DNA from: a virus
DNA length: 64,000 bases
Reading direction: 5' to 3' (one strand)
Virus record (IMG/VR): IMGVR_UViG_3300045902_000324
Location: 1-64,000 of that record
The notes beneath the pieces are model-generated. The model was not told the origin of the DNA. It saw only the letters and a list, made by a program, of their open reading frames with translations, and did not search any database. Position 1 is the first letter of the stretch, and each line of letters begins with the position of its first letter. A program made the position numbers and the translations under genes. Positions 1-64,000 of the stretch are shown one piece after another.

Positions 1-344
1 TGAAGCGGCATTCCCACAAGTTCTGTGGCCAGTGGATGGTTGCGCTCCGCCAGGTACTTCACTAGTGTCAGCGCTGCGCCACACGTCACCATCATGGGCG
101 GCTTGCCCTTCTGGTATCCCGTCAACGGCTGAGCGTTGTCCAGGTACTCCTGCATCTTTGTAGCGTGCTCAGACTTGCCTGCTGCGATGTCTCTAAGTAT
201 GTGTCGCTCCTTGCCAAAGACATCGGCACAGTTAGCGGTCAGCACCCACATCCGCTTGTCTGCGTCGATGAACCCTTCTAGGTCTACCGGGGTCAGACCA
301 CCGAACCGGAATATCTTCTCTTCAAACTCGTCAATGTGTGGCAT
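1..344 (-). CDS. unknown protein, 5' part only (runs off window)
   Basis: An open frame starts with ATG at 344 and continues without a stop to the left edge, about 114 codons (MPHIDEFEEKIFRFGGLTP at the N-terminus). The 3' end lies outside the window. I do not recognise the family. It is transcribed away from palindromic element 1. The frame has the charged, balanced composition of a real soluble protein, and the plus-strand frame over the same bases (136-396) looks like its shadow. Confidence 0.6.
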   Translation of the reverse strand, partial: MPHIDEFEEKIFRFGGLTPVDLEGFIDADKRMWVLTANCADVFGKERHILRDIAAGKSEHATKMQEYLDNAQPLTGYQKGKPPMMVTCGAALTLVKYLAERNHPLATELVGMPL

Positions 345-565
345 TATCGTTTCTATTTTAGATGACGTTGTAAACCACTTTAACACCTATTTTTGAATTG
401 GGTGAAATAGCCAGAAATACCAGGTGAAAAATACGGGCTGAAACACCCATTCCCCAATTAACATAAAACGGCTAGAACATCCGCAGCGCATGGGGTTGAG
501 CCGTTTTTACCCGAAAATACCCAATTAAATTTCCCCCAAACTACCCCATGACACCACACTAGGCA

Positions 566-1122
566 ATCGCTGAAACCCTTGATTTTCCGTTACTAATATT
601 CTCTGTCTAGAGAACGTGTCATGACCTGTCATGACCTGTCATGGCTATTCGAGACAGCCACAACCCTTGCCACACAATGCTTTCAGCGACCTGTCATGCT
701 GTCTCGCGGTTTTCAGATAAAAAAACACGTTTAATTGGGGGAAACGGTGTCTGAAAGGCGTTTATTGATACGTATGTACTATCTCAAAAAGGCGCATAGA
801 AGAACTGGCAGCGGCATAGAAAGATAGAAAGGGCTTTCCACATATATTTCTATATTTCTCTTAGACGCCTTTCAGCACTAGTACATTTGAACCTGTGCCA
901 GTTTTAGCGTTACTGTTAGTACAAGTGTTTGGCTCATGTCATTTCACCCAATTAAACATGATTTTTTTTATGGAAACGGCGAGACAGCATGACAGGTCAC
1001 TTACACCCCATACACACCAATGCTTACAGCCTGTCTGAGGCACCCATGACAGGTCATGACAGGTCATGACAGTATCTCTGGCTGTAGAATATTGATAACG
1101 TATTTTCAAGGGTTTTAGGCAC
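566..1122. repeat. palindromic element 1 (TGTCATGACC inverted-repeat array)
   Basis: Gene-free block arranged as an imperfect large inverted repeat centred near 844. Paired segments: 573-582 with 1106-1115, 617-644 with 1044-1071 (three TGTCATGACC units against their reverse complement; both pairs sum to 1688), 688-707 with 979-998, and 731-739 with 947-955 (both sum to 1686). The basic unit TGTCATGACA is itself a palindrome. Flanks at 393-540 and 1140-1190 carry CCCAATTAA-type motifs. parB lies 0.2 kb away and is transcribed towards it. A replication origin, centromere or operator cluster is the most likely role (inference). Confidence 0.8.
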
Positions 1123-1290
1123 CATCTGTGGTTTCTTCGGGGCGCCTTTTGATGGGGTAAAAGGGGTGTTTTTAATGGGTATTGGGGGGCAACTCGTAGA
1201 CAGACCTTCCAGTAAGGGTTTCAGCGATCGCAGAAAAAAGTGCCTACACCCAATACTTTTACAGTGTGACAGTTGTCTATTTCAGGCATG

Positions 1291-1314
1291 AAAAAGCCGT
1301 TCGTGGGAGCGGCT
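1291..1314 (-). terminator. rho-independent terminator of parB
   Basis: Read on the minus strand: AGCCG, ten-base loop, CGGCT, then TTTTT. It begins just past the parB stop codon, in the right orientation to end that transcript before element 1. Confidence 0.7.
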
Positions 1315-1335
1315 GTGCGTCAACCAACCTGTGGG

Positions 1336-2445
1336 CTATTCTTCGAGCTGAGCAGCCTGGGCCGCCACCTCTAGGTGGTTAGCTCGAAAATCGTAGATAC
1401 CTTGACGAGCGCCGTACAACACCTCACCGATCACATGGGAGTCCGATGAACTAACCCCAACAAGCGATCGCCCTTCAGCGAACTTGTGGAGCGCTGCCAC
1501 CGCGTTCACTACAGCGTCAGCGAGTCTGCGTAGCTCTGGTGCATCGCTGTGGAACAGTGCCGTGTCCAACAAGTCCTGCTGCTGCCCGACCGACATAGCC
1601 TCGCGTTGCTGCATGGCGGTGAGGGCTGCTGTGAACTGGGTACCAGTGGACACCTTACCGGATTCCATTAGCGCCAGCATCTTAATCTGCTTGTCGTCGT
1701 CCAGCCTGGACATGAGCGACAGGCAGTAGGGCGAGATGCAGGAGGTCGTCTCGAACACCTGGCGGACATGGGCATGGACTCTAAACAAGTCCAGTCGTCC
1801 CGTCACCCACAGCACGCTCTTGCCGAGGGACGGCACGCCAAGTGCCTTGTCGCCCTTTGTTGCAGCTTTGATTGCTGTGGAGCGTGTTTCTTCGTCGTCT
1901 GAGAATGGCTCCAGACCGTAGGCTGTCATCCACCGCAGCAGTCCGTGAGCTTCTTCGGCAAACGTCATGTCCTTACGGCTAACGTTTTCAATGAACGCCA
2001 TAGTCTGCACGTCGCGGTCACTCAGCCCGGTGCGAACCTCAGCTCGGTACGTTGGCAGCTTGCCGAGCAAGCACGCTCTGAATCGCCGTTCGCCGTACAC
2101 CAGCATGTAGAGCGGCGTGGCGAGTTTCGTAGCGCGATCGCCCAGACCGTCGAGCGCTGCGGAGACAGTGGCAATCGATCGAACAAACAGCATGTCTGCG
2201 CCGACACCAGATTCGTTGTCTTGATCAACGCGCATTTGAAGGCGATCCAGCAAATCCCGTGCCTGCTCTACGGTCGTAACCTTTACCACAGCGCCGGGTG
2301 TATTCTGCCCGTTGCTGTTTATGTCATCAGCCAGTTCTTCTATCAGAGCTAAGTCAAAACTGCGACGGGGCTGGTTTGGGTTTGGGACGATAAACTCTGT
2401 GGGGATTGCGAGGACGGCGGAATCGGTTTTAATGCTGGTAGCCAT
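1336..2445 (-). CDS. parB: ParB-like partition protein
   Basis: A 369-residue ParB/Srx-fold protein. The N-terminus has the usual PNPNQPRR start of the ParB box region. The CTP-binding signature GERRFRA is at about residues 118-124 and ENVSRKDMTFAEEA at about 153-166, matching the GERR and ENxQR motifs of ParB. About 50 extra residues separate the first motif from GERR, longer than in chromosomal ParB. The remainder is helical and would hold the HTH and dimer domain. It should bind centromere-like sites in DNA; the adjacent element 1 is the obvious candidate (inference). No ParA is seen nearby. It has its own TTGACA/GACGAT promoter and a terminator, so it forms a monocistronic unit. Confidence 0.85.
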   Translation of the reverse strand: MATSIKTDSAVLAIPTEFIVPNPNQPRRSFDLALIEELADDINSNGQNTPGAVVKVTTVEQARDLLDRLQMRVDQDNESGVGADMLFVRSIATVSAALDGLGDRATKLATPLYMLVYGERRFRACLLGKLPTYRAEVRTGLSDRDVQTMAFIENVSRKDMTFAEEAHGLLRWMTAYGLEPFSDDEETRSTAIKAATKGDKALGVPSLGKSVLWVTGRLDLFRVHAHVRQVFETTSCISPYCLSLMSRLDDDKQIKMLALMESGKVSTGTQFTAALTAMQQREAMSVGQQQDLLDTALFHSDAPELRRLADAVVNAVAALHKFAEGRSLVGVSSSDSHVIGEVLYGARQGIYDFRANHLEVAAQAAQLEE

Positions 2446-2474
2446 AGGGTTTAGAGGAATTGGTTGATATCTAT

Positions 2475-2504
2475 ATCGTCGTCTGTTTAACTTCTGTGTG
2501 TCAA
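2475..2504 (-). promoter_or_regulatory. early-type promoter for parB
   Basis: On the minus strand: -35 TTGACA (2499-2504), 18-nt spacer, -10 GACGAT (2475-2480) followed by ATAGATA. It belongs to the recurrent early promoter family of this window and lies 30 nt before the parB start. Confidence 0.7.
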
Positions 2505-2515
2505 TAGTATGGACA

Positions 2516-2551
2516 ATAAAAAACCCGCCAAAGCCTTTGCTATGGCGGGTT
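2516..2551 (-). terminator. rho-independent terminator
   Basis: Stem CCCGCCA / TGGCGGG with a T-run on the minus-strand side (GGCGGGTTTTTT). It ends the minus-strand transcript of the 2566-2799 gene. The plus-strand side also has TTTT, so weak bidirectional action is possible. Confidence 0.75.
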
Positions 2552-2565
2552 TTGGAGCTATCTGC

Positions 2566-2799
2566 TTACTTTACTTCACGGGTCAACTTGGATATCGGAA
2601 CTGCGCGTGTTGCGTTCAGTGCTGTGGACAGTTCTCCACTATTGAGAACCCGCGCAACGTGAGCGTAATCTTCTCCGTTTATTTGACCGTCTAGTACTTT
2701 GATCACCTGGTATACCCCGCTAAACGGAACGGTTCTACTTCTTTTCAAATAAAACCGCCCGCCAACTAGATCAGTCAATGTGCAACCCTCCAACGACAC
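2566..2799 (-). CDS. small protein of unknown function
   Basis: 77 codons (MSLEGCTLTDLVGGRFYLKR...). Not recognised; small, mixed charge, no membrane segment. Its first codons lie within the 28-bp sequence that is repeated exactly at 3920-3947, so the 5' end of this gene may have been built or duplicated when the PP-loop cassette upstream arrived. Last gene before a strong terminator in a minus-strand operon. Confidence 0.6.
   Translation of the reverse strand: MSLEGCTLTDLVGGRFYLKRSRTVPFSGVYQVIKVLDGQINGEDYAHVARVLNSGELSTALNATRAVPISKLTREVK
2770..2797. repeat. 28-bp perfect direct repeat, copy 1
   Basis: Bases 2770-2797 are identical to 3920-3947 (begins ATCAGTCAATGTG, ends CCAACGAC). The two copies bracket the PP-loop gene at 2838-3857. 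Flanking bases differ immediately outside the repeat. Confidence 0.9.
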
Positions 2800-2837
2800 A
2801 GCGATACGATAGGACGTAGCGTTAATCTCAAACTATA

Positions 2838-3857
2838 TCAATCCGTGCAGGCACACTCATTGTTAAAGAGAGGCATAGACGAAACAGGCGCACCATCGAA
2901 AATTTCACGCATCGAGGCTTTTTTGTTAAAGGTTGCGCCTGTTTCTGCTTCTTTTCTCAAGCCCCATTCAGCTCGATCTGGGTACAGACGCTTTTGCTCT
3001 CTCATTTGTTCAGCCGTATGAAAAAAGCAGAAATCGCAGTTTGAGATCTCTGGAAAATTCCATCCTTTCTTTTCCCAATATTTGTTTACATGCGCCCTTG
3101 TGATTCGGTCTACAAACATAGGTGCCTGTCTAATTCGCCATTCGTAATTTTTAATCCATCGATGCTGCTTTTTGAACTTGCCTTCAATATCGCATTCCAG
3201 CGAAACTTTGAATTTCTCACATGCTCCAGCCGCAGACCAATCCCATTTGTTGTTAGTGCGTTCGGCTCCTAGCATTTTGTACACACGAGGAGCCTCATCG
3301 TACCTGAACCCGATGCTCATTTGAATGGGATCTGCAATGAATCTTTTTAGCGATTCTGAATACTCACCAGTTAGAATATTTGCAAACACTTCTGAAAATA
3401 TTGGCATTACTTTCATTTCTTTGGTACAAAAACGCATTGCTTGATTAGGGAGCATCTTGCGCTCCCTAATCAATTGATCGTAATTGACGCCATAGCACCA
3501 TCTGATTTCTTTTCCGAGTTCTTGTTCTAAACGAAGAACATTTAGGAGAGTCATGTCTAACTCTCGGCTTCCTTCAAATTCTGGACACTTTTGCCGAATG
3601 GCTGAAAGCAGTCCTTTATCCTGAATGCGACAGGCGGGATCTTCCGTCAGCACAAGAGCGAATACTAAATGGTCTGCTGGGTAGTGCATCGCCATATATG
3701 CAGAAGATCTGCCTCCCGATATTGAATGGACTGTCTTTCCGCCGATGTCTTTTGAAGCCGATAGCATAGATAACGCGATCTCTTCATCGTCAACTTTCAG
3801 ATCGGATAATTTTAATATTCCAAGCTGGGTTTTCAACAGTGTTACTCCTAGATGCAA
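2838..3857 (-). CDS. PP-loop (PAPS-reductase-like) phage protein
   Basis: 339 residues with a PP-loop ATP-pyrophosphatase signature SISGGRSSAYMA near residue 45, as in phage-borne phosphoadenosine phosphosulfate reductase-like proteins. A cysteine pair in CDFCFFHTAEQ near residue 285 and a C-terminal CACTD could bind a metal or take part in sulfur chemistry. These families adenylate a substrate for sulfur or amine transfer; the substrate here is unknown. ATG 3857 lacks a ribosome site, whereas AGGAG precedes a TTG at 3836, so the shorter form may be the real one. The gene is bracketed by perfect 28-bp direct repeats, suggesting a cassette gained later. Confidence 0.75.
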   Translation of the reverse strand: MHLGVTLLKTQLGILKLSDLKVDDEEIALSMLSASKDIGGKTVHSISGGRSSAYMAMHYPADHLVFALVLTEDPACRIQDKGLLSAIRQKCPEFEGSRELDMTLLNVLRLEQELGKEIRWCYGVNYDQLIRERKMLPNQAMRFCTKEMKVMPIFSEVFANILTGEYSESLKRFIADPIQMSIGFRYDEAPRVYKMLGAERTNNKWDWSAAGACEKFKVSLECDIEGKFKKQHRWIKNYEWRIRQAPMFVDRITRAHVNKYWEKKGWNFPEISNCDFCFFHTAEQMREQKRLYPDRAEWGLRKEAETGATFNKKASMREIFDGAPVSSMPLFNNECACTD

Positions 3858-3919
3858 TCGAGGTTAAGATCGTTGGCACCCAGCCACGAAAATCAATATT
3901 ATGCGTGGCTGGGTTCCAA

Positions 3920-3947
3920 ATCAGTCAATGTGCAACCCTCCAACGAC
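3920..3947. repeat. 28-bp perfect direct repeat, copy 2
   Basis: Second copy of the 2770-2797 sequence. Here it encodes the C-terminus (VVGGLHID) and stop codon of the upstream small gene. Confidence 0.9.
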
Positions 3948-4124
3948 GTTCGGCTGGATCTGCCTAACCCTGACATCGGCGTACTGCAACCGAAGGCGAT
4001 CGCGTTCTTCCTGTGCCTGGCTGTACAAGTGAAACTCACTATCCTTTCGCCATCCTTTTCCGTGCCCCATGTAGACTTCTACAATCCATGTCTTTTGATA
4101 GCGGGCGGCTTCGACTCGGTACAT
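3921..4124 (-). CDS. small protein of unknown function
   Basis: 67 residues from ATG 4124 (MYRVEAARYQKTWIVEVY). This start is chosen over 4154 because GGAGAAGG lies just before it. Rich in Arg, Gln and Glu. The C-terminal codons are the direct repeat. Not recognised. Confidence 0.6.
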   Translation of the reverse strand: MYRVEAARYQKTWIVEVYMGHGKGWRKDSEFHLYSQAQEERDRLRLQYADVRVRQIQPNVVGGLHID

Positions 4125-4176
4125 AGACCTTCTCCAATAACGTTGACTATTCAAAGCAACCTGTCAACAGATCAAC

Positions 4177-4326
4177 CTACGTTCTAGCACCACTCCCTCG
4201 GCTAGTGCTCGTCCCACCTTCTACAGGCGGCTCGTATTCAGAAACAAGCGTATGCGCGTCTGCAATCACGGATTCTGTGGGAACTGCAAAAACTAACAGC
4301 AACAGAGCAACAATCAGTGGAATCAT
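4177..4326 (-). CDS. small secreted or membrane-anchored protein
   Basis: 49 residues. A hydrophobic start (MIPLIVALLLLVFAVPTES) looks like a signal peptide with a possible cut near ADA. The tail GGTSTSRGSGART resembles the Gly/Arg tails of small exported cyanobacterial proteins. A TGGACA/TACGAT promoter lies 30 nt upstream. Confidence 0.55.
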   Translation of the reverse strand: MIPLIVALLLLVFAVPTESVIADAHTLVSEYEPPVEGGTSTSRGSGART

Positions 4327-4355
4327 GAACGTGTTACCTGTGTTTACGTATCTGT

Positions 4356-4384
4356 ATCGTAAACTTTTTACTTAAGATTGTCCA
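4356..4384 (-). promoter_or_regulatory. early-type promoter inside the end of the upstream gene
   Basis: Minus strand: TGGACA (4379-4384), 17-nt spacer, TACGAT (4356-4361), then ACAGATA. It overlaps the last codons of the 4368-4751 gene and serves the secreted-peptide gene and genes behind it. Confidence 0.65.
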
Positions 4385-4751
4385 TCGTTGGCGTCAATTT
4401 TTTGACGACAGAGAACATGTCTCGTAGCAACGTTAGATCGATCTGTGTCTCTTCGATTTGATCTTGCAGAGCGTCCACAGCGGACTGCCTTTCGATGAGC
4501 ATTGCGTCCGTCGTGGACGCTGCCAGCCGAGCGGCTTTGCGGGCAGCGTCATTCTTTAGCGTGGCATTGGCGGCGATCGCCATGTCAACTGCCGAAGCGT
4601 AGACGTTGAGTGCCGACAATGCTTCTCTAAGCTCACGCTTTAGGTCGAGCAGATTTAGCGACACCCTCGCTATCTCATGAGGAAACTCTTTTATGTCCAG
4701 TCCATCGATCCACATCTGTCGAAACGTTGGGACACGTAAGTCTGTTTGCAT
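4368..4751 (-). CDS. coiled-coil protein of unknown function
   Basis: 127 residues, mostly helical, with heptad-like segments (ALQDQIEETQIDLTLLRDMF) and an Ala-rich middle. No catalytic motif seen. It follows the 4756 ORF by 4 nt, so it is probably in the same minus-strand operon. Confidence 0.65.
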   Translation of the reverse strand: MQTDLRVPTFRQMWIDGLDIKEFPHEIARVSLNLLDLKRELREALSALNVYASAVDMAIAANATLKNDAARKAARLAASTTDAMLIERQSAVDALQDQIEETQIDLTLLRDMFSVVKKLTPTMDNLK

Positions 4752-4755
4752 GGGA

Positions 4756-4989
4756 TTAACCTAATAACAACTGTGTACCGTCTGGAACCATCGACCAGGC
4801 AACCCAAGCAAAATGGCGCATGTGGTCGGGCGCTAGTATCTGCAACCGGGCTTGCCGTGCATCTCCACCGTCTAACCGGGCCACACATTCGGTGTCGGGT
4901 GCTTGCGGCAGGACGACCGGAAACGTATCAGAACGGGATTGCGCTGACCGCTTGCCCGCTCCACTCGTGGTATTTCGATTCGCGTTCAT
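4756..4989 (-). CDS. small protein of unknown function, start uncertain
   Basis: The frame ends with RHFAWVAWSMVPDGTQLLLG and lies in an otherwise uncovered gap between two minus-strand genes. ATG 4989 would overlap the preceding gene by 62 nt; a GTG near 4880 would avoid this. Not recognised. Confidence 0.4.
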   Translation of the reverse strand: MNANRNTTSGAGKRSAQSRSDTFPVVLPQAPDTECVARLDGGDARQARLQILAPDHMRHFAWVAWSMVPDGTQLLLG

Positions 4990-5467
4990 ACAGGGTTACA
5001 TCTCCAACCCGTGTGGACATTCCTTTCTCGAACAGGGTAGACTGCCCAGCCGCAGTTCGGCACCAGTCCCAGAAGTCTGACATCTGATCTTGGGTCAAAC
5101 CTTTGGCGATCGTAACGTGTGGATTAAAGCGCTTCGCAAGGCTTATTCCGAACGCCGATACGCTGGTCTGCGTGGTCTGAAACAGGTCAGTCAGCGGTTC
5201 ACTCTGAACTACCGGAAGGATAAGCGTTGAGGGTTTCCACACCTTCGGGAAACCGATATCAAGGTTGAACAGATCGAACCCGCTGTGCCCTTCAAGCACT
5301 TCGATCAACACATCTTTGTGATCATTGTCCAGGTTGAACGGAGGAACGATCGTGATGTGCGGCGCGGTGCTGGGCGTTTTCACCTCAATGGACTTCAGGT
5401 AGCGGCGCGTCTCGTTAACGGCTGCGCCAGCCTTTCCTCTGACTGAAACTCCGATGAAGTATTGCAT
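4928..5467 (-). CDS. 2H phosphoesterase (2'-5' RNA ligase-like)
   Basis: 179 residues from ATG 5467. Two H-x-T motifs of the 2H superfamily are present: PHITIVPPF near residue 46 and NPHVTIAKG near 123, spaced as in the LigT/ThpR family. Such enzymes cleave 2'-5' or cyclic phosphodiesters in RNA or nucleotide signals; in phages they can repair tRNA ends or destroy cyclic-oligonucleotide defence signals. Which applies here cannot be told from sequence. The longer ORF start at 5506 adds 13 residues unlike the family. Confidence 0.8.
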   Translation of the reverse strand: MQYFIGVSVRGKAGAAVNETRRYLKSIEVKTPSTAPHITIVPPFNLDNDHKDVLIEVLEGHSGFDLFNLDIGFPKVWKPSTLILPVVQSEPLTDLFQTTQTSVSAFGISLAKRFNPHVTIAKGLTQDQMSDFWDWCRTAAGQSTLFEKGMSTRVGDVTLYERESKYHEWSGQAVSAIPF

Positions 5468-5531
5468 GTGTTTTATTTGGTGCAAAGCAGAGGGTTTAGC
5501 GCCCAAGTGAACCTGGGCGCTGCTAGTTGGG

Positions 5532-5792
5532 TTAGATGGACTGGAGCGCGTATGTCTCGTTGAAGTCCGGGGAATCGACTTGAGCGTTTGTGTAAATGGT
5601 TAGAACTTTGTTTCGGAATGAGCTTGAGAAACACCACAGGTAAGTAAACAGCCCGGATGAGGTGATGTACTGGATGTGGGAATTTGCGCGTAGGTTGTTT
5701 GCCCGAAACGCATTGCTGGAGGCTTGATCTAAGTACGGAACGAGGTTGGCTGGAATTTGGATGGAGTTCTGAATCTGTTGGGAGATAGACAT
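5532..5792 (-). CDS. small protein of unknown function
   Basis: 86 residues from ATG 5792 (MSISQQIQNSIQIPANLVPY). This start lies 34 nt after the -10 box at 5826-5831; the longer ORF start at 5843 would lie upstream of the promoter. Not recognised. Confidence 0.6.
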   Translation of the reverse strand: MSISQQIQNSIQIPANLVPYLDQASSNAFRANNLRANSHIQYITSSGLFTYLWCFSSSFRNKVLTIYTNAQVDSPDFNETYALQSI

Positions 5793-5825
5793 GGTTTGGG
5801 AATGGGTGAATATGTGGATACCTGT

Positions 5826-5854
5826 ATCGTAACAAGTTAACATCTAGTAGTCTA
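5826..5854 (-). promoter_or_regulatory. early-type promoter, weak -35
   Basis: Minus strand TAGACT (5849-5854), 17-nt spacer, TACGAT (5826-5831), then ACAGG. The -10 fits the family; the -35 matches only four of six. Confidence 0.5.
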
Positions 5855-5870
5855 TCGGTTTACTGTATGT

Positions 5871-6338
5871 TTACTGTAACCCGATCATCTCTACATGCTC
5901 TGCCTTCGGAGTCCACAAACCCTGCTTACCTTTTGCAAGAATCGGGTTGATCACCTGCACATCAAGCAACGGAATCGCCAGCCGCGCCAGCAACCAGTAT
6001 CCGACCATTTTTTCAAGCGGGGACACGCAACTCATATCGATCTCTCGACCCATCGTAGGGCGATCGCACATGGTAAGAGAACCGGACATCCTTGCGACTG
6101 CAACGAAAGCGCCGAGCGGGTAGTCTAAGGGAACGTCATAGCCAAGCCCCTCTAAATCTTCCAGCAACTCCCAACCAGACTCGGTCATCTTCTGCACCCC
6201 AACGTGGATTAACAGATCACCTGAGTAATTGCGCCAGGAGATCTTAGACGAGCGGGTTTCGTACTGTTTCAGTCCTGCTGCAATGAGGGTCGCCCACGGC
6301 TGGTGAAGCGTAACGGACTTGTACGTGCGTTCTGCCAT
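5871..6338 (-). CDS. ASCH-domain-like protein
   Basis: 155 residues from ATG 6338, which has GGAGA 7 nt upstream. The N-terminus (YKSVTLHQPWATLIAAGLKQYETRS) is the typical opening of ASCH/PUA-like proteins, with the HQPWA and K-x-x-E-T-R elements. ASCH folds bind RNA or modified nucleotides. Frequent in phages; substrate unknown. It follows the 6340 gene directly. Confidence 0.75.
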   Translation of the reverse strand: MAERTYKSVTLHQPWATLIAAGLKQYETRSSKISWRNYSGDLLIHVGVQKMTESGWELLEDLEGLGYDVPLDYPLGAFVAVARMSGSLTMCDRPTMGREIDMSCVSPLEKMVGYWLLARLAIPLLDVQVINPILAKGKQGLWTPKAEHVEMIGLQ

Positions 6339-6339
6339 T

Positions 6340-6549
6340 CTAAATCTCCTCAAAGTCAAATCCATCGATTGAACCGACTCCCTTGGCATCTAGTACCGAG
6401 TAATCGGTGATGTCGTGGTTATGGCTAACTCGGCAGTTCCAATGCCCGTGCTCGAAAAACACGGCTATGTTCCGTTTCCCAAATTTCTTTTTAGCGGCAC
6501 GAAGAACGCGAATGCCCATTGTGGGCGTATCTCTTTCAGTTTTCAGCAT
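6340..6549 (-). CDS. small protein of unknown function
   Basis: 69 residues. ATG 6549 overlaps the stop of the upstream gene (ATGCTGA), which suggests translational coupling; an internal ATG ten codons in is possible. Basic N-terminal half, aromatic/His-rich middle. Not recognised. Confidence 0.55.
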   Translation of the reverse strand: MLKTERDTPTMGIRVLRAAKKKFGKRNIAVFFEHGHWNCRVSHNHDITDYSVLDAKGVGSIDGFDFEEI

Positions 6550-6785
6550 TTCAGTTTCAGCGTAATGGACTCGCCAGACTTAAGCACTTCCACACCTTTC
6601 GAAGTCGTCCAATAGTACGTGTGGACAAAGCGCCCGTCCTTTCGTACAGCAAACCCGACCAGACCGTACCTAACGAGCACTTTCATGCGCTGCCTGATAA
6701 CGCCTTGGGTCACTACATCGAGCAGCCGCGACTTGCTCACCGCGTACATAGATGGCACCCAGTCCAGCCCACGCTGCGTGGACAT
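6543..6785 (-). CDS. winged-helix-like small protein
   Basis: 80 residues. The pattern VSKSRLLDVVTQGVIRQRMKVL followed by LVGFAVRKDGRFVHTYYWTT resembles a helix-turn-helix plus wing (inference). Head of a three-gene minus-strand run. The frame stays open about 50 codons upstream without a normal start. A weak TTGACA (7038-7043) with GACGAC 17 nt away may be its promoter. Confidence 0.5.
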   Translation of the reverse strand: MSTQRGLDWVPSMYAVSKSRLLDVVTQGVIRQRMKVLVRYGLVGFAVRKDGRFVHTYYWTTSKGVEVLKSGESITLKLKC

Positions 6786-7094
6786 ATCTTCTATCGCCCG
6801 CAGCAGCGTTCGCCTAGACGCTTCACCCTGAGCTAGTATCGCTTTCCCCGGCCCATAACTAATGTGCGGCGTTTTGTTCTTCCTTCGGCTTAGCGATCGC
6901 CCTACATCGACCGCGATTCATACTCCGTGCAGGCAGAGGGCTGTCTTCAGCCACTTGCATTGATCTGTCCTCCTAAAAAACTCAGCACGTTTAGAAAAAT
7001 TGAACCTTTTCTGTGTCGTCTCGGATTAGTAGCAGTATGTCAAGTCTTTAGGAAAATACATTCAATGGCACTGTGGGCGCAGTAGTAGCACGTT
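6786..7094. other. gap without a convincing gene
   Basis: About 310 bases. It holds the open but startless extension of the 6543-6785 frame, a 20-codon minus ORF (MNRGRCRAIAKPKEEQ), and a weak promoter-like pair at 7015-7043. Nothing else stands out. Confidence 0.4.
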
Positions 7095-7304
7095 TTACCT
7101 GGTATTTTCCACGATAAAACGTACATGCCAATCAGATGACAGCGTGAGCCTGCTGCCCGTGTAGCCCAGTGTGTCTGACAGTCTGCTGACTGCACTGCTA
7201 CCCACATTCTTTATGAATGTTCTGTACTGGATTTCCTTGGAGCTATCTTTTATTTCGTTGATATCGTCGCCATTCAGGTTAATGCAGCAGCCAATGTACC
7301 GCAT
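7095..7304 (-). CDS. small protein of unknown function
   Basis: 69 residues starting one base after the stop of the upstream gene (TGATATG), so clearly in its operon. Contains Ser/Asp-rich stretches and no recognised motif. Confidence 0.55.
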   Translation of the reverse strand: MRYIGCCINLNGDDINEIKDSSKEIQYRTFIKNVGSSAVSRLSDTLGYTGSRLTLSSDWHVRFIVENTR

Positions 7305-7305
7305 A

Positions 7306-7788
7306 TCAGTGCTCCATGTCGTTCAAAATAATTACTCGATCACAAAACCGGGATACCAATGTCTCTCTAATTGATTCGCTTGGAAGCTTGTTGATCATTC
7401 GGTAGCACCCAGGCTCATCTTCTCCCTGAACAACAAACAGAGTTTTTTTGCTGAAGTGCTTAGTTATCTGAGCGGCATCCATCAAACAGTCAATAATCGA
7501 GTCTGCGTCTCGTCCTGCTACTGTGTACAACTCTGGGTATCGCTGCATGTGTGTTTCGTACACCCAATGACTGATTCGAGTCATTGGGCTAAACTCTCCA
7601 GCGCGTTCATCCTCTATTGCTTTGTAGAAAATGTTTCGATCTTCTGGAGTTTTGAAGTCGTATCGGTTGCAACCGCCTACACCAGCATTAGAAACTTCAC
7701 CAATTTTCTTTTTACCGAGATAGATACTAGCTGTGAACTGGGTGGTTTCTTGCCCGCCATTGACCTTTATATTTTTTAGAGAAAGCAT
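7306..7788 (-). CDS. conserved phage/plasmid protein of unknown function
   Basis: 160 residues (MLSLKNIKVNGGQETTQF...). The pattern KKIGEVSNAGVGGCNRYDF resembles a protein type I associate with many bacterial mobile elements but cannot name. A near-consensus promoter precedes it by about 30 nt. Confidence 0.65.
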   Translation of the reverse strand: MLSLKNIKVNGGQETTQFTASIYLGKKKIGEVSNAGVGGCNRYDFKTPEDRNIFYKAIEDERAGEFSPMTRISHWVYETHMQRYPELYTVAGRDADSIIDCLMDAAQITKHFSKKTLFVVQGEDEPGCYRMINKLPSESIRETLVSRFCDRVIILNDMEH

Positions 7789-7819
7789 CTTAGCAATTGG
7801 TTGATTGGGTGGTATCTAT

Positions 7820-7848
7820 ATCGTATGAAATTTGCGTCTATAGGTCAA
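7820..7848 (-). promoter_or_regulatory. early-type promoter
   Basis: Minus strand TTGACC (7843-7848), 17-nt spacer, TACGAT (7820-7825), then ATAGATA. One of the best members of the family. Confidence 0.75.
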
Positions 7849-7927
7849 GCGGTTAACGTTAAGTTTATAGTCGGCAACCGTTTCGGTGCAGCCGAAAAAC
7901 ATTGACCCATACGGCATTACTGCCTGT

Positions 7928-7941
7928 GGGCACTATCTGAC
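7928..7941 (+). promoter_or_regulatory. late motif GGGYANNRTY
   Basis: GGGCACTATCTGAC lies 38 nt before the small terminase start. Other copies, each upstream of a virion gene: 9367, 10486, 13267, 16420, 20799, 21924, 25720 and 30501 on the plus strand; 23829 on the minus strand; and a head-to-head pair at 48456-48480. Confidence 0.5.
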
Positions 7942-7965
7942 ACTGAGTACTAAAAAAGTGCAACA

Positions 7966-8412
7966 ATGCCGAGGAAATTTTCTGACATAGACCCAGGAGT
8001 GCTAACCACAATAACCACGGCGACTATGTTGGGACTAACAGACGAATCTCTGTTAGCGCTACTTCGAGCGCAGCATGGTTCCAGAATCGCGCCGAGAACG
8101 TGGGCATACTGGAAATCAAAACATCCGCAGGTCATGGACGCAATTCAGGACGGATTTGCCAACAGTGAACACATGGCCGCTCGGACGCTGTGGGGGTCTA
8201 TGACCCAGGAGCGAGATCCAGGGTTAGCGTTTAAGGCGGCTGTGCATTGGGAGCGATCGCGGCATGGCCGGCGAGACGTGCAGGAGCAGAAGATCGATAT
8301 CACCAGCAGTGATGGATCGGCTAACACCGTCCAGATCTACATCCCAGACAATAGCCGGGATTCGGTGCGGGCTACGGCGGCACCTCCAGACCTGGACGAT
8401 GACGAAGACTAG
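7966..8412 (+). CDS. terS: small terminase subunit (predicted)
   Basis: 148 residues, first plus-strand gene of the packaging block. The N-terminal part (LTDESLLALLRAQHGSRIAPRTWAYWK) fits a helix-turn-helix, the middle is helical (AARTLWGSMTQERDPGLAFKAAVHWERSR), and the C-terminus is acidic, as in TerS proteins that recognise the packaging site. Identification rests on this pattern and on position upstream of TerL; moderately sure. Confidence 0.6.
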   Translation: MPRKFSDIDPGVLTTITTATMLGLTDESLLALLRAQHGSRIAPRTWAYWKSKHPQVMDAIQDGFANSEHMAARTLWGSMTQERDPGLAFKAAVHWERSRHGRRDVQEQKIDITSSDGSANTVQIYIPDNSRDSVRATAAPPDLDDDED

Positions 8413-8897
8413 TCCATCGGCTTGAACTTGTGCTGCCACATCCACAGCGGGCGGCACCAGACATCATTGGGGTCGGCTGGGGCGTTGTCCGCCACACCCC
8501 GGTAGACGACCAGTGCCTCGCTCGTCTCCGTGTGGGTTCCGGCGTAACGGACTACATACAATTTGTTTGTCTTGATGTTGCGCCACAAACACCCTGTGGC
8601 TGGGTATGCCAGCGTGTTGATGTCCGTTACGTAGAACCCAGAGAACAACTGCTTGACGGAAATCCTGAGCGTGTTCGCGCCGCCAAACATTAGCGTCACA
8701 TAGTCATCGTTCGTGAATACGGTTTCGCCGTCTTTGCCTGCTTTTACAACACAAGCACCGATGTCTTCCGTGGTGCCATTACACTTCCTGGCAACAATGT
8801 ACAGGCGATCGCCAGTCTTTAGCGTGTACTGGCTGAAATCTAGAGATAGCATTTCGCCTGCGACTGTGCTGGTCACTTCGTTTTTTTCTACGTTCAT
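8409..8897 (-). CDS. DUF1653-domain protein
   Basis: 162 residues from ATG 8897. The C-terminal half (CLWRNIKTNKLYVVRYAGTH, TSEALVVYRGV, WCRPLWMW) has the layout of DUF1653, a small domain of unknown role frequent in phages. The N-terminal part is unassigned. Minus-strand cassette between plus-strand packaging genes; its stop overlaps the TerS stop by 4 nt. Confidence 0.7.
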   Translation of the reverse strand: MNVEKNEVTSTVAGEMLSLDFSQYTLKTGDRLYIVARKCNGTTEDIGACVVKAGKDGETVFTNDDYVTLMFGGANTLRISVKQLFSGFYVTDINTLAYPATGCLWRNIKTNKLYVVRYAGTHTETSEALVVYRGVADNAPADPNDVWCRPLWMWQHKFKPMD

Positions 8898-8982
8898 GAT
8901 GCGCGTCCTATTTCTATTTTTCAATCGATTTAAGCGGGGGCATTTTGTCGGTGACGCAGGGCGATCGCACCGCCCCAGGTAA

Positions 8983-9252
8983 TCAATACTTGCGGAACAC
9001 GTCGAACTCGGAGCGCAGCCGCTCAACTTCGTCACCAGGCGCGTAGCCGATTTGCTCACCACCTACGACCACAAGTTTCTGCACGGTGCCAGCTTCATCC
9101 GTCATCGGGACGATGCTCTCCACCTGCAATTCCAGCGCCCACGCAGGCTGGTGGAAAAGGGTTACGGGCGTGTTTTCTTCGAGTTCACCACTTTCCACTT
9201 GGTCGCGGAGTTCATCTGCCAGGTCGAGGAGGTCGGATACGGTGAATTTCAT
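8983..9252 (-). CDS. small acidic protein of unknown function
   Basis: 89 residues from ATG 9252 (MKFTVSDLLDLADELRDQV). This start is downstream of the TGGACT/TGCGAT promoter, whereas the ORF start at 9327 is upstream of it. Common style of small phage protein; family not named. Co-transcribed with the DUF1653 gene. Confidence 0.6.
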   Translation of the reverse strand: MKFTVSDLLDLADELRDQVESGELEENTPVTLFHQPAWALELQVESIVPMTDEAGTVQKLVVVGGEQIGYAPGDEVERLRSEFDVFRKY

Positions 9253-9279
9253 TTTTATATCGATTAGGTTGATTTCTAT

Positions 9280-9308
9280 ATCGCAAGCTATGTGCGTCTT
9301 ATAGTCCA
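9280..9308 (-). promoter_or_regulatory. early-type promoter
   Basis: Minus strand TGGACT (9303-9308), 17-nt spacer, TGCGAT (9280-9285), then ATAGAAA. Confidence 0.55.
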
Positions 9309-9442
9309 GTAAGTTACGGCGGTTCACTGGATGCTTAAAGACAGACGCACCCGCCTATGGCTGGCTGGGCATTGTCTAAGCGGCACATAGCAGGTATGGC
9401 GATGGAAGCAACTGACAAGCTTGGAACTGTGGAGAGAAGCCA

Positions 9443-10231
9443 ATGACCCGTCGGCGGCTATCCGCTCGGTGGCTCGACAAGGCTGGGCGCAACCACTACA
9501 ACATCAACGATTTCTTCCGACCCCCAACGGTAGGCGATTTCGGCATCCCACAGATGGAGCCATGCGCTTACGTACCAAAGCAACTCTTTCCATTCGACGA
9601 AAAGCACAAATGGCGCGAGGGACTGGGCGACTGCATCAGTTTTTTCTGCGACGACTGCGAGTTCGAGAACGTGTGGCTCCGCGCTAACAGAGATCCACAC
9701 ATGCCTGCGGTCATTGAGAAAATCGGATGCACCCTCACGCCCGACTTTAGTCTGTATCGAGACTGGGAGACGGCGGTACTAATCTGGCAAACGTACCGAA
9801 CTCGGTTTATAGGCAGCCTGTGGCAGTCGCTCGGCATTAATACTATCCCTACCGTGTCCTGGGCGACCCCTGGCAGCTACCGATACTGCTTCGACGGACT
9901 CCCTGTGGGGGGCAGTTTTGCGATCGCCACAGTCGAGCTGAACGATGCGAGGAGTGCAGGTATCTTCGTAGACGGCTACCGAGAGTTCCTGCATCGGTGC
10001 CAGCCGGATACAGTGCTGATCTATGGGCAGGGATTCAAGGGGCTGCTTGAGTCAGATGCCGAGCGGGTGGGTGCGCGTGTGGTTCGGTATCGTACTCGAC
10101 TCCACGAACTTCGCGTCAAGCAAGACCTGGCAAAAGCGAAGGCGGAAGAGAATGCGGATCAGCTAGGAGACAACAGCCGAAGCGTGAGGGTCGGGAGCAT
10201 GTCACGCTTTTTGGCGCAAACACAGAGGTGA
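9443..10231 (+). CDS. DUF4417-like protein
   Basis: 262 residues with AGAGAAG before the ATG. GIPQMEPCAYVPKQLFPF, SFFCDDCEFENVW and the later IYGQGFKGLL fit the DUF4417 family, found in phage and mobile-element neighbourhoods. Function unknown. It sits with TerS and TerL under a late motif (9367) and may act in packaging or as a virion-associated protein (inference). Confidence 0.65.
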   Translation: MTRRRLSARWLDKAGRNHYNINDFFRPPTVGDFGIPQMEPCAYVPKQLFPFDEKHKWREGLGDCISFFCDDCEFENVWLRANRDPHMPAVIEKIGCTLTPDFSLYRDWETAVLIWQTYRTRFIGSLWQSLGINTIPTVSWATPGSYRYCFDGLPVGGSFAIATVELNDARSAGIFVDGYREFLHRCQPDTVLIYGQGFKGLLESDAERVGARVVRYRTRLHELRVKQDLAKAKAEENADQLGDNSRSVRVGSMSRFLAQTQR

Positions 10232-10437
10232 AATCTATAACAAATTTTGAAAGATATGGTGCAGATATACAGGCTGGTTTCTTGGAGGCTGCAATCAACC
10301 AATTGGCACCAAGGGGCGATCGCGGTGCGTTAACCCGCAGGGCAAGTCGAGATATATTCACATTATTTCGGGCAGCGTCCCTGACGCCCGATCAATCCTG
10401 TCACGAACCAGCTTCAACGCTCCAACAAACCCAGTAG
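10228..10437 (+). CDS. small protein with a motif shared with the 11086 gene
   Basis: 69 residues from a GTG overlapping the previous stop (GTGA). EAAINQLAPRG...RRASRDIFTLFRAASL resembles the segment ALRAAINDMR...RAAGQDLNTLYRNASI of the 11086-11616 product, so the two may share a small helical domain. Confidence 0.5.
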   Translation: MKSITNFERYGADIQAGFLEAAINQLAPRGDRGALTRRASRDIFTLFRAASLTPDQSCHEPASTLQQTQ

Positions 10438-10499
10438 TAAAAAGAATCATAAGGCAGTTATCAAGACTCACTTGATTTGGCAATTGGGCATAGTCCAGG

Positions 10500-11084
10500 A
10501 TGCGGCACCAAAAGATTCGGCATCACCACCCAGAGAAGCGCGGCGGTTCATCAACTGACGCAGGCGGCTCCGGTACGGGTGGCTCCACATCTCGCATCGC
10601 ACGGCTCAAGCAACTCGCCAAAGAACAGCTCTTGTCAGAGGACATGGCAGTAAACGTAGGCGGCATGGTGGGCAGCATTGTGGGTGGAGCGACTGCCGGC
10701 CCATTGGGATCGCTGGCTGGTGATATTGTTGGCGCGTTAACCGTTCGTCAAGCCGCCACACTTTCATCTGTGGGCATTGAGGCAGCAGACCGGATGCGGA
10801 ACCGACAAGACTTTCAACGCGCATCTCGCGTCAAAAAAGTACAGCTCATGGCGGCAGAGATCCGAAAGATTTACAAAGAGCGTGGGGAGAAGCTGGCGGA
10901 CGATGCCACAGGAGATATATCCGGCTGGGCGATCGGCAACCTGTCAGCGACCGTACTAGGTGCCCTGCCAGTGGTTGGCAAGATTCCGCTGACGGGTGCT
11001 GCCGTAGCGATGCTTACGGTTCCCAAGGTTGTCCAGGCACGGCGCAACTACTCAAATAGAAGACTTATAGCGGCAGGAGCCTAA
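10500..11084 (+). CDS. Gly-rich protein with glycine-zipper-like hydrophobic segments
   Basis: 194 residues. N-terminal tag MRHQKIRHHHPEKRGG is nearly identical to that of the next gene. Two hydrophobic Gly/Ala segments (VGGMVGSIVGGATAGPLGSL and GNLSATVLGALPVVGK) look membrane-interactive, with a charged helical middle. A minor virion, ejection or pilot protein would fit (inference). Late motif at 10486. Confidence 0.6.
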   Translation: MRHQKIRHHHPEKRGGSSTDAGGSGTGGSTSRIARLKQLAKEQLLSEDMAVNVGGMVGSIVGGATAGPLGSLAGDIVGALTVRQAATLSSVGIEAADRMRNRQDFQRASRVKKVQLMAAEIRKIYKERGEKLADDATGDISGWAIGNLSATVLGALPVVGKIPLTGAAVAMLTVPKVVQARRNYSNRRLIAAGA

Positions 11085-11085
11085 C

Positions 11086-11616
11086 ATGCGTAACCAAAAA
11101 ATTAGACTGATGTATCCAGAGAAGCGTGGCGGTGGCTCTGGAACTAGAGGGGGTAGCTCAGGGGGCGGCGCTGCGGGTGGCAGTGGTGGGCGTCCTGCAT
11201 CCGCTGCGCCTGCGGCTGCGAGTCGGGCACCCGTCGGGGGTGGGACGGTATCGGCTCCTGCTGCTGCGAGTGCTGCTCCATCCACGAGGGCTACTCGATC
11301 GTCTAATGCGGAACGCATCTCAGGCATAATCAGGAGGCAGGTTACAGGATTCAAAGAGCGTCCTGTGGAAGCCCAGGTAGACGCCCTCAGAGCCGCCATT
11401 AATGATATGAGGGCTGTCCCTGGTAAAGGGCGTATTGGTAGCCCTGAGCGTGCAGCAGGGCAAGACCTGAACACCCTCTATCGGAACGCATCAATCAAGG
11501 CGCGAAACCAACTTGCCAGAACTGTCTCAAGCACTAAACACCCAAACGAAGCCGCGCAGGGTATCCTACGCGACTTAGCAGCTATTCGTAAGAAGGCGGC
11601 ACGCGGCAGGGGTTAG
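11086..11616 (+). CDS. low-complexity protein with shared N-terminal tag
   Basis: 176 residues; AGGAG 6 nt before ATG. Starts MRNQKIRLMYPEKRGGG like its upstream neighbour, then a Gly/Ala/Ser/Pro-rich linker to about residue 75, then a basic helical domain. The shared tag followed by a flexible linker suggests both proteins are directed to the same place, such as the capsid interior (inference). Confidence 0.6.
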   Translation: MRNQKIRLMYPEKRGGGSGTRGGSSGGGAAGGSGGRPASAAPAAASRAPVGGGTVSAPAAASAAPSTRATRSSNAERISGIIRRQVTGFKERPVEAQVDALRAAINDMRAVPGKGRIGSPERAAGQDLNTLYRNASIKARNQLARTVSSTKHPNEAAQGILRDLAAIRKKAARGRG

Positions 11617-11717
11617 CAGGCAGCTTTAGGCACACCTAATGACTTGGTTTTCTTTTCGTACTTCTTTTTCTTGCTGGGCGACGTGGGCTTAGTGGCGGGC
11701 ATTTTTTTGGGGTTCAT
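11613..11717 (-). CDS. 34-residue lysine-rich protein
   Basis: ORF MNPKKMPATKPTSPSKKKK... with AGGA 5-6 nt before ATG 11717. It converges with and overlaps the stop of the 11086 gene. Very basic; nucleic-acid contact possible. Small, so moderate doubt. Confidence 0.4.
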   Translation of the reverse strand: MNPKKMPATKPTSPSKKKKYEKKTKSLGVPKAAC

Positions 11718-11786
11718 AGAATCCTCGTCAGGTTTGTCGCCATACTATGCCCAGTGCTACGATCGAGCAAATCACGCGACGATCCA

Positions 11787-12212
11787 ATGAGCCAATCATC
11801 CAACACCACGCGCAGCCTGAAATCCTCCATACAGCGGTATTCGCCGTACCCGTCCGTTGATGTGGTCGATTGGCTCGGCTACCACATGCTTGGCAAAAAT
11901 CTGGTTGAAGTTTTCACCGTGGACGAGTTTCTAGAAGCAGGCATCAAGCCCACACTACTCGTCTACGACGGGGCCAAACGCATGGCTCAGGGGTTTCTAT
12001 ACCCAGATGTGTTTCTGGGCTTGGAGGGCGACAAGCTGGTGGGCTTTGACAAGTCAGCGAAGCAGTTTGTTGGACTGCTGAACGTGGAGGAAGACGCGAT
12101 CGCCGCAATCGATGAAGTTTTCTTTATCGGCACGTTCACAGCCGATGGCAAAAACTTTCAGTTCGTGCGAGGCGACCGAGACTTTGCGTGGGGTGAGGTG
12201 CTGGTCGCTTGA
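11787..12212 (+). CDS. protein of unknown function
   Basis: 141 residues from ATG 11787 (MSQSSNTTRSLKSSIQRYS); the GTG at 11754 is a less likely start. A compact alpha/beta-looking sequence (LLVYDGAKRMAQGFLYPDVF). Not recognised. In the packaging block and probably co-transcribed with the next ORF, whose start overlaps its stop. Confidence 0.6.
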   Translation: MSQSSNTTRSLKSSIQRYSPYPSVDVVDWLGYHMLGKNLVEVFTVDEFLEAGIKPTLLVYDGAKRMAQGFLYPDVFLGLEGDKLVGFDKSAKQFVGLLNVEEDAIAAIDEVFFIGTFTADGKNFQFVRGDRDFAWGEVLVA

Positions 12213-12403
12213 ATGAACAATGTTTCGACGGTATCAACAAGCCACCCAAAAACTTTTGCATCCAGTGTGGACAGGCAATCAAACCAAACCCTGTTTTGCA
12301 ATGGCGGGCGCACATCCCGACGGTCACGGCGGTCGGTTTGCAGATTGGGCAACGCGGCGGACTGATCGGATACGTCCACCGAGTCTGCCCGGTGCCTACG
12401 TAG
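12209..12403 (+). CDS. small possible zinc-finger protein
   Basis: 64 residues from TTG 12209 overlapping the preceding stop (TTGA). Contains CIQCGQ and a later Cys, reminiscent of a zinc ribbon half. Start and reality moderately uncertain. Confidence 0.4.
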   Translation: MNEQCFDGINKPPKNFCIQCGQAIKPNPVLQWRAHIPTVTAVGLQIGQRGGLIGYVHRVCPVPT

Positions 12404-12432
12404 CTTGTCAGAATGTATCAAACAACTTTTTC

Positions 12433-12866
12433 TTATTTTTTGCCACTTCGCCAGCCCTCCCACTCTGCAATCCACCGCTGTTGCACACTGTCCGGTACAC
12501 CATGACTGCTGGGTGCAAGTTTTCCATCCTTGCGTATCACTGCCTCACAGTGAATTACATGCACCTGATACCCATAGTGCTGAGCCATTTCAATATATCT
12601 TTCTATAAATCCTGTGGAAGCAAACACATTGTGTACGGCAATCGTACGCATTCCGCGCTGCATCCAGTACTTTACAGTTTGTCGCACCCAAGAGTGCGCC
12701 ACACTGTGCGGTATGTCTGGGTTCAGAGTGCCATTTTTTAGGTAGCGCCCAGGATAATCATCAGCCGAAATATCGCGGCTCAACGGGTTCCACCAGGGGC
12801 ATATTTTTTCGCCAATGGTGTCTTTCCTGATCCAGAAACACCTCGAATAACATAAAGAGCTTTCAT
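12433..12866 (-). pseudogene. P-loop kinase (PNK-like) split by a frameshift
   Basis: ATG 12866 overlaps the upstream stop (ATGA) and opens MKALYVIRGVSGSGKT, a clear Walker A, but this frame stops after about 28 codons (KYAPGGTR stop). The -1 frame then carries the rest of the family pattern: SRDISADDYPGRYL, AHSWVRQTVKYWMQRG, IAVHNVFASTGFIERY and GYQVHVI. The frames join best at the A6 tract (12804-12809, T6 on the plus strand). Either a one-base indel, a sequencing error, or slippage on the homopolymer. Intact members phosphorylate nucleotides or RNA 5' ends. Confidence 0.7.
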
Positions 12867-13174
12867 AGCAAGTGCCTTCGTTTCAACGACTTTCCCCTCC
12901 ACAGATGAGACTTTCGATCTAACTCGTACAACGCTCGACCTGTGGCATCTTTCGCCACACTCTCTGCAATGGCGATCGCCTGCGCCAGTTGAGCCGTGGA
13001 CAGGTTAGCCCAAGCGGGTGCCGGGACGCTCCGCCGCCAATCACCCTGAACCACGTTGTCCAGGATAATGCGACCGAAGCAGTGATTGAAGCGTATCTGC
13101 CAGCCGTGCTGCTGAGCCAGAGCAGGCAGTTCCACATCAATCCAATGACGGTACGTGGCGCGATCGTTCAGCAT
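12863..13174 (-). CDS. cyanobacterial small protein of unknown function
   Basis: 103 residues. LSTAQLAQAIAIAESVA and the ending YELDRKSHLWRGKSLK follow a pattern I associate with small cyanobacterial plasmid and phage proteins (L..EQL..AIALAE, LN.QSL.WRGK). Function unknown. Has its own promoter at 13224-13253 and is coupled to the kinase gene. Confidence 0.6.
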   Translation of the reverse strand: MLNDRATYRHWIDVELPALAQQHGWQIRFNHCFGRIILDNVVQGDWRRSVPAPAWANLSTAQLAQAIAIAESVAKDATGRALYELDRKSHLWRGKSLKRRHLL

Positions 13175-13223
13175 TATCCCATCTATGTCGTGGACAAATA
13201 GTCCTAAGTAATTCGATATCTGT

Positions 13224-13253
13224 ATCGTATCCTTTTTAACTGCTAGTCGTCAA
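13224..13253 (-). promoter_or_regulatory. early-type promoter
   Basis: Minus strand TTGACG (13248-13253), 18-nt spacer, TACGAT (13224-13229), then ACAGATA. Back to back with the TerL start region and its late motif (13267). Confidence 0.7.
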
Positions 13254-13298
13254 TTGATACGAGATTGGGCAATATTTCTAACACTTCACGATTGCCCA

Positions 13299-14735
13299 GT
13301 GCCGACCAAACGGAAAATAATTGCTCCGCAGCGTGGCCCGCAGACGGAGTTTCTAACTTGTCCCGCAGACTGCGTATGGGCGGGCGGGTCTGCTGGCGGC
13401 GGCAAAACCTTCAGCACGTTGCTGGATGCGGTTCGCCACATCAACAATCCCAATTACGGCGCAACTATCTTTCGAGCGCAGCTCACTCAAATCACCGTTC
13501 AGGGTGGACTGAAGGACGCATCGCACCAGCTATACCCATACCTGGGCGGACGGTATGCGATCGGCAACTACCGTTGGACATTCCCACAGGGTAGCCGTGT
13601 GGACTTCCGCTATCTAGCCAGCTATGAGGACTGCTTGAAGTGGCAGGGGTCTGAACTACCGGCCATCTATTTCGAGGAACTGTCGCACTGGAAGCACGGC
13701 GACTCTTACTGGTACATGTTCTCGCGGAACCGATCAACCTGCGGCGTGCGCCCGATCATCCGCGCCACGATGAACCCTGCTGACCCCGACTCATGGATCA
13801 CCCAGTTCATCGACTGGTGGATCGGTGACGATGGCTTCATCATCCCGGAGCGCTCCGGCAAGATTCGCTGGTTCATTCGAGCTAACGATGAGTTTGTGTG
13901 GGCGAATGACCCGGACGATTTGCTGCGCTACAACATCCCGCCCAAGTCGTTTACCTTCATTCGCAGCAGTGTTCACTTCAACCAAAAATTGCTCAAGGTT
14001 GACCCAGGCTACCTGGCAAACCTACAAGCCTTGCCGCGCATTGACCGCTTGCGCCTACTGGAGGGCAACTGGAAGATCAAAGCAACTTCCGGTATGGTCT
14101 TCGACCAGACATGGTTCAAATACTGCGACTGGGAAGATCTGCCGTTCAACCCAGCCAAACCGGACAGGAACACTGCGATCGTTCGCTTCTGGGACTTTGC
14201 CGCCACGCAGCAGGACTATCGACCGCCGACCAAAGGAAGCAAGAAGGACGGGCCGTGCTACACCGCAGGCGTGTGGATGGCTTACCACATTCCCAACAAT
14301 ACGGTCTACATCCTGGACGTGAGTCGCAGTCGCCTGGGCCCGGCAAAGCTTGACCAGCATGTGGTGGATACTGCCAGCAATGACGGGTACTTGACCAAGA
14401 TCAGGACTGAGATGGAGCCGGGGTCGAGCGGCATTCGAGACGCCTATCACCTAACCGAGATGCTGCGCGGCTATGACCACGAAGCAGTGTCTCCGGCGGG
14501 TGACAAACTGGTGCGCTGCCGATTGCTGTCAGCGTGGACGGAACAGGGTAGGACGGTGTTGGTACACGCTAGCTGGAATAAACCGTTTGTGGACGAGCTG
14601 CACGGGGTGCCTGACGACAACCCGTACTGGGATCAAACCGACGCTGCCAACGGAGCGTTCGAGGCGCTGTACGACACCATCAGAATGCACTCGCCCACAC
14701 CTGTCTTCAAGACGGCGATCACCGCAGGCATGTAG
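13299..14735 (+). CDS. terL: terminase large subunit
   Basis: 478 residues from GTG 13299; the frame is open to TTG 13254, but homologous TerL proteins begin close to the KRKIIAPQRGPQ segment. ATPase domain: Walker A VWAGGSAGGGKTF near residue 30 and Walker B AIYFEEL near 125. Nuclease (RNase H-like) domain: FWDFAATQQD, TVYILDVSRS and EMEPGSSGIRD supply the acidic residues. It cuts concatemers and drives DNA into the procapsid with the portal. The late motif GGGCAATATTT lies 32 nt upstream. Confidence 0.9.
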   Translation: MPTKRKIIAPQRGPQTEFLTCPADCVWAGGSAGGGKTFSTLLDAVRHINNPNYGATIFRAQLTQITVQGGLKDASHQLYPYLGGRYAIGNYRWTFPQGSRVDFRYLASYEDCLKWQGSELPAIYFEELSHWKHGDSYWYMFSRNRSTCGVRPIIRATMNPADPDSWITQFIDWWIGDDGFIIPERSGKIRWFIRANDEFVWANDPDDLLRYNIPPKSFTFIRSSVHFNQKLLKVDPGYLANLQALPRIDRLRLLEGNWKIKATSGMVFDQTWFKYCDWEDLPFNPAKPDRNTAIVRFWDFAATQQDYRPPTKGSKKDGPCYTAGVWMAYHIPNNTVYILDVSRSRLGPAKLDQHVVDTASNDGYLTKIRTEMEPGSSGIRDAYHLTEMLRGYDHEAVSPAGDKLVRCRLLSAWTEQGRTVLVHASWNKPFVDELHGVPDDNPYWDQTDAANGAFEALYDTIRMHSPTPVFKTAITAGM

Positions 14736-14776
14736 CTACAGCGCCTTGCGATACACCCAGCCTCCACATTAATTTG

Positions 14777-15544
14777 TCAATCTATATAAGCAGCAATCTG
14801 ACCGACATTCAGCACGGTCGGCATCGCGCAGTCGCCAAACTTTTCACCAAATTCTCGCTCAAACCTGGTGCAAAACCCAGCACCATTGTGGATGGGCGGA
14901 AATCCAATAATTACATTATCTTGCGTGGGCCTGGCTGACTGTACCAGCGTAACGCCGTCCTGCTGGCGGAATAACCCAAGCGATTTCTGCTTTTCGACAA
15001 ACGTTTGAAGTTCCACATATGCGGCATCAGCAGCCTCTCTCGTCTCAGCCTGGCGAATCACCTTCCAGTGTGGCAAGTCATCGGTATTCAGCCAGAAGCT
15101 CATGCGGTTGCGCGGAATGCAGATAGGCAACCTGCCTAGAACGCGATAACGTCCATTCGAGTCGAACCCCTGAACCAGACGGAGCGGAGACATCTGGAAT
15201 CCGACAAACACGCCACAAACAAACTCGCCTGCTAGCCATAGATCGAGCATGGTCTTGAGCCACAGGGCTTGATTCGAGATCTGCGTGTGCCCATGCCTTT
15301 TGACGCCACCTGGCGGGTTGCATTGCACGACTGGAGTCGGGAACCCGTCAGGTGTTACCCAGGATTGGGACAAGCCGTTATCCGCTTCAGTAAAGAACCG
15401 GGCCGCTTCAACTAGCATGTTCGCTGCGTGGCAAGATGCTGGGTCAAGATCAATCGGGCCGCCACACACTGAGCGAGTGCAATCTGATACTGCGGGCGGA
15501 GTGTAAAACTCCACACTTTGTGAGCTGTGCTTTGCGCTGGTCAT
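14777..15544 (-). CDS. phage N6-adenine DNA methyltransferase (Dam-like)
   Basis: 255 residues. VEFYTPPAVSDCTRS, PIDLDPASCHAAN, ARFFTEADNGLSQSW and the catalytic VVQCNPPGG fit the phage-type DNA N-6-adenine-methyltransferase family. The NPPY-type motif is NPPG here. Likely protects virus DNA from host restriction or marks it for packaging. Minus-strand cassette between TerL and portal; no restriction partner nearby. Confidence 0.8.
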   Translation of the reverse strand: MTSAKHSSQSVEFYTPPAVSDCTRSVCGGPIDLDPASCHAANMLVEAARFFTEADNGLSQSWVTPDGFPTPVVQCNPPGGVKRHGHTQISNQALWLKTMLDLWLAGEFVCGVFVGFQMSPLRLVQGFDSNGRYRVLGRLPICIPRNRMSFWLNTDDLPHWKVIRQAETREAADAAYVELQTFVEKQKSLGLFRQQDGVTLVQSARPTQDNVIIGFPPIHNGAGFCTRFEREFGEKFGDCAMPTVLNVGQIAAYID

Positions 15545-15620
15545 GGGGCATTTTCTTTTTCTCGTAGTTCCATGTGAATGCTCTACGCTTCATGCTTCGC
15601 ATAGAAGCGTAGGATGCGCG

Positions 15621-15944
15621 TCACTCCTGGTCAATCGTGAGCTGATTTGCCCATCGCCTCTCCTCAGCCAGCCGTTTCCGCAGCGCGGCGATCGCGGCTT
15701 TGTGGCAGGGCGTGCAGAGTGTCCGCAGGTTGTCCAGCCCGCATTCGCCGCCGCCCTCCGCCACCGGGACAATGTGGTCAGCCTGCCACAAGCTCCCGCG
15801 CGGCGCTCCATACTGAACGATCGTCCAGCATGCCTGCTTCATTTGATCAGCAGACTTGAGTTTTCCATACCGACGAACCCGGTTTCCGTAAACATAGCGC
15901 TCTAACATGATCCGACCGGGTTTTGATGCAACAACGTGGCTCAT
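15621..15944 (-). CDS. HNH endonuclease
   Basis: 107 residues from ATG 15944. The core WQADHIVPVAEGGGECGLDN followed by LRTLCTPCHK gives the H, N and H of the HNH motif plus one Cys pair. Small HNH proteins beside terminase genes assist cos cleavage in several siphoviruses, so a packaging role is plausible; a homing nuclease is the alternative. Confidence 0.8.
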   Translation of the reverse strand: MSHVVASKPGRIMLERYVYGNRVRRYGKLKSADQMKQACWTIVQYGAPRGSLWQADHIVPVAEGGGECGLDNLRTLCTPCHKAAIAALRKRLAEERRWANQLTIDQE

Positions 15945-16019
15945 AGAAAATAATTGAGTTTTATACAAGTTGGATGCCCGTTAGTAACGAAGTCAAACTC
16001 GACAGCAATTGAATCACAC

Positions 16020-16268
16020 TTACAAGCCCTTCCCGAAAATACATAGCCGGGTGCCTTCTCCTAAATCTGTAAAAGTGTGTAAAAACATTCCTCGACTTTT
16101 TTTGCAACACTTGGGGATGGCAAATTCTGTTGACTTTTTATGCTTCAATTTGAAACCTCCATCCAAATTTTTTAAGGCGATCCGGCGTTTCTTAATTCGA
16201 TACACATAACCTGGTTGCTCTGTCCGATAAACCTTTACGCAAACACGCGCCTCCTTGTGGACTGGCAA
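16020..16268 (-). CDS. basic small protein, doubtful
   Basis: 82 codons from a TTG, Lys/Arg/Cys-rich (KHKKSTEF, KCCKKSRG). Overlaps the end of the 35-residue ORF upstream. No family recognised and AT-richer than its neighbours; may be a chance ORF. Confidence 0.3.
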   Translation of the reverse strand: MPVHKEARVCVKVYRTEQPGYVYRIKKRRIALKNLDGGFKLKHKKSTEFAIPKCCKKSRGMFLHTFTDLGEGTRLCIFGKGL

Positions 16269-16342
16269 TCGACAACCTCCCAGCCACAGTTGGTCAGCAT
16301 TTCGATATCAAACTCGTCGCAGGTCTTTCTGATATAACCCAT
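16235..16342 (-). CDS. 35-residue protein
   Basis: ORF MGYIRKTCDEFDIEMLTNCG... ending RRRVFA, starting 28 nt after a TACGAT -10 box. Promoter spacing supports it being real. Three Cys residues; function unknown. Confidence 0.45.
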   Translation of the reverse strand: MGYIRKTCDEFDIEMLTNCGWEVVDCQSTRRRVFA

Positions 16343-16369
16343 ATTTGTGGTCTATTGATTCGTTTCTAT

Positions 16370-16398
16370 ATCGTAGCAATTATGCAAAATGTAGTCAA
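16370..16398 (-). promoter_or_regulatory. early-type promoter
   Basis: Minus strand TTGACT (16393-16398), 17-nt spacer, TACGAT (16370-16375), then ATAGAAA. Confidence 0.7.
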
Positions 16399-16450
16399 TG
16401 AATTGATGTACTGAATTGCGGGTATATTTTCCTGAACGACGGAGACACCT

Positions 16451-18235
16451 GTGAAAAACAAGCGCGGCAAATTTCGGCTAAAGATCGGGGAAAACTACGG
16501 CGGCATCTACGGACGCAACCGACGCACCGAACAGATCGGCTGCAAGCAGGATGCCGCGTATCTAGACGAGACAAGCTGGGACTATTACACAGGAAAGACG
16601 GCCCCGTTCTACTCTGGCCCATTGCCTGCACCTGGCTCAGAAGACTACGCCGAAAAGTACGCAGAGCTTGAGCGAATATATCTGTCTGCCAATCTAATAG
16701 GAGAGTGCGTTCAGAGACACACATCCGCGCTGATTGGCAAGCCGTTCCACTTCACATTGAAGGGCAAGGATGGTCAGGAAATAGACGCTGGGAGGGTCGA
16801 TAAACCATACAGGCTGCTCCAGCAGTGGATCGAACACCAGCGCCAGCAAGTATCTTCCCAAGACTCAGACTGGGGCGACCCGTTTCGGGATGCAGTGATC
16901 CATGCGCTAGTCGATGGTCGTGGCTACCTACGCCTGTGGATGCCACGCCGCTTCCGGCGATCGCCCGACTTCTACAGGCGGATTGCTCTGCACAGCCCGT
17001 TACCTGGTTCCGTTCAGGTAGAGCGAGACAGCGACGGAATGCTTGAGCGCGTCAGCTACACTTTCGAGGGTGGAAGCCAGGAGCAATACTGGTTCGATCC
17101 TGATGAGGAAGGCGACGACCTAGAAGCAACCGACGGCGATGGCGAGTTCGGGGTGCCCAGCGCATCGTCCCCTGCCTACCACGACCTAGTAATCGAATCT
17201 TCCTACAATGCCAACGCAGATCCGTCTACGCCGGACACCACGCAAGTCGATATCTACCCACAGCTAAATGAGCGTTGGACAGTACAGGAGATACGCATCG
17301 ATCCTGTTGTGTGTGAGGATGTGAAGCGAGTGCAGAACTCCTGCAACTTAGCTTTGACCACGCTGAACATCAATATCCTGCTGGCAGGCTATCGCACCAA
17401 ATATTTCACTGGCACTCTTCCCCCAGGCGATTATGTGGACGACCCGGAGCGACCCAACCAGAAAATGTTCGTTCCGAATGGGGCACCATTTGTTACTGGG
17501 CCAAACAAGAACATCTTCCTAGCGGGCATCCCATACGGCGACCCTCGCCAGCCGTCGCTGACCACACCGGGCATGACAATTGAAGACCCTGTAAACGTGG
17601 ACACCTTCGAGCGAACCGTTCAGCTTTACCGCACTCTCATGTACGTGCTATTCGGTCAGGGCTTTTTGCTAAACGCGGGCGATGGGTCTATGTCTGGGGT
17701 CAGCCGCATCCACGTAAAGCAGGATTTTGTAATCTCGCTTGATCGTCACGTAAACATTGTGGAGGCAGCGATCACTGGTGTTCTAGAGTCCGTTATGCGT
17801 CTACTGGACGTAGACGGCGAGTTCGCAGACCTAACCCCTGTGGCACACCTCCGACCGTGGATCGGTAGCCTCCTGCCAGAGGAACGAGACATGATCATTG
17901 CCACGTACAAGGAGGGGTTGATGAGCCGCACAACGGCAATGGCACTACTCGGAGATGTGGATGACACACGGGCAGAATGGGAACTCATGCAAACGGAGCC
18001 ATCCGCGCAGTTCGATAAACTGATGGCTTTGCATGAGAAGGGTGTGATCAGCGACATGACGTTGCTGACCCGTTCCGGGTTATTCGATGAGAAAACCGCT
18101 GCTGATCAGTTGCAAGCCGCAGCAGCGGAGCGGACTGAGAGGATGGAACAGGCTCTATCTATGCAGCAGGCGGCATTACAACCCAGTCCGTTAGACGGCG
18201 ATACAGGCGACGTGTCTACACCCGAAAATGGATAG
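16451..18235 (+). CDS. portal protein
   Basis: 594 residues from GTG with GGAG upstream. Between TerL and a MuF-like gene, the usual portal position, and of portal length. Features include YLSANLIGECVQRHTSALIG near the start and the helical FGQGFLLNAGDGSMSGVSRI region later, as in DUF1073/SPP1-like portals. The C-terminus is Gln/Ala-rich. It would form the dodecameric DNA gate. Late-like motif GGGTATATTTT at 16420. Confidence 0.8.
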   Translation: MKNKRGKFRLKIGENYGGIYGRNRRTEQIGCKQDAAYLDETSWDYYTGKTAPFYSGPLPAPGSEDYAEKYAELERIYLSANLIGECVQRHTSALIGKPFHFTLKGKDGQEIDAGRVDKPYRLLQQWIEHQRQQVSSQDSDWGDPFRDAVIHALVDGRGYLRLWMPRRFRRSPDFYRRIALHSPLPGSVQVERDSDGMLERVSYTFEGGSQEQYWFDPDEEGDDLEATDGDGEFGVPSASSPAYHDLVIESSYNANADPSTPDTTQVDIYPQLNERWTVQEIRIDPVVCEDVKRVQNSCNLALTTLNINILLAGYRTKYFTGTLPPGDYVDDPERPNQKMFVPNGAPFVTGPNKNIFLAGIPYGDPRQPSLTTPGMTIEDPVNVDTFERTVQLYRTLMYVLFGQGFLLNAGDGSMSGVSRIHVKQDFVISLDRHVNIVEAAITGVLESVMRLLDVDGEFADLTPVAHLRPWIGSLLPEERDMIIATYKEGLMSRTTAMALLGDVDDTRAEWELMQTEPSAQFDKLMALHEKGVISDMTLLTRSGLFDEKTAADQLQAAAAERTERMEQALSMQQAALQPSPLDGDTGDVSTPENG

Positions 18236-19124
18236 GAAACGCACTCTCGCTCTCATTCAATCGCTAGACACCACCCTAGCTGCATTGGAAGCGCCCACAG
18301 TCGAGCGGCTTCAACGTATCTATTTGGCGGCTGGGCAACGGCTGGAAGAAGAACTGACCCGCTCTCGCAACCTATCTGCCACATTGTCCGAACTGGCGCT
18401 GTCAAATCGGCAACGGCAAGTCATCATTCTGGATCAGGTAAAGACGCTCCAAAACTTTTTGACGACACGCGACCGAGAAGCAATCGAGTCGTCATTGAAC
18501 CAAACCATTACAGCCGCTTACTCTAGTTCGGCAGAGTATGGAGTAGACATGCTGGGCGTTGCGGGGTTAAACGCTGTTGTAGCCGCGAGTGTTCCTGTAG
18601 AAGCGATCACTCTAGTTGCCCGCGACGCATCTGCTCGATTGTTCCGGCACACCGAAGATTTTGCCACAAACGCCGCAAATGCTGTGGGCGTAGGACTGGC
18701 TATGGGCAGCAGTATGCAAGGCATCGCCCGATCTATTCAAACTCTTGCAGGCAGCACCGCAGCCCAGGCTAGGGCGATCGCACAAACTGAGGTGATCAAC
18801 GCCAGTGTGGGCGCAGCGCTTGCAACATACGCCGCAGCAGACGTTGATATGTGGGCGCTCGTGGCGACGGCGGACACGAAAACCTGCAAATGGTGCCTGG
18901 GTCGCAACGGTCTGATCTATCGGCTAGGGGACAGTGCACCGCCACTCCATGTCGGTTGCCGATGTTTCACTTTACCCGTATTGGACATCGACGATGTGGC
19001 TTGGCTGCGTGACTTCCGAGAGGCGGCGATCGCCAAATCTTTGGTCAAGCCCACACTGGTGGCGACATACTGGGAGACGAAATCTGGAGCAGGATCACCT
19101 ACGCCCATCCACACCTGGGCATGA
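18228..19124 (+). CDS. MuF-like head morphogenesis protein
   Basis: 298 residues, overlapping the portal stop. The C-terminal MuF domain is clear: ARAIAQTEVINAS, then ATADTKTCKWCLGRNG, and APPLHVGCRC with the conserved Cys/His residues (SPP1 gp7/Mu gpF family). Minor capsid protein that binds the portal and may act in DNA ejection. Confidence 0.85.
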   Translation: MDRKRTLALIQSLDTTLAALEAPTVERLQRIYLAAGQRLEEELTRSRNLSATLSELALSNRQRQVIILDQVKTLQNFLTTRDREAIESSLNQTITAAYSSSAEYGVDMLGVAGLNAVVAASVPVEAITLVARDASARLFRHTEDFATNAANAVGVGLAMGSSMQGIARSIQTLAGSTAAQARAIAQTEVINASVGAALATYAAADVDMWALVATADTKTCKWCLGRNGLIYRLGDSAPPLHVGCRCFTLPVLDIDDVAWLRDFREAAIAKSLVKPTLVATYWETKSGAGSPTPIHTWA

Positions 19125-19150
19125 AAAAAGCCGCCCATGTGGACGGCGGG
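19124..19150 (-). terminator. rho-independent terminator of HU operon
   Basis: Minus strand stem CCGCC/GGCGG with loop, then TTTTTT, overlapping the stop codon of the plus-strand MuF gene. Confidence 0.65.
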
Positions 19151-19174
19151 AATCAACCAAATCGACTTGAAAAT

Positions 19175-19471
19175 CTAGGCGACCTCAGACGTTTCAGCTT
19201 CTACTGAACCGAGGACACCCTTCGCCTGCTTGAACACAAGATACTCTCTCGCAGAGATCTCAATTGTCTCGCCTGTGCGGATGTTCCGACCAATGCGAGG
19301 GGCTGAAACTTTCTTGGAAAACTTTCCGAACTTTGCCAGAGTTACGTCGCCATTGCGAGAAACTTCTTCGGTAACAACCATCGTAAAAGCATCCAGGAAA
19401 ACAGAAATATCTTTCCTTTTAGCACCGGGTGCTTTTTCTAGCATGGCTTCGATCACTTGTCCTCTGTTCAT
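19175..19471 (-). CDS. HU-family DNA-binding protein
   Basis: 98 residues from ATG 19471 (MNRGQVIEAMLEKAPG). Typical HU fold markers: LAKFGKFSKKVSAPRIGRN then RTGETIEISAREYLVFKQAK. Dimeric DNA-bending protein; a viral copy may compact virus DNA or assist replication and packaging. Minus-strand cassette with its own terminator. Confidence 0.85.
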   Translation of the reverse strand: MNRGQVIEAMLEKAPGAKRKDISVFLDAFTMVVTEEVSRNGDVTLAKFGKFSKKVSAPRIGRNIRTGETIEISAREYLVFKQAKGVLGSVEAETSEVA

Positions 19472-19527
19472 AATCGTTCTAAATCCTGTTAAAAGTGTCA
19501 ATCGAATACTACCACAGTTCAGCTATT

Positions 19528-19653
19528 TCAGTTGATTTCTAACGTGAAAACATCCATCCATTCGTCGGATACTCCCGCGTTCGTTTCACAGTGAGCCTTA
19601 GCTTCTGAAAAGCAAACTCCCGTTCTTAGAACCTGTGGAGCAGCATGGCACAT
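19528..19653 (-). CDS. 41-residue protein, uncertain
   Basis: ORF MCHAAPQVLRTGVCFSEAK... ending DVFTLEIN fills the gap between two minus-strand genes. No clear ribosome site. Function unknown. Confidence 0.35.
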   Translation of the reverse strand: MCHAAPQVLRTGVCFSEAKAHCETNAGVSDEWMDVFTLEIN

Positions 19654-19676
19654 GAACAATCGAACAATCTTATACG

Positions 19677-19901
19677 TCATACAGAAGCCTCACGTTTTGA
19701 TTTCCAACTTGCAGCGATCGCCCTGCGCTGCTTTGCGAATTTCTTCTTCATCAGTTCATTTAAGGCGTCCTTCTCGGAGTTCAAACATGCCTGAGCCACA
19801 GCAATATGTCTCAGGTTGCCCGCTGCGAGAGCGAGGCAGTACGAATCAGTCAGGTCTGCGACAGATTTCTTTAGTTCGGAGATTTTAGCGTCGATGTCCA
19901 T
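19677..19901 (-). CDS. small helical protein
   Basis: 74 residues from ATG 19901, 30 nt after the -10 box, which decides the start against 20000. Amphipathic helices (KISELKKSVADLTDSY) and a basic C-terminus (KKKFAKQRRAIAASWKSK) suggest a nucleic-acid-binding or assembly peptide. Confidence 0.6.
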   Translation of the reverse strand: MDIDAKISELKKSVADLTDSYCLALAAGNLRHIAVAQACLNSEKDALNELMKKKFAKQRRAIAASWKSKREASV

Positions 19902-19930
19902 AGGTGAAAAGGTTTTTGGTTTATAACCGT

Positions 19931-19960
19931 ATCGTAATCTTTGACACTTCGGGTTGTCAA
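19931..19960 (-). promoter_or_regulatory. early-type promoter
   Basis: Minus strand TTGACA (19955-19960), 18-nt spacer, TACGAT (19931-19936). Confidence 0.7.
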
Positions 19961-20000
19961 TTAATTGGCAATGAGTATTTTGGCTTACAACTGTGGGCAA

Positions 20001-20477
20001 CCTTCAGCGCCTACCGAGTACGCTGCGGATCTTACAGGGCAGGATTCGGGCCGATGTGGAACCCCATATTGGAGCCGGGTCAGCCCTGTTGGGGACGCTA
20101 GGGATAAGATTCGGGACTTACGGGGTAAAAGCCAGGACTTACCTGGAACCAGCATCTACCCACGAAGTCCCGGTTTTTGCCCGAAAAACGGTGCTCTGAT
20201 GCCTCAAAAAAATACGGGAGGCTTGAATGAACGGTGGAATGCGGCTTCCAGCGATCGTACATGCCTCCCTCAGCCCGCTATCGAGTATCGCAGCCTTTCG
20301 ACAGTTTTATACTTCTACGAACTCTAGTCCCACACCCAAGGGTTCGTGCCCCATCCTTGATCCACTCCCCGGTCTGAAGAGACGAGGCTACCAAGCTTCC
20401 CAACTATCCTGGTGTCGTAAATCGAAAAATCGTGGTTCATGCGTGGGTACGGGTAAAGTGTTCTGCAATCAAAAGCC
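20001..20477. repeat. non-coding region with dispersed repeat, copy A
   Basis: No credible gene in about 480 bases. Bases 20110-20161 (TCGGGACTTACGGGGTAAAA through AACCAGCATCTACC) recur with few changes at 24497-24547. A second shared block (GGAATGCGGCTTCCAGCG, from about 20231) has a diverged partner near 24696. Short ORFs here look like chance. Confidence 0.6.
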
Positions 20478-20717
20478 TTAGAAATCGCTAGGGCGTCCGT
20501 ATACCGTGTTTCCCCACTTCCCGTCTAAAACAACTTTACCGCTGCGGATCAACTGGTTGAGTGCATTATCCGTAGCACTGCGGGCGACTGAAACACTATC
20601 CATTCCGATAACCTGAGTGCGAACCTCGGAAAGAATCGATGTGTAGTCCTGCGGGCCTGATACGTCGATCAGGTCTAGGATTGCCTTTTGAACGGTCAGA
20701 GTTGGAGTTGGCGACAT
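20478..20717 (-). CDS. winged-helix-like small protein
   Basis: 79 residues. Helices (QKAILDLIDVSGPQDYTSIL, ATDNALNQLIRSGKV) followed by a beta-like wing VVLDGKWGNTVYG resemble a small winged helix (inference). A strong early-type promoter lies 26 nt upstream of the start. Confidence 0.55.
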   Translation of the reverse strand: MSPTPTLTVQKAILDLIDVSGPQDYTSILSEVRTQVIGMDSVSVARSATDNALNQLIRSGKVVLDGKWGNTVYGRPSDF

Positions 20718-20742
20718 TTGGTTTGTTTGAGTTCGTTTCTAT

Positions 20743-20772
20743 ATCGTAGTCTTTTTGCTCTCTATGTGTCAA
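20743..20772 (-). promoter_or_regulatory. early-type promoter
   Basis: Minus strand TTGACA (20767-20772), 18-nt spacer, TACGAT (20743-20748), then ATAGAAA. Closest match to the family consensus. Confidence 0.75.
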
Positions 20773-20798
20773 TTGATAGCAGTAGGTTTGCAACGGCT

Positions 20799-20811
20799 GG
20801 GCAATATTGAC
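20799..20811 (+). promoter_or_regulatory. late motif GGGYANNRTY before thyX
   Basis: GGGCAATATTGAC, 34 nt before the thyX start. Nearly identical to the copy before the scaffold gene (21924-21936). Confidence 0.5.
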
Positions 20812-20832
20812 TGACCCGTATCTGTTGGCAAT

Positions 20833-21576
20833 ATGTCCGATCCCCTTTTCAAGGTCGAAGTCCTCCAGCGCACCGAAAACCCACAGCAGCTTGTGTGGGC
20901 AGCGATGCACCAGGACTACTCAGAGCACTATGTTTATGACGAGGTTGGCTGGGATGGCGGCAATCCTGCACTGACTGAGGACTCGGCAGGAAAGTCTATA
21001 ATCACGCACCTCCTGGCCAGCGATCGCGGGCACTACGGGCCGCTGGAGCATCCACACATTACGCTGAACTGTGGCTATTTCCCACACTCTGTCATGCAGC
21101 AGATCAGGACACATCGTGTGGGGATTTCTTTCGATGTCCAGTCGGGGAGATATACGGGTCAGCGCATTCTAGACTTGGTGCAAGGTGAGCGGACGGTTGA
21201 AGAAGTCTTCTACATCCGTCCCCCAGGCACCTACACCGACCGCAGCGGAAAGAGTTATGAAGTCACACCGGGGCACCGGATTTCTATGCTCCAAAACTGT
21301 GTGACCACAGCGCACTGGTACGCAAACGACATCCGCCGTGGGCTATCCGAGGAGCACGCCCGGAGCACAATCGCATTTGATATCCGCCAGCACTGGGTTA
21401 TGACTGTCAATGCGCGATCGCTCATGCATCTTTTAGATCTGCGCTGGAAAGCAGATGCCCAACTCGAATGCCAATGGATGTGTGACCTAATAGCGCCACA
21501 CTTTCAAGCATGGATGCCAGATATCCACGACTGGTACATGACCAAACGAGCACACAAAGCGAGGCTTTCCCCATGA
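20833..21576 (+). CDS. thyX: flavin-dependent thymidylate synthase
   Basis: 247 residues. The ThyX signature appears as RTHRVGISFDVQSGRY (R-x-H-R-x5-S-x7-S-x-R-Y style), with further family pieces SDRGHYGPLEHPHITL and RWKADAQLECQ. Makes dTMP from dUMP with FAD and methylene-tetrahydrofolate, supporting virus DNA synthesis. Placed with late-motif genes rather than in the replication block, which is unusual. Overlaps the next gene by ATGA. Confidence 0.9.
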   Translation: MSDPLFKVEVLQRTENPQQLVWAAMHQDYSEHYVYDEVGWDGGNPALTEDSAGKSIITHLLASDRGHYGPLEHPHITLNCGYFPHSVMQQIRTHRVGISFDVQSGRYTGQRILDLVQGERTVEEVFYIRPPGTYTDRSGKSYEVTPGHRISMLQNCVTTAHWYANDIRRGLSEEHARSTIAFDIRQHWVMTVNARSLMHLLDLRWKADAQLECQWMCDLIAPHFQAWMPDIHDWYMTKRAHKARLSP

Positions 21577-21917
21577 CATATAGAGAGATCAAAGATCAAG
21601 CTCCACCCGTACTTAGTACATATCAGAGTGTTCATGACATTACAATCCTGGACATGCACCAGCGAAAGCAATTGGGTCTATCCCGCTACGGTGTTGCACT
21701 TCAGCCATTCAATGGGCGGTCGGCGCTAGTCGATGCATACCAGGAGCAGCTAGATCATGTGGTCTACCTGCGACAGGCTATTTACGAATTGGACATGCTG
21801 CTGCTGGCGATCGACCACGTTCTAGAGGACGGGTCACTGCCGGATACAGCATCAATCCGGGGCCTGCGAGAGCTGCGGGCACTTGTGGGCAATCCACAGG
21901 GTGGCGCACAATCGTAG
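21573..21917 (+). CDS. MazG-like all-alpha NTP pyrophosphatase (predicted)
   Basis: 114 residues from ATG 21573, coupled to thyX. The core LGLSRYGVALQPFNGRSALV, DAYQEQLDHVVYLRQAI has the helix pattern of phage MazG-like proteins that hydrolyse (d)NTPs to monophosphates. The acidic metal-binding set is only partly obvious (E of YQEQ, D of LDHV), so activity is not certain. With ThyX it would adjust nucleotide pools. Confidence 0.55.
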   Translation: MTYREIKDQAPPVLSTYQSVHDITILDMHQRKQLGLSRYGVALQPFNGRSALVDAYQEQLDHVVYLRQAIYELDMLLLAIDHVLEDGSLPDTASIRGLRELRALVGNPQGGAQS

Positions 21918-21954
21918 CAGTGCGGGCAATATCGACTACCACTAAAAACGAAAC

Positions 21955-22863
21955 ATGGAACCAACTCTCACGCAGATTCTAGATCTACTGCAATCCCTCA
22001 AACCCGGAGAACCCGTACCCTCAACGTTCACCAGCGGCAGCAGCGTGTTTACTGTCGATGGTGCAAAGCTGCGTGAGGCAATTAGCAGGGAAGTCTCATC
22101 TCGAAACGAAGAGGCCAAGAAGTGGCGGCAAACTGCCCAAGAGTCTCGCACCGCTCTGTCTGAGTATGAGGATCAAGTCAAGCGTCTAGCTGAGCTTGTC
22201 GAAGCTGGCGACGGCGACACCAAAGCAGCCCTAACAAAGGCGCTGGAGATCACCAGAAGTGCCCAGGATAAGGAAGCCAGGTTGACCAAATTGCAGACCG
22301 ACCTGGATGCGGTTGCGAACGCTAAAACGTTGCTGGAAGAAGAACTCGCCAAAACCAAAACGGCTGCGGAAAAGTACCAGGCGGATTACACGTCAGCTAC
22401 CACGGAGCTTTCCACACTGCGAGGCAAATCAGCAGAACTTCAGGAAGCTTCCATGCTAAACGAAGTCATAGCTAGGACGGGTGTCCGCCCAACCGTACTT
22501 AAGACCATTTGGCAAGACCTCAAAGCTAAGGCAGGTGATAGCAAAGCACTGCTGTCTGTGGAGCCTGTAACGGTGGGCGAGGGCGACGCGGCTAAGACGG
22601 AGCAGCGGCTTATGCTGGTGCTGGGCGAGGGCGACACCGCTAAGCGGGAGGCGATCGCTGACGTGGCAAAACGCGACTATGCAGACCTGGCAGACCTATT
22701 GTTCGCGCCGACCGAATCTGCCCCGTCTGCCACACCAAAAACTGGCCCGACACTTCCAGCAGGCGGCATTGCCCAGACGAAACCCGGAGATCCTATCGAC
22801 AACGCCCTGGATGCAGCATTGGGCAACTCGCTACGAATGGCTGGCATCAAAGCAAAGCAGTGA
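21955..22863 (+). CDS. capsid scaffolding protein
   Basis: 302 residues, highly charged coiled coil from about residue 45 to 165 (TKLQTDLDAVANAKTLLEEE), then an Ala-rich domain and a Pro/Thr-rich tail with a C-terminal helix. Located upstream of the major capsid gene, as scaffolds are. Late motif GGGCAATATCGAC 31 nt upstream. Confidence 0.7.
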   Translation: MEPTLTQILDLLQSLKPGEPVPSTFTSGSSVFTVDGAKLREAISREVSSRNEEAKKWRQTAQESRTALSEYEDQVKRLAELVEAGDGDTKAALTKALEITRSAQDKEARLTKLQTDLDAVANAKTLLEEELAKTKTAAEKYQADYTSATTELSTLRGKSAELQEASMLNEVIARTGVRPTVLKTIWQDLKAKAGDSKALLSVEPVTVGEGDAAKTEQRLMLVLGEGDTAKREAIADVAKRDYADLADLLFAPTESAPSATPKTGPTLPAGGIAQTKPGDPIDNALDAALGNSLRMAGIKAKQ

Positions 22864-22867
22864 ACGG

Positions 22868-22894
22868 CAAAAGCCCCACCTTTCGGCAGGGCTT
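22868..22894 (-). terminator. rho-independent terminator of GGDEF gene
   Basis: Minus strand stem AAGCCCTGCC.../GGTGGGGCTT followed by TTTG. Moderate strength. Confidence 0.55.
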
Positions 22895-22938
22895 AGATCT
22901 CTATACCAGCATAATCGTATTCTAGCAAAATCGCCAGT

Positions 22939-23793
22939 TCAATCGGTACTGCGCCGTGCCTTCTTAACGAGATACATCCTTTTATCGGATTCATGTAGCG
23001 CTTCCTCGGCACTGGATGGCGGCACTTCAAAGGACACCCATCCAATCGAGTGTCCTACGGGCAGTTTCAGGTCAAACCCGGCAACCATTTCGTCCAGGTT
23101 GCGCTGGATTCTATCGATTGCCGCCTTCGCCTGCCGCTCAGTCGTGTTGCTGAGCAGTATTGCGAACGCATCACCTCCAATCCTCGCAACGGTGTCTGTA
23201 CGCCTCACGCACGCTACAGTCTGCCGCAGAAACTCGTCACCCATCGAATGTCCACAGTAGTCATTGATCAGCTTGAATCGATCAACGTCAATGTAGGCGA
23301 TCGTGAACGGCGACCCGTACATCATTGACTTATCTATCTCTGCATTCAACTGCTCCATAAAGTGCAGTCGGTTTAGCGCTCCCGTGAGCTGGTCAGTTCG
23401 AGCAAGTAATCTCTCTCTTTCATGCGCCTCCTTCAGGCTAGAAACCAGGCGCACTACGGAAAGCAAAATTATCAGTCTTGACACAACATTCCAGATAGGG
23501 ATGAGCGCACTGCCGTACTCTCGTGTCGTCAGATCGCATATTTTCCACAGGGTGAGAGACACAACTGTGGACACCACGCCGGACTTAAAACCTAGCCTAC
23601 TGGCAATTACAGCGATAGGGATGACGTAGAAAAATGCGATCACTATATTCTGATAGTCAACCGCGTAATCTACGGCGGCGATCGCCACAATAGTTATGTA
23701 TGCGGCGATCACAACTCTGCGTTTTGATTGCGTCTCCAACCAATAGATTGCGCGATCGCCATAGCCCGTGATGCTACATTGCGAGGTCTTCAC
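22939..23793 (-). CDS. membrane-bound GGDEF diguanylate cyclase-like protein
   Basis: 284 residues from GTG with AGGAG upstream. Residues 27-118 form about four membrane helices. The C-terminal GGDEF domain has RTDQLTGALNR (132-142), YIDVDRFKLINDYCGH (167-182), the I-site RRTD (197-200) and the active loop GGDAF (206-210). The fourth loop residue is Ala instead of Glu, so catalysis may be weak or absent, while the allosteric c-di-GMP site is kept; it could act as a synthase or a receptor. A minus-strand late-type motif GGGCACTGTCC (23819-23829) precedes it. Confidence 0.85.
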   Translation of the reverse strand: MKTSQCSITGYGDRAIYWLETQSKRRVVIAAYITIVAIAAVDYAVDYQNIVIAFFYVIPIAVIASRLGFKSGVVSTVVSLTLWKICDLTTREYGSALIPIWNVVSRLIILLSVVRLVSSLKEAHERERLLARTDQLTGALNRLHFMEQLNAEIDKSMMYGSPFTIAYIDVDRFKLINDYCGHSMGDEFLRQTVACVRRTDTVARIGGDAFAILLSNTTERQAKAAIDRIQRNLDEMVAGFDLKLPVGHSIGWVSFEVPPSSAEEALHESDKRMYLVKKARRSTD

Positions 23794-24085
23794 CGTTCCA
23801 TCTCCTATGGTGGAAACCGGACAGTGCCCACCTGTATAAGACTCGGTTCTTCCCGACGCTCCCCCGAAGCGGGTAGAGCGCGGGGCTGCTGCTGCCTTAG
23901 CTCATTTGTAGTTCAGATTGCGATCTCCCCTTCACAGCGATCGCATTTACAAAGCCCGGTGAAGGCGGGTTAGGGCATACGCGCCTTTTAACAGTACGCT
24001 TTTAATCGTAGACTCCTGACTATCCAGAGTCAAGTAATCCAACCACTCAAACTGTGGCAAAATCAAGCTATCTACGCGAGGCATT

Positions 24086-24310
24086 ATGGCAACCTTCACA
24101 TATTTAGTGCGCGACCTAGACACTGCTAACCTACTCGCCCACCCGTTTATGCTTGCGGGCGCGAAAACTGTGGATACAGGGATCGAAAACGACAAGGGCT
24201 GGGTAAGAGCGGTGATGCCCAGATGTGGCAATACTGGCGACCTCCCAAAGGTTCTAAGGAATGAGCTGAAACGACGAGGAGCAACCCTAGTTGCTGCGGA
24301 TTACGGCTAG
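24086..24310 (+). CDS. small protein of unknown function
   Basis: 74 residues (MATFTYLVRDLDTANLLAHP...), ending LKRRGATLVAADYG, with a perfect terminator 28 nt after the stop. Not recognised. Confidence 0.55.
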   Translation: MATFTYLVRDLDTANLLAHPFMLAGAKTVDTGIENDKGWVRAVMPRCGNTGDLPKVLRNELKRRGATLVAADYG

Positions 24311-24337
24311 GGCACTGTCTACTGCAACAGATGACTT

Positions 24338-24369
24338 GAGCGCTACTTGACCCAGTAGCGCTCTTTTTT
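24338..24369 (+). terminator. strong rho-independent terminator
   Basis: Perfect 9-bp stem GAGCGCTAC / GTAGCGCTC with 8-nt loop, followed by TTTTTT. Confidence 0.9.
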
Positions 24370-24744
24370 AAGCATAAATACTTAAAATGCTGGTTCCATT
24401 ATCTACCCACAAGGTTCCGATTCTTACCCTGCGGGAGCCGCCGTATACACTATCGGGTCTGGAACCCGCAGGGCAAAAACGAGTTCCAACCGAAAATCGG
24501 GACTCACGGGGTAAAAGTCGGGACTTAGCTGGAACCAGCATCTACCCTTTGAGTTCCACCATCTACCCAAAAGGTTCCGTTTCGGGACTTGCTGTGTAGA
24601 TCTGGGAGCCGCAGTCTACACACGAAGCCCCAATTTTTACCCAATTTTTGGCTGTTTTTGGGGTCAGATTTTCTGGCTGGGCGGGGGGAGACGATGGAAT
24701 GCGGGTTTCAGCCGTTTCACACGCCCTCCCAGGAGACACACACG
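24370..24744. repeat. non-coding region with dispersed repeat, copy B
   Basis: No credible gene. Bases 24497-24547 match 20110-20161; variants of ATCTACCC...GGTTCC recur within this stretch (24399-24420, 24540-24575). The region ends in a block (GGAATGCGGGTTTCAGCC, from about 24696) shared in diverged form with copy A. Confidence 0.6.
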
Positions 24745-24776
24745 AAAAAGCCGCCGTCCGATACCTGGACGGCGGC
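24745..24776 (-). terminator. strong rho-independent terminator
   Basis: Minus strand stem GCCGCCGTCC / GGACGGCGGC followed by TTTTT; ends the antirepressor-like gene. Confidence 0.9.
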
Positions 24777-24792
24777 TGCGTGTGGTGCGTGC

Positions 24793-25557
24793 TTATCGCT
24801 TGAGACTCGCCAGCTTTACGGGCAGCGTCTCAAGCAAGTGTGCGATTAGCGCGTTGTTGCAGGGTACGGGGTGCCCGCGCCGCTCCGACTCTATCTCTGC
24901 AAGCCTGTGGATCATGTCCACGACACGAGGGTTCGTGATTCTGAATCGAGCCAGCGTCTTGGTGGAGGTGGTTTCGACCGTCTTCACGGCAGTCTGGTTG
25001 AACAAGTCCAGCAAATCGAGCGAATCTTGCAACTCAGGACTAGGTTCTGGCTCCAACTCGTCTTCCACAACCGGATCAGTCCACGCTTCTAGTGCTGGTT
25101 GACCATCTGTATACCCTTCCAGTGCTGCGATACGTTGCTCCAGACGTGCGATCGCCTCCACAACCTGTGGAAACTCCTGTTGCGGTTCGTGCCAGCCAAG
25201 CGCCTGCTGGATAAACACGCGGGCACCAACGGATGCGAACAGACGGAACCACCGCTGCGCCTGTTCTGTACGATAGCGTCCTGCGTCGAATGCATAGTAT
25301 TCCAAGATGAGCATGACTGCCTTATCAGGAATGCCAGATCCGCAAAATGCACCCCCCTCAAACCCATGCTCTGCAAGAGTTTTAGACAGGCTCGACTCAC
25401 TTAGCGCAACACCCTGAATATGCCGAAGAACGGATGAAGGTTCGACCCCTGCCAGCCGAGCAGCACCGCGAATTGATGCATACGCAACGCCGTCATCTGA
25501 AATACGGAACTCCGAACGATACTGGTCGAACATGTTTGCTACATTGGAATCAATCAC
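24793..25557 (-). CDS. antirepressor-like protein
   Basis: 254 residues from GTG 25557, which has AAGGA upstream; the ORF runs to ATG 25590 inside a hairpin. The N-terminal domain (GVAYASIRGAARLAGVEPSS, then IPDKAVMLILEYYAFDAGRY and FIQQALGW) follows a cyanobacterial phage antirepressor/KilA-like pattern. A Glu/Leu-rich helical linker leads to a separate C-terminal domain ending PVKLASLKR. Likely counteracts a prophage repressor in lytic switching (inference). Own promoter and terminator. Confidence 0.65.
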   Translation of the reverse strand: MIDSNVANMFDQYRSEFRISDDGVAYASIRGAARLAGVEPSSVLRHIQGVALSESSLSKTLAEHGFEGGAFCGSGIPDKAVMLILEYYAFDAGRYRTEQAQRWFRLFASVGARVFIQQALGWHEPQQEFPQVVEAIARLEQRIAALEGYTDGQPALEAWTDPVVEDELEPEPSPELQDSLDLLDLFNQTAVKTVETTSTKTLARFRITNPRVVDMIHRLAEIESERRGHPVPCNNALIAHLLETLPVKLASLKR

Positions 25558-25582
25558 TGTGTTTTTCCTTGTGAAACTGCAA

Positions 25583-25606
25583 GCCTCCATTTTTTGGAGG
25601 CGTTTT
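25583..25606. promoter_or_regulatory. hairpin in the antirepressor leader
   Basis: GCCTCC / GGAGGC stem. On the plus strand it is followed by GTTTTT (terminator-like); on the minus strand it lies in the leader between promoter and GTG start and contains the alternative ATG 25590. Confidence 0.45.
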
Positions 25607-25607
25607 T

Positions 25608-25636
25608 ATCGTAACCATTAGCCGTTACGTTGTCAT
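25608..25636 (-). promoter_or_regulatory. early-type promoter
   Basis: Minus strand ATGACA (25631-25636), 17-nt spacer, TACGAT (25608-25613). Confidence 0.65.
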
Positions 25637-25719
25637 CCATATCTGAGCCAGACCATCGAGTATGTGGACGGGTGCGATCGTCTCCACAGAAGGCTCTTGA
25701 TATCGTCCATATTCGCGGT

Positions 25720-25732
25720 GGGCAGTATCCAC
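25720..25732 (+). promoter_or_regulatory. late motif GGGYANNRTY before capsid genes
   Basis: GGGCAGTATCCAC; the only copy between the antirepressor and the decoration and capsid genes, 96 nt upstream of the former. Confidence 0.45.
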
Positions 25733-25827
25733 TACAGAATTTTTTACTTCAATCCGCCTCCTGTGGGGGGCACGGGGCGCACAGCCTGACACCAGTGGGT
25801 AGTTCAAACAACTCTCTGGTGATCCTC

Positions 25828-26469
25828 ATGGTCAAAAAAGTCACGTTTTTCACGCCGGAGCTGACGACTCCCCGATGGATGGGCGACCCCGGCGAACGCC
25901 GCACCCTTCTTCCAGGTGGCGGTCTTGTCAACGATCTTCAGTGGACAGCGGACATTTACAACCGCAAACCGATCGTATCTGGCACGCTGCTGGCCCGTCG
26001 AGCAGGCGCATACCTGTGGGAGAAGCCCGTCAACGCGCTAACCACAAATCTATCCGTCCCGTTCAAGGCGAACGCAGCGATCGCAGCTACCGTACTTTCC
26101 CTGCGCCACGTCTCAGGGTTCGCTGTGGGTGACGCAATCACGATTGCTCAGGGCGCAACTACGGAAACGAAGACGATTACCGCGATCAATCGTGAGCTAG
26201 GCACCATCACGGTAAACACTGGTCTGACCAATGCTTTCACTTCAGCCGGGGGCACTGCCACGGTGAGGCTGACTACGGCTGTGGCGCAGACCGAGTTCTA
26301 CCTACTGGCTTACGACATCGTAGACGCAGTTATCAACGCAGAGACTCCAGCGCTATACCGACCCGGCGCTCTTGTGCGAGAGAACTTCTTGCCCGCCTGG
26401 CCGTTCACTGGCGAATCTGCAATCCTCGCAAAAATCCGATCGCTGTACGAGTGCGTGACAGCAATTTAA
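25828..26469 (+). CDS. head decoration / capsid-associated protein
   Basis: 213 residues from ATG 25828 (MVKKVTFFTPELTTPRWMGD). Thr/Ala-rich beta-type sequence just before the major capsid gene, the position of lambda gpD-type decoration or stabilisation proteins. The open frame extends to 25630, but that part has poor composition and no start signal. Confidence 0.6.
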   Translation: MVKKVTFFTPELTTPRWMGDPGERRTLLPGGGLVNDLQWTADIYNRKPIVSGTLLARRAGAYLWEKPVNALTTNLSVPFKANAAIAATVLSLRHVSGFAVGDAITIAQGATTETKTITAINRELGTITVNTGLTNAFTSAGGTATVRLTTAVAQTEFYLLAYDIVDAVINAETPALYRPGALVRENFLPAWPFTGESAILAKIRSLYECVTAI

Positions 26470-26521
26470 CGGTTGCGTCCGTTTACTATCCACAGCACCT
26501 CTCCCACCATTGAGATAACCT

Positions 26522-27694
26522 ATGTCAAGCGCTGTCAGTTCTTTACTTGAAAACTTGCGGGCAAGAGACGCTTTCTATCGCGTCACCAACATGCCTGCTC
26601 TCCAGTTCGGTCGCCGGAACCGGACATTTCTCATGTCTCGCTTCTTGCCAGAGCGTCCTATTGAGGATCGCGTCATTCGTGAGGAGCGTCTGCAAATCCG
26701 ATCGATCATCGCCCGTGATGCACCCCGCAACGCCCCTGTTACTTTGCGCGGACAAGCGAAAGTTGGTCGCATGACGGCAGAAATGATTGACTCAAACACG
26801 GGGGCCGAGTTCAACGGCGAAATGTTTGAGGGTCTTCAGAAAATGCTGGGGCGCACTGACTCTATGGAGTCTGCTGCGCGATCGCTGCTCGACTTCACCG
26901 AAACGCAAGTGTCGGTGCCGCTGGCAACGCTGCGAGAGAAGTATCGCTGCGATGCCATTGTCAAAGCGCGTATCGTGCGTCGTGGTGACGGTGACTTCTA
27001 CGAAGTTGTGGACTACGACAACCCGGCAGGTACTCGCTTCTCGGTGCCATCTGGTACTGTGGCTGCGCCTGCGGGCTGGCATGACACTGGGTATGACCTA
27101 TACCAAGACATCGTAGGGCTGCGCGATCGCATCAAGGAGGATGAAGGACTGGAGATCTCCGCCATCATCACCACGCAGCGGATGCTGTCGCTCATGAACC
27201 GCAATGACTACACCCAGCTATACGGCGCGGGGGCGACGGTCGAAGCGGGCAAGATCACCAAGGTGGACGTGACGCGGCAAGGGCAGGCATTGTTTGGGGC
27301 GCTTGCATACCATGACTTGCCTGCTGTCCGTGGTGAAAATTTCTTCACCTATGACGGCCGGTACGATGTTGAGGTTCCGGGCGGCACGAGCAGCCTGGTC
27401 GCATCCACAGAGCGATTCATCCCCAACAACGTGTTCATCATGTTGTGTCAGACCGGACGAGACGCTGAGATCGACCTGGGCGATGATGTGGAACCGTTTC
27501 CACTATTCGACACGTTGGGGTACACGGGAATCGGCAAGGTGCTTGGCGAAAATCGTCCCGGTGTGAAAGTTCAGGACTTTCTGGAGGAGCGCCACCCGCC
27601 CCACATTGACTTTGAGGGGGTACAGTGCTGCCTGCCTGTGATCCTGGATGCTAAATACATCTACGTGATCACGATTCCTGATCCGACCCCCTAA
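26522..27694 (+). CDS. major capsid protein (lambda gpE-like)
   Basis: 390 residues. Order in the locus (scaffold, decoration, this gene, connectors) and the segments LPERPIEDRVIREERLQIRS, TLREKYRCDAIVKARI and PNNVFIMLCQTGRDAEID resemble the gpE branch of HK97-fold capsid proteins. Forms the icosahedral shell. Confidence 0.8.
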   Translation: MSSAVSSLLENLRARDAFYRVTNMPALQFGRRNRTFLMSRFLPERPIEDRVIREERLQIRSIIARDAPRNAPVTLRGQAKVGRMTAEMIDSNTGAEFNGEMFEGLQKMLGRTDSMESAARSLLDFTETQVSVPLATLREKYRCDAIVKARIVRRGDGDFYEVVDYDNPAGTRFSVPSGTVAAPAGWHDTGYDLYQDIVGLRDRIKEDEGLEISAIITTQRMLSLMNRNDYTQLYGAGATVEAGKITKVDVTRQGQALFGALAYHDLPAVRGENFFTYDGRYDVEVPGGTSSLVASTERFIPNNVFIMLCQTGRDAEIDLGDDVEPFPLFDTLGYTGIGKVLGENRPGVKVQDFLEERHPPHIDFEGVQCCLPVILDAKYIYVITIPDPTP

Positions 27695-27737
27695 CGCCAA
27701 TTGGTGATTTCAAGATCGCGTCCTTATAGAGAGAAAC

Positions 27738-28187
27738 ATGGCAAACATCTATTTACATGAAACGGTCAGTTGGAAGGGTGAGCGGTACGACATTGGCCCT
27801 GCTGAAGTACCTGACGAGCTGGCCCGCGCTCTGGGGGTTTTGGTAGCACCAAAGCCAGATGCCGAGGTGGAAGCCTCACCCGATGTTGACCCGCCTACGC
27901 AACCGAAGCCGAAAGAAACGCTTGCCACATCGCTGCTTGAGCCAGATCCAATTCTTACCGACGAGGTGATGATTGACGGGCAGCTCAATCTAGATGCGGC
28001 AGGGCTGACTGCCGCGCAACTGGCGAAACTGCCGTCTATCGGAACGGCTGGAGCAACAGAACTACTCTTGGCGCGTCCAGCTAACGGGTTCAACACGTTC
28101 GAGGCATTTGAAGCGATCGCCCGCCAAATCGGTTTAGGCACTCGCATCAAGTTTGACCAGATCCGTAACAAAGTCACTTTTGCCTGA
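27738..28187 (+). CDS. head protein with helix-hairpin-helix-like C-terminus
   Basis: 149 residues with GAGAG before ATG. Residues about 75-105 (LTAAQLAKLPSIGTAGATEL) look like an HhH element; a Pro/Glu-rich linker precedes it. Sits between capsid and connector genes; probable head-completion protein (inference). Confidence 0.55.
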   Translation: MANIYLHETVSWKGERYDIGPAEVPDELARALGVLVAPKPDAEVEASPDVDPPTQPKPKETLATSLLEPDPILTDEVMIDGQLNLDAAGLTAAQLAKLPSIGTAGATELLLARPANGFNTFEAFEAIARQIGLGTRIKFDQIRNKVTFA

Positions 28188-28594
28188 TGTTCTCAAATCT
28201 GGCTGAACAAATATCGGTTGCCCTCCAACTCGCGGAAGCATCTGCGACGTGGAGGACTCATGCCGAGGTTATGCTCCGCCAGTCGGCCGCTGTGGACAAC
28301 ACATCGACTATCCAATACCGCCCGTACCTCGTTGCAGCCATGTTGCTAGAGCAGCAGCCCTCTCAACAGAAAATCTCATCTGCCGACGGCGCGGCATTCA
28401 CGAACATGGTCACGCCAATTCAATCGCTCTATCGGCTCCAGTGGCGAATCGACAGAGCGAACCCGGATTGGGTCATACCGCCTGGCTTCATCGCGCCAAC
28501 CATGCCTGTCGAGGGGTCACTTGACGACCCTGACAATGCGGGAACTATCCCGTACTTTGTCACTCAGGCGATCGCTGTAGAACGTAGAGCATGA
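28187..28594 (+). CDS. head-tail connector protein
   Basis: 135 residues, start overlapping the previous stop (TGATG). Position and size fit an HK97 gp6-type adaptor. Ends coupled to the next gene (ATGA). Confidence 0.5.
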   Translation: MFSNLAEQISVALQLAEASATWRTHAEVMLRQSAAVDNTSTIQYRPYLVAAMLLEQQPSQQKISSADGAAFTNMVTPIQSLYRLQWRIDRANPDWVIPPGFIAPTMPVEGSLDDPDNAGTIPYFVTQAIAVERRA

Positions 28595-28968
28595 GCAGTC
28601 CATTCGGCATCGGGAACGCCGTACTCCGGCTAACGGCGCGGACTCAATCACCCACAGTGGTTAACCCAATCACGGGAAACCCGGCAACTGTGGACAACGT
28701 GACAGAGTATCGGGCCAAGATCACGGCATCAAGCAGCAGCAGCGTGCCGCCGCCCGGTGAAGGAATACCCAAAGAAGCGTTCCCGATTACGGGCAGGCTG
28801 ACAGAACCACTCCAGTGGAACGTTCCCGTTAATCGACTGCCTCAAGAAATTGAGGCGATCGTCGATGACATCCCTGGAAAGCTCTACCTATCTATTTCAA
28901 TGCGCTCCTACTGGGGCGTTGACGAAATAATCGGGGCGAAAATCAGCGGATATTTCTACCCGATTTAG
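28591..28968 (+). CDS. head-tail joining protein
   Basis: 125 residues, coupled to the connector gene. Mostly beta-type sequence; place and size of an adaptor/stopper protein. No signature motif. Confidence 0.5.
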   Translation: MSSPFGIGNAVLRLTARTQSPTVVNPITGNPATVDNVTEYRAKITASSSSSVPPPGEGIPKEAFPITGRLTEPLQWNVPVNRLPQEIEAIVDDIPGKLYLSISMRSYWGVDEIIGAKISGYFYPI

Positions 28969-29023
28969 GGCTGGTTCCATTACGGCCCGAACTGACCCGA
29001 CTCGGTTCCACACTCTAGGTCAA

Positions 29024-29398
29024 ATGAACAAATCCCGTTTCACCGTAGACATAGACAGAAAAGCGATCGACCAGATGGTCGAGCGAAAGTTTTTGCGGGC
29101 GTGCGTCAGGCTTGGTGCCGAGTTCACTCGTCAAATATCAGAGCCGAAGTGGGACTATCCCACAGGTGAATCGCCCAGAGACATTGTGGACACCGGTCGG
29201 TTGAGAGCATCCCAGCAGGGGCGGCTCATCGGCAGACTTGAGTACGAGTTTGTCTGGCCTGTCAGGTATTCACTTTTCGTCTTGGTCGGGGGGACTATTC
29301 GCGTTCCTGGCGGCGGCGTTCGAGTCGTGCCTGGGCGTGACTGGATTTCGGCTGGACTTGAGGCGTTCGATTTCCCAGAGGCGATGAAGCGCGGCTGA
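29024..29398 (+). CDS. HK97 gp10-like neck protein
   Basis: 124 residues. DTGRLRASQQGRL and the following WPVRYSLFVLVGGTIRVP follow the gp10-like pattern (TGxLRxS ... Y...v..Gt). Neck protein between head completion and tail terminator. Confidence 0.65.
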   Translation: MNKSRFTVDIDRKAIDQMVERKFLRACVRLGAEFTRQISEPKWDYPTGESPRDIVDTGRLRASQQGRLIGRLEYEFVWPVRYSLFVLVGGTIRVPGGGVRVVPGRDWISAGLEAFDFPEAMKRG

Positions 29399-29399
29399 T

Positions 29400-29768
29400 A
29401 TGCTACTACCCGCAGACATCAAAGCAAAGATCATCTCATTAATTCACAGCGGCGATCGCCTCTACCTTGGCAACTACACTAAGCCCGACGGTACGACATC
29501 GCCATCTATCCACATCTCTCCGCCTGATCGTCCGCGTGAGTGGAATCCATCAGGGCTGGAGTGTATTATTCAACGGACTCCAAAAAGATCATCCTCAGTG
29601 GAGCAATGGTCGCTTTACCTGATCCAGAGAGACGGCATTGAGACGATCGACTACGCAACGAAGCGGCTTGTGGACAACCTACCAAAAGCTCAAGCGTTTC
29701 CGATCGGAGAGAGCGGTCAAATCCTGGCCCAGGTCGCAGTAACTTTCAACCAGTACGTTTCCACTTGA
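29400..29768 (+). CDS. tail terminator protein (predicted)
   Basis: 122 residues, one base after the gp10-like stop and just before the tail tube gene, the place of gpU-type terminators. Sequence is alpha/beta (EQWSLYLIQRDG, AVTFNQYVST). Confidence 0.55.
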   Translation: MLLPADIKAKIISLIHSGDRLYLGNYTKPDGTTSPSIHISPPDRPREWNPSGLECIIQRTPKRSSSVEQWSLYLIQRDGIETIDYATKRLVDNLPKAQAFPIGESGQILAQVAVTFNQYVST

Positions 29769-29778
29769 GGTCTAGATC

Positions 29779-30501
29779 ATGGCACTTCCTTCAGATACCG
29801 TCTTAACCAACAATACTTACTGCCGTGTTGGGGCACTGGCACCGGGGACGCGAATCCCACCCCTGATCACGCTGACCACAAGTGCGGCTGTCGTGGCGGG
29901 TGACACCAGCATTCCGATCACCGCAGCTCCCGCTCGGACGCTACAGCCGCTTATTCAAGAAGGCGACATCATTACGTTTGGCTCCGGGGGCACGGCTGTC
30001 ACTGTCACCGTCACCGCAAACGTTGCCAGTGCTGCGACCGCTATTCCTATTCAGCCATGCTCTGGTGCGATCGCCAGTGGTGTAGTGGGCACCACCTACG
30101 GACTGCTGCGAGTGTTGGGCGGTGAATCCGCCTCGTTCAGCCTATCCAACCAGAAAGTGCCCACACGCTCATTTGAGTCTGGGCGCTGGGACGACCAACG
30201 CAAAGTCTCAGTCTCAGGTTCCATCCCGTGGCAGGGGCATTACAAGCTCGGAGATCCGGCTATCAACTTGATCATCGAACCTGCGGGCTATGACGAGCGC
30301 GAGGTTTTTGTTGAGCTGACCCGTGTGGACGGCGCACGCCGATTCGGTGCGGCGACGGTGGACAACTTCAGCGAGGAAACGGCGCTAGACAACATCATCC
30401 GCCTGTCGTGGACATTTATGTTTGTGGGCACCGTCTATCGCCAAATTGTACCTAACTGGAAACCTTACACGGTGCCGGAGATTGCAACACTGATCGTGTA
30501 G
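29779..30501 (+). CDS. major tail tube protein
   Basis: 240 residues with GAGG upstream. Thr/Ala/Val beta-rich, with a repeat-containing N-terminal half (VVAGDTSIPITAAPARTLQP, similar to GDAITIAQGATTETKTIT-type segments in the decoration protein) and a conserved-looking C-terminal half (FSEETALDNIIRLSWTFMF). Forms the tail tube. Confidence 0.7.
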   Translation: MALPSDTVLTNNTYCRVGALAPGTRIPPLITLTTSAAVVAGDTSIPITAAPARTLQPLIQEGDIITFGSGGTAVTVTVTANVASAATAIPIQPCSGAIASGVVGTTYGLLRVLGGESASFSLSNQKVPTRSFESGRWDDQRKVSVSGSIPWQGHYKLGDPAINLIIEPAGYDEREVFVELTRVDGARRFGAATVDNFSEETALDNIIRLSWTFMFVGTVYRQIVPNWKPYTVPEIATLIV

Positions 30502-30514
30502 GGCATAGTCCCAC

Positions 30515-30748
30515 ATGGAACGGTACTCACTTCTCAAAACTGAATCCGGCTCTGCCTATTTAATCGATGCATCGATCGAAGCCGATTCGATGTTTCCGGT
30601 GCTGCTGGCAGGGCTGGTTTTTTTCGAGCCAGGTCAGCCTGACAAGATCACCCTCTACCCCGGCGGGAACACCGTTCTGGTGCCGCAGCGCTTTCAAAAG
30701 CTTTCCACAGAAATACTTGCCCTAAATCAACAGCTAACACTCCTATGA
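30515..30748 (+). CDS. small tail-region protein
   Basis: 77 residues, preceded by late motif GGGCATAGTCCCAC (30501-30514) and coupled to the gpG-like gene by ATGA. Unknown; likely tail assembly. Confidence 0.55.
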   Translation: MERYSLLKTESGSAYLIDASIEADSMFPVLLAGLVFFEPGQPDKITLYPGGNTVLVPQRFQKLSTEILALNQQLTLL

Positions 30749-31437
30749 CAAACCCGTTCGGCGCTCCTCAATACAAAACTGTTCGCGGGTTCCGCCTGCG
30801 AGTCTACGGCAGTACGCTTCAAGTTGAGGAGGCATTCATGGAAACAGTGCGCCTCAACCGAATCAACGCGGCGGTGCCTTACCTGAAACTCGCAGAGCGC
30901 ATCGCAAAAAAGCATGGCGTTGAAGACATCCGAGCGCTTAACGCCGTACAAAACTTTGCGAGTGGCGCAGACATTTCACTGGTAAGCGACTGCATCGATG
31001 AACTACAAAAGCTTGAGGCGGATACACCCAACTATGACAAGCTGCTGCCCGCGCTGCTGGCAACGCTAGTCATTCAAACTCGGTGCGATCGCAAGTGGTT
31101 AGGCGAGAATGCATCGCTGCTTGAAGAAGCGTTCGGAGTAATCTTAGACGACACAGGTTGGCAGGACTACCACACTGATCAGCTGCCGCTAGACGTTCGT
31201 ATCGACCTAGCAGACTTCATGACTCAGGAAATGAGCGGGCTGCGAGACGAAGACATCGAACCTGCTGAGGCAGAATCATTGGGAAAGCAATTGAACGGCT
31301 CACAGCGGCCAGCAAAGCGGCAAAAACGGACTGGAAACAAATCTACGACATTATCCAACTCGCAGGATATTCCGATACCTGCTGGCATCGAGACAACTTC
31401 GGAAATCTCCCTGTTGGCTTCATCCTCAGCACCGTAG
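30745..31437 (+). CDS. tail assembly chaperone, gpG-like frame
   Basis: 230 residues read in zero frame. Helical; upstream of the tape measure. Beyond residue 181 (Lys of the slip site) the composition turns Ser/Thr/Arg-rich and looks like out-of-frame read. A fraction of ribosomes is predicted to shift -1 at GGGAAAG (31281-31287), producing a 317-residue G-T fusion. Confidence 0.8.
   Translation: MTNPFGAPQYKTVRGFRLRVYGSTLQVEEAFMETVRLNRINAAVPYLKLAERIAKKHGVEDIRALNAVQNFASGADISLVSDCIDELQKLEADTPNYDKLLPALLATLVIQTRCDRKWLGENASLLEEAFGVILDDTGWQDYHTDQLPLDVRIDLADFMTQEMSGLRDEDIEPAEAESLGKQLNGSQRPAKRQKRTGNKSTTLSNSQDIPIPAGIETTSEISLLASSSAP
31281..31287 (+). promoter_or_regulatory. -1 programmed frameshift site GGGAAAG
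   Basis: Zero-frame codons are TTG GGA AAG, so the heptamer is G GGA AAG, identical to the lambda G/GT slippery site. The -1 frame is open from 31267 to 31697. Confidence 0.8.
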
Positions 31438-31697
31438 AAGCCGCCCAAAACCATCTAAGGCTGACCTCCAACACATTGTCTTTCGCTGCCGCTCGGATTG
31501 GCGAGAGCCTATGTAAAGACGCCAAGTATACCGACTTTCTGCCATACCCAAATGTGGACAAGGCGGCCAAGGCGAGAGTCACTAAGCGAACGGCAAAAAC
31601 GTTTATCGCCCTGGCCGAAGCTGGTCAGTTACCGGGCAAAGTCATTTCTGCTTGCAGCCCATTGTTTGATGAAATCAAGGCACTGTCCAAGGACTGA
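31287..31697 (+). CDS. gpT-like domain of the G-T fusion chaperone
   Basis: 136 residues added after the slip: AIERLTAASKAAKTDWKQIY ... GNLPVGFILSTVEAA ... SPLFDEIKALSKD. Well-formed coding sequence with no start at its 5' end (only a TTG at 31476), as expected for a frameshift-expressed T domain that recruits the tape measure protein during tail assembly. Confidence 0.8.
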   Translation, partial: AIERLTAASKAAKTDWKQIYDIIQLAGYSDTCWHRDNFGNLPVGFILSTVEAAQNHLRLTSNTLSFAAARIGESLCKDAKYTDFLPYPNVDKAAKARVTKRTAKTFIALAEAGQLPGKVISACSPLFDEIKALSKD

Positions 31698-31700
31698 CCC

Positions 31701-34700
31701 GTGGAGAGCATCGGAAAAGCGAGACTTGTAATCGGGGGCGATACCTCAGAGCTTGAGGCAGCACTCGAAAAAATCGAGCAGGTTGGGCGGGCACTTGGCA
31801 GACAAATTGGCGAGGAAATAGCCGCTGGGCTTTCCACAGCCAAGACGCAGGCCGGGCGGGCTGGGGCTGAGGGTGCGGCTGCGGCTGCGGCAGGAATCAA
31901 GTCGAACAGTGATCTAAAAAACGCATTCTCTGGCATGAGTCAGGGTGCGCGGGCTGCGTTTGAGGGTGTTCGCAAGGAAGCCTCGACCACAGCGGCGTCT
32001 GTGGTACGCATGTTCTCTGGATCAAACAGTGCGGCGATCGCCCTGGCAAAAAACTTAAATACGACATTCAGTGGAGCTAAAGGCTTTGCGAAAGACCTGG
32101 GGCTGAGTGCTCAAGCTGCGTCATCCGCAATAGATCGCCTAAAACAGTTGGAGGCGGTCGGCGCGACCACGGCTGACAAATATCGAGTGCTTCGGGACGA
32201 GTTCGGGCTGACTGCTATTCAAATGGGGGCAATCAGCAAGGCGTCGAAGGGCGTTGAGGCAGCTTTAGCGGCTCAAGCTAAGGCGGCGGAATCAGCGGCA
32301 GAGCGAATGGCGGCAGCGCAGGCCCAGGCAGCAGCGGCTCAAGCTACCCGGCAGCAAAACAGCAGCGGCAACGTGGTACAACTCGCCGCAAATACGGGCA
32401 CCAGCTATGGCGGCGCTCAGAAAATGGCAGCAGACTTAGGGCTGACAGCGCAGGCGGCGGCGATCGCCGTCGTTCGTATACAACAGCTTAACGCTGTGGG
32501 AGCGACCACAGAACAGCAGTTCGATGCATTGTCTGACGAGTTAGGGTTGACCCGTACGCAGTTTGATGCGTTGTCTAAGCAGGCGGACAGAACGGGCAAA
32601 ACCATAGTCCAGGCTTTTGCTGCGGCAATTAAGGGCACGGGTTCACTTAAAGACGCGCTGAAGCTATCTGTCTCATCTGCCATGTCCGGCATGAAAGGCG
32701 CACTTCAGTCTGGTATGCAGGGCATCTTTCAAGGGTTCGGGCAAAGCCTGTTTGGTACAATCTCGTCGGTCATCTTGGCTCCATTCAAGATGCTTCAGTC
32801 GGAGATCGGCAACCTCATCTCAGTTGGTTCTATGGCAGAATCCGCTGAGATTGCGTTTGCCACAATGCTCGGCAGTGCTGAGGCAGGTAAGGCGGCACTG
32901 GAAGATCTGATCGACTTCGCTGCATCCACACCGTTCGAGTTGCCCGAAGTCAGAAGTTCCGGCCAGATGCTACTGGCATTCGGCATCGAAGCCGAAAACA
33001 TGATCGAGACTCTGCGCGTTTTGGGCGACGTATCGGCAGGCGTCTCACAGCCGATGGGCGAGATTGCCGAAATCTATGGCAAGGCGAAAGTCCAGGGGCG
33101 ACTGTTTTCCGATGACATCGCGCGGCTAACGGGTCGAGGCATCCCGGTCACTGAGGAACTGGCCAAGCAGTTCGGCGTTGGTACAGATAAAGTCAAGGAG
33201 CTTGTTCAGGCTGGCAAAATCGGGTTTCCTCAGATCGAGAAAGCGTTCGCTTCGATGGCAGGAGAAAGCGGTCAGTTTAATAATCTGATGGCTAAACAAG
33301 CCCAGACGATCGGCGGCAAACTATCGAACCTGGCAGATAACTTCACGAAAATCAGAATCGAGGCATACGATGCGCTCCAACCTGCATTCACGGCGGGACT
33401 TGACTTCATTGCGGAGCTAGTCAGCAGTGTTCAGGGCGTTAACATTTTCAAGCCACTGGCGGCACAAGCTAAGAAGTTTTCAGACCTGCTTGAGAAAAAT
33501 CCGCAGTACGTCAAGGCACTATCGGCTCAGCTAAAGTCTGGGATTTCCACAGTGCTTGAAAACATTGCAAACCTGGCAGAGCAACTGCTGAATTACCTGA
33601 TCGAGAATCCAGATGCAATCTCTGACATGATCGATCGGATCGGGGAACTCGGAAAAGCGCTCGGCACTATCCTTAAGATGGCGGCAGACTTAACGATCGC
33701 GTTCGCCAACGCCGCCAACGCAGTGAGCGGAATAGGAGACAATGCAATCGCTAAGGCAGCGCTGTCCATGACAGGGGTTGGACAGGGCGCCGGGATGATA
33801 GGCGCACTGACCAGCGGATACCAGACAGTGCGGGGCTGGTTCGGGGGTAACCAACAATCTGCTGCAACACCCGTGGGAGCGATTGACCCGACTCAGACTG
33901 ACGGCAGCGACAAAGAGGGGTTGAACAAAGCTCCTGTTCAAGCCAGAGCGGGCGCAACCAAAGCGGCGGCGGCACAAGTCACCGCTGTGGACGAGGCATT
34001 GGCTGAAAAACTACGAGACATCTCCACCAACATATCTGAGTTCTACAACACGCTAAAACGTAATGCCGAAGAACTCGCGCTCACCATCAAGCAAACAGAT
34101 CTGAATAACTCACTGCTGAAAGCTAAGACAGAGCTGACCAAAGCGCTGAGTGGATTTGGGGAGTCATTCTTTGACGATTTCGTGGGTAGGCTGAGCGGGC
34201 TGATTGACAAGTTATTCGAGCCTCTTGAGAATTTTCTGACAGCGCAAGAGAAACTACTGTCTGTCAACACACAGCTCCAAGACTCGCTAAACCGTGGCGC
34301 TGGACTTGCAGCAGGACTCAATGGCGCGATGCTACCGAGCGGTGCGCCGGGTGCGCCTGGTAGCAGCGGCGGCTTTTACTCACCCCTGCAAGGGCGCTCC
34401 GTTCAAGACCTGGTGAACTACCAGGAATCCGCTGGGCAATCCTTCCGAGCAACCAGAAACCGTAGGTCTGGACGTGGACTACACAACGGGATTGACTTTG
34501 ATAGCCGAGTTGGAGGCGGACGCGGCGCACAGGTTGTGGCCATGGAGGGCGGGACTGCATCGATCCGGGCTATCGGCACCAACCAAGCTGGTGAACAGTC
34601 AATGCAGGTAAAAATCCAGTTCACCGACGAAAATGGCAGACCAATCGAGTACCAATACAACCATCTCTCTGAGGCTGCGGTTCAACAAGCTCTCGGACAG

Positions 34701-37568
34701 ACTTCAGGCACAACGCAGGTTAGAGCTGGGCAGCTTATCGGTACGGTCGGCGCGACCGACAACCTATCGTCAGGCGCACACCTCGATGTCAAAATAAAAG
34801 TCGGAGACAACTACGTAGATCCACAGCAGTACATGGCGGCCCGGTCGGGCAGCGGGGGTTACGCCGAAACAGCTGATCGCCGCAGAATCAACATTGGCGC
34901 GGCTTCCAGGGATGCTAGTCCCGCATCAGTCCCGACTGGTTCCAGTCCGGCACCCGCAGCTAGACCGACTGATACGCCTGCTCCTGCGGCATCCAGAGGT
35001 CGATATGTGCCACGAGGCGGAACGCTAAGTAGAGCGGAGCGTGTGCAGTCTGACCCGGATGGCGCTGCGGCAATAACGGCGACAGCCAACAGGCTAGGAT
35101 TACCTGTGGATCAGTTCGCGGCGTTGATGTCGTGGGAGTCAGGCGGATCATTCAACCCAAACGTGATGGGTGGCGACAACAACCAGTACCAAGGACTCAT
35201 CCAGTTCAGCAGGGACAACCAAAACACCTATGGTATCCGGCAGGGGCAAACTATTTCTGAGCAGATGCCCGCGATCGAACGCTACCTGCAAGATAGAGGG
35301 TTCCAGCCGGGACAGCACGACATCCGCCACGCATATTCGGCGGTGCTGGCTGGCAACGCAGACGAGCGGTACTGGAACAGACGAGATAGCAACGGCACGT
35401 CAGTTCGCAATGCTGCGCCAAAATTTCAGCAGGGCGATCACTACGAACGGGCGCAGCAGTTTCTACGAGATAGCGGTGTTCCAGTTGGTTCTGTGACGCA
35501 GGGCGGTGCTGCTCCAGTCATGACAGGTTCATCTGTCGATACCGGGGCCGCGCAGCTTCAGCTCAATTCTGCGATGGATCTAAGTACTCAAAACGCAGCA
35601 CAGATGGCTGGGTCAGTTCGCTCAGAACTAGAGGCACAAAACCTCCTATCTTCTGCTGAGTTCGACGCGCTCATCTCAGATCAGCAGCGGGCACTTAATC
35701 GTGGCGTGGAGTCTGCCCAAGATTCAGCCAGGGGGATTGCGCGATCGCAGGAAGATATTCGGCTTGAGCTACTAGGGAACTCTCCATACGCCGAGTACGT
35801 TCGCCAAACCACACAGCAAAACAGGGCGTTCGAGGATGCCAATCGAGACACGCTCAAAGCTGTGGAGCGTGGTGAGAACAGCATTGGAGTTCTGACTCGT
35901 TCGAGGGAAGTCTTGCAAACGCAGATTCAGCGGGCGCGAGACATGGGAGTAGACTCTGGCAGTATTGCTCGACTGGAATCACTACTGCCTAACATTGATG
36001 AGGCGATCGCCGCCACACAGACAGAGCTGGATCGGATGCGTTCACAGCTTGACGAAGCAGAAGACTTATTCAAGCAGCGCAACGAAATGTTGGAGCGCGA
36101 ATACAAAGCGGAAATGGATGCACGCCGCGCGGCCTCCCGGCAACGAACCGAAAATCTTCAACTCACAATGCGGGCGGCTGAGCTATCGGATGCTGGCAAT
36201 GATGTAGGTGCAGGATTCATCTCTCAGCAGATCAGAGAACGCGACCTGAATCAAAACTACGAAGAGTCCATGCGTCCTCTGCGCGAGGAACTGGAGGTCG
36301 TCAACGCTGAGATCGAAAAGATGCGCGAAGCTGGACTAGCTGTGGACAGCACGGCTGTGACGGTTGCCACAGAGCGGGCAGCGTACTTGGAAGAAATGCT
36401 CGACGGACTTGGCACACAGCGGTCGATCGAGATCGAGTTGAACTATCGAGAGATGGACAACAATTTCAGATCGATGCAGGAGCGTCTATCTAGCGAACGA
36501 GACGAAGCTGCTGCTAACCTGCTCGAAAGTCAGGGTGACGTATTCGGCGCTGCGTCAATCCGCGAGCGTTCCGCCACAACTGCGGAAAATCAGCGATTCT
36601 CTGAACAGATTGCTCAGATCAACTCGTTCGCTGCGTCAGGACGTTATGCGCCAGAAGACATCATGCGTATGCGGACTGAGGCAGAACAGCTTAATTCCAT
36701 CAACCTCCAATCGATTGACGGGCAGTTCAAGGATCTTGGCGAGACAATCGGGGGTATCGCTCAGGGATCGCTAAACAATTTCTTCACATCCATCCTGAAC
36801 GGCAGCAAGTCGGCGGGCGAGGCTTTCAAAGACCTCATCGGCAGTATGCTTTCCCAACTGGCCCAACTGGCAATCAACTCAGCGTTCGCAGACATTTTCG
36901 GCGGGGGGCTGGGCGGCGGCGCGGCTGGCGGTAGCAAAGGTAGCGGCATCTCTGGCATCCTTGGCGCAGTCATGGGCGGACTGGGCGGCGGTGGCGGCGG
37001 CAAAGACTTTGGCGGTACTGTCGCCAGTGTCGCGGCGGGTGGGGGCGGTGGAAAAGGCTGGGGCAGCTTGATCGGTACTGTCGCATCCGCTTTCCTTGGC
37101 GGCATGAAGGACGGCGGTTCTGTGGCAGACACCAGCAGCGCATTTTCCGAGGCACGTAAAAGCCGAGGCGCAATCGGTGACGCACTGCGGCGGGAAGGGC
37201 CGAACTCGATACTGTCAGCGCTCACCCCAGGCGAGGAAGTGCTGGACACAACAGAGGCCGGTATCTATCGACGGATGTTCCCACGGGGTATCCAAGACAC
37301 GCTGGCATCTGGTTTCAACGGTCGCGTAGCCAACTTCAAGCTTGGTGGCACGGTGGGCGGCGGTGGCAAGATGGCGTTAGCTCCATCGATCGCAGGCGGA
37401 GGCGGTGGGGTATCAATCAGCGCCCCAATCAACATGACGCTTGCAGACCGGGGTAAGGGGGACGTTGACCCGGCTGAGTTTCAGCGGGCTGTGGACGCTC
37501 GCTTCCACCAGCTTGTGCAGCAAGAGTCTCGCCCAAATGGTTCACTCAATAAACTAGGACGCCGTTAA
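31701..37568 (+). CDS. tail tape measure protein with two wall-lytic domains
   Basis: 1955 residues from GTG. Ala-rich coiled N-terminus with a near-repeat (GAKGFAKDLGLSAQAA near 115, GGAQKMAADLGLTAQAA near 235). Conserved tape-measure core at about 370-560 (AFATMLGSAEAGK, GIPVTEELAKQFGVG). M23 endopeptidase motifs: HNGIDFDS near 928, QYNHLS near 988, AHLDVKI near 1027. A lytic transglycosylase-like domain with LMSWESGG near 1144. Long coiled coil 1250-1680 and Gly-rich C-terminus. Sets tail length; the enzymes would open peptidoglycan on entry. Confidence 0.9.
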   Translation: MESIGKARLVIGGDTSELEAALEKIEQVGRALGRQIGEEIAAGLSTAKTQAGRAGAEGAAAAAAGIKSNSDLKNAFSGMSQGARAAFEGVRKEASTTAASVVRMFSGSNSAAIALAKNLNTTFSGAKGFAKDLGLSAQAASSAIDRLKQLEAVGATTADKYRVLRDEFGLTAIQMGAISKASKGVEAALAAQAKAAESAAERMAAAQAQAAAAQATRQQNSSGNVVQLAANTGTSYGGAQKMAADLGLTAQAAAIAVVRIQQLNAVGATTEQQFDALSDELGLTRTQFDALSKQADRTGKTIVQAFAAAIKGTGSLKDALKLSVSSAMSGMKGALQSGMQGIFQGFGQSLFGTISSVILAPFKMLQSEIGNLISVGSMAESAEIAFATMLGSAEAGKAALEDLIDFAASTPFELPEVRSSGQMLLAFGIEAENMIETLRVLGDVSAGVSQPMGEIAEIYGKAKVQGRLFSDDIARLTGRGIPVTEELAKQFGVGTDKVKELVQAGKIGFPQIEKAFASMAGESGQFNNLMAKQAQTIGGKLSNLADNFTKIRIEAYDALQPAFTAGLDFIAELVSSVQGVNIFKPLAAQAKKFSDLLEKNPQYVKALSAQLKSGISTVLENIANLAEQLLNYLIENPDAISDMIDRIGELGKALGTILKMAADLTIAFANAANAVSGIGDNAIAKAALSMTGVGQGAGMIGALTSGYQTVRGWFGGNQQSAATPVGAIDPTQTDGSDKEGLNKAPVQARAGATKAAAAQVTAVDEALAEKLRDISTNISEFYNTLKRNAEELALTIKQTDLNNSLLKAKTELTKALSGFGESFFDDFVGRLSGLIDKLFEPLENFLTAQEKLLSVNTQLQDSLNRGAGLAAGLNGAMLPSGAPGAPGSSGGFYSPLQGRSVQDLVNYQESAGQSFRATRNRRSGRGLHNGIDFDSRVGGGRGAQVVAMEGGTASIRAIGTNQAGEQSMQVKIQFTDENGRPIEYQYNHLSEAAVQQALGQTSGTTQVRAGQLIGTVGATDNLSSGAHLDVKIKVGDNYVDPQQYMAARSGSGGYAETADRRRINIGAASRDASPASVPTGSSPAPAARPTDTPAPAASRGRYVPRGGTLSRAERVQSDPDGAAAITATANRLGLPVDQFAALMSWESGGSFNPNVMGGDNNQYQGLIQFSRDNQNTYGIRQGQTISEQMPAIERYLQDRGFQPGQHDIRHAYSAVLAGNADERYWNRRDSNGTSVRNAAPKFQQGDHYERAQQFLRDSGVPVGSVTQGGAAPVMTGSSVDTGAAQLQLNSAMDLSTQNAAQMAGSVRSELEAQNLLSSAEFDALISDQQRALNRGVESAQDSARGIARSQEDIRLELLGNSPYAEYVRQTTQQNRAFEDANRDTLKAVERGENSIGVLTRSREVLQTQIQRARDMGVDSGSIARLESLLPNIDEAIAATQTELDRMRSQLDEAEDLFKQRNEMLEREYKAEMDARRAASRQRTENLQLTMRAAELSDAGNDVGAGFISQQIRERDLNQNYEESMRPLREELEVVNAEIEKMREAGLAVDSTAVTVATERAAYLEEMLDGLGTQRSIEIELNYREMDNNFRSMQERLSSERDEAAANLLESQGDVFGAASIRERSATTAENQRFSEQIAQINSFAASGRYAPEDIMRMRTEAEQLNSINLQSIDGQFKDLGETIGGIAQGSLNNFFTSILNGSKSAGEAFKDLIGSMLSQLAQLAINSAFADIFGGGLGGGAAGGSKGSGISGILGAVMGGLGGGGGGKDFGGTVASVAAGGGGGKGWGSLIGTVASAFLGGMKDGGSVADTSSAFSEARKSRGAIGDALRREGPNSILSALTPGEEVLDTTEAGIYRRMFPRGIQDTLASGFNGRVANFKLGGTVGGGGKMALAPSIAGGGGGVSISAPINMTLADRGKGDVDPAEFQRAVDARFHQLVQQESRPNGSLNKLGRR

Positions 37569-37570
37569 AA

Positions 37571-40500
37571 ATGCCAATCCCTATTTTGGAACTTGACCCG
37601 GATTGGGAGATTCAAGAAGTCTCCACAATCGACCAGTACAAGTCTGAGCTAAATGACGGGTACAAGCAGACGGCAACCAAAAATCTACCGTCGAGCATTC
37701 TGTCATGGGAAGTCCGAAAGACGGGGCTGTCTCAGGCAAATCTAAATCTGCTACTTGGCCAGCTAGAGACATTCGCAGGTAGCACCCCGTTTTCGTGGCG
37801 TCCCACGGAAACCGTCTCCTATCGAGCCTACTTCTGCGACGAGTGGACGGTGATTTCATACGACACGGATTGCTGGCAAATATCCGGCAAGTTCGTTCAA
37901 GACGTTGGCGGCGAGTGTGTAGAGCTGCTTGATCTGATCGACACCGTGGAGATCACAAACTGGCTGGCGGCAAGCGATGTCTGGCTAACCACATACACCC
38001 GAAACACCCTCCCACTTATCATGAACTCTGTGGCAGGGAAACCCTATCTGCTGGTCAACTCTTTTCACGATGTGCTGGGTCGCGGCGGATACTTTCCCGG
38101 CAGCGCCGGGACGACCGAAGGGCAGTTCCTCATGATCCGAGCCTGTATGGATGTGTTCAACCAGACAGGCATTGCATCATGGCGGCAGCGGGCGATCGAC
38201 ATGGCTGTCGCGCTAGAACCATCTCTGTACCGAGGGCAGACCGTACCTGCCGATCCAAACACGCTTTGGCTCCCACACTGGGTGTTTAACGTCAAGGCTC
38301 CGTTCACATCAAAAGGACTAAACACAGCCCCCAACCCGCTCAACTATGGTTACTTCGATCTCCCTGTAACATTCACGGCAGGCGTAGGTCAGATCTCGGC
38401 TGGAGCACCTAACCAAGGCGACAAGCTATCTGATGTCTACAGCGTCTATGCGACCGGAGCAAAGCTGCTGTGGCAAAACGTATTCGCGCCAGTCGTGTTC
38501 GGCACCCAGTACCAAGTCGAATACTGGGTGGTCAACTTCATGCTGGGTGGACAAAACTTCAGGATCTACCCGTCCTCAGCTTCGAGCAACGGAGCACCAC
38601 CACTCGCTACGACTGAGCCTGCGGGACGGATCAAGCTGACCACAGCGTTTACCGGGAGTCTCAAAGTTACCTACGCTGCTTACACTGGGAGCGTTATCGT
38701 TGCGAATCAGGTCTTTGACCCGTATCCGTTCTGGCGCACGTTGTTGCCAGGTGAAATCAACTCTGCGTTTGACGTTCACTGGTGGGCTTACGATGCGTAC
38801 GTGAAGCTGGCGGCAACTACAGGTCTTCTCAAGTGGACGCAGGCGGCTGAGGCGACTCGTGTCAACACGATCAACACAGCAGTCGTCCAAAACCCAACAA
38901 ACTGGTACAAAACAGAGGACAACCCAAATCCATTCGGCTACCCCGGCTCTCAGGCTATTCAGGTAGACAACCCAAACGGCTACACCGCCAGCAGGGAGAC
39001 AGCGATCGCGGGGCTACTCAATACCCTAAAGCTGGTCGTTGCGGCGGCACCGGGCGGCACGTTTCCTAGCATCGAGGTTCAGAACTTCGCGGTTCAAGCG
39101 CAGATTAACGCGGCTGTAACGATCGAGGTGGCGATCGCGCAGACTACCACAGCGACGGTTCGCATTGCGCTGTCGCTATCGCCAAACGCATTTGACTTCA
39201 GCCAAACCTATTACGTTAACTGGCACGTCGAGGCGAACACAACGGCGCTTACATCAACATCGTTCATCCCAGAAAACTTCTTCCGCTGGGATAACAACCT
39301 GGTGTGGCATTTGTCGATTGCTGAAACGCCTATCTACGTGTTCTCTGGCGGCGGCGGCAGCGCAACAACAGGGACGTTCCAGGCTACGAACATCCCATAC
39401 CTGGGGAAAACACTCAAGCAGGCTGTGGGCGAAATTCAGATGAACGCAGCAGCAGGCTTTGCTGGTGCAGGGTTAGTGCTCATCGGCAGACAAGTTAGAC
39501 GCCCTCCACAACTCGCGTTCAGGACAGACAAGACCATCATCCTTCGGCTTACCGACGGCGAGGGGTACAAGTGGGACAAGGAGATCGCCAATACAGGCGG
39601 GTGGGTCTTTGTTCGGTATCCGTGGAGCGCCTTCGAGTTTTCACCTAATAACATCGGGGAGGAACCGCAGGCACCGGACACACAGAACGACATCCAAAAT
39701 ATCGAGTTCATTGCGGTCGCTGGAGAAGGGTTGACCACAGTGCGGATCTGGTGGGCATCCGAGGGAACCACCAACCCACCCGCCCAGCTTCCTATTCCGG
39801 CTCAAACATACAAAGCCGCCGTGGTGTCTAGAAACCGGAATGCTCATACTTTTTGGGTCGGAAACTTCCGCCCGGCAAACAGTCCGAGTGATCAACTAAA
39901 GTACAACCCCGGCGTCGTTCCTTTTACAGTAAACATCGTCAACGGGGTTGTGGATGCTTGGCGGGGACTGCCTTACATGGGCTATCAAGACCCAGAACTT
40001 TGGTTCAAATGGGGGCTTACGGATCGCTGCCAGCAAGTGCTTGACTGTCTCGATGCCGCTCAAGATGCATACGCGGCATCCACAGGGGTTGTAGGGGCGT
40101 TTGCTCCAGTTTTCAAATGGGGCTACTGGGACGGCGGCGACTACCTGGGCGGACTGAACACGTTTAGCTGGTCTGGGGCTGACCCGAATACAAGCTGGGG
40201 ACAATACTTCTATCGTCCGTTAGAAGCGACTGCCAAATACTGGAGCCAGAACCCAGGCGATCGCAAAGCAGATCAAATCGTCATGCGAGGGCTTGCGATG
40301 CTGGACGCGCACTACCTAAAAAACAATACCAGCGTACCGTTTACTGATTTCCCACAGGGTGCTCCGCCATTCGCTGGCTACAACGATCCTGCTGCGTCAG
40401 CTCTGATTGGCCGAGCAGCCGTCTATGCAAATCTAGCTGGCGGCAGTCCGTCTATCACGCTGCGTGTCATCAACCGGACAATAAAACACCTCCAGAGCCA

Positions 40501-40681
40501 GTATGTCTCAACAGGTATCATGGCGGGCACCTGGAGCGCCGGGCAGCCAACCTTCGTCAGTGGAGGAACAATCTATCGTGAATTCTTTGGGTTTTGGCTG
40601 GCCGAGATCTATCTATACTTAGCACTCTTGCTCGAAAAGAAGAACGCCCTAGTGATGCCCCCTTGTGGCACACGAATCTAG
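37571..40681 (+). CDS. giant distal-tail protein with gpM-like N-terminus
   Basis: 1036 residues. The first about 115 resemble minor tail protein M (STPFSWRPTETVSYRAYFCD ... EWTVISYDTDCW). The rest is rich in Trp, Tyr, Pro and Asn. Segments such as FLMIRACMDVFNQTGIASWR and WGLTDRCQQVLDCLDAAQDA look like helices of an alpha/alpha toroid of the kind seen in glycan-active enzymes. Probably tail tip or fibre with glycan binding or cleavage (inference). No catalytic residues can be assigned. Its stop overlaps that of the convergent pilin gene. Confidence 0.65.
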   Translation: MPIPILELDPDWEIQEVSTIDQYKSELNDGYKQTATKNLPSSILSWEVRKTGLSQANLNLLLGQLETFAGSTPFSWRPTETVSYRAYFCDEWTVISYDTDCWQISGKFVQDVGGECVELLDLIDTVEITNWLAASDVWLTTYTRNTLPLIMNSVAGKPYLLVNSFHDVLGRGGYFPGSAGTTEGQFLMIRACMDVFNQTGIASWRQRAIDMAVALEPSLYRGQTVPADPNTLWLPHWVFNVKAPFTSKGLNTAPNPLNYGYFDLPVTFTAGVGQISAGAPNQGDKLSDVYSVYATGAKLLWQNVFAPVVFGTQYQVEYWVVNFMLGGQNFRIYPSSASSNGAPPLATTEPAGRIKLTTAFTGSLKVTYAAYTGSVIVANQVFDPYPFWRTLLPGEINSAFDVHWWAYDAYVKLAATTGLLKWTQAAEATRVNTINTAVVQNPTNWYKTEDNPNPFGYPGSQAIQVDNPNGYTASRETAIAGLLNTLKLVVAAAPGGTFPSIEVQNFAVQAQINAAVTIEVAIAQTTTATVRIALSLSPNAFDFSQTYYVNWHVEANTTALTSTSFIPENFFRWDNNLVWHLSIAETPIYVFSGGGGSATTGTFQATNIPYLGKTLKQAVGEIQMNAAAGFAGAGLVLIGRQVRRPPQLAFRTDKTIILRLTDGEGYKWDKEIANTGGWVFVRYPWSAFEFSPNNIGEEPQAPDTQNDIQNIEFIAVAGEGLTTVRIWWASEGTTNPPAQLPIPAQTYKAAVVSRNRNAHTFWVGNFRPANSPSDQLKYNPGVVPFTVNIVNGVVDAWRGLPYMGYQDPELWFKWGLTDRCQQVLDCLDAAQDAYAASTGVVGAFAPVFKWGYWDGGDYLGGLNTFSWSGADPNTSWGQYFYRPLEATAKYWSQNPGDRKADQIVMRGLAMLDAHYLKNNTSVPFTDFPQGAPPFAGYNDPAASALIGRAAVYANLAGGSPSITLRVINRTIKHLQSQYVSTGIMAGTWSAGQPTFVSGGTIYREFFGFWLAEIYLYLALLLEKKNALVMPPCGTRI

Positions 40682-41133
40682 CGAATCGGGCCGTTTCTAT
40701 CACACACATATCGCACAATAGGGATCACGACATCATCTCCTGCTGCGATAGAACTACCGGGCACTGTGTCTCTATCTGCGTTCAATCCGAAGAACGTGAA
40801 CTGTGCAACACAAACACCATTGCTGCCGTGGTGGTCATAGTCGAGATCTGCTCCAAACGGCATGTCGAGTCTGTCCACCCACACCGCCTCAAGTCCGGCT
40901 GGCGGCACGTTGCGATCTCGGTCGAGTGGGGGCTGACCCGTATCGGACTGGATCTCCAACACCAGCGGTACCATATTTCTTGCTATCGACTGCGCCTCGG
41001 CATACAGAGCTTTGTTGCGCTGGTTCAAGTACGAGGGCAGCGCGATCGCAGACAGCACGCCGACAATCGCAATTGTCACTAACAGTTCGATTAGCGTGAA
41101 TCCTGGTTGACCATAATCAGTTCGTTCGTCCAT
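40678..41133 (-). CDS. type IV pilin-like protein
   Basis: 151 residues with a textbook class III signal: MDERTDYGQPG then FTLIELLVTIAIVGVLSAIA. Gly -1, Phe +1 and Glu +5 are all present, so the host prepilin peptidase PilD should process it. A hydrophobic helix is followed by a globular domain with two Cys (VCVAQF, YVCDRNG). It could be assembled into host pili. Downstream end of the tail-tip operon and convergent with the giant tail gene. Confidence 0.85.
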   Translation of the reverse strand: MDERTDYGQPGFTLIELLVTIAIVGVLSAIALPSYLNQRNKALYAEAQSIARNMVPLVLEIQSDTGQPPLDRDRNVPPAGLEAVWVDRLDMPFGADLDYDHHGSNGVCVAQFTFFGLNADRDTVPGSSIAAGDDVVIPIVRYVCDRNGPIR

Positions 41134-41181
41134 ATCAGAATAAATACTAGCGATCGGACTCCAAGAGGCGATCGCGGTTAA

Positions 41182-41844
41182 TTAGGTGAAGAACCGAATA
41201 CCAGCGAGAGTAACTTGCTGAGGGTTCGCAGGAGAGCCAAGGGCGTTAAAGTTTATGGCTCCGTCCGTGCCGCATCCAAGAACGACGTTAGCATTTGTGC
41301 CAAAATTCTCGACCGGATATCGCATCGTACTGGATGGCCTGAACCCAACTGGCAGCGTGCAGATTGCGCCAGCGGCAAAAGCTAGTGGTCTACTAGCATA
41401 GCCCCGCATCAGGACTTCTCCGCGAATTTTTGTATACTGACACGCCTGAAAGCCAGCAGCGTTAACCCAGCTATTCTGGAACGAAACCGCTGCCCAAACG
41501 GGTGCGCCATTGGTATCTGCAAGCTGCCAAAAGCCGCTGGCGTGAATAAACTCAGCCCACTGGGTTGATCCCAGTGCCAGAGTGCCGTTCAAACTGATGC
41601 CATTCGTGTCTTGGAACGCGATGACATTTGCGCCTGCATTGTGGACGCGAACTCGCTGTCCATTGCTGCCACTGGCAATCTGAGGGTTAGAGGTCAGCGT
41701 GATGTTCGCTGTCGAGGTGACAGGACACACCTGAAACGCCACGCCTGACGTGATGGCGATCGTGGTTCCGGCGACCAGCGCTTGACTGGAGTTGAGGATC
41801 GGAGTGGCAGTGTCGCCGACAGCAGCTCTAATTGCTCCAAGCAT
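41182..41844 (-). CDS. tail fibre / receptor-binding-like protein
   Basis: 220 residues. Beta-rich Asn/Gly/Thr/Ala composition (NGQRVRVHNAGANVIAFQDT) typical of virion surface fibres. Start overlaps the stop of the tiny upstream gene. Binding target unknown. Confidence 0.55.
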   Translation of the reverse strand: MLGAIRAAVGDTATPILNSSQALVAGTTIAITSGVAFQVCPVTSTANITLTSNPQIASGSNGQRVRVHNAGANVIAFQDTNGISLNGTLALGSTQWAEFIHASGFWQLADTNGAPVWAAVSFQNSWVNAAGFQACQYTKIRGEVLMRGYASRPLAFAAGAICTLPVGFRPSSTMRYPVENFGTNANVVLGCGTDGAINFNALGSPANPQQVTLAGIRFFT

Positions 41845-41945
41845 TAATCCTTCCTTTTGCCAATCGCAATAATTTCAGCAACGCGCTCGATGATTGGCGT
41901 TATTTTCTTGAGCGCTTTACCCAGCCGCTTAAACAGTTTCTTCAA
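41844..41945 (-). CDS. 33-residue amphipathic basic peptide
   Basis: TTG start with GGGGAGGG 8 nt upstream; product MKKLFKRLGKALKKITPIIE... ending IGKRKD. Its TAA overlaps the next ATG (TAATG), so it is translationally coupled on both sides. Strong amphipathic helix; membrane action or assembly peptide are possible. Confidence 0.55.
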   Translation of the reverse strand: MKKLFKRLGKALKKITPIIERVAEIIAIGKRKD

Positions 41946-41947
41946 GG

Positions 41948-42553
41948 CTACAGCCCTCCCCAATAGAATTGCAAGGTTGTATTGGACGCAGCAGACGCCC
42001 GAATCCTAATCGTCTGCACAAAGAAGTCCCTGAAGTCGAATGCCAGAATCACCTTACCCGTTGTCGCATTTAGGGTGGTCGGATCAACACTCGCGCCCAG
42101 CGTGTCACCAGACAGCCGCAAGATTGAGTCTGACGGGGGAGCAGTGAAATGAGCGCCAGTGTTCAGATGGATCTGCATATCTGCACTGGCATTGCAGCGA
42201 GTTGATATCTCAAAACCGTTCAGGTTGGCTGCACCAATGTTATTCACCTGAAGCCGAAAGCGGGTCAGGGTGGGGATTTCGATAAAAGTGCCAGTGGATG
42301 CAGTGAGGGCGGTGCCGCCGACGACAGCAAGGTTCGTCGGGTTGCCGAACGATGCGCCTACGGCTGCTCCTGTGTCCACCTTGAAACGATCGCCTACTAG
42401 AGCCGTGGGAAGTAATGCCTGAATAGCAGCGGCGATCGCCGTCAGCGCCGGATCTCTGCGAATCAAGTCATCCCCAGCCCCTCCGTTATCTTCCACCCGC
42501 ATGGTGCGCGGGGTGTTCGTCCCGTCAATGTAAGTGCGTCCTACAATTGTCAT
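41948..42553 (-). CDS. virion surface protein of unknown function
   Basis: 201 residues, beta-type and Thr/Ala/Asn-rich (MTIVGRTYIDGTNTPRTMRV...). Follows the EAL gene after 2 nt and precedes the tiny basic gene. Probably tail-tip or fibre component by context. Confidence 0.5.
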   Translation of the reverse strand: MTIVGRTYIDGTNTPRTMRVEDNGGAGDDLIRRDPALTAIAAAIQALLPTALVGDRFKVDTGAAVGASFGNPTNLAVVGGTALTASTGTFIEIPTLTRFRLQVNNIGAANLNGFEISTRCNASADMQIHLNTGAHFTAPPSDSILRLSGDTLGASVDPTTLNATTGKVILAFDFRDFFVQTIRIRASAASNTTLQFYWGGL

Positions 42554-42555
42554 AG

Positions 42556-43350
42556 CTATCCGTTAGGGTCTACTTGACAATGCCCAATGTGCTCAGACAG
42601 TGGCGCAGGCATACCCACAGCGAAGCCCTGCAACAAAAGGTCGCACTGTGGGTATGGACGCACCATCTCGTTCAACTCAGATATCAACGAGTCTGATTCG
42701 ACCCACTCGGCAATACACAACAATCTAAGATCGTGACAAATGCTGAACAACCCTCGGATAACAGCCCGATGTTTTGAGCTGTCCAGAACTCTAATCACAA
42801 ACCCGCCGTTTATCTTTAGTCCGTCAATCTCTAGATTCACGATTGAGTCTAGATTTGAGTAACCTATCCCAATATCGTCAAGCAAAATGGGAGACAATAG
42901 CGCCATACGCATCACGCTATCCCCAATTACTCGATAGTCGAGAGGCTGAGACTCAAGTACTTCTAGAATCAAACACGGCTCGATTAAACCGGACAGTACA
43001 TCACCAACCCGGTCAGGTAAATCTTTATCGTGCAGTGATGCCGCCGTTAGATTAACTGTAATTCTAATGTGCAGGTATCCACACGCTCTGAGCATCCGTA
43101 AATCATCGACAACTTGCCGCAACACCCAGGCATCAAGTGCGATCGCCAGCGTGTCAATTTCAAGAACGTCTGGAACGAACTGAGCCGCTTCAATGACACT
43201 CCCATCAGACCGGGACATCCGAATCAGAGCCTCAAACATTTTTGCAGGCTGCCCCAGTTCTGACGGACGTTTTACTGGCTGATAGTAGACTCGCAAATCG
43301 CCACCGCCAGCCCGCAGTGCGTCCCACACTTTTTGTTGTATCTGGTTCAT
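42556..43350 (-). CDS. EAL-domain c-di-GMP phosphodiesterase
   Basis: 264 residues starting at the ATG that overlaps the gpJ stop (TGATG); the ORF extends upstream but that part is gpJ. A stand-alone EAL domain with every signature residue visible: EAL (E40), VNLT (N100), LEVLES (E130/E133), LLDDIGIGYSNL (D158, D159), GLKING (K179), IAEWVES (E215, E218), LLQGF (Q241). It should hydrolyse c-di-GMP to pGpG. Translational coupling to the tail tip gene means late expression with virion proteins. Confidence 0.9.
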   Translation of the reverse strand: MNQIQQKVWDALRAGGGDLRVYYQPVKRPSELGQPAKMFEALIRMSRSDGSVIEAAQFVPDVLEIDTLAIALDAWVLRQVVDDLRMLRACGYLHIRITVNLTAASLHDKDLPDRVGDVLSGLIEPCLILEVLESQPLDYRVIGDSVMRMALLSPILLDDIGIGYSNLDSIVNLEIDGLKINGGFVIRVLDSSKHRAVIRGLFSICHDLRLLCIAEWVESDSLISELNEMVRPYPQCDLLLQGFAVGMPAPLSEHIGHCQVDPNG

Positions 43351-46064
43351 CAAACGAAAACTAGATTCTGGGATCTGGACATATCCAAACCACCTGTGAT
43401 TGCTGCAATCACAGGCTGGCTGTTTACCCACAGCGAGGTGCGATTGTTAACATCAAGCACGGCGGCGCGACAGTAGTATGTTCCCCTGGTCAGATTCTCG
43501 AAACGACACTCATTGGTGCCTGCGGGCACTAGTCGAGTGTCCTGCCATACAATCCCATCGCGGGAATATTCAACATACACGCCGCGCAGGACGGACGCAC
43601 TGGCTCCAACAACCCATCGGATGATCAACGTGTACTGCGGAGAAACAGACGGGTCAATCGCCTGTACAGCGATCGCCTGCCCCAAAACAGATTGAAGTGG
43701 TTCTACAACAGGTGGAATCGTAAACCGAGTTGGGGTCGGATCAATGGCTATATCATTCTCAATGGCAAGCCATTTGTTCGCATCGTACTGGATGCAGTTG
43801 ATGTCGATTTTTGTCGGGTCTTGCTGCGGGCGGACTGAGAGCACTCTAAACAGTTGAGCTTTCACCGAAGGCGACTGAATTACCCAATTCGATTCAGCCT
43901 GTGGGAGCTGCGAGAACGGCGGCCACACCTGTACCACATTTGACGTGACATTAACGCCGATCGTCCGGGTTTCGAGCAATCCGTTTGGCAACATGACAGA
44001 AAGCGTCATGCTCGTATTTACGGTGACTGTCGCGTCTAATCGAATCGTGTTAGAGTTAATAACTTGTCCGATCAACCCGCCATAGCGAACGTTGGCAAAG
44101 TTTGAGTCTGCGACTTGAATCACTTCACCGGGTCGGCAGTATGCAGCGTAGCTTCGAGCGGTGAAACTTAGCGATCGCGTTTCATTCTTCGAGCTGTACA
44201 GAATCCATCTACTATTTCTAATCGCTAGAGATCTTGAGGTGCACCCAAAAAAAGCAACCTCAACATCGCGGACACCATAGCGGTTGATCGCCTCAATATC
44301 CTCGACTACTTCCACAGCCCGTTGGTAATAGTCATTCGGGTCATTCCAGACACCTCTAACAATCGTATGCCGAGTGCGGACAGCCGTTGAGGAATAAACG
44401 AAATCCCCTACCACATCAGCCTGTGTGAACTGATGATGACTCACCGGAGTTGGACGATCTTGCCAGAACTTTACGGTACCCTCCGCCCAGTATGCCCGCA
44501 TGTGGCACGCCGAGCAAAAGGCGTTGATTACATCCCACGCTTTTTCAGCGGAGGCGATTTGAGTGTTGCAGGAATATCGGCGCTCAGATCCGCCGAATCC
44601 CGTAGGTACATACCCATTGTTATAAACAGACGCATCATACAGATCCCACTTGTCGATTAAAGAGTCATCCAAGTATCGACCCAGCCCATAGCGCCGATTT
44701 GTCAAAATGTCGAACAGTTGCCAAACCGGGTCACTGGTGGCTGTTGCAGGTGTATAGAAATTGCCGTCCCACACGCCTGAGAAGTTCAGCCCGCGATCGC
44801 CTGCGACAATAGCATTCGTGGGAATCCGAACACGCCGTCCACCAACTCGATACTGACGAGACGGGATCGAGCTGAACTGGTCTGGGCTAAACTGAAGCCC
44901 GATATACGCTGTATACGGATAATTCAACTTATTGGTCGTGACCTCGGTATAGCTAATCCACCGAACCACCTGAATTGTGCGAGACGAGTTGGAATCACTT
45001 GAAATACGCCTCAGTCGGATCTGAAAATTGCCGACCGTACCAGACTGGTTGTTTACCTTGAAAGCGTGCTCAAACTCAGTCAGTCCACTAAACTTAGCTT
45101 TCAGATTTTTTCTGTAGCGAACTGTCCAGGGCGCGATGCCCTGCTTTATTTCGATCTGGTACTCTACGTTCGTCCCCTTTACATCTCCATCCTCCTCATA
45201 CTTCACGAGTTGGATGCCCAGGCGAACACGTATGACATCACACTCCGTGTTCACAAATGCGCGAGTCGCTGGGCCGGACGCATTCTTGATTTCAATATTT
45301 ACAAAAGTCTCATTGCTGATCTCAACTCCTTCGTCTGAGATAATCTGCTGCGTTGCGTTCCCGCGCCGGAACTTATACCGGAAGCCCACAAAGTTGAGTG
45401 AGTTATTTGGGTTCTGGACAGGCGTCTCAGATAGATAAATCCCTTTACGAGCACCAATCAGCCCTTCAATCGGGCCCTCTGAAACAGCCTCCAAGACGTA
45501 CGCTCTTGAGGTCGATCGCCCGTCGTCATCGGCCTCCTTTGGGCTGGACGCATTTTTTCCGCCGCCTCCGTTGTGAACACGCAGCCCATGTTCGCCAACC
45601 AGGAAGCTGTGGTAGTTCTCAACTCGCAGATTCCATACGGGTGCCACGCCACGCAGTCTAGATCGCTCCAGAGGTCTAACCAGGTTTTCTCTATCAAATA
45701 GCGCAGCGTCTCGGCCAAGCTTGCCTATCTCCTGAAACGCCCCGCCATCGGTCAGAAACCAGTGGATCGGAGTTGCTGCTATGGTGCCGCCCCAGTAATC
45801 GTACTCCCACACCTCGTGGTTTCCGTGGAACTCTAGCGTTGCTTTGGCTACATGCAAATCGCCTTTTGAGTCAAACGCTGATACCCATGTACCCTCCGCC
45901 ACATCCTGGATTTCTACAGTGCCATCTAGCGTGTGGATTAGCGTGCCGGACGGGAAACACCCCCCGCCTGATCCAAAAACAAGCCCGTCCACATGGCTTG
46001 ACGGGATGGATGCAACAGCCTTAGTGCGGCGACGCCTAACCTTCGTCATCGGAATCATCCTCAA
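43350..46064 (-). CDS. tail tip protein J with an inserted Hint domain
   Basis: 904 residues. After the Hint insert (36-165) the chain resumes with KNASSPKEADDDGRSTS, YVLEAVSEGPIEGLIG and later WQLFDILTNRRYGLGRYLDD, matching the lambda gpJ family; the C-terminus has fibronectin-III-like beta sequence. Shorter than lambda gpJ (1132). The N-terminal 35 residues are basic and Ser/Gly-rich. ATG 46064 overlaps gpI; internal ATGs at 46058 and 46049 are also possible. Tail tip and host recognition hub. Confidence 0.85.
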   Translation of the reverse strand: MRMIPMTKVRRRRTKAVASIPSSHVDGLVFGSGGGCFPSGTLIHTLDGTVEIQDVAEGTWVSAFDSKGDLHVAKATLEFHGNHEVWEYDYWGGTIAATPIHWFLTDGGAFQEIGKLGRDAALFDRENLVRPLERSRLRGVAPVWNLRVENYHSFLVGEHGLRVHNGGGGKNASSPKEADDDGRSTSRAYVLEAVSEGPIEGLIGARKGIYLSETPVQNPNNSLNFVGFRYKFRRGNATQQIISDEGVEISNETFVNIEIKNASGPATRAFVNTECDVIRVRLGIQLVKYEEDGDVKGTNVEYQIEIKQGIAPWTVRYRKNLKAKFSGLTEFEHAFKVNNQSGTVGNFQIRLRRISSDSNSSRTIQVVRWISYTEVTTNKLNYPYTAYIGLQFSPDQFSSIPSRQYRVGGRRVRIPTNAIVAGDRGLNFSGVWDGNFYTPATATSDPVWQLFDILTNRRYGLGRYLDDSLIDKWDLYDASVYNNGYVPTGFGGSERRYSCNTQIASAEKAWDVINAFCSACHMRAYWAEGTVKFWQDRPTPVSHHQFTQADVVGDFVYSSTAVRTRHTIVRGVWNDPNDYYQRAVEVVEDIEAINRYGVRDVEVAFFGCTSRSLAIRNSRWILYSSKNETRSLSFTARSYAAYCRPGEVIQVADSNFANVRYGGLIGQVINSNTIRLDATVTVNTSMTLSVMLPNGLLETRTIGVNVTSNVVQVWPPFSQLPQAESNWVIQSPSVKAQLFRVLSVRPQQDPTKIDINCIQYDANKWLAIENDIAIDPTPTRFTIPPVVEPLQSVLGQAIAVQAIDPSVSPQYTLIIRWVVGASASVLRGVYVEYSRDGIVWQDTRLVPAGTNECRFENLTRGTYYCRAAVLDVNNRTSLWVNSQPVIAAITGGLDMSRSQNLVFV
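45570..45959 (-). other. bacterial-intein-like Hint domain in gpJ
   Basis: Encodes gpJ residues 36-165. Begins CFPSGTLIHTLDG (Hint block A, nucleophile Cys36), has TPIHWFLTD (TxxH, block B) and ends YHSFLVGEHGLRVHN (blocks F/G). The next residue is Gly, not Cys/Ser/Thr, as in type A bacterial intein-like domains. 130 residues, too short for a homing endonuclease. Flanked by GSGGG and GGGGK. Confidence 0.85.
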
Positions 46065-46629
46065 TCATGTACGACCGGATCGAGGCACTGAGCACCTGAC
46101 TACCAACGAGCAGTTCTCCATACACGACTGGCAGACGACCCCCTTGAGTCGTCGTATTGACCCCGCCATTAAAAATTAACGATGGTTTGTTTTTTGCATC
46201 ATTCGGGTCAGGTGCTTTGGGCTGGTTAAACAGTTCCATGATGCCGGACAGTGCCAGACTACCCCCGATCAGTGCGACGGATGCCGCCGACAACCCCAGG
46301 AAGCCCACGCCAGTCGCACCCAAAACAACCAGACCGATTCCAAGCAAAATTTTGCCGAATGCCCCACCTCCACCCAATGGCGTTGGCGCTATCGTAATTG
46401 TCTGTTTTCCAGTCGGCATCGAGACGTGCTGTTGCTCAATAGCCCAATCCCCGACAGTAATCTGGAAACCTACCCCACGCTCATGCGCGACGACCATGTA
46501 GTTGCGAAATGTCGGGAACGCTGACTCAAGGGCCCTGATCGCTTCTTTCACCGATCCAACGTTTAATCGGATCTCAGAAATGAACCGATCTGCCAACTCA
46601 TCTTTCAACACAACAGTCACCATCGGCAT
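46036..46629 (-). CDS. tail assembly protein I-like
   Basis: 197 residues. The N-terminal ubiquitin-like half (GSVKEAIRALESAFPTFR) is followed by a Gly/Ala hydrophobic segment (GKILLGIGLVVLGATGVGFL) and a conserved-looking tail GGRLPVVYGELLVGSQVLS, as in lambda gpI. Between K and J, as in lambda. Confidence 0.8.
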   Translation of the reverse strand: MPMVTVVLKDELADRFISEIRLNVGSVKEAIRALESAFPTFRNYMVVAHERGVGFQITVGDWAIEQQHVSMPTGKQTITIAPTPLGGGGAFGKILLGIGLVVLGATGVGFLGLSAASVALIGGSLALSGIMELFNQPKAPDPNDAKNKPSLIFNGGVNTTTQGGRLPVVYGELLVGSQVLSASIRSYMIEDDSDDEG

Positions 46630-47456
46630 TACAAAAACGCCTCATGTCGAAAGGTAAACCGTGCAACCTCCTGCCAGTGCCCGCCGTACACTCTGGTTTC
46701 TGACAGGCGATCGCCGTTCAGCAAGTGCAGCAGCACCGGACGATCACCGACTTCCACAATCACGCCGCAGTGGTGCGGAATCTCTGACTCGATAGCCATG
46801 ATCGGTACGTCATACAGCCGCAACGGTTCAGTCGGATCGATTTCCACAAATCCGATCTGCGGCATATACTCTGTGAACGTGGCCCAGGCACCGCCACGTA
46901 GCTGGATAGCTGGCTCCGGTGCCCTATCAAAATCAGGCAGTTCAATATTTAAGAATCCACGGTAGAAATTCCGCAACAGCGTGTAGCAGTCCGCCCTCGC
47001 CCACACCCAGCGCCAGCCCAGGTAGAACTCTAAATCTGTTGGCTGCCCAATTCGGGGTTGCAGAGGAAACGGATTTAGCCCAGCAGGATCGTAAAAATCC
47101 CAAACCCTGTCCAACCTGTGGAACATGGCAATCGGATTCATCAACGCTCGTCCAGTGTTGATGTCCATGTAAGACAATTCAGCAGGCTGCGTTTCAAGCA
47201 CATGGCTGTGGTAAACCGATTGAACAGACATGCCGTTGTCAGACAATGCATCGTACGCCTTTCGGTCAAACGCAAAATAGTTGGCTGTGTCGCCAGCAAC
47301 GTTTTGGAGCGGCGCGACCGTAAGCATTCCAGACGGGTCAACGCAGACAGCACCACAGATTTCCTCATCTGGGTTTTCGTCAGCGAGTGCTTCAATCTGC
47401 AATCGGATTTCGGATGAGTAGGGCAACATCTGTGATGGGCGAAACACCCTAGACAT
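46629..47456 (-). CDS. tail assembly protein K-like (JAMM + NlpC/P60)
   Basis: 275 residues. N-terminal Mov34/JAMM: SVYHSHVLETQPAELSYMD gives H-x-H ... S-x-x-D. C-terminal NlpC/P60: DCYTLLRNFYRG with catalytic Cys and HHCGVIVEVG with His. Lambda gpK has the same pair. Needed for tail tip assembly and probably peptidoglycan cleavage. Confidence 0.85.
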   Translation of the reverse strand: MSRVFRPSQMLPYSSEIRLQIEALADENPDEEICGAVCVDPSGMLTVAPLQNVAGDTANYFAFDRKAYDALSDNGMSVQSVYHSHVLETQPAELSYMDINTGRALMNPIAMFHRLDRVWDFYDPAGLNPFPLQPRIGQPTDLEFYLGWRWVWARADCYTLLRNFYRGFLNIELPDFDRAPEPAIQLRGGAWATFTEYMPQIGFVEIDPTEPLRLYDVPIMAIESEIPHHCGVIVEVGDRPVLLHLLNGDRLSETRVYGGHWQEVARFTFRHEAFL

Positions 47457-47469
47457 TACCCAGCGGGCG

Positions 47470-48135
47470 CTAAAAACGTCTCAGTCCTGGGAAGCCGCCG
47501 AAAGGCAAAACTGAGTTTTTACCGAATCGTCTGGTGCAGGCTGTCACAGACTTTGAACAGTCATCCAGCGACGGGTCTAAGGTTCGCTTATTGTCCAAAG
47601 TGAAATACGTGGTGCCGACATAACTGCACTCAGCGGAGCGATACACCCACGGGCACTTTGTACCGCATGGTCGTCCCGGCACGGACTCGTCTACAAAGTC
47701 AATTGGTGCAGACAGCTCAAACTCCAGCATCTTTCCAGGGATCTCCTGAATACGCTGGCTGATTACATACAGTCCGTCCAGCCTCAATGCTGCGGGATCT
47801 GCGGTTGTCTCTGAGTCGAGATATCGTTTCAGCGTCCGATAGACAGCTAGTCTGGCACCCTCAAGCCCGTCATAGTAATAGACCAGGTTGGAAATACCTT
47901 TCGTCGTGTCATCCACACGCAGCTTTGGTCTGGCTAACGACCCTTCAGATGACATCTCTTCACCGGACAGTTCGCAATTTACTGGCGTGTATTGGACGCC
48001 GCCCATAACCACACCAACGCCAGCCGTAAAGTACGCCGTTTCTGCCAAGTTACGACGGTTGAAGTTTGTCATGCGAAACAGCGTCAGTACGGCATCATGT
48101 TCAAGCTGCTGAAGCGATGGGAAAAAAACTGTCAT
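47470..48135 (-). CDS. minor tail protein L-like (Fe-S cysteines)
   Basis: 221 residues. The C-terminal pattern CGTKCPWVYRSAECSY, DDCSKSVTACTRRFG and LPFGGFPG carries the Cys set that in lambda gpL binds an iron-sulfur cluster. Overlaps gpM by 4 nt. Confidence 0.85.
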   Translation of the reverse strand: MTVFFPSLQQLEHDAVLTLFRMTNFNRRNLAETAYFTAGVGVVMGGVQYTPVNCELSGEEMSSEGSLARPKLRVDDTTKGISNLVYYYDGLEGARLAVYRTLKRYLDSETTADPAALRLDGLYVISQRIQEIPGKMLEFELSAPIDFVDESVPGRPCGTKCPWVYRSAECSYVGTTYFTLDNKRTLDPSLDDCSKSVTACTRRFGKNSVLPFGGFPGLRRF

Positions 48136-48449
48136 GGTGCGGGGGACCTTTCAAATTCTGCGGAGAACCCCCACAGCCCGACGGTTCCGTACCACTGCCA
48201 GCGCCATTGCGTGCAGGTATATTGAGCGTTCTGAAAAACAAACCGTCTTCCGTCACGCTCGATTAGGAACGCCTGCACTTCCGTATATCGCGTCGTGTTG
48301 ATTTGCACGAACCAGGTACGATCCGTCCGGTTCACGTCATACAAAACCGGGCGCTGCTGGATTCCCTGAACTCGCGCCGATGGCGATCGCACTTTGGTGC
48401 GATAGCTGGACTCTCGTGCTATCGATATTGGGAATGTCGGGGGTGGCAT
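48132..48449 (-). CDS. minor tail protein M-like
   Basis: 105 residues from ATG 48449, close to lambda gpM (109). This start leaves a 9-bp palindrome between it and the endolysin start; the ORF start at 48488 would run through it. Ends TCTQWRWQWYGTVGLWGFSA, matching the gpM tail. First gene of the tail-tip operon. Confidence 0.75.
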   Translation of the reverse strand: MPPPTFPISIARESSYRTKVRSPSARVQGIQQRPVLYDVNRTDRTWFVQINTTRYTEVQAFLIERDGRRFVFQNAQYTCTQWRWQWYGTVGLWGFSAEFERSPAP

Positions 48450-48455
48450 TGCGTC

Positions 48456-48480
48456 GGGTATGGTCTTTTGAACCATACCC
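48456..48480. promoter_or_regulatory. divergent palindrome, two head-to-head late motifs
   Basis: GGGTATGGT - 7 nt - ACCATACCC, a perfect 9-bp inverted repeat located between the divergent gpM (48449) and endolysin (48489) starts. Each arm matches the late motif GGGYANNRTY. Confidence 0.65.
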
Positions 48481-48488
48481 ACACACAC

Positions 48489-49220
48489 ATGGAACCCTTC
48501 AACCTTCAGTCGGCAAAGCCATTAGCGTTTCTCTCACCGGAACAAATCACATGGGTTCAGCACCAACTAAAGCGAGGTGCATACCTGGAAAAAGTGGACG
48601 GCATCGTGGGGCCTGCCACACTGAACGCTCTAAAGTCGTTCAAATCTGATTTCTACCTTGAGCATCCAGAGTTGATCGGCAACACAACTCTCAAGGCTCT
48701 GTCTGAACTCGACCCACCGGATAAAGTCACTGAGCAAGCAACCGAGATTATTCTGACGGTGAACGCAGCCGCCGGATCTAGAACAGGTCGATCCGCCACA
48801 CTGCCGGGAGCTGGGCTGGTCTACGCAAACCAGTGGATCAGACCCGGCATCCCACTTACGTGGGGCGAAATGACTAAAGATATGACACGTCTCCCAACCG
48901 ACAAAACAGTAGTCGCCAACATTGTCAACTTTGCCGCCGCATTTGGACAGATTCGAGCCAAGTTTGGTTCTCCTATTGCAATCACGTCTGGGTATCGCCC
49001 AAAGGCAGTAAACGATGCGATCGGCGGAGCATCCAAATCTCAGCACGTACCTGGCAAGGCTGCGGACATCCGCCCAGCTAACGGCGAATTCGACAAGCTC
49101 TTAGCAGTTCTCAAATCAATTGATGCGGTCGGAGGCATTGGGCTAGGCGAGAAAGCTGGCGGGTTTCTCCACGCAGATACCAGGGAGAAGCGAGTCATTT
49201 TTCCATACGGTAGCCGCTGA
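48489..49220 (+). CDS. endolysin, M15 peptidase with peptidoglycan-binding domain
   Basis: 243 residues from ATG 48489. Residues 1-75 form a PG_binding_1 domain (KRGAYLEKVDGIVGPATLNA). C-terminal M15/VanY-type peptidase: ITSGYRPKAVNDA, SQHVPGKAADI (S-x-H-x6-D) and FLHADT (H-x-D) give the zinc ligands. Cuts wall peptides at lysis. Longer ORF start at 48303 overlaps gpM and is not supported. Confidence 0.85.
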   Translation: MEPFNLQSAKPLAFLSPEQITWVQHQLKRGAYLEKVDGIVGPATLNALKSFKSDFYLEHPELIGNTTLKALSELDPPDKVTEQATEIILTVNAAAGSRTGRSATLPGAGLVYANQWIRPGIPLTWGEMTKDMTRLPTDKTVVANIVNFAAAFGQIRAKFGSPIAITSGYRPKAVNDAIGGASKSQHVPGKAADIRPANGEFDKLLAVLKSIDAVGGIGLGEKAGGFLHADTREKRVIFPYGSR

Positions 49221-49435
49221 TGCACAAGACAATCACCGTCGAATGGATTTTTCACGGACTGGCGATCGCCATGCTGCTGCGCGGGTTCTTCTCTGGAGCC
49301 GACATGATGCAGGAGGCTACCACAGCAGGGGTCATCATCGCGCTAGGTCGAGGATTGCCAACCGAAAAGGTTGACCATGTACTCGACAAGTACGACCGTC
49401 CAATCTTTCCTAGCGACCCACCGGATGACGCCTGA
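49220..49435 (+). CDS. possible holin or lysis accessory
   Basis: 71 residues coupled to the endolysin stop (TGATG). One or two moderately hydrophobic segments (WIFHGLAIAMLLRGFF, TTAGVIIALG) and an acidic tail. Context suggests a holin-type role, but the membrane segments are weak. Confidence 0.45.
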   Translation: MHKTITVEWIFHGLAIAMLLRGFFSGADMMQEATTAGVIIALGRGLPTEKVDHVLDKYDRPIFPSDPPDDA

Positions 49436-49536
49436 ATCCAATTGGGAGAAATCCATTTTTAATTGGGAGAAATGCCAATAGCCAGGCATGACAGACCACA
49501 CTGTCAGCACGAATGACACACCCAATGACAGCCTAA

Positions 49537-49564
49537 AACCCTTGCCCACCAAGGGTTGTTTTTT
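49537..49564 (+). terminator. terminator of lysis genes, inside element 2
   Basis: AACCCTT / AAGGGTT stem followed by GTTTTTT. Mirrors the minus-strand terminator at 50036-50066. Confidence 0.75.
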
Positions 49565-50035
49565 ATCTGTCGAGAGTATCTGTCATGACCTGTCATGGTG
49601 CTGTCAGAGCGTGTCAGACAGGCTGGAAGTATTGATATATATAGCGTTTGGCGACCTGTCATGACTGTCTCGCAGTTTCACAATAAAGAAACGTGTAAAA
49701 AACGGCTGAAACAGGAGGAAAAGGGTTCAAATGTACTATCGCTGAGAGGGTCTGAGGTGCTGGCGGAAGCATCGGGAAACATAGAGGTGTCCACAGTCAA
49801 AAGAAAAGTGGAATGGAAAAGCCTTTCATATATTTCTCTAATTCTCTAGACCCATTTTTGAGTAGTACATTTGTATTTTTTATCCCTCTTTTAGCCCTCT
49901 CAGACACTATTTTTTTATTGCAAATGGGCGAGACAGTCATGACATGTGTCTCAACCCCTTGTGTGGTAACGGTTGTAGCCTGTCTGACTAGCTCGGACAC
50001 ACCCATGACAGGTCATGACAGATACTTTTTTGGAA

Positions 50036-50066
50036 TAAAAAAGAACCCTTGTATATCAAGGGTTCT
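50036..50066 (-). terminator. terminator of radC transcript, inside element 2
   Basis: Minus strand GAACCCTTG / CAAGGGTTC stem followed by TTTTTT. With its mirror copy it would stop both converging transcripts before the core of element 2. Confidence 0.8.
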
Positions 50067-50165
50067 AGCTGTCTCGCTCGTATGATGCGTGGTCTGACGG
50101 GTCTGCCTGTCACGCCTCTGTCAGGGCATTTCTCCCAATTAAAATCATATTTCTCCCAATTGGTT

Positions 50166-50864
50166 TTACTTGTTCCACAGATCTGCCTTTTCCTGTCTGA
50201 AGCTGTAAAACGTGTTTGCGCCAACTACGATGTGATCGAGCACTGGCAGATGCATTACCTTTGCTGCATCTAACATACGTTTTGTCAGTTCCACATCCTG
50301 TGGAGACGGGTCAGGGTTGCCAGAAGGGTGATTGTGCGCGATAACGCAGGACGCGCCGTTAGCCGATATAACAGCCTTAAACACTTGCTGGGGCGTGACA
50401 ATGCACTCATCAACCGATCCTTGGCTGACTGTTTTTATCGAGATCACGTCGTATTTTGTAGTCAATACGATAACCACGAGTTTTTCTGTGGTTGCGTGCG
50501 CCAGATCGTATTTGAGTAGCGCGTAAATCGATTCTGGGTTGTTGATCCTGATTTTTCCGGGGCTTGCAAGAAAAACCCGTTTTCCAAATTCTGTAGCAGC
50601 AAGTAGCCTAGTGGCCTGAGCGCCCGTTAAGCCCGCTGTGGTCAGCTCGTAGTGGGATGAGTTGCGGAAGCGTGCCCACGCCTGTTCCTGGTCGAATAAC
50701 CCAACGTTCAAGCAGATATTTTCGACGACAGAGGTTGCCGTTTCCACAGTGCAGCCAACAACGGCTGAAATTAGCTCTGCGATCGCCGTAGCCTGCGGTT
50801 CATGTTGGACACGCAAGGTCGTCCACTGGGACTGCGATGAATCTGCGACTCTCCAAAATGACAT
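50166..50864 (-). CDS. radC: RadC-like JAB-domain protein
   Basis: 232 residues from ATG 50864 with AGGAG 8 nt upstream; the ORF start at 50978 crosses the upstream terminator. C-terminal RadC/JAB domain with AHNHPSGNPDPSPQD (HxH ... S ... D) and VLDHIVVGANTFYSF. The N-terminal half is helical. Common on mobile elements; proposed recombination or antirestriction role, biochemical function unsettled. Confidence 0.85.
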   Translation of the reverse strand: MSFWRVADSSQSQWTTLRVQHEPQATAIAELISAVVGCTVETATSVVENICLNVGLFDQEQAWARFRNSSHYELTTAGLTGAQATRLLAATEFGKRVFLASPGKIRINNPESIYALLKYDLAHATTEKLVVIVLTTKYDVISIKTVSQGSVDECIVTPQQVFKAVISANGASCVIAHNHPSGNPDPSPQDVELTKRMLDAAKVMHLPVLDHIVVGANTFYSFRQEKADLWNK

Positions 50865-50895
50865 GACTGAACTCCTGAGTGACGAAATGGCTATC

Positions 50896-50920
50896 AAAAA
50901 GCCGCCCTTCGGAGGGCGGC
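50896..50920 (-). terminator. rho-independent terminator
   Basis: Minus strand GCCGCCCT / AGGGCGGC hairpin followed by TTTTT, just after the 50938-51159 gene. Confidence 0.85.
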
Positions 50921-50937
50921 GTGGTGAGCGGAGCGGA

Positions 50938-51159
50938 CTACGGCAGATAATCCTCGATAATCTCCAGCAACTCCTCATAAAGCCCTGGTTGCCGGATCAA
51001 ATTGACCAACACGCAGAAGTGTCTAACGTCCAGTGGACCTCGTTCAAAAGCGTTTTGAATGCGTCCCTGCCACTGGTTGGGGTACTCAAACATGCAACGA
51101 GCCGCCGCCGTAAAGGTGTCAAGTGCAGACGGGTCGTTGACGAGAGATTGAATAGACAA
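50938..51159 (-). CDS. small protein, possibly 5'-altered by IS insertion
   Basis: 73 residues from TTG 51159 (MSIQSLVNDPSALDTFTAAA). The frame stays open upstream into the left end of the insertion element at about 51175, so the original start may have been removed. Not recognised. Confidence 0.5.
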   Translation of the reverse strand: MSIQSLVNDPSALDTFTAAARCMFEYPNQWQGRIQNAFERGPLDVRHFCVLVNLIRQPGLYEELLEIIEDYLP

Positions 51160-51238
51160 CGAAGTCGCGTGTGTCCCTACCCTCAGCGAAGCGGGGTAGG
51201 GCTGTAAGCGAGGCTGTGTAGCGGAGCGGAGCAGCCAA

Positions 51239-51646
51239 TCAAGCTATAGGCGAGTCTTGAGCCTTAATGTATTCCTTAAGTTTCTCAATTGGCGCTCCAC
51301 CTGTTGAAGCCACATAGTAAGAGCCTGACCAGAAAGACTGTTTTGTGTACCACTTTGAGAACTCTTCAGAAAACTCTTTTTTGACCATGCGGCTAGTTGC
51401 CGCCTTGAGAGAACCTGCAACAGCGGCAATCGACTGTTTGGGATGAAAATCGACTAGCAGGTGAATATGATCCGCTTCTCCAGAACATTCCAACAATTCA
51501 CAGTCCATCGTTCTACAGACTTGCCAGCACATTTCTCTAATCCGTTCCAGCATTGCAGCAGTAATTGCTTTGCGCCTGTAATGGGTAACGAATACGAAGT
51601 GTAACCGCACACTAAAAACACTGTGTGAACCCTTCCTAGCCTTCAT
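51239..51646 (-). CDS. tnpA: Y1 (HUH) transposase TnpA
   Basis: 135 residues. HUH motif ADHIHLLVDF (H60, H62) and helix EKLKEYIKAQ with probable catalytic Tyr126. Full length for the IS200/IS605 family, so apparently intact. Acts on single-stranded DNA, which fits residence in a replication locus. Confidence 0.9.
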   Translation of the reverse strand: MKARKGSHSVFSVRLHFVFVTHYRRKAITAAMLERIREMCWQVCRTMDCELLECSGEADHIHLLVDFHPKQSIAAVAGSLKAATSRMVKKEFSEEFSKWYTKQSFWSGSYYVASTGGAPIEKLKEYIKAQDSPIA

Positions 51647-51680
51647 TGCAAATACCCCACCTGCAAGATATAATGCTCTT

Positions 51681-52934
51681 ATGATGACACGCAGAGTTAC
51701 CTTTAGGCTGTATCCATCTGAAGCGCAAACGGCAAAGCTGTTTGAGGCTCGGAGGCTTCACGCCTATCTCTATAACGCTTGCGTTGAGCATCGTAAAACG
51801 AGCTATCAGAAGTTTGGCAAGTCCATCAGCTATTTTGATCAGCAAGCCGCGCTTGTACCGTTTAAGGCTGATTGGCAGGAGTATAGAGCGCTCAATCATG
51901 GCTCATTGCAAGCCACAGTGAAGCGGGTTGATTTTGCCTTCCAGCGCTTTTTCAAAGGACTGGGTGGGTATCCCAAGTTTCAAGCGATTCGCCGTTACTC
52001 TGGCTGGACATACCCTGATGCCCGTCAAGGCTTTAAGGTGCATTCAGACGGCAAGAATGGATACTTGGAATTGCGGGATCTAGGGCTAAAGCTCCAGATG
52101 CGAGGGCAAGCGCGAACTTGGGGCGCTCCCACGACTTGCACAATTGTCTATCGTAACGGGCTATGGTTTGCCAGCATCACGGTAAATTGCGAGGTTGCGC
52201 GCAAAACCGGCAATGGCGCGGTAGGAATCGATTTTGGCGTACTGACGGCTGCGGCATTGTCAAATGGAACCAAGATCGAAAACCCGCGCTTCATTGCCAA
52301 AACGCAAGCCAAGGTTCGCAAAGCAAGCAAGGCAAAGCGTCGCAAGCGCTCACCCAATCTCAAGCAAAAAGTTAAAGCGTCAAAACGATGGAGGAAAGCG
52401 TCTAAGCGGGTATCAAAGCTGCAACGCAAAGTTGCAAATCAGCGGCAGAACTGGGTACATCAAGTCTCTACACAGATAGTCAGCAGTAATAGCTTGGTAG
52501 CGACTGAAAAGTTAAACCTCAAAGGGATGACTCGCAAGGCGAGGAAAGGAAAACGCAAGGCGCAAAAGTCAGGGCTAAACCGCTCCATTCTGGATGTTGG
52601 GATGGGGATGTTGCGCGCTGCGATTGCGTATAAGTTGGCGGAAGCAGGGGGTTTCTTTGTGGAGGTGCCGACGCTCACGGTTAAGCCTTCTCAGACTTGC
52701 CCCAGTTGTGGTCATCAGGAGAAAAAACCACTTGAGCAGCGAGTGCATCATTGCCAGCAATGCGGTTATGTGGAGGATAGAGATGTGGCGGCTGCTCAAG
52801 TCATGCTCAATTGGGCACGGGGTAAGGAACTTGCCTCGTCAAACGTGGATGGGTCTGGCTCTACTGACTGCGGAAGCATGAAGCAACTAGCCCAAACGAA
52901 GCGTCAGAAACTCCTAGCTCAGCGAAGCGGCTAG
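51681..52934 (+). CDS. tnpB: RNA-guided nuclease TnpB
   Basis: 417 residues. N-terminal HTH (MTRRVTFRLYPSEAQTAKLF), RuvC-like catalytic residues in AVGIDFGVL (Asp about 183), VATEKLNLKGM (Glu about 276) and VEDRDVAAAQVM (Asp about 369), plus a zinc ribbon CPSCG ... CQQCG. All catalytic positions intact. The guide omega-RNA would come from the 3' end of the gene and the right hairpin. Confidence 0.9.
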   Translation: MMTRRVTFRLYPSEAQTAKLFEARRLHAYLYNACVEHRKTSYQKFGKSISYFDQQAALVPFKADWQEYRALNHGSLQATVKRVDFAFQRFFKGLGGYPKFQAIRRYSGWTYPDARQGFKVHSDGKNGYLELRDLGLKLQMRGQARTWGAPTTCTIVYRNGLWFASITVNCEVARKTGNGAVGIDFGVLTAAALSNGTKIENPRFIAKTQAKVRKASKAKRRKRSPNLKQKVKASKRWRKASKRVSKLQRKVANQRQNWVHQVSTQIVSSNSLVATEKLNLKGMTRKARKGKRKAQKSGLNRSILDVGMGMLRAAIAYKLAEAGGFFVEVPTLTVKPSQTCPSCGHQEKKPLEQRVHHCQQCGYVEDRDVAAAQVMLNWARGKELASSNVDGSGSTDCGSMKQLAQTKRQKLLAQRSG

Positions 52935-53428
52935 GAGTAGTTCATGCCTGTCTTTATTTTATCACTATCACCAATCGTAACTGCGATCGCCAATCCATCC
53001 CAAGCGTCGTCTGTAGGATGCATGGTAGCCAAGTCAAACCGAGCCTTCATCACGTCGCGCATTGCTGGCTTGGGCGTGTTGCCTTTTCCAGTAATTATCT
53101 TTTTTACCTCGCCAGGAGTCACCCACAGAGGGATTGCGCCAAATTCATACAGGGCGAGTGATACGGCTCCGAATGCCGAAACAACCTCAAACCCGCAGCG
53201 TGTGGTGCGGAGGTCTGGTTTTTCAATGGCGATCTGGTCTGGTTTCCATGCTTCTACCAGGTTCGTCACTTCATTTCCGAGCTGTTTCAGTCGCTCGACG
53301 TAGTGATCTTTTGGAGACGTGGTGATGATGCCGTGGGCCAGGTGCTCACATGACCCGTCTTTATTTCTTTTTACAACGCCCCAGCCGAGCGTTGCATATC
53401 CAATATCGATTCCAACGTGAATAGCCAT
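52931..53428 (-). CDS. ruvC: RuvC-like Holliday junction resolvase
   Basis: 165 residues. Acidic residues in HVGIDIGYATLGWG, QIAIEKPDL and PTDDAWDGLAIAV match RuvC. Starts on the polymerase stop (TAATG). The last codons (Asn-Tyr-Ser-stop) are supplied by the right end of the IS element, so the native C-terminus is replaced. Resolves recombination or branched replication intermediates before packaging. Confidence 0.85.
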   Translation of the reverse strand: MAIHVGIDIGYATLGWGVVKRNKDGSCEHLAHGIITTSPKDHYVERLKQLGNEVTNLVEAWKPDQIAIEKPDLRTTRCGFEVVSAFGAVSLALYEFGAIPLWVTPGEVKKIITGKGNTPKPAMRDVMKARFDLATMHPTDDAWDGLAIAVTIGDSDKIKTGMNYS

Positions 53429-55440
53429 TATTTCTCATCCCAGGATTTGCAACAGGTTGACACCGGATCGATGTCCATCTCATCCGGTTGAATCGAGCTA
53501 ACGAACAGTGACATCGCCGCCCGCATCTGCGTCTGGACGAACGTAGCGACCTCTTTCTTAAACTCTTCCTTACACACCACGTCAAGCTCGTCGTGTGCCA
53601 TGTTTGCCATGTACGCACCCCACTCAGGGTGTGCCAGGAACCCCAGGTATAGCCCAGCCATCGACAGTTTCACCACATCCGCCTCTGTGGATGTCCAGAC
53701 GAACGAAACTGCGTCTGTCGCCTTTACTGAGGGCGGATCATTGGGGCGGTAGTCCGAAATCATTTTCTGCATCCACAACCGCCGACCGCTCAACCCTCTG
53801 TTCTCACCGTAGACAACGCCGCCGAACTCGATTTCGATCTCATTGATGTCGTCAACGATAGCGTCCTGCTCCTCACTAAGATCCGCGTATGTTTCATGCC
53901 ACGCCTTGGCTGCGTCTTTTGCAGCATCATCCGCAAGCTCAAAGCCTGCGTCAGTTAGAACGGTCGCCTGTAGCGTTTTCCAGCCCTGCTTATTCAGCGA
54001 CCCGTAGTAGACGGGTTTAGCAGCGTTCCGCAGCTTTCCAGCCATTCGGAAGTTCTCATGGCTCTTGTCTTTACGCCACTTGGCGATATCGTCTACCGTC
54101 CAGTGTAGTCCCTGCGACTGGGCCAGCCGTGCTGCGATAATACAGTGGTTGTCATATCCGTCCAGATATGATTTCAGAATCACCTTGTCGGCACTGACCT
54201 GCGCCGCAATTCTGCTGTGGGCCTGGCTTAGGTCAGCAATGATGAGCACATACCCATCAGGTACTCGAAAGATCGATCGAACCTGCGACAGTCCTAGCGC
54301 CCGTATCTCTGCGGGCATTTTCATTGGATTCGGCGGGTTCTGTAGGTTCACGTTCGGGAAATTCTGCCGCTTGGGGTCTTTATCCCCACACAGCGATCGC
54401 CCAAATCCCTTTGGTCCAAGCTGACGAAACGCACCGCGCACGGCCCCGTCAAAGTATGCCTGCTTACATCCGCGCAAATAGTCGATGTATGTGGTCATCG
54501 ACCGCCACAGCGAGAGCGCTTTTAGAGCGGGAATACCCCAGTGGGGAGCCAGCCCGTCCTGGTCGCTGCTGGTCAGGTGTAGACTGTACTTCTGATTAAT
54601 AGCCGAGATCAGTTGCTTCGGACTGTCTGGGTTCACATGAGGAAAATCAGATTTGAACGGCGCGATAATGCCTTCGCATTCTGCCTGGTAGCGAACTATC
54701 AAATCGTCCAGCCTCGCCTCATCGACCGGAAACCCTCGGTATTCCATCTGCACGAATGCAGGCAGAGCAAGACACTCAGCATTAGCTGGGCCTGTTAGCA
54801 GATCACGCTCCAACATTTCGGTCAAACGGCTTTCAATCGTCAGCACGTCAAGGCAATCGGCGGCTGCGTAGTTCAACTGAGAGATCCGCAAATCCCAGCC
54901 CCAATCTGACTTTTGCGCCTGCTTGTCCATTTCAATCCCGCATCGGGCGGCGATCGCTTCTAGCCCGTGTCTAACCTGAACCAGCCCAGCCCACATCACC
55001 TGGGACAGAAGCATCACGTCGCGTACGTTCTGCGCTTGAATGCCGTACTTTACGAGCAGATAGAGGAGGTCGAATTTTAGGTTTTGCCCAACTTTTTGCA
55101 CCTGTGGACTTTCCACAAGCTTTTTCAGGATCGAAAAGAACCCTGCGGTTTCTAGTGTCTTTGCGATCGCCTTTTTATCATCGTTGTGTCCGCCGAGATC
55201 TGCGATTATGCACCGTCCTTCCGGCAGTCCGATTTGGATGAGTCGAATGTGCCCCTTCCAGGGATTCAGCGCATCCTGAGCATTGTCGGAGGTACTGAAC
55301 GTCTCAATGTCCAGACCGAAGCGATCGGACTGCTCCCAAGCTGTCAGTGCGGCATTCCAGCCTGCGTCACCGAATCGGACGATGCGGGGGTCTATTTCTA
55401 CGTCTTCGGCAAAGAACAAAGATTGCTGGTTACTGAGCAT
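53428..55440 (-). CDS. family A DNA polymerase with proofreading exonuclease
   Basis: 670 residues from ATG 55440 (a TTG lies one codon before). DEDD exonuclease: RFGLDIETFS near 42-50. Polymerase motif A LIIADLSQAHSRIA: catalytic Asp kept, but the usual Glu of SQIELR is His. Motif B RNAAKPVYYGSLNKQG: Arg and Lys kept, Tyr at the Phe762 position as in T7, and Asn where Tyr766 is expected. Motif C MAHDELDV. No 5'-3' exonuclease domain. Likely the replicative polymerase. Confidence 0.9.
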   Translation of the reverse strand: MLSNQQSLFFAEDVEIDPRIVRFGDAGWNAALTAWEQSDRFGLDIETFSTSDNAQDALNPWKGHIRLIQIGLPEGRCIIADLGGHNDDKKAIAKTLETAGFFSILKKLVESPQVQKVGQNLKFDLLYLLVKYGIQAQNVRDVMLLSQVMWAGLVQVRHGLEAIAARCGIEMDKQAQKSDWGWDLRISQLNYAAADCLDVLTIESRLTEMLERDLLTGPANAECLALPAFVQMEYRGFPVDEARLDDLIVRYQAECEGIIAPFKSDFPHVNPDSPKQLISAINQKYSLHLTSSDQDGLAPHWGIPALKALSLWRSMTTYIDYLRGCKQAYFDGAVRGAFRQLGPKGFGRSLCGDKDPKRQNFPNVNLQNPPNPMKMPAEIRALGLSQVRSIFRVPDGYVLIIADLSQAHSRIAAQVSADKVILKSYLDGYDNHCIIAARLAQSQGLHWTVDDIAKWRKDKSHENFRMAGKLRNAAKPVYYGSLNKQGWKTLQATVLTDAGFELADDAAKDAAKAWHETYADLSEEQDAIVDDINEIEIEFGGVVYGENRGLSGRRLWMQKMISDYRPNDPPSVKATDAVSFVWTSTEADVVKLSMAGLYLGFLAHPEWGAYMANMAHDELDVVCKEEFKKEVATFVQTQMRAAMSLFVSSIQPDEMDIDPVSTCCKSWDEK

Positions 55441-56368
55441 CAATCTTCTCCGTAGTTGCCAGCGCCAGTGTGGACGGGTCAGTAATCCACGGCATCCAGC
55501 CGAAGATTCTCACCCAACCCAAACGGTTGATGCTTATGATATATGGGCGTTTCGAGTTCACCGCTTGAGCTGACGGGCTGGCGTGCGTCCAGATCACGGG
55601 ATCTCCTAATCTCAGCAACACGCCATCTTTCCCGACGACCGAATTTGTCCACATCGGGGTCAACTTGCGCTGATCCTCTGTGGGTACAAACGGAGCCTTG
55701 CGCCGCCTGGGTTTGCGCCGCGTAGATTTTTTGAACCCTGCGCCATGTACTGCTAGTTCGGCACCGCTCGGTAGCGTGCCTACCTGTACGCCTGCAACAC
55801 AGTTTTTCTCTACGGTGCCGTAGTAGTAATCAACACCTGAGTCACTCAGGACTACTCGGTTTTCAGGCGTGTAGGCGTCCCTGCCTACCAGAATCCACAC
55901 CGGGGTGTTTCCATCTTTTCTAGCTTTAGTGGTGCGCTCTATCACATGGGTTGTGTCGATTGGCGAGTCCTGGATGATAAACAATGTTCTCGACCCGTTA
56001 GCCAGCTCCAGTAGCACGTTGTTTTTTCTATCCCTGGAGTCAAGTCCTACATTCAGTGATTTCAGTCCTACGAGGTCAGAAAACATCTCCTGTAGACACT
56101 GCTTGAAAAGCAACACAGTGTCATCTGTATCTACACAAAATCGATTGTCGCCTGCGTGCTCAAAATGCGGAATAGCGCATCCATCGCCTGTCTTCCGGTA
56201 ATTCACATTCACCCATGCGTTCGCCTGAGACAGACAGTGTGGGCAGAATAGGGCATTGCTGCGGGCGAGTGACCGCATCTGGGCCCCAACCTTCAGGCTA
56301 GGCACACCTATCGCTACCTTCTTTGAGGGTGTGAACAGGATATGCTCACGAGTTACTGCTACCAGCAT
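55430..56368 (-). CDS. CoiA-like putative nuclease
   Basis: 312 residues. N-terminal zinc site LFCPHCLSQ and IPHFEHAGDN, then TLFIIQDSPIDTTHVIERTT and NTPVWILVGR, the CoiA layout (CPxC, HFxH, QxSxI, WIL). CoiA is a competence-associated protein with a PD-(D/E)XK-type fold. The C-terminal 90 residues are extra. Overlaps both prim-pol and polymerase genes, so translated with them. Confidence 0.7.
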   Translation of the reverse strand: MLVAVTREHILFTPSKKVAIGVPSLKVGAQMRSLARSNALFCPHCLSQANAWVNVNYRKTGDGCAIPHFEHAGDNRFCVDTDDTVLLFKQCLQEMFSDLVGLKSLNVGLDSRDRKNNVLLELANGSRTLFIIQDSPIDTTHVIERTTKARKDGNTPVWILVGRDAYTPENRVVLSDSGVDYYYGTVEKNCVAGVQVGTLPSGAELAVHGAGFKKSTRRKPRRRKAPFVPTEDQRKLTPMWTNSVVGKDGVLLRLGDPVIWTHASPSAQAVNSKRPYIISINRLGWVRIFGWMPWITDPSTLALATTEKIDAQ

Positions 56369-59300
56369 ATTTTTTGAGGATCAGAGGTTCGAGTTCTAGG
56401 ACTGGAGCACCCACAATGTCCGGCTGAAAGAGAATCGCGTTGAGTCCATCCTGGAACCCTACGATTACACCTGTCATGCCGACAGATGCGGAGAAACCCG
56501 TTTCAGCAATCTCATCCAGTATTTCTTTGGCTTCGTCTAGGTGCAACGCAGAGATATCAATCGCAGCGCGATCGCCAACGGTGAAACCATAGCCGGACTC
56601 GGATGTTTGGGTGCCCGTTCCTATATCGTCTTCTGTTTGATTCTGTATGTCAATGGTTTCATCGCACAAAGGCGATTCTTCTACGGGCGAAACGTCCTCC
56701 ACAGGTTCGGGCGGTGGTGCATCGGGTGGAGCGGGAACGTCTGTAGCGTTCTGGGCAAAATAGGTCACGATGCCGCGATCATTCTCTTCAATACGCCCGC
56801 GTCCAGACTCCTGAAGCTGTTTCAAGATGCTTAACGTCAAATCACCAACGGATACACCACTCTCCTTGGCCATGCGCTGGAGCGTGGATATCTTGCGGTA
56901 AATTTCCCGCATCGTTACGCCGCCAGCAAAACTCTCTGCGTACTCCTGGATTCGGAACGCCAGCGATGTCGGTTCACCGCTCTCGTCAGCCCGTGCCTGC
57001 ATTAGCAGGTTTTGGCGCAGGTAATACTTGCACAGCAAAATCGATCGCTCTAGCGTGGGAAGCTGGAGCAGCAGGTTGTCCTTAGACGGGTCAGCCGCGC
57101 ACTCCATGCAGTGCAGAACCAAAGCTAAGCGGCAGACGTATGCCTTCAACTTTGCGATGAAATTTCTGATAGCTTGCCTCTTCTCACGGAACCTGAGTTC
57201 GGCAAGGACGTTGTGGAACTGCACCAGCCTTCTATCGCTCTCATCCGTCAGCCGTACATCCTGCTGTGGAAAGGATTCCAGACCGTTGAAAATTCTATTC
57301 AATACCTCGTGTAGTGCATCCTTCTTGTCCTGCCGATTCTCTTTGTAGTCACGGTATGCGACCTCTGATTTTGGCGCAGCAATCAAAAATCGGGCCCGCT
57401 TACCATTGTCATCGTCGGGATCTTCAAATACCTTTTTGGCTACACCGGGCTGAAGCCCACCTGCCATCGACAGACGCGGGTTATGGATGGCGAACGTGCG
57501 ATCTTCGTCCATCCGGTTGACGCTGATCTGATTCGCGTCCCACAGCCCCAGCATGACCTCTACGTCATCCCCGCCGCGAGACTTGTACTGGCCAAGACCT
57601 CGGATAATTCCGGCGAACTCGTCCTTTGCCCACAAGGTGCCCGCGTTCTTTGGTTGCTGGGATAGCCCTTTTAGGACGGATTCAATTTGAGCGATGTCAA
57701 ACTTGTAATTCCTGCGCCTCGGCGCTGTGGGCACATCCCCGTCACCGTCCCCGTCTTCACCTTTCTTACGTTTGCGAGACGTTGCCTGGGCATACTCTTC
57801 ACGCGCTCTTTCATATCTCTCGTCAGCGAGTTTCTGTCTATCCTTAATCGGCTGAAGCATCGCGGATTCTGCGCGGGACTTACCGCCGCCAGACTCCTCA
57901 ATGATCAAAGCCCAGATTACGGCTGGCTCTTTCCAGTGGTTGTTGTCCGTTGCACCTTCCTGCACAATCAGGTTCGTTCTGCCACCGATCATGGATGCCG
58001 CCGATGGCAATAAATACTGAAGCAGCATTACTGGGCTTATGCCCATGCGCTTTGCACGGAAATCCATCGACTCCGCCAAGTCGCTAGGAAGCACGTCCTT
58101 TAACTCAACGTGCTGGTCTGCATACTGATACAGCTTGGCGATCTCCGAGCTGTCCACGAACATATCGCGGTCAACCTCTCGGAGGTCGCATCGCACCCGG
58201 TACATTTGCAAAAGCGTCTGCGGGTTTCTCGCAGAGCGTTCTGCGATATCCAGGACTTCCTTAATCGCCTGTCCCTCATTCAGGTGCCGTTTTACCAGCG
58301 CGTCAATGCACTGGCTAACTTCTTCGAGCGTGTGGATGCGGCGATCGCCCCCGCCATTCCCGTTACCGCCATTTCCGTTATCCCCGCCTCCGCTGCCGTT
58401 GCTCCCACCGCTACCGTTCCCATTGCCGTTTCCTCCGGCTACTGGAGTACCGTTGCGGCTGGGCGGATCATACGGCACTGTGGACGGCGCACTTAGCGAC
58501 GTTCTTATGTCCGCCGGGCACTTTTCCTGAAATAATTCTGGAACGAGGTGTTTCACTTTTTTCCACGCGGCTTCTTCGCCGCCCCCAAAGGTACAGGCAG
58601 GGCTGGCGGAGTTCCACCTAGCCGATTTAGCAATTCTCGTGGCGCGACCTGCGTCCACACCCATCCGCTCTCCAGCCGTCACCGTCAGTACAATCGGGTC
58701 GCCCGTTGTGGGTATCCCGTTCGCGCTACACCAGTTCATCCAAGAAATCCACTCGTTGGCGGCAGCCGTTAGCGTGGCGCTGCGGTCTGACTCTGTATCG
58801 ACCCCATTCAAAATGTCCTTAGACTTCTGACTACCTAGCCGTTCCAGAGCGATCGCATTTGGTGCATCGGACTGTGTGACCACTCCGTCAAACACGGCTG
58901 CTGATTTATTTTCAGAACGCCTAGCGTATAGCCCAATACTATCAAGCGTCGGTACTTCAATCAGAACCCCGAAGTTCTGAACAGTTTCGTACGCTCGTCC
59001 GCTGGGTCCCATAGTCGGGGACATGGCGCAGAAGCGTCCAACGGGCATCGCTTCGCCAATATGCTTGCCACCTGGCTCAAACGCAAAATTTGTGAACGCG
59101 GGCTTTTCTACCACAGCGACATAGACATGCCATCCGCCGCCCTGCGTCCGCTCTAACCACGCGCTTTTCAGGACGGGATACTTCTCAAGCCACTCACCGA
59201 AAACGCGATCGCTTTCTTCCTGACTATCAAAATTCTTTGCGTCCCAGTCAATCGGGACAAAGTGCCTGCCATCCGGCAGAACAAAACCCAGCGTGCCTAC

Positions 59301-59591
59301 ACCATTCTTCGAGTTAGCAAACCAGCGCTGGACTTCTCCTGCGGTAGGCACTTTGTTCTGGTACTTCGTGTGATAAAGCGGCTGCGGCACGCCCTTTGAG
59401 TCCAGCCAGCTTGGATTCTTGCCTGTGTAGCGAGGTAGCGCCTTTCCGTCCAATCCGACGACTACCTTACCATCCTTTTTCAGCGGGTACTTCGTAGCGC
59501 TCTGTACGGGTGCAATTGGGAGAGCAGGTAGTCCAGCCGCCTGTAGCCACCTAACGGTTTCTTTTAACGCGGGTTGTTTTGTCAGAAGCAT
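56346..59591 (-). CDS. primase-polymerase / DUF3987 helicase-like fusion
   Basis: 1081 residues. N-terminal bifunctional primase/polymerase: VPIDWDAKNF (Asp115/Asp117) and GGGWHVYV near 155. A Gly/Asn-rich linker near 380-425. C-terminal ATPase: Walker A IIEESGGGKSRAE near 580, Walker B GTLWAKDEFAG near 665, and LSMAGGLQPGVAKKVF. Resembles DUF3987 replicative proteins of plasmids and prophages. It would unwind and prime virus DNA. Confidence 0.8.
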   Translation of the reverse strand: MLLTKQPALKETVRWLQAAGLPALPIAPVQSATKYPLKKDGKVVVGLDGKALPRYTGKNPSWLDSKGVPQPLYHTKYQNKVPTAGEVQRWFANSKNGVGTLGFVLPDGRHFVPIDWDAKNFDSQEESDRVFGEWLEKYPVLKSAWLERTQGGGWHVYVAVVEKPAFTNFAFEPGGKHIGEAMPVGRFCAMSPTMGPSGRAYETVQNFGVLIEVPTLDSIGLYARRSENKSAAVFDGVVTQSDAPNAIALERLGSQKSKDILNGVDTESDRSATLTAAANEWISWMNWCSANGIPTTGDPIVLTVTAGERMGVDAGRATRIAKSARWNSASPACTFGGGEEAAWKKVKHLVPELFQEKCPADIRTSLSAPSTVPYDPPSRNGTPVAGGNGNGNGSGGSNGSGGGDNGNGGNGNGGGDRRIHTLEEVSQCIDALVKRHLNEGQAIKEVLDIAERSARNPQTLLQMYRVRCDLREVDRDMFVDSSEIAKLYQYADQHVELKDVLPSDLAESMDFRAKRMGISPVMLLQYLLPSAASMIGGRTNLIVQEGATDNNHWKEPAVIWALIIEESGGGKSRAESAMLQPIKDRQKLADERYERAREEYAQATSRKRKKGEDGDGDGDVPTAPRRRNYKFDIAQIESVLKGLSQQPKNAGTLWAKDEFAGIIRGLGQYKSRGGDDVEVMLGLWDANQISVNRMDEDRTFAIHNPRLSMAGGLQPGVAKKVFEDPDDDNGKRARFLIAAPKSEVAYRDYKENRQDKKDALHEVLNRIFNGLESFPQQDVRLTDESDRRLVQFHNVLAELRFREKRQAIRNFIAKLKAYVCRLALVLHCMECAADPSKDNLLLQLPTLERSILLCKYYLRQNLLMQARADESGEPTSLAFRIQEYAESFAGGVTMREIYRKISTLQRMAKESGVSVGDLTLSILKQLQESGRGRIEENDRGIVTYFAQNATDVPAPPDAPPPEPVEDVSPVEESPLCDETIDIQNQTEDDIGTGTQTSESGYGFTVGDRAAIDISALHLDEAKEILDEIAETGFSASVGMTGVIVGFQDGLNAILFQPDIVGAPVLELEPLILKKYAGSSNS
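56625..56653 (-). promoter_or_regulatory. early-type promoter internal to the prim-pol gene
   Basis: Minus strand TTGACA (56648-56653), 17-nt spacer, GACGAT (56625-56630), then ATAGGA. Lies about 280 nt before the end of the prim-pol gene; would boost CoiA-like, polymerase and RuvC. Confidence 0.6.
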
Positions 59592-59611
59592 GGTATAATT
59601 TAATTATTGAT

Positions 59612-59664
59612 TATTGTTTTTTGAGTCCCGCCCAACCAGGCGGGATTTTTTTGTCCCCCTGGCG
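59612..59664. terminator. two competing hairpins between minus-strand genes
   Basis: Plus strand TCCCGCC-loop-GGCGGGA followed by TTTTTTT, terminator-shaped on the plus strand. An alternative stem GTCCCCCTGGCGGGAC overlaps it. On the minus strand they lie in the leader of the prim-pol gene and could act as an attenuator or pausing element. Confidence 0.45.
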
Positions 59665-59676
59665 GGACACTTTCTA

Positions 59677-60240
59677 CTAGGGTACACTCAACGGAACCTT
59701 CCGGTATGTCTTCACAGGATCACCACACTTCTTTTCCTTCCGCTGTGGAGGAAGCCTGCGGATCACCTCAAAATCTTCTACAACAAAGCGATCGCCTTCC
59801 AACGCGCATGTGAACTGGGTGATTGTTCCAGCGATACTTTGAGGGATCTGTTCGCCTGTCAATGTCAAGCTGAAATACTTCACACCTCCTTTCCGCTGAT
59901 ACAGAATCTTAACGGTGGCGCTAGATCTGCCAACGCGAGTCACCATTCCCTGCACCGTAAACAAGTCTCTCTCGACTGGGGTGTGCCGATCTGGAGTACG
60001 AAGCGTGATCAACATCAGGGATAGCCCGTCTCGCCCCTGCCGTGGATAAGCCTTGAACTGCTGAGACTGTGTGGGAATACCGTCTCTTTCCAGCACTCGC
60101 ACCAGCAGCTTGCCTAATCGGACGGGTCGCTTGTCTAGCAGCCACCCACAGCGTTCGTGTCTGGACAACACCCCGGTTACAAGTCCTGCGGCGCAGAAAA
60201 GCGAATCTCTGTCTTTTTTTGGAATTTCAAAAATCTGCAT
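59677..60240 (-). CDS. protein with possible OB-fold
   Basis: 187 residues. The second half (FTVQGMVTRVGRSSATVKIL, KYFSLTLTGEQIP, FTCALEGDRFVVEDFEVI) reads like a five-strand OB barrel; a single-strand DNA binding role in the replication operon is reasonable (inference). Own early-type promoter. Confidence 0.55.
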   Translation of the reverse strand: MQIFEIPKKDRDSLFCAAGLVTGVLSRHERCGWLLDKRPVRLGKLLVRVLERDGIPTQSQQFKAYPRQGRDGLSLMLITLRTPDRHTPVERDLFTVQGMVTRVGRSSATVKILYQRKGGVKYFSLTLTGEQIPQSIAGTITQFTCALEGDRFVVEDFEVIRRLPPQRKEKKCGDPVKTYRKVPLSVP

Positions 60241-60270
60241 ACGGATCCGAGATCTGACTGCCTGTTCTGT

Positions 60271-60299
60271 ATCGTAACAAATGACTCAAATATAGTCAA
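60271..60299 (-). promoter_or_regulatory. early-type promoter
   Basis: Minus strand TTGACT (60294-60299), 17-nt spacer, TACGAT (60271-60276), then ACAGA. Confidence 0.7.
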
Positions 60300-60304
60300 T
60301 TGAA

Positions 60305-63226
60305 TCATTTCAAATTTTTTGAAACCAAGTCGGTGAGGGACATTCCGACAATCTTGTTTAGACCCTTGTTCCCCTGTGGGCAGGTTGGGTCAATTAGGCA
60401 GGATGGGCACCCGAAATTACAGGCGCAGCTATGTGACAAGTCCAGCGATCGCTCACAGAACGTGACCATCTCCTCAAAGATGGATTGAACAGCACCGCTG
60501 CCGCCGGAACTGGTGTCATACAGCCGCACCTTGAAGGCGCTCCATCCGTTCGAGTCATAAAGCGGTGTCTCCGGTTCATCTACTCTTGCTTTTTTGGGTT
60601 GCTCAACCATAGCGTTTAGGTCATAACGGCTGAACAACGTCACCAGTGGCGTCGCAAACTTCATGCCGTGGGCGAACGAATGCAACCCTAAAAACACTGG
60701 GTCAGCGTCCCACAGAGGGTCTGCCCCATCCGCCAAGGCAACGTTGAGATCACCATTGAATATGTCAAGCGCTTTCGCTTTGGCAACCTCAACCTGCCGA
60801 ATGATTTCCGAGCACATGTCCATGTCAAACTCGACCGACAAAACGGGTGCATCGAACCCGCTATGATAGGGCGCTTCAAACGTTTCCATGTTCACTACAG
60901 TCTTTTTCTTGTGAGCTTTCATTTTCATCCGGCATGACGCACACGTATCTCGTTCCGTGCTTTGGTCTTTGTTGTGCAATCCGCAGTTGGAGCGCCCACA
61001 GCGATGCGTCGTGACTTCCTCGACTTCGTTATAGCCGAACGTGGTTCTCACCACTCGCCCCCAGTCAAGGCTGATCCGGATTCTCCCGGTCACATCCTCC
61101 AAAATCTTAGGCTCCATTAAACCTTTCAACGGAGTGACGTTGAGCGAACCCAAAGCTTGAGTTGAGTATTCAGGCTGATCGATTTTCTTCAGCCTGGCCA
61201 CGCGCTTTTTCATATCCAACTCTTCGCTGACGAACCAATCGAGTCCATCATCTGAACCGAGCGAACTGGCTTTGTAAATTGCGCCTGGATACACCTCGCT
61301 GATAGCCAGGGCATCATCCATCTGCTCGATTTCATCACCTGTGGCGGCATCTTTTACCGATACAGTGAACCCCCCCGTGCCGCGCATGTTCACCTCACCG
61401 TGAGGGTTAGTCTCCTTGCTGCTGACCATCCCTTGATCCACCGCCAGCGCTCCGCGAGTCACCATTTTTTCTAGAACAGCACTGCCGATCCAGCCGAACG
61501 TTTCGGACACATGGCTTGCGGGCAGATACCCCTCTCTACCAGCGCAGGACAAGTGGCGTCCCACTGTGATCGGGTAGTCAGGGTTCGACTCGGCAAACTC
61601 CGCAGCGCCGTGCAGCAGCAATTCAGGCTGTTTTGAGTAGTACGAGTCTAGGTAGTCGTTCGCTGAGGGGACGAAGATCACCAACCCCGGTGCCGTTCGC
61701 CCACATCGCCCCATGCGTTGCCGTGTGGACATGATCGAGCCACCATAGCCAGCCAGGATTACAAACCGCAGATCGGGTAGATCGATCCCTGCTTCCAGCG
61801 CAGACGTGCTAATCACACAGCTTTTGTCCTTGGTAGACAGCGCCCTAATGATTTCGGCCCGGTCTTCAGTTTTGAGACTGCCGTAATAACCCATTACCTG
61901 CTGTCCGATATCTCGCCGCCCTTGCTTTGCAGACATTTCCTTGATCTGCGACACAAGAGATTTTGTACGATCTCGGCTGTTCGTGAACACGATGCCGCTC
62001 AGGTTCGCAGCGATCGCAGAAATTGCAGCACTGACAACCGTGGCATTTAGACTTTTCTGGGGCTTAAGTGCGAGGAACACTCGCCCTTTACTGCCTGCGG
62101 TAGACTTCTCCACAGAATGCAACCGACCTGGGCACTTATCCCAGCCCGCCAGCTTACAAGCAAGTTTTTGTGGGTTCCCGACTGTGGCAGACGCCACAAT
62201 CCATTGAACTTTGCGCTCTGCGACCATTGTGGTCGGCAACGCAGATAGATACTCCCGCTCGTCAGCAGGCAACGGTGGCAATGCGTCTTCTAGTGCAAGA
62301 ACGTCAACATTTCCTCGCATCATGCTCACCGTGTTCACAGCGCCACGGATGCGCCGACACAGGTTAATCATGTTTCCGCCGAACACGCCTCGGTACGTAT
62401 GCCCTTCATCAATTACGATAAATTTCAAGTTCAAGAAGAATCGTCGCAATCCCTCCCACGCCTCTCCCTTAGTGACGTTGTTGAGCATCCAGTGGAGCAC
62501 GTCTGGACTCATACAGAGGATGCGGCACGTATCAAGCAGCGCGGGCCGCCTGGCGCTAGGTATATCGCCTGTGATGAGCGCGATGGGAACAGGTGTAGGT
62601 AACCTATTGTTAATCTCCGCCATTTTCGCGGATTGATCATTGGCAAGTGCCTTGATTGGATAGACGAACAGCGCTGTCTTGGTCGGGTCACGCAACAGCG
62701 CATCGAATATACCTGGAAGAAAACAACCTGTCTTTCCCGATGCGGTCGGTGTGAACAATCCCAATCCTTTTCCACAGCGGAGCGCCTCAAAGCTCTCAGC
62801 CTGGTGACGATAAAGCCGTGGAAAGGGCAATGCTCCTGCGACATCTGGATGAAGGTCTTCTGGAATCGGCACGTACTCTGCTGGCTGGGGCTGCTCTACT
62901 TCGACGTAATTAAGATCGCCTGACTCGACAAGTGCCCACGCAATATTCCGAAACGTCACCTCTTGAATTTTCTGAACGATTTCTTGGATACTCCGTTCTG
63001 TTGCGTCGAACCGAGGCTGGGAAATCACACCGTCAGCGATCGCATTTTCCCAATCCAGGACAATACCGTTCTCGAAATACGCAAATCTTCCAACGATTGC
63101 TTGGCAGGTCTGGTTTCTGCCAACAGCGCCAATGAAAGCTGGTTTTTCGGGCGTCAGCCAGTCTGGGGGGTCACCTATCTCAGGTTCAGCCGTTGCTACG
63201 TTGATTAATTCGAGATCTAGATCCAT
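60305..63226 (-). CDS. MrfA-like DEAD/DEAH helicase with C-terminal Cys cluster
   Basis: 973 residues. Walker A FTPTASGKTG at 159-166, DEGH box FIVIDEGHTY, SATVGNP, ALEAGIDLPDLRF and STRQRMGRCGRTAPG (motifs V-VI). An inner CGRSNCGLH...CASC zinc-like site, and the C-terminal CACNFGCPSCLIDPTC typical of DUF1998/MrfA-type repair helicases. Likely 3'-5' DNA translocase in repair or replication restart. First gene leftward of the repressor region. Confidence 0.8.
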   Translation of the reverse strand: MDLDLELINVATAEPEIGDPPDWLTPEKPAFIGAVGRNQTCQAIVGRFAYFENGIVLDWENAIADGVISQPRFDATERSIQEIVQKIQEVTFRNIAWALVESGDLNYVEVEQPQPAEYVPIPEDLHPDVAGALPFPRLYRHQAESFEALRCGKGLGLFTPTASGKTGCFLPGIFDALLRDPTKTALFVYPIKALANDQSAKMAEINNRLPTPVPIALITGDIPSARRPALLDTCRILCMSPDVLHWMLNNVTKGEAWEGLRRFFLNLKFIVIDEGHTYRGVFGGNMINLCRRIRGAVNTVSMMRGNVDVLALEDALPPLPADEREYLSALPTTMVAERKVQWIVASATVGNPQKLACKLAGWDKCPGRLHSVEKSTAGSKGRVFLALKPQKSLNATVVSAAISAIAANLSGIVFTNSRDRTKSLVSQIKEMSAKQGRRDIGQQVMGYYGSLKTEDRAEIIRALSTKDKSCVISTSALEAGIDLPDLRFVILAGYGGSIMSTRQRMGRCGRTAPGLVIFVPSANDYLDSYYSKQPELLLHGAAEFAESNPDYPITVGRHLSCAGREGYLPASHVSETFGWIGSAVLEKMVTRGALAVDQGMVSSKETNPHGEVNMRGTGGFTVSVKDAATGDEIEQMDDALAISEVYPGAIYKASSLGSDDGLDWFVSEELDMKKRVARLKKIDQPEYSTQALGSLNVTPLKGLMEPKILEDVTGRIRISLDWGRVVRTTFGYNEVEEVTTHRCGRSNCGLHNKDQSTERDTCASCRMKMKAHKKKTVVNMETFEAPYHSGFDAPVLSVEFDMDMCSEIIRQVEVAKAKALDIFNGDLNVALADGADPLWDADPVFLGLHSFAHGMKFATPLVTLFSRYDLNAMVEQPKKARVDEPETPLYDSNGWSAFKVRLYDTSSGGSGAVQSIFEEMVTFCERSLDLSHSCACNFGCPSCLIDPTCPQGNKGLNKIVGMSLTDLVSKNLK

Positions 63227-63252
63227 AGCCAGTTCCGATTGGGTTCTCTAAT

Positions 63253-63281
63253 ATCGTAACAACTTGCAGTTTTTGTGTCAA
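63253..63281 (-). promoter_or_regulatory. early-type promoter of the replication block
   Basis: Minus strand TTGACA (63276-63281), 17-nt spacer, TACGAT (63253-63258), then ATTAGA. Perfect -35, ideal spacing. Confidence 0.8.
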
Positions 63282-63295
63282 TATGTTTTAATTTA

Positions 63296-63350
63296 TTGAG
63301 CGGAATCCGCCATTTTATTGATCTTTGTGGTTTATATAAGATATATAACT
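63296..63350. promoter_or_regulatory. operator-like region between repressor and early operon
   Basis: Contains palindrome GCGGAATCCGC (63299-63309) and inverted repeat TTATAT-AAGAT-ATATAA (about 63333-63349), the latter in a TATA-rich -10-like sequence for the plus-strand gene. Candidates for repressor binding sites. Confidence 0.5.
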
Positions 63351-63378
63351 AGTGTAGTATGTGCTTCTAGGAGTTCCC

Positions 63379-63996
63379 TTGTTAGAAAACCTTATTAAAA
63401 AGCTGTCCGATCATGTGGGCGGAGAGAGAGCTTTATCAAGATTGTCTGGAATATCGAAGTCCAGTTTGTCCAAGATAGCAACCGGGGAGTCCGATAAGCT
63501 CTCCCCGGAAAACCTGATAAGACTTGCTGAGACTACTCAACACTTGCTGGCAGACGGAAACCCTTTGCGAGATGAGATGGGACGAGATGTAGTCTACAGC
63601 GAGATCGAATTGATAGGGTTGGCATTTGGACTAGCGACGCCTCCCACACCAGTGGACTTATCCCCTGTAGCCGCATTCATTCGTGGAATACTTGCAGCAC
63701 ACGGGTACAATCCCTTTCAAAAATCTACTCTCGGTGCCGGAATTGACTGGTTCTTGGGACATTGTGCATTGTCAAAACTAACACCGGAAGTTAAAGAACA
63801 AAGAACGCAAACAATCCGGCTGTTGATTCGAGGCGATATCCGTATCGAACCGACCGACCCGATCTTGACTACTATCTCCAGAGCGATTAGCAAAATCGAC
63901 GGAGTGCCGTCAATTACCCCACTCATGCTACGGTCGATGCTGACGGACTCGCCCACAGAGGTCGAGCATGTGGACGAGCCTTGCCTAACACATTAA
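63379..63996 (+). CDS. XRE-type repressor-like regulator
   Basis: 205 residues from TTG 63379, which has AGGAG 5-6 nt upstream (the GTG at 63361 has none). N-terminal HTH (ALSRLSGISKSSLSKIATG ... ENLIRLAETTQ). No LexA-type protease motif seen in the rest, so control by an antirepressor such as the 24793 product is conceivable. Divergent from the early promoter at 63253. Confidence 0.7.
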   Translation: MLENLIKKLSDHVGGERALSRLSGISKSSLSKIATGESDKLSPENLIRLAETTQHLLADGNPLRDEMGRDVVYSEIELIGLAFGLATPPTPVDLSPVAAFIRGILAAHGYNPFQKSTLGAGIDWFLGHCALSKLTPEVKEQRTQTIRLLIRGDIRIEPTDPILTTISRAISKIDGVPSITPLMLRSMLTDSPTEVEHVDEPCLTH

Positions 63997-64000
63997 GCGC

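Follow-up and report, generated by a model that had tools for sequence, protein, structure and literature searches.

The genome of phage SPP1 has two related origins, oriL and oriR, each composed of repeats to which one phage initiator binds, plus an AT-rich unwinding element (DUE) (PMC6316719). oriR is located within a segment bracketed by transcription signals (PMC6316719), and replication has been proposed either to begin at both origins or to begin at one, the other being where forks meet or stall. The hrs of baculoviruses are dispersed AT-rich elements made up of imperfect palindromes, and were first postulated to be origins because they are symmetrically placed, AT-rich and palindromic (PMC6669502). 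Centromeres of the parS, sopC and OB kinds consist of short inverted repeats close to a parB gene, and sites of the SopC and OB types can lie dispersed over a genome (PMC5016525). Little is known of how large cyanosiphophages start replication or maintain a low-copy genome.

Two elements in a phage genome from IMG/VR, here called elements 1 and 2, recall each of these systems. Like oriL and oriR they are two related sites in one phage genome, with repeats beside an AT-rich centre; the SPP1 repeats, however, are direct and form no long mirror array, the SPP1 origins are only about 13 kb apart and their initiator, gp38, is known. The hrs consist of imperfect palindromes of ~30 bp, whereas each element here forms a single palindrome, 550-730 bp long, whose boxes are ordered, and the likeness implies no common descent. 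In contrast to the parS, sopC and OB centromeres, the elements have longer mirrored arms and an unstable centre, the second lies far from parB and no ParA was found in the genome. We favour an origin-like reading first and a centromere reading second.

Two long palindromes and their shared boxes

The window analysed comprises bases 1-64000 of the 97,462-bp IMG/VR record IMGVR_UViG_3300045902_000324; the rest of the record was analysed as two further loci. The record lacks end repeats, and one minus-strand ORF spans its end-to-start join (97198-97462 into 1-343) with the frame kept; as the reading frame is unbroken across the join, the genome is probably circular and the record probably a complete circle. 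The 93 copies of HIP1 (GCGATCGC) in 97 kb point to a cyanobacterial host.

Element 1 (566-1122) is a long imperfect palindrome centred on 844, situated between the minus-strand gene at 1-343 and a parB gene, also on the minus strand. Its left arm (570-744, plus strand) is mirrored by its right arm (942-1118, minus strand), as found by inverted-repeat search and by alignment of all four arms of the two elements; as inverted repeats the arms are 73% identical (E 5e-21), and the palindrome scores 101 bits. The left arm contains a tandem GTCATGAC array with a 10-bp pitch (TGTCATGACCTGTCATGACCTGTCATG) at 617-643 (plus), within which TGTCATGACC is repeated in tandem at 617/627, and the mirror copy of the array is at 1045-1072 (minus). 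The box GACCTGTCATG-CTGTCTCGC occurs at 688-707 (plus) and 980-999 (minus), and AATTGGGNGAAA at 733 and 942. The initial annotation had described mirrored arms around 844 carrying the same units in mirrored order, and both statements are borne out by these positions. The low-stability centre (815-874) coincides with the symmetry axis and belongs to the lowest 0.3% of 60-bp windows; by 100-bp windows it is within the lowest 0.4% of the genome.

Element 2 (49435-50166) is also a long imperfect palindrome and occupies the junction between converging M15 peptidase and radC genes. Its arms (49435-49738, plus; 49863-50166, minus), found by inverted-repeat search, are 71% identical as inverted repeats (E 8e-32), with a palindrome score of 136 bits. 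An array of TGTCATGACCTGTCATG at 49581-49597 (plus) is mirrored at 50004-50021 (minus), and a box GACCTGTCATGACTGTCTCGC at 49653-49673 (plus) recurs with two mismatches at 49928-49948 (minus). A CAAATGTACTA box lies at 49728-49738 (plus) and again at 49863-49873 (minus), with a further copy in element 1 at 879-889 (minus). No 100-bp window in the 97-kb genome is less stable than the centre (49825-49924), a candidate unwinding element. Intrinsic-terminator-like hairpins are predicted at 49537-49557 (plus) and 50042-50066 (minus), which would stop transcription entering from the left and from the right, respectively. Since it is a convergent junction between two inward-stopping terminators, element 2 is not a promoter region. 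In a near-identical second contig, IMGVR_UViG_3300044961_000417, element 2 is identical and the sequence is collinear across it.

On the circle the two elements are separated by 48,956 and 48,506 bp, and are thus almost antipodal; two random points would fall so near to opposite with a chance of ~0.5%, although the placement was noticed post hoc. The virion genes, from terminase to tail fibre, do lie between them as originally proposed, together with other genes.

Both elements are genuine long imperfect palindromes, far beyond chance. Folding as single-stranded DNA, compared with dinucleotide shuffles, gives z of about -16.5 for each of them, ten simulated 97-kb genomes gave local palindromes of at most 52 bits, below both, and the whole 97-kb record contains no long local palindromes other than these two. 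The initial annotation had taken them to be related, and alignment confirms it: from the outside to the centre, the boxes of all four arms, and their order, are the same. Outermost is AAACCCTTG (AGAACCCTTG in one arm), then TGTCATGACCTGTCATG, with one extra 10-bp unit in element 1, then GACAGGCT or a close variant, then GACCTGTCATG-(A)CTGTCTCGC, and innermost an A-rich stretch followed by TGTACTA. Invariant runs of 17, 16, 8, 8 and 7 columns stand out in the alignment, and none of 5,000 column shufflings gave a 17-column run. As overall likeness among the arms is only 71-78%, invariant boxes within such diverged arms fit selection on putative protein-binding boxes better than they fit recent copying.

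The boxes are largely confined to the elements, in or just beside which are found 8 of the 10 GTCATGAC sites and all seven exact AATTGGGNGAAA sites of the 97-kb genome. Whereas element 1 has AATTGGGNGAAA in its interior, element 2 has it in duplicate at its outer ends, and therefore the boxes appear to move as modules. No Rfam family matched the elements, and no copy of element 1 was found in phages or of element 2 in plasmids. A scan for the box pattern gave four matches in bacterial genomes, in unrelated taxa and presumed to be chance, and in IMG/VR only the sister record.

Palindromic elements of phage Mic1 and other comparisons

Microcystis phage Mic1 (MN013189) has long palindromic intergenic elements with AT-rich centres at four loci. 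These are found between convergent, divergent and co-directional genes, and because they occupy junctions of all orientations a promoter role is disfavoured. They resemble elements 1 and 2 in that the palindromes are long and dispersed, the centres AT-rich and the arms conserved and furnished with boxes, but differ in number of loci and in their copies being about 80-94% alike. The two phages have essentially only a TnpB-type protein in common, and overall DNA similarity between the Mic1 elements and elements 1 and 2 is not significant; TGTACTA and AAACCCTTGA are nevertheless conserved in the arms of both beyond shuffled expectation. The passages of PMC7156551 consulted make no mention of the Mic1 elements. 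As far as the literature was searched, then, the statement that no cyanophage element of this form had been described still stands, but the form itself is not peculiar to the present phage, as Mic1 carries analogous elements for which we found no description.

In uncultivated relatives of Mic1 the elements are kept at matching sites, where arm boxes such as TTTGTACTATGTAGT and AAATCAATAAAACTCA are retained while the centres vary. In several related contigs (L034, L039, L043, L044, L048, L049 and L050) junctions indicate an inversion of ~66 kb compared with Mic1, broken within the palindromic elements, and two Mic1-related contigs show both reciprocal junctions.

Among the phages sampled, Cylindrospermopsis virus CrV-01T has most proteins in common with the present phage (lambda-like tail module, helicase, ParB-like). 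In the CrV-01T record one block of genes appears in the annotation both at 71972-82805 and at 93120-103953, the two copies being inverted relative to each other. A long local palindrome was absent from the controls 2AV2, N-1 (first 50 kb), RHph_N28_2, RcMenchie, CrV-01T and PaV-LD. Leptolyngbya phage Lbo402-yong5 has a dispersed 55-bp intergenic repeat at about eight places, some forming inverted pairs, but without an unstable centre; this is a different thing, and a caution that intergenic inverted repeat pairs are not unique.

Origins, centromeres and other explanations

The leading explanation, which we hold tentatively, is that elements 1 and 2 may be paired replication-origin-like sites in which inverted arrays resembling initiator-binding sites surround an unwinding element. 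The initial annotation had suggested either a two-origin system or a paired centromere, and of these the origin half is favoured by the architecture: inverted box arrays, centres among the least stable DNA of the genome, two copies, the insulation of element 2 from transcription and the recurrence of the design in Mic1. The near-absence of the boxes elsewhere in the genome also counts in its favour, as do the invariant runs in the four-arm alignment, the near-antipodal placement on a probable circle, the conserved arm boxes beside variable centres in relatives of Mic1 and the precedent of SPP1. From the anatomy, conservation and calculated duplex stability of the elements we infer that proteins bind there and that replication may start there. 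A phage-encoded protein would bind the mirrored boxes from both sides and open the AT-rich centre, on which the phage's own replication machinery could then be loaded; the genome encodes a PolA-type polymerase, a DUF3987 primase/helicase-like protein, helicases and a sliding clamp. Forks might set out from both elements, or from one only, with the other as the place where they meet or stall.

Other features weigh against this reading. After correction for gene direction, the GC skew at third positions reveals no switch of strands at either element, a sign that in a mosaic phage genome is too weak to be decisive, and a GC-skew model of origin and terminus was unsupported, with no significant half-genome effect. 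The genome has no recognisable initiator gene, Rep_3 being absent, although several of its proteins are unassigned, and the elements have no good cluster of DnaA boxes; the centre of element 1 contains one DnaA-like site with one mismatch, of a kind frequent genome-wide. An AT-rich centre is nothing unusual in intergenic DNA, several sites elsewhere in the genome are almost as unstable as the element centres, and arms of 180-300 bp exceed by far those of most phage origins. For a direct test of conservation of both elements, the collections contained no close relatives, and IMG/VR gave only one near-identical contig.

The other half of the original proposal, that the elements are parS-like centromere arrays, begins from the gene next to element 1. 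This gene (1336-2445, minus strand) encodes a ParB family protein of 369 aa with a ParB_N domain, the usual GERRFRA and ENVSRKDMT motifs and an HTH-like region, and its 3' end is 214 bp from element 1. The protein would bind CATGACCTGTCATG inverted repeats in both elements, either to partition a plasmid-like prophage or as a regulator. Element 1 lies downstream of parB, as do P1 parS and F sopC, and the arms hold 14-bp inverted repeats, a parS-like length. The array had been described as standing beside a ParB gene, which is true of element 1 but not of element 2, located between the M15 peptidase and radC genes with no parB next to it. No match to the ParA family (AAA_31) was found in the genome, though all 14 control genomes were positive, and neither arms of 180-300 bp nor an unstable centre are needed by a parS. 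Three further ParB-domain or related genes are located elsewhere in the genome, and an alternative route to partition is at hand in a ParM/StbA-like actin-type gene (record 74511-76000, minus strand; phrog_691; 28% to Oscillatoria plasmid ParM/StbA). Directly downstream of it is a 105-aa ORF, a ParR candidate, and just upstream are two 18-bp direct repeats with 21-bp spacing, so this locus at about 75 kb is a possible second partition locus and may be the one that does the segregating. Lacking both a ParA and a second parB neighbour, the centromere half is in our view rather unlikely. Nor do the elements fit the centromere of a ParMRC system, whose parC repeats adjoin the parM/parR operon: the ParM-like gene has its own upstream repeats and GTCATGAC is absent there.

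Three further explanations are less probable again. One is that a phage repressor or sigma factor would act on the elements as on symmetric arrays of operators or enhancers: tandem palindromes at a 10-bp pitch resemble operators, and the phage has genes for an HTH_3 protein (63361-63996) and for a sigma-70 region-4 protein. Control of transcription is improbable, however, for a site such as element 2, in a convergent junction behind two terminators; promoter-like matches are not clearly above chance, the boxes are scarce elsewhere in the genome, and the Mic1 elements respect no particular gene orientation. Recombination or inversion sites that switch the arrangement of the genome would account for the breakpoints inside the elements of the Mic1 relatives, yet those junctions could partly be assembly choices, or the inversion a by-product of another function. 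In the present phage, homologous recombination between arms that have diverged this far would not be easy and the sister contig stays collinear through element 2, and we regard such a switch as very unlikely. The least probable explanation is that the elements are fold-back repeats, mobile or selfish, which multiplied inside the genome. Two dispersed copies, the 80-94% likeness of the Mic1 copies, some with duplicated arms, and an IS605-type TnpB gene 1.5 kb from element 2 would suit it. Long invariant boxes in arms of such low overall likeness would not, nor would the different outer modules of the two elements (AATTGGGNGAAA placement), the failure to find element 1 in phages or element 2 in plasmids, the restriction of the box pattern in IMG/VR to the sister record or the matching sites held in Mic1 relatives. 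Hairpin telomeres of the N15 type are short, near-perfect palindromes with a symmetric centre, and this candidate was rejected: the arms are imperfect (71-73% complementary) and the asymmetric centre exceeds 100 bp. No protelomerase gene was seen among the ORF proteins scanned, a subset of all ORFs.

If the elements are origins, they would provide a testable start site for replication and a binding site that could serve as bait for the initiator, and would exemplify a two-origin layout of a kind rarely described in phages. Mic1 is an isolated phage with parallel elements, so the idea is open to laboratory testing. A broader and more doubtful proposal is that certain cyanobacterial siphophages have independently adopted large, dispersed mirror arrays, which would act both as multiple origins of replication and as inversion points, a phage counterpart of the baculovirus hrs that would allow two-origin replication and genome isomers.

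Other repeats and genes of the genome

An exact 28-nt direct repeat (2770-2797 and 3920-3947) flanks a PAPS-reductase-like gene. Direct repeats of 76 nt at 20111-20186 and 24497-24572, 79% alike, contain CTGGAACCAG, a sequence shared with the upstream repeats of the ParM-like gene. There are two TnpB-like (OrfB_IS605) genes, at 51681-52934 and at record 79660-81054. At record 95777-97179 a gene for a TET-associated-type glycosyltransferase, perhaps tied to modified bases, adjoins a ParB-domain gene.

Follow-up and report, generated by a model that had tools for sequence, protein, structure and literature searches.

What a long palindrome is doing between two convergent genes of an uncultured virus is the question raised by this locus. 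The window, a stretch of 64,000 nucleotides, comprises bases 1–64000 of a 97,462-bp record that is classed as linear. The record contains 93 HIP1 octamers (GCGATCGC), and its DUF3987 replication protein is closest to cyanobacterial plasmid proteins; from these two features, the host is probably a cyanobacterium. Several other genes of the phage were noted in passing. A protein with a TET-associated glycosyltransferase domain (G000 95777–96547; L010 14777–15547, minus strand) hints that the phage may modify bases of its DNA. A GGDEF diguanylate cyclase domain is encoded at 22939–23793 (minus strand), and two sigma-70 region 4 proteins, one of them also with region 2, are encoded at G000 83877–84923 and 87326–87961 (L010). 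The N-terminal part of the protein at 24793–25590 (minus strand) matched the BstA abortive-infection PHROG (E = 1.3e-7), which may reflect a shared DNA-binding domain only.

The earlier note described a 726-bp palindrome at 49438–50163 with its axis at 49800.5, and both span and axis proved exact. On this axis, 217 of 363 positions are mirror matches; all axes together average ~90.8–90.9 (sd 8.5), and the runner-up axis reaches 133. Instead of the five block pairs reported earlier, ten exact mirror blocks are 7 bp or longer, whereas 5000 random axes gave a mean of 0.02 and a maximum of 2. The ten blocks are CCAATTGGGAGAAAT, TTTTAATTGGGAGAAATGCC, AACCCTTG, CAAGGGTT, TTTTTTAT, AGTATCTGTCATGACCTGTCATGG, GTCAGACAGGCT, TGTCATGACTGTCTCGC, CAATAAA and CAAATGTACTA. 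The inner 60 bp per side are nearly asymmetric, with 21 of 60 mirror matches. We refer to this palindrome as E1, and its features are as follows.

49438–50163, no strand: E1, interrupted palindrome, axis 49800.5 (between 49800 and 49801)
49438–49738, no strand: E1 left arm, 71% identical to the right arm
49863–50163, no strand: E1 right arm, 71% identical to the left arm
49739–49862, no strand: E1 center, mostly asymmetric
49440–49473, plus: AATTGGGAGAAAT box pair, 21 bp apart, at the left outer edge
50128–50161, minus: AATTGGGAGAAAT box pair, 21 bp apart, at the right outer edge
49537–49566, plus: terminator-like hairpin AACCCTTG-n5-CAAGGGTT with a T run, pointing inward
50035–50066, minus: mirror copy of the terminator-like hairpin, pointing inward
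49581–49597, plus: TGTCATGACCTGTCATG double box, 10-bp phased, left arm; invariant in 4/4 arms
50004–50020, minus: TGTCATGACCTGTCATG double box, 10-bp phased, right arm
49657–49673, plus: TGTCATGACTGTCTCGC box, left arm
49928–49944, minus: TGTCATGACTGTCTCGC box, right arm
49728–49738, plus: CAAATGTACTA box, left border of the center
49863–49873, minus: CAAATGTACTA box, right border of the center

Among all 100-bp windows of the 97,462-bp record, the one at 49825–49924, which runs from the E1 center into the right arm, has the lowest stability, and we regard it as a candidate unwinding element. The surroundings agree with the earlier description of convergent genes with inward terminators: the 71-aa ORF ends at 49435, radC ends at 50166, and both inward hairpins are part of the palindrome arms. 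E1 begins 3 bases past the stop codon of the 71-aa ORF and stops 3 bases short of the radC end, so it fills almost the whole convergent intergenic space.

49220–49435, plus: 71-aa ORF after a peptidase M15 (endolysin-like) gene; convergent, left of E1
50166–50864, minus: RadC-domain protein (radC); convergent, right of E1, with a same-frame ORF to 50978
52931–59591, minus: replication cluster transcribed towards E1 (RuvC, DNA polymerase A, a 312-aa ORF, DUF3987)
within 52931–59591, minus: DUF3987 primase-helicase-type protein, initiator candidate

The 312-aa ORF of the cluster had no family match. Between radC and ruvC, an IS200/IS605-type pair consisting of a Y1 transposase and a TnpB-like protein is inserted at 51239–52934. 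No serine resolvase family was found in the record. On the other side of E1, the tail tip J-like protein at 43350–46064 (minus strand) carries an N-terminal insert resembling an intein/Hint domain (CFPSGTLIHTLDG...VHNGG), where Pfam reports J domains only.

When the E1 region was compared with the remainder of the record, a paralogous second palindrome emerged, E2, which lies inside the same window and was missed by the earlier note. Its arms (570–744 and 942–1118) are 73% complementary to each other (E = 5e-21).

570–1118, no strand: E2, interrupted palindrome, axis ~844, homologous to the E1 arms
617–643, plus: three TGTCATG boxes (TGTCATGACCTGTCATGACCTGTCATG) at 10-bp spacing, left arm
1045–1071, minus: three TGTCATG boxes at 10-bp spacing, right arm
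692–707, plus: TGTCATGCTGTCTCGC box, left arm
979–994, minus: TGTCATGCTGTCTCGC box, right arm
733–744, plus: AATTGGGGGAAA box, inside the left arm
942–953, minus: AATTGGGTGAAA box, inside the right arm
763–886, no strand: E2 center, with ATGTACTA boxes at 774 (plus) and 879 (minus)
1336–2445, minus: ParB protein with motifs GERRFRA and ENVSRKDMTFAEEA; ends ~220 bp from E2; candidate box binder

An extra AATTGGGTGAAA box without a mirror partner lies outside E2 at 396–407 (plus strand). Similarity between the two elements scored 259 in inverted versus 225 in direct orientation for the arms, and 447 versus 421 for the core, which only hints that E2 may be inverted relative to E1.

Three other accounts of E1 were discarded. 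An assembly artefact was rejected because of the arm identity of only 71% and by a second IMG/VR record of the same virus, in which the E1 locus is 100% identical across 12.7 kb. An RNA gene was rejected, with zero Rfam families and zero tRNAs in the window; the folded E1 strand reached z = −20.8 against shuffles, which is not telling because any palindrome is expected to fold strongly. A coding role was also rejected: the ORFs at 49595–49849 (plus strand) and 49797–50006 (minus strand) reflect the mirrored boxes, and the E2 center, read directly, has stops in the frames corresponding to ORFs through E1.

We then compared the arms of the two elements. A four-arm alignment ran in one order (AACCCTTG, TGTCATGACCTGTCATG, a GACAGGC-type box, TGTCATG(A)CTGTCTCGC, an A-rich tract, ATGTACTA), and the boxes AACCCTTG, TGTCATGACCTGTCATG, TGTCATG(A)CTGTCTCGC and ATGTACTA are common to all four arms. 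Because we found no relative beyond the same virus, conservation is judged here among four non-independent arms of one genome; on that footing, the invariant columns are strongly clustered (run statistic 628 vs. 198 ± 22 in shuffles), and this clustering, together with the existence of E2, supports the earlier claim that selection has kept the boxes. The TGTCATG boxes repeat every 10–11 bp, or one helical turn. The boxes are also nearly confined to the two elements: across the 97,462-bp record, E1 and E2 hold 8 of the 9 copies of TGTCATGAC, 4 of the 5 copies of ATGTACTA and 8 of the 10 copies of GTCATGAC, a palindrome by itself, and CTGTCA is enriched ~26-fold in the elements. Six of seven exact AATTGGGNGAAA matches in the record lie within the two palindromes, the seventh being at 396, 174 bp outside E2; the position of this box differs between the elements, with two copies at each outer edge of E1 and a single one inside each arm of E2.

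Could these arrays be no more than a passive leftover of an inverted duplication or of a mobile element, copied to a second place and now decaying? Replication errors can create palindromes, and changes common to both arms of one element (23 columns) are slightly more frequent than those shared by arms across elements (9 and 15), as copying between arms would give. However, the conserved positions cluster in identical boxes rather than being spread, the box order is kept in both elements, and no target-site duplication was seen on reading the flanks of E1. We consider such a relic very doubtful.

The earlier note had proposed searching related phages for the box array. Box patterns searched in viral contigs did return paired copies, but only from the same virus. 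When E1 DNA was compared with phages, plasmids and 386 cyanobacterial genomes, nothing beyond short stretches of 27–42 bp matched, and several of these fell on the terminator hairpins. Searches guided by the RadC, PolA, ParB, TerL and DUF3987 proteins led either to the same virus or to distant homologues, from plasmids and viruses, that lack palindromes of this type; a comparable palindrome was absent from Nodularia phage 2AV2, which has the nearest PolA, and from plasmid pMIC7113.02. Overall, no independent relative was found in the phage, plasmid, viral-contig and sampled cyanobacterial collections.

Next, we considered what the elements may do. The argument that the palindrome is not a promoter of its flanking genes fits E1 but cannot be transferred to E2, because E2 sits upstream of one minus-strand gene, which starts at 344. 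This position would suit a regulatory region duplicated in the genome, where a regulator of the phage binds its operators or pairs of promoters drive short transcripts. The inward terminators at E1 would suit it too; phased palindromic sites are also typical of operators, and among the phage proteins are two that resemble sigma factors and one with an HTH (63361–63996). Yet promoter-like sites are barely commoner than in shuffles, neither side of E1 has a gene downstream, and the boxes are nearly absent elsewhere in the record, unlike the operators of a regulon. Such a regulatory role appears unlikely.

Telomere resolution and packaging, both named in the earlier note, are disfavored. Hairpin telomeres do carry large palindromes, and a telomere-resolution, genome-end or packaging site would be consistent with that feature. 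Known telomere resolvase sites, however, are symmetric at the center, where E1 is not (21/60). The telomere resolvase family ResT-TelK (PF16684) and the tyrosine recombinase family Phage_integrase (PF00589) are absent from the record; moreover, two resolution sites would cut the genome in two. As for packaging, the large terminase gene (13254–14735) lies 12 kb from E2, the nearer element, and 35 kb from E1. We regard this group of functions as highly improbable.

A replication origin is the best fit among the proposed functions, because the box arrays surround a low-stability center and do so in two copies. We estimate a probability of about one half that E1 and E2 are a pair of replication-origin-type elements, similar to oriL and oriR of phage SPP1, with initiator boxes around an unwinding element. 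From what is observed directly (two elements, shared boxes, clustered conserved positions, near-confinement of the boxes, low-stability centers), we infer a replication function whose protein steps, directionality and division of labor would be as follows. A virus-encoded DNA-binding initiator, for which the DUF3987 primase-helicase, the ParB protein or an unnamed DNA-binding protein are candidates, would gather on the TGTCATGAC arrays, which are mirrored and in phase with the helix. Once bound, it would bend or strain the DNA until the low-stability center melts, and helicase and polymerase would load there, with the mirrored arms permitting loading in both directions. In an SPP1-like scheme, one copy could fire first and the other could serve as a second origin or a fork barrier.

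Several findings speak for origins. The phased repeats are candidate binding sites, kept in all four arms and almost restricted to E1 and E2, and the two paralogous elements share one architecture in which conserved positions are clustered into boxes. A low-stability element lies beside the repeats in both cases, ranking first in the record at E1 and among the least stable 0.4% at E2 (763–862, a 100-bp window); this support is modest and not decisive, because low stability is common in intergenic DNA and other loci come close. E1 also abuts radC and lies beside the leftward cluster with RuvC, PolA and the DUF3987 protein. Other findings speak against origins. The turning point in GC skew predicted by the earlier note was absent at both E1 and E2, overall and at four-fold sites with the coding strand separated; such a strand-composition change is the usual mark of bidirectional origins but no strict requirement. 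Genes co-oriented with forks running from E2 to E1 amount to an unremarkable 73%, a value matched by 18% of arbitrary diametric axes. No DnaA-type box cluster was found, no initiator gene with internal boxes lies beside E1 or E2, and the lack of an independent relative also counts against this reading.

The placement of the two elements depends on the form of the genome. Joining the record ends gave one continuous ORF through the junction; no homologue bridging this junction turned up in a search of 386 genomes. Judged by frame continuity alone, the genome is likely closed or circularly permuted. If it is a complete circle, E1 and E2 would be half a genome apart, at distances of 48,956 and 48,506 bp (0.502 of the genome), a placement that we also count in favor of origins. 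On a closed circle, two random points would be placed so diametrically with a chance of ~0.5%, a coincidence that we noticed post hoc.

The main rival to the origin reading is a ParB-binding site. In that case, E2 and E1 would offer centromere-like or nucleation sites to the phage ParB, whose dimers would first load on the palindromic TGTCATGACA of both elements and then spread; this would serve silencing, DNA condensation or the partition of a prophage that is extrachromosomal. A ParB gene does lie ~220 bp from E2; its product has intact GERR and ENxxR motifs and matches Spo0J/Noc/ParB structures. GTCATGAC is palindromic like parS and concentrated in the elements, and in P1 and F the centromere is also downstream of parB. 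However, ParA-type ATPases (AAA_31, CbiA; PF13614, PF01656) are absent from the record. The ParB N terminus has no nearby ParA-binding motif, defined as (L/F/I)G(K/R)G(L/F/I) (PMC12704722). Mirrored arms around a low-stability center are not required for partition, and E1, the larger element, would lie half a genome from parB. We regard a centromere-like role as possible but less likely than an origin. The two readings could also be joined: E1 and E2 would be mirror-symmetric origins at opposite poles of a circular replicating form, bound by a phage initiator or the orphan ParB, combining firing, fork blocking and DNA organization. No description of this two-origin kind was found for phages, and we consider the combination rather unlikely.

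For large phages that infect uncultured cyanobacteria, the place and manner of replication start have been little described. The present genome, with its two long arrays of mirrored boxes around centers of low stability, offers a concrete dual-origin candidate, and the neighboring orphan ParB hints at a possible role for ParA-less ParB proteins in phages.

Known systems resemble these elements to different degrees. N15-like hairpin-telomere sites share a large inverted repeat in a phage genome, whereas E1 and E2 have an asymmetric center, occur as two copies per genome and come with no telomere resolvase family found. Arrays of parS with ParB (P1, F, Spo0J, Noc) compare well in the ParB gene beside E2 and in the palindromic sites; they differ in that ParA was not found here, the arrays are mirrored around a low-stability center, and the second copy is far from parB. 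In herpes simplex virus (HSV) oriS and oriL, inversely oriented boxes for the origin-binding protein flank an AT-rich spacer, and there are several origins per genome (PMC12543377). The mirrored box plan and the multiple origins are alike, but the HSV element is far smaller, has three boxes and belongs to an unrelated virus, so that a sequence relation is not expected. SPP1 has two loci, oriL and oriR, each combining an AT-rich unwinding element with repeats that a single origin-binding protein recognizes (PMC6316719, PMC3485210). The SPP1 repeats are direct and bound by gp38, oriL lies inside gene 38 and the spacing is 12–13 kb, whereas E1 and E2 are mirrored arrays 550–730 bp long, half a genome apart, whose binder is a candidate only. 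The likeness of this Bacillus phage to our virus lies in the two similarly organized loci in a siphovirus-type genome, in the combination of repeats with an AT-rich unwinding element, and in the intergenic position of oriR.
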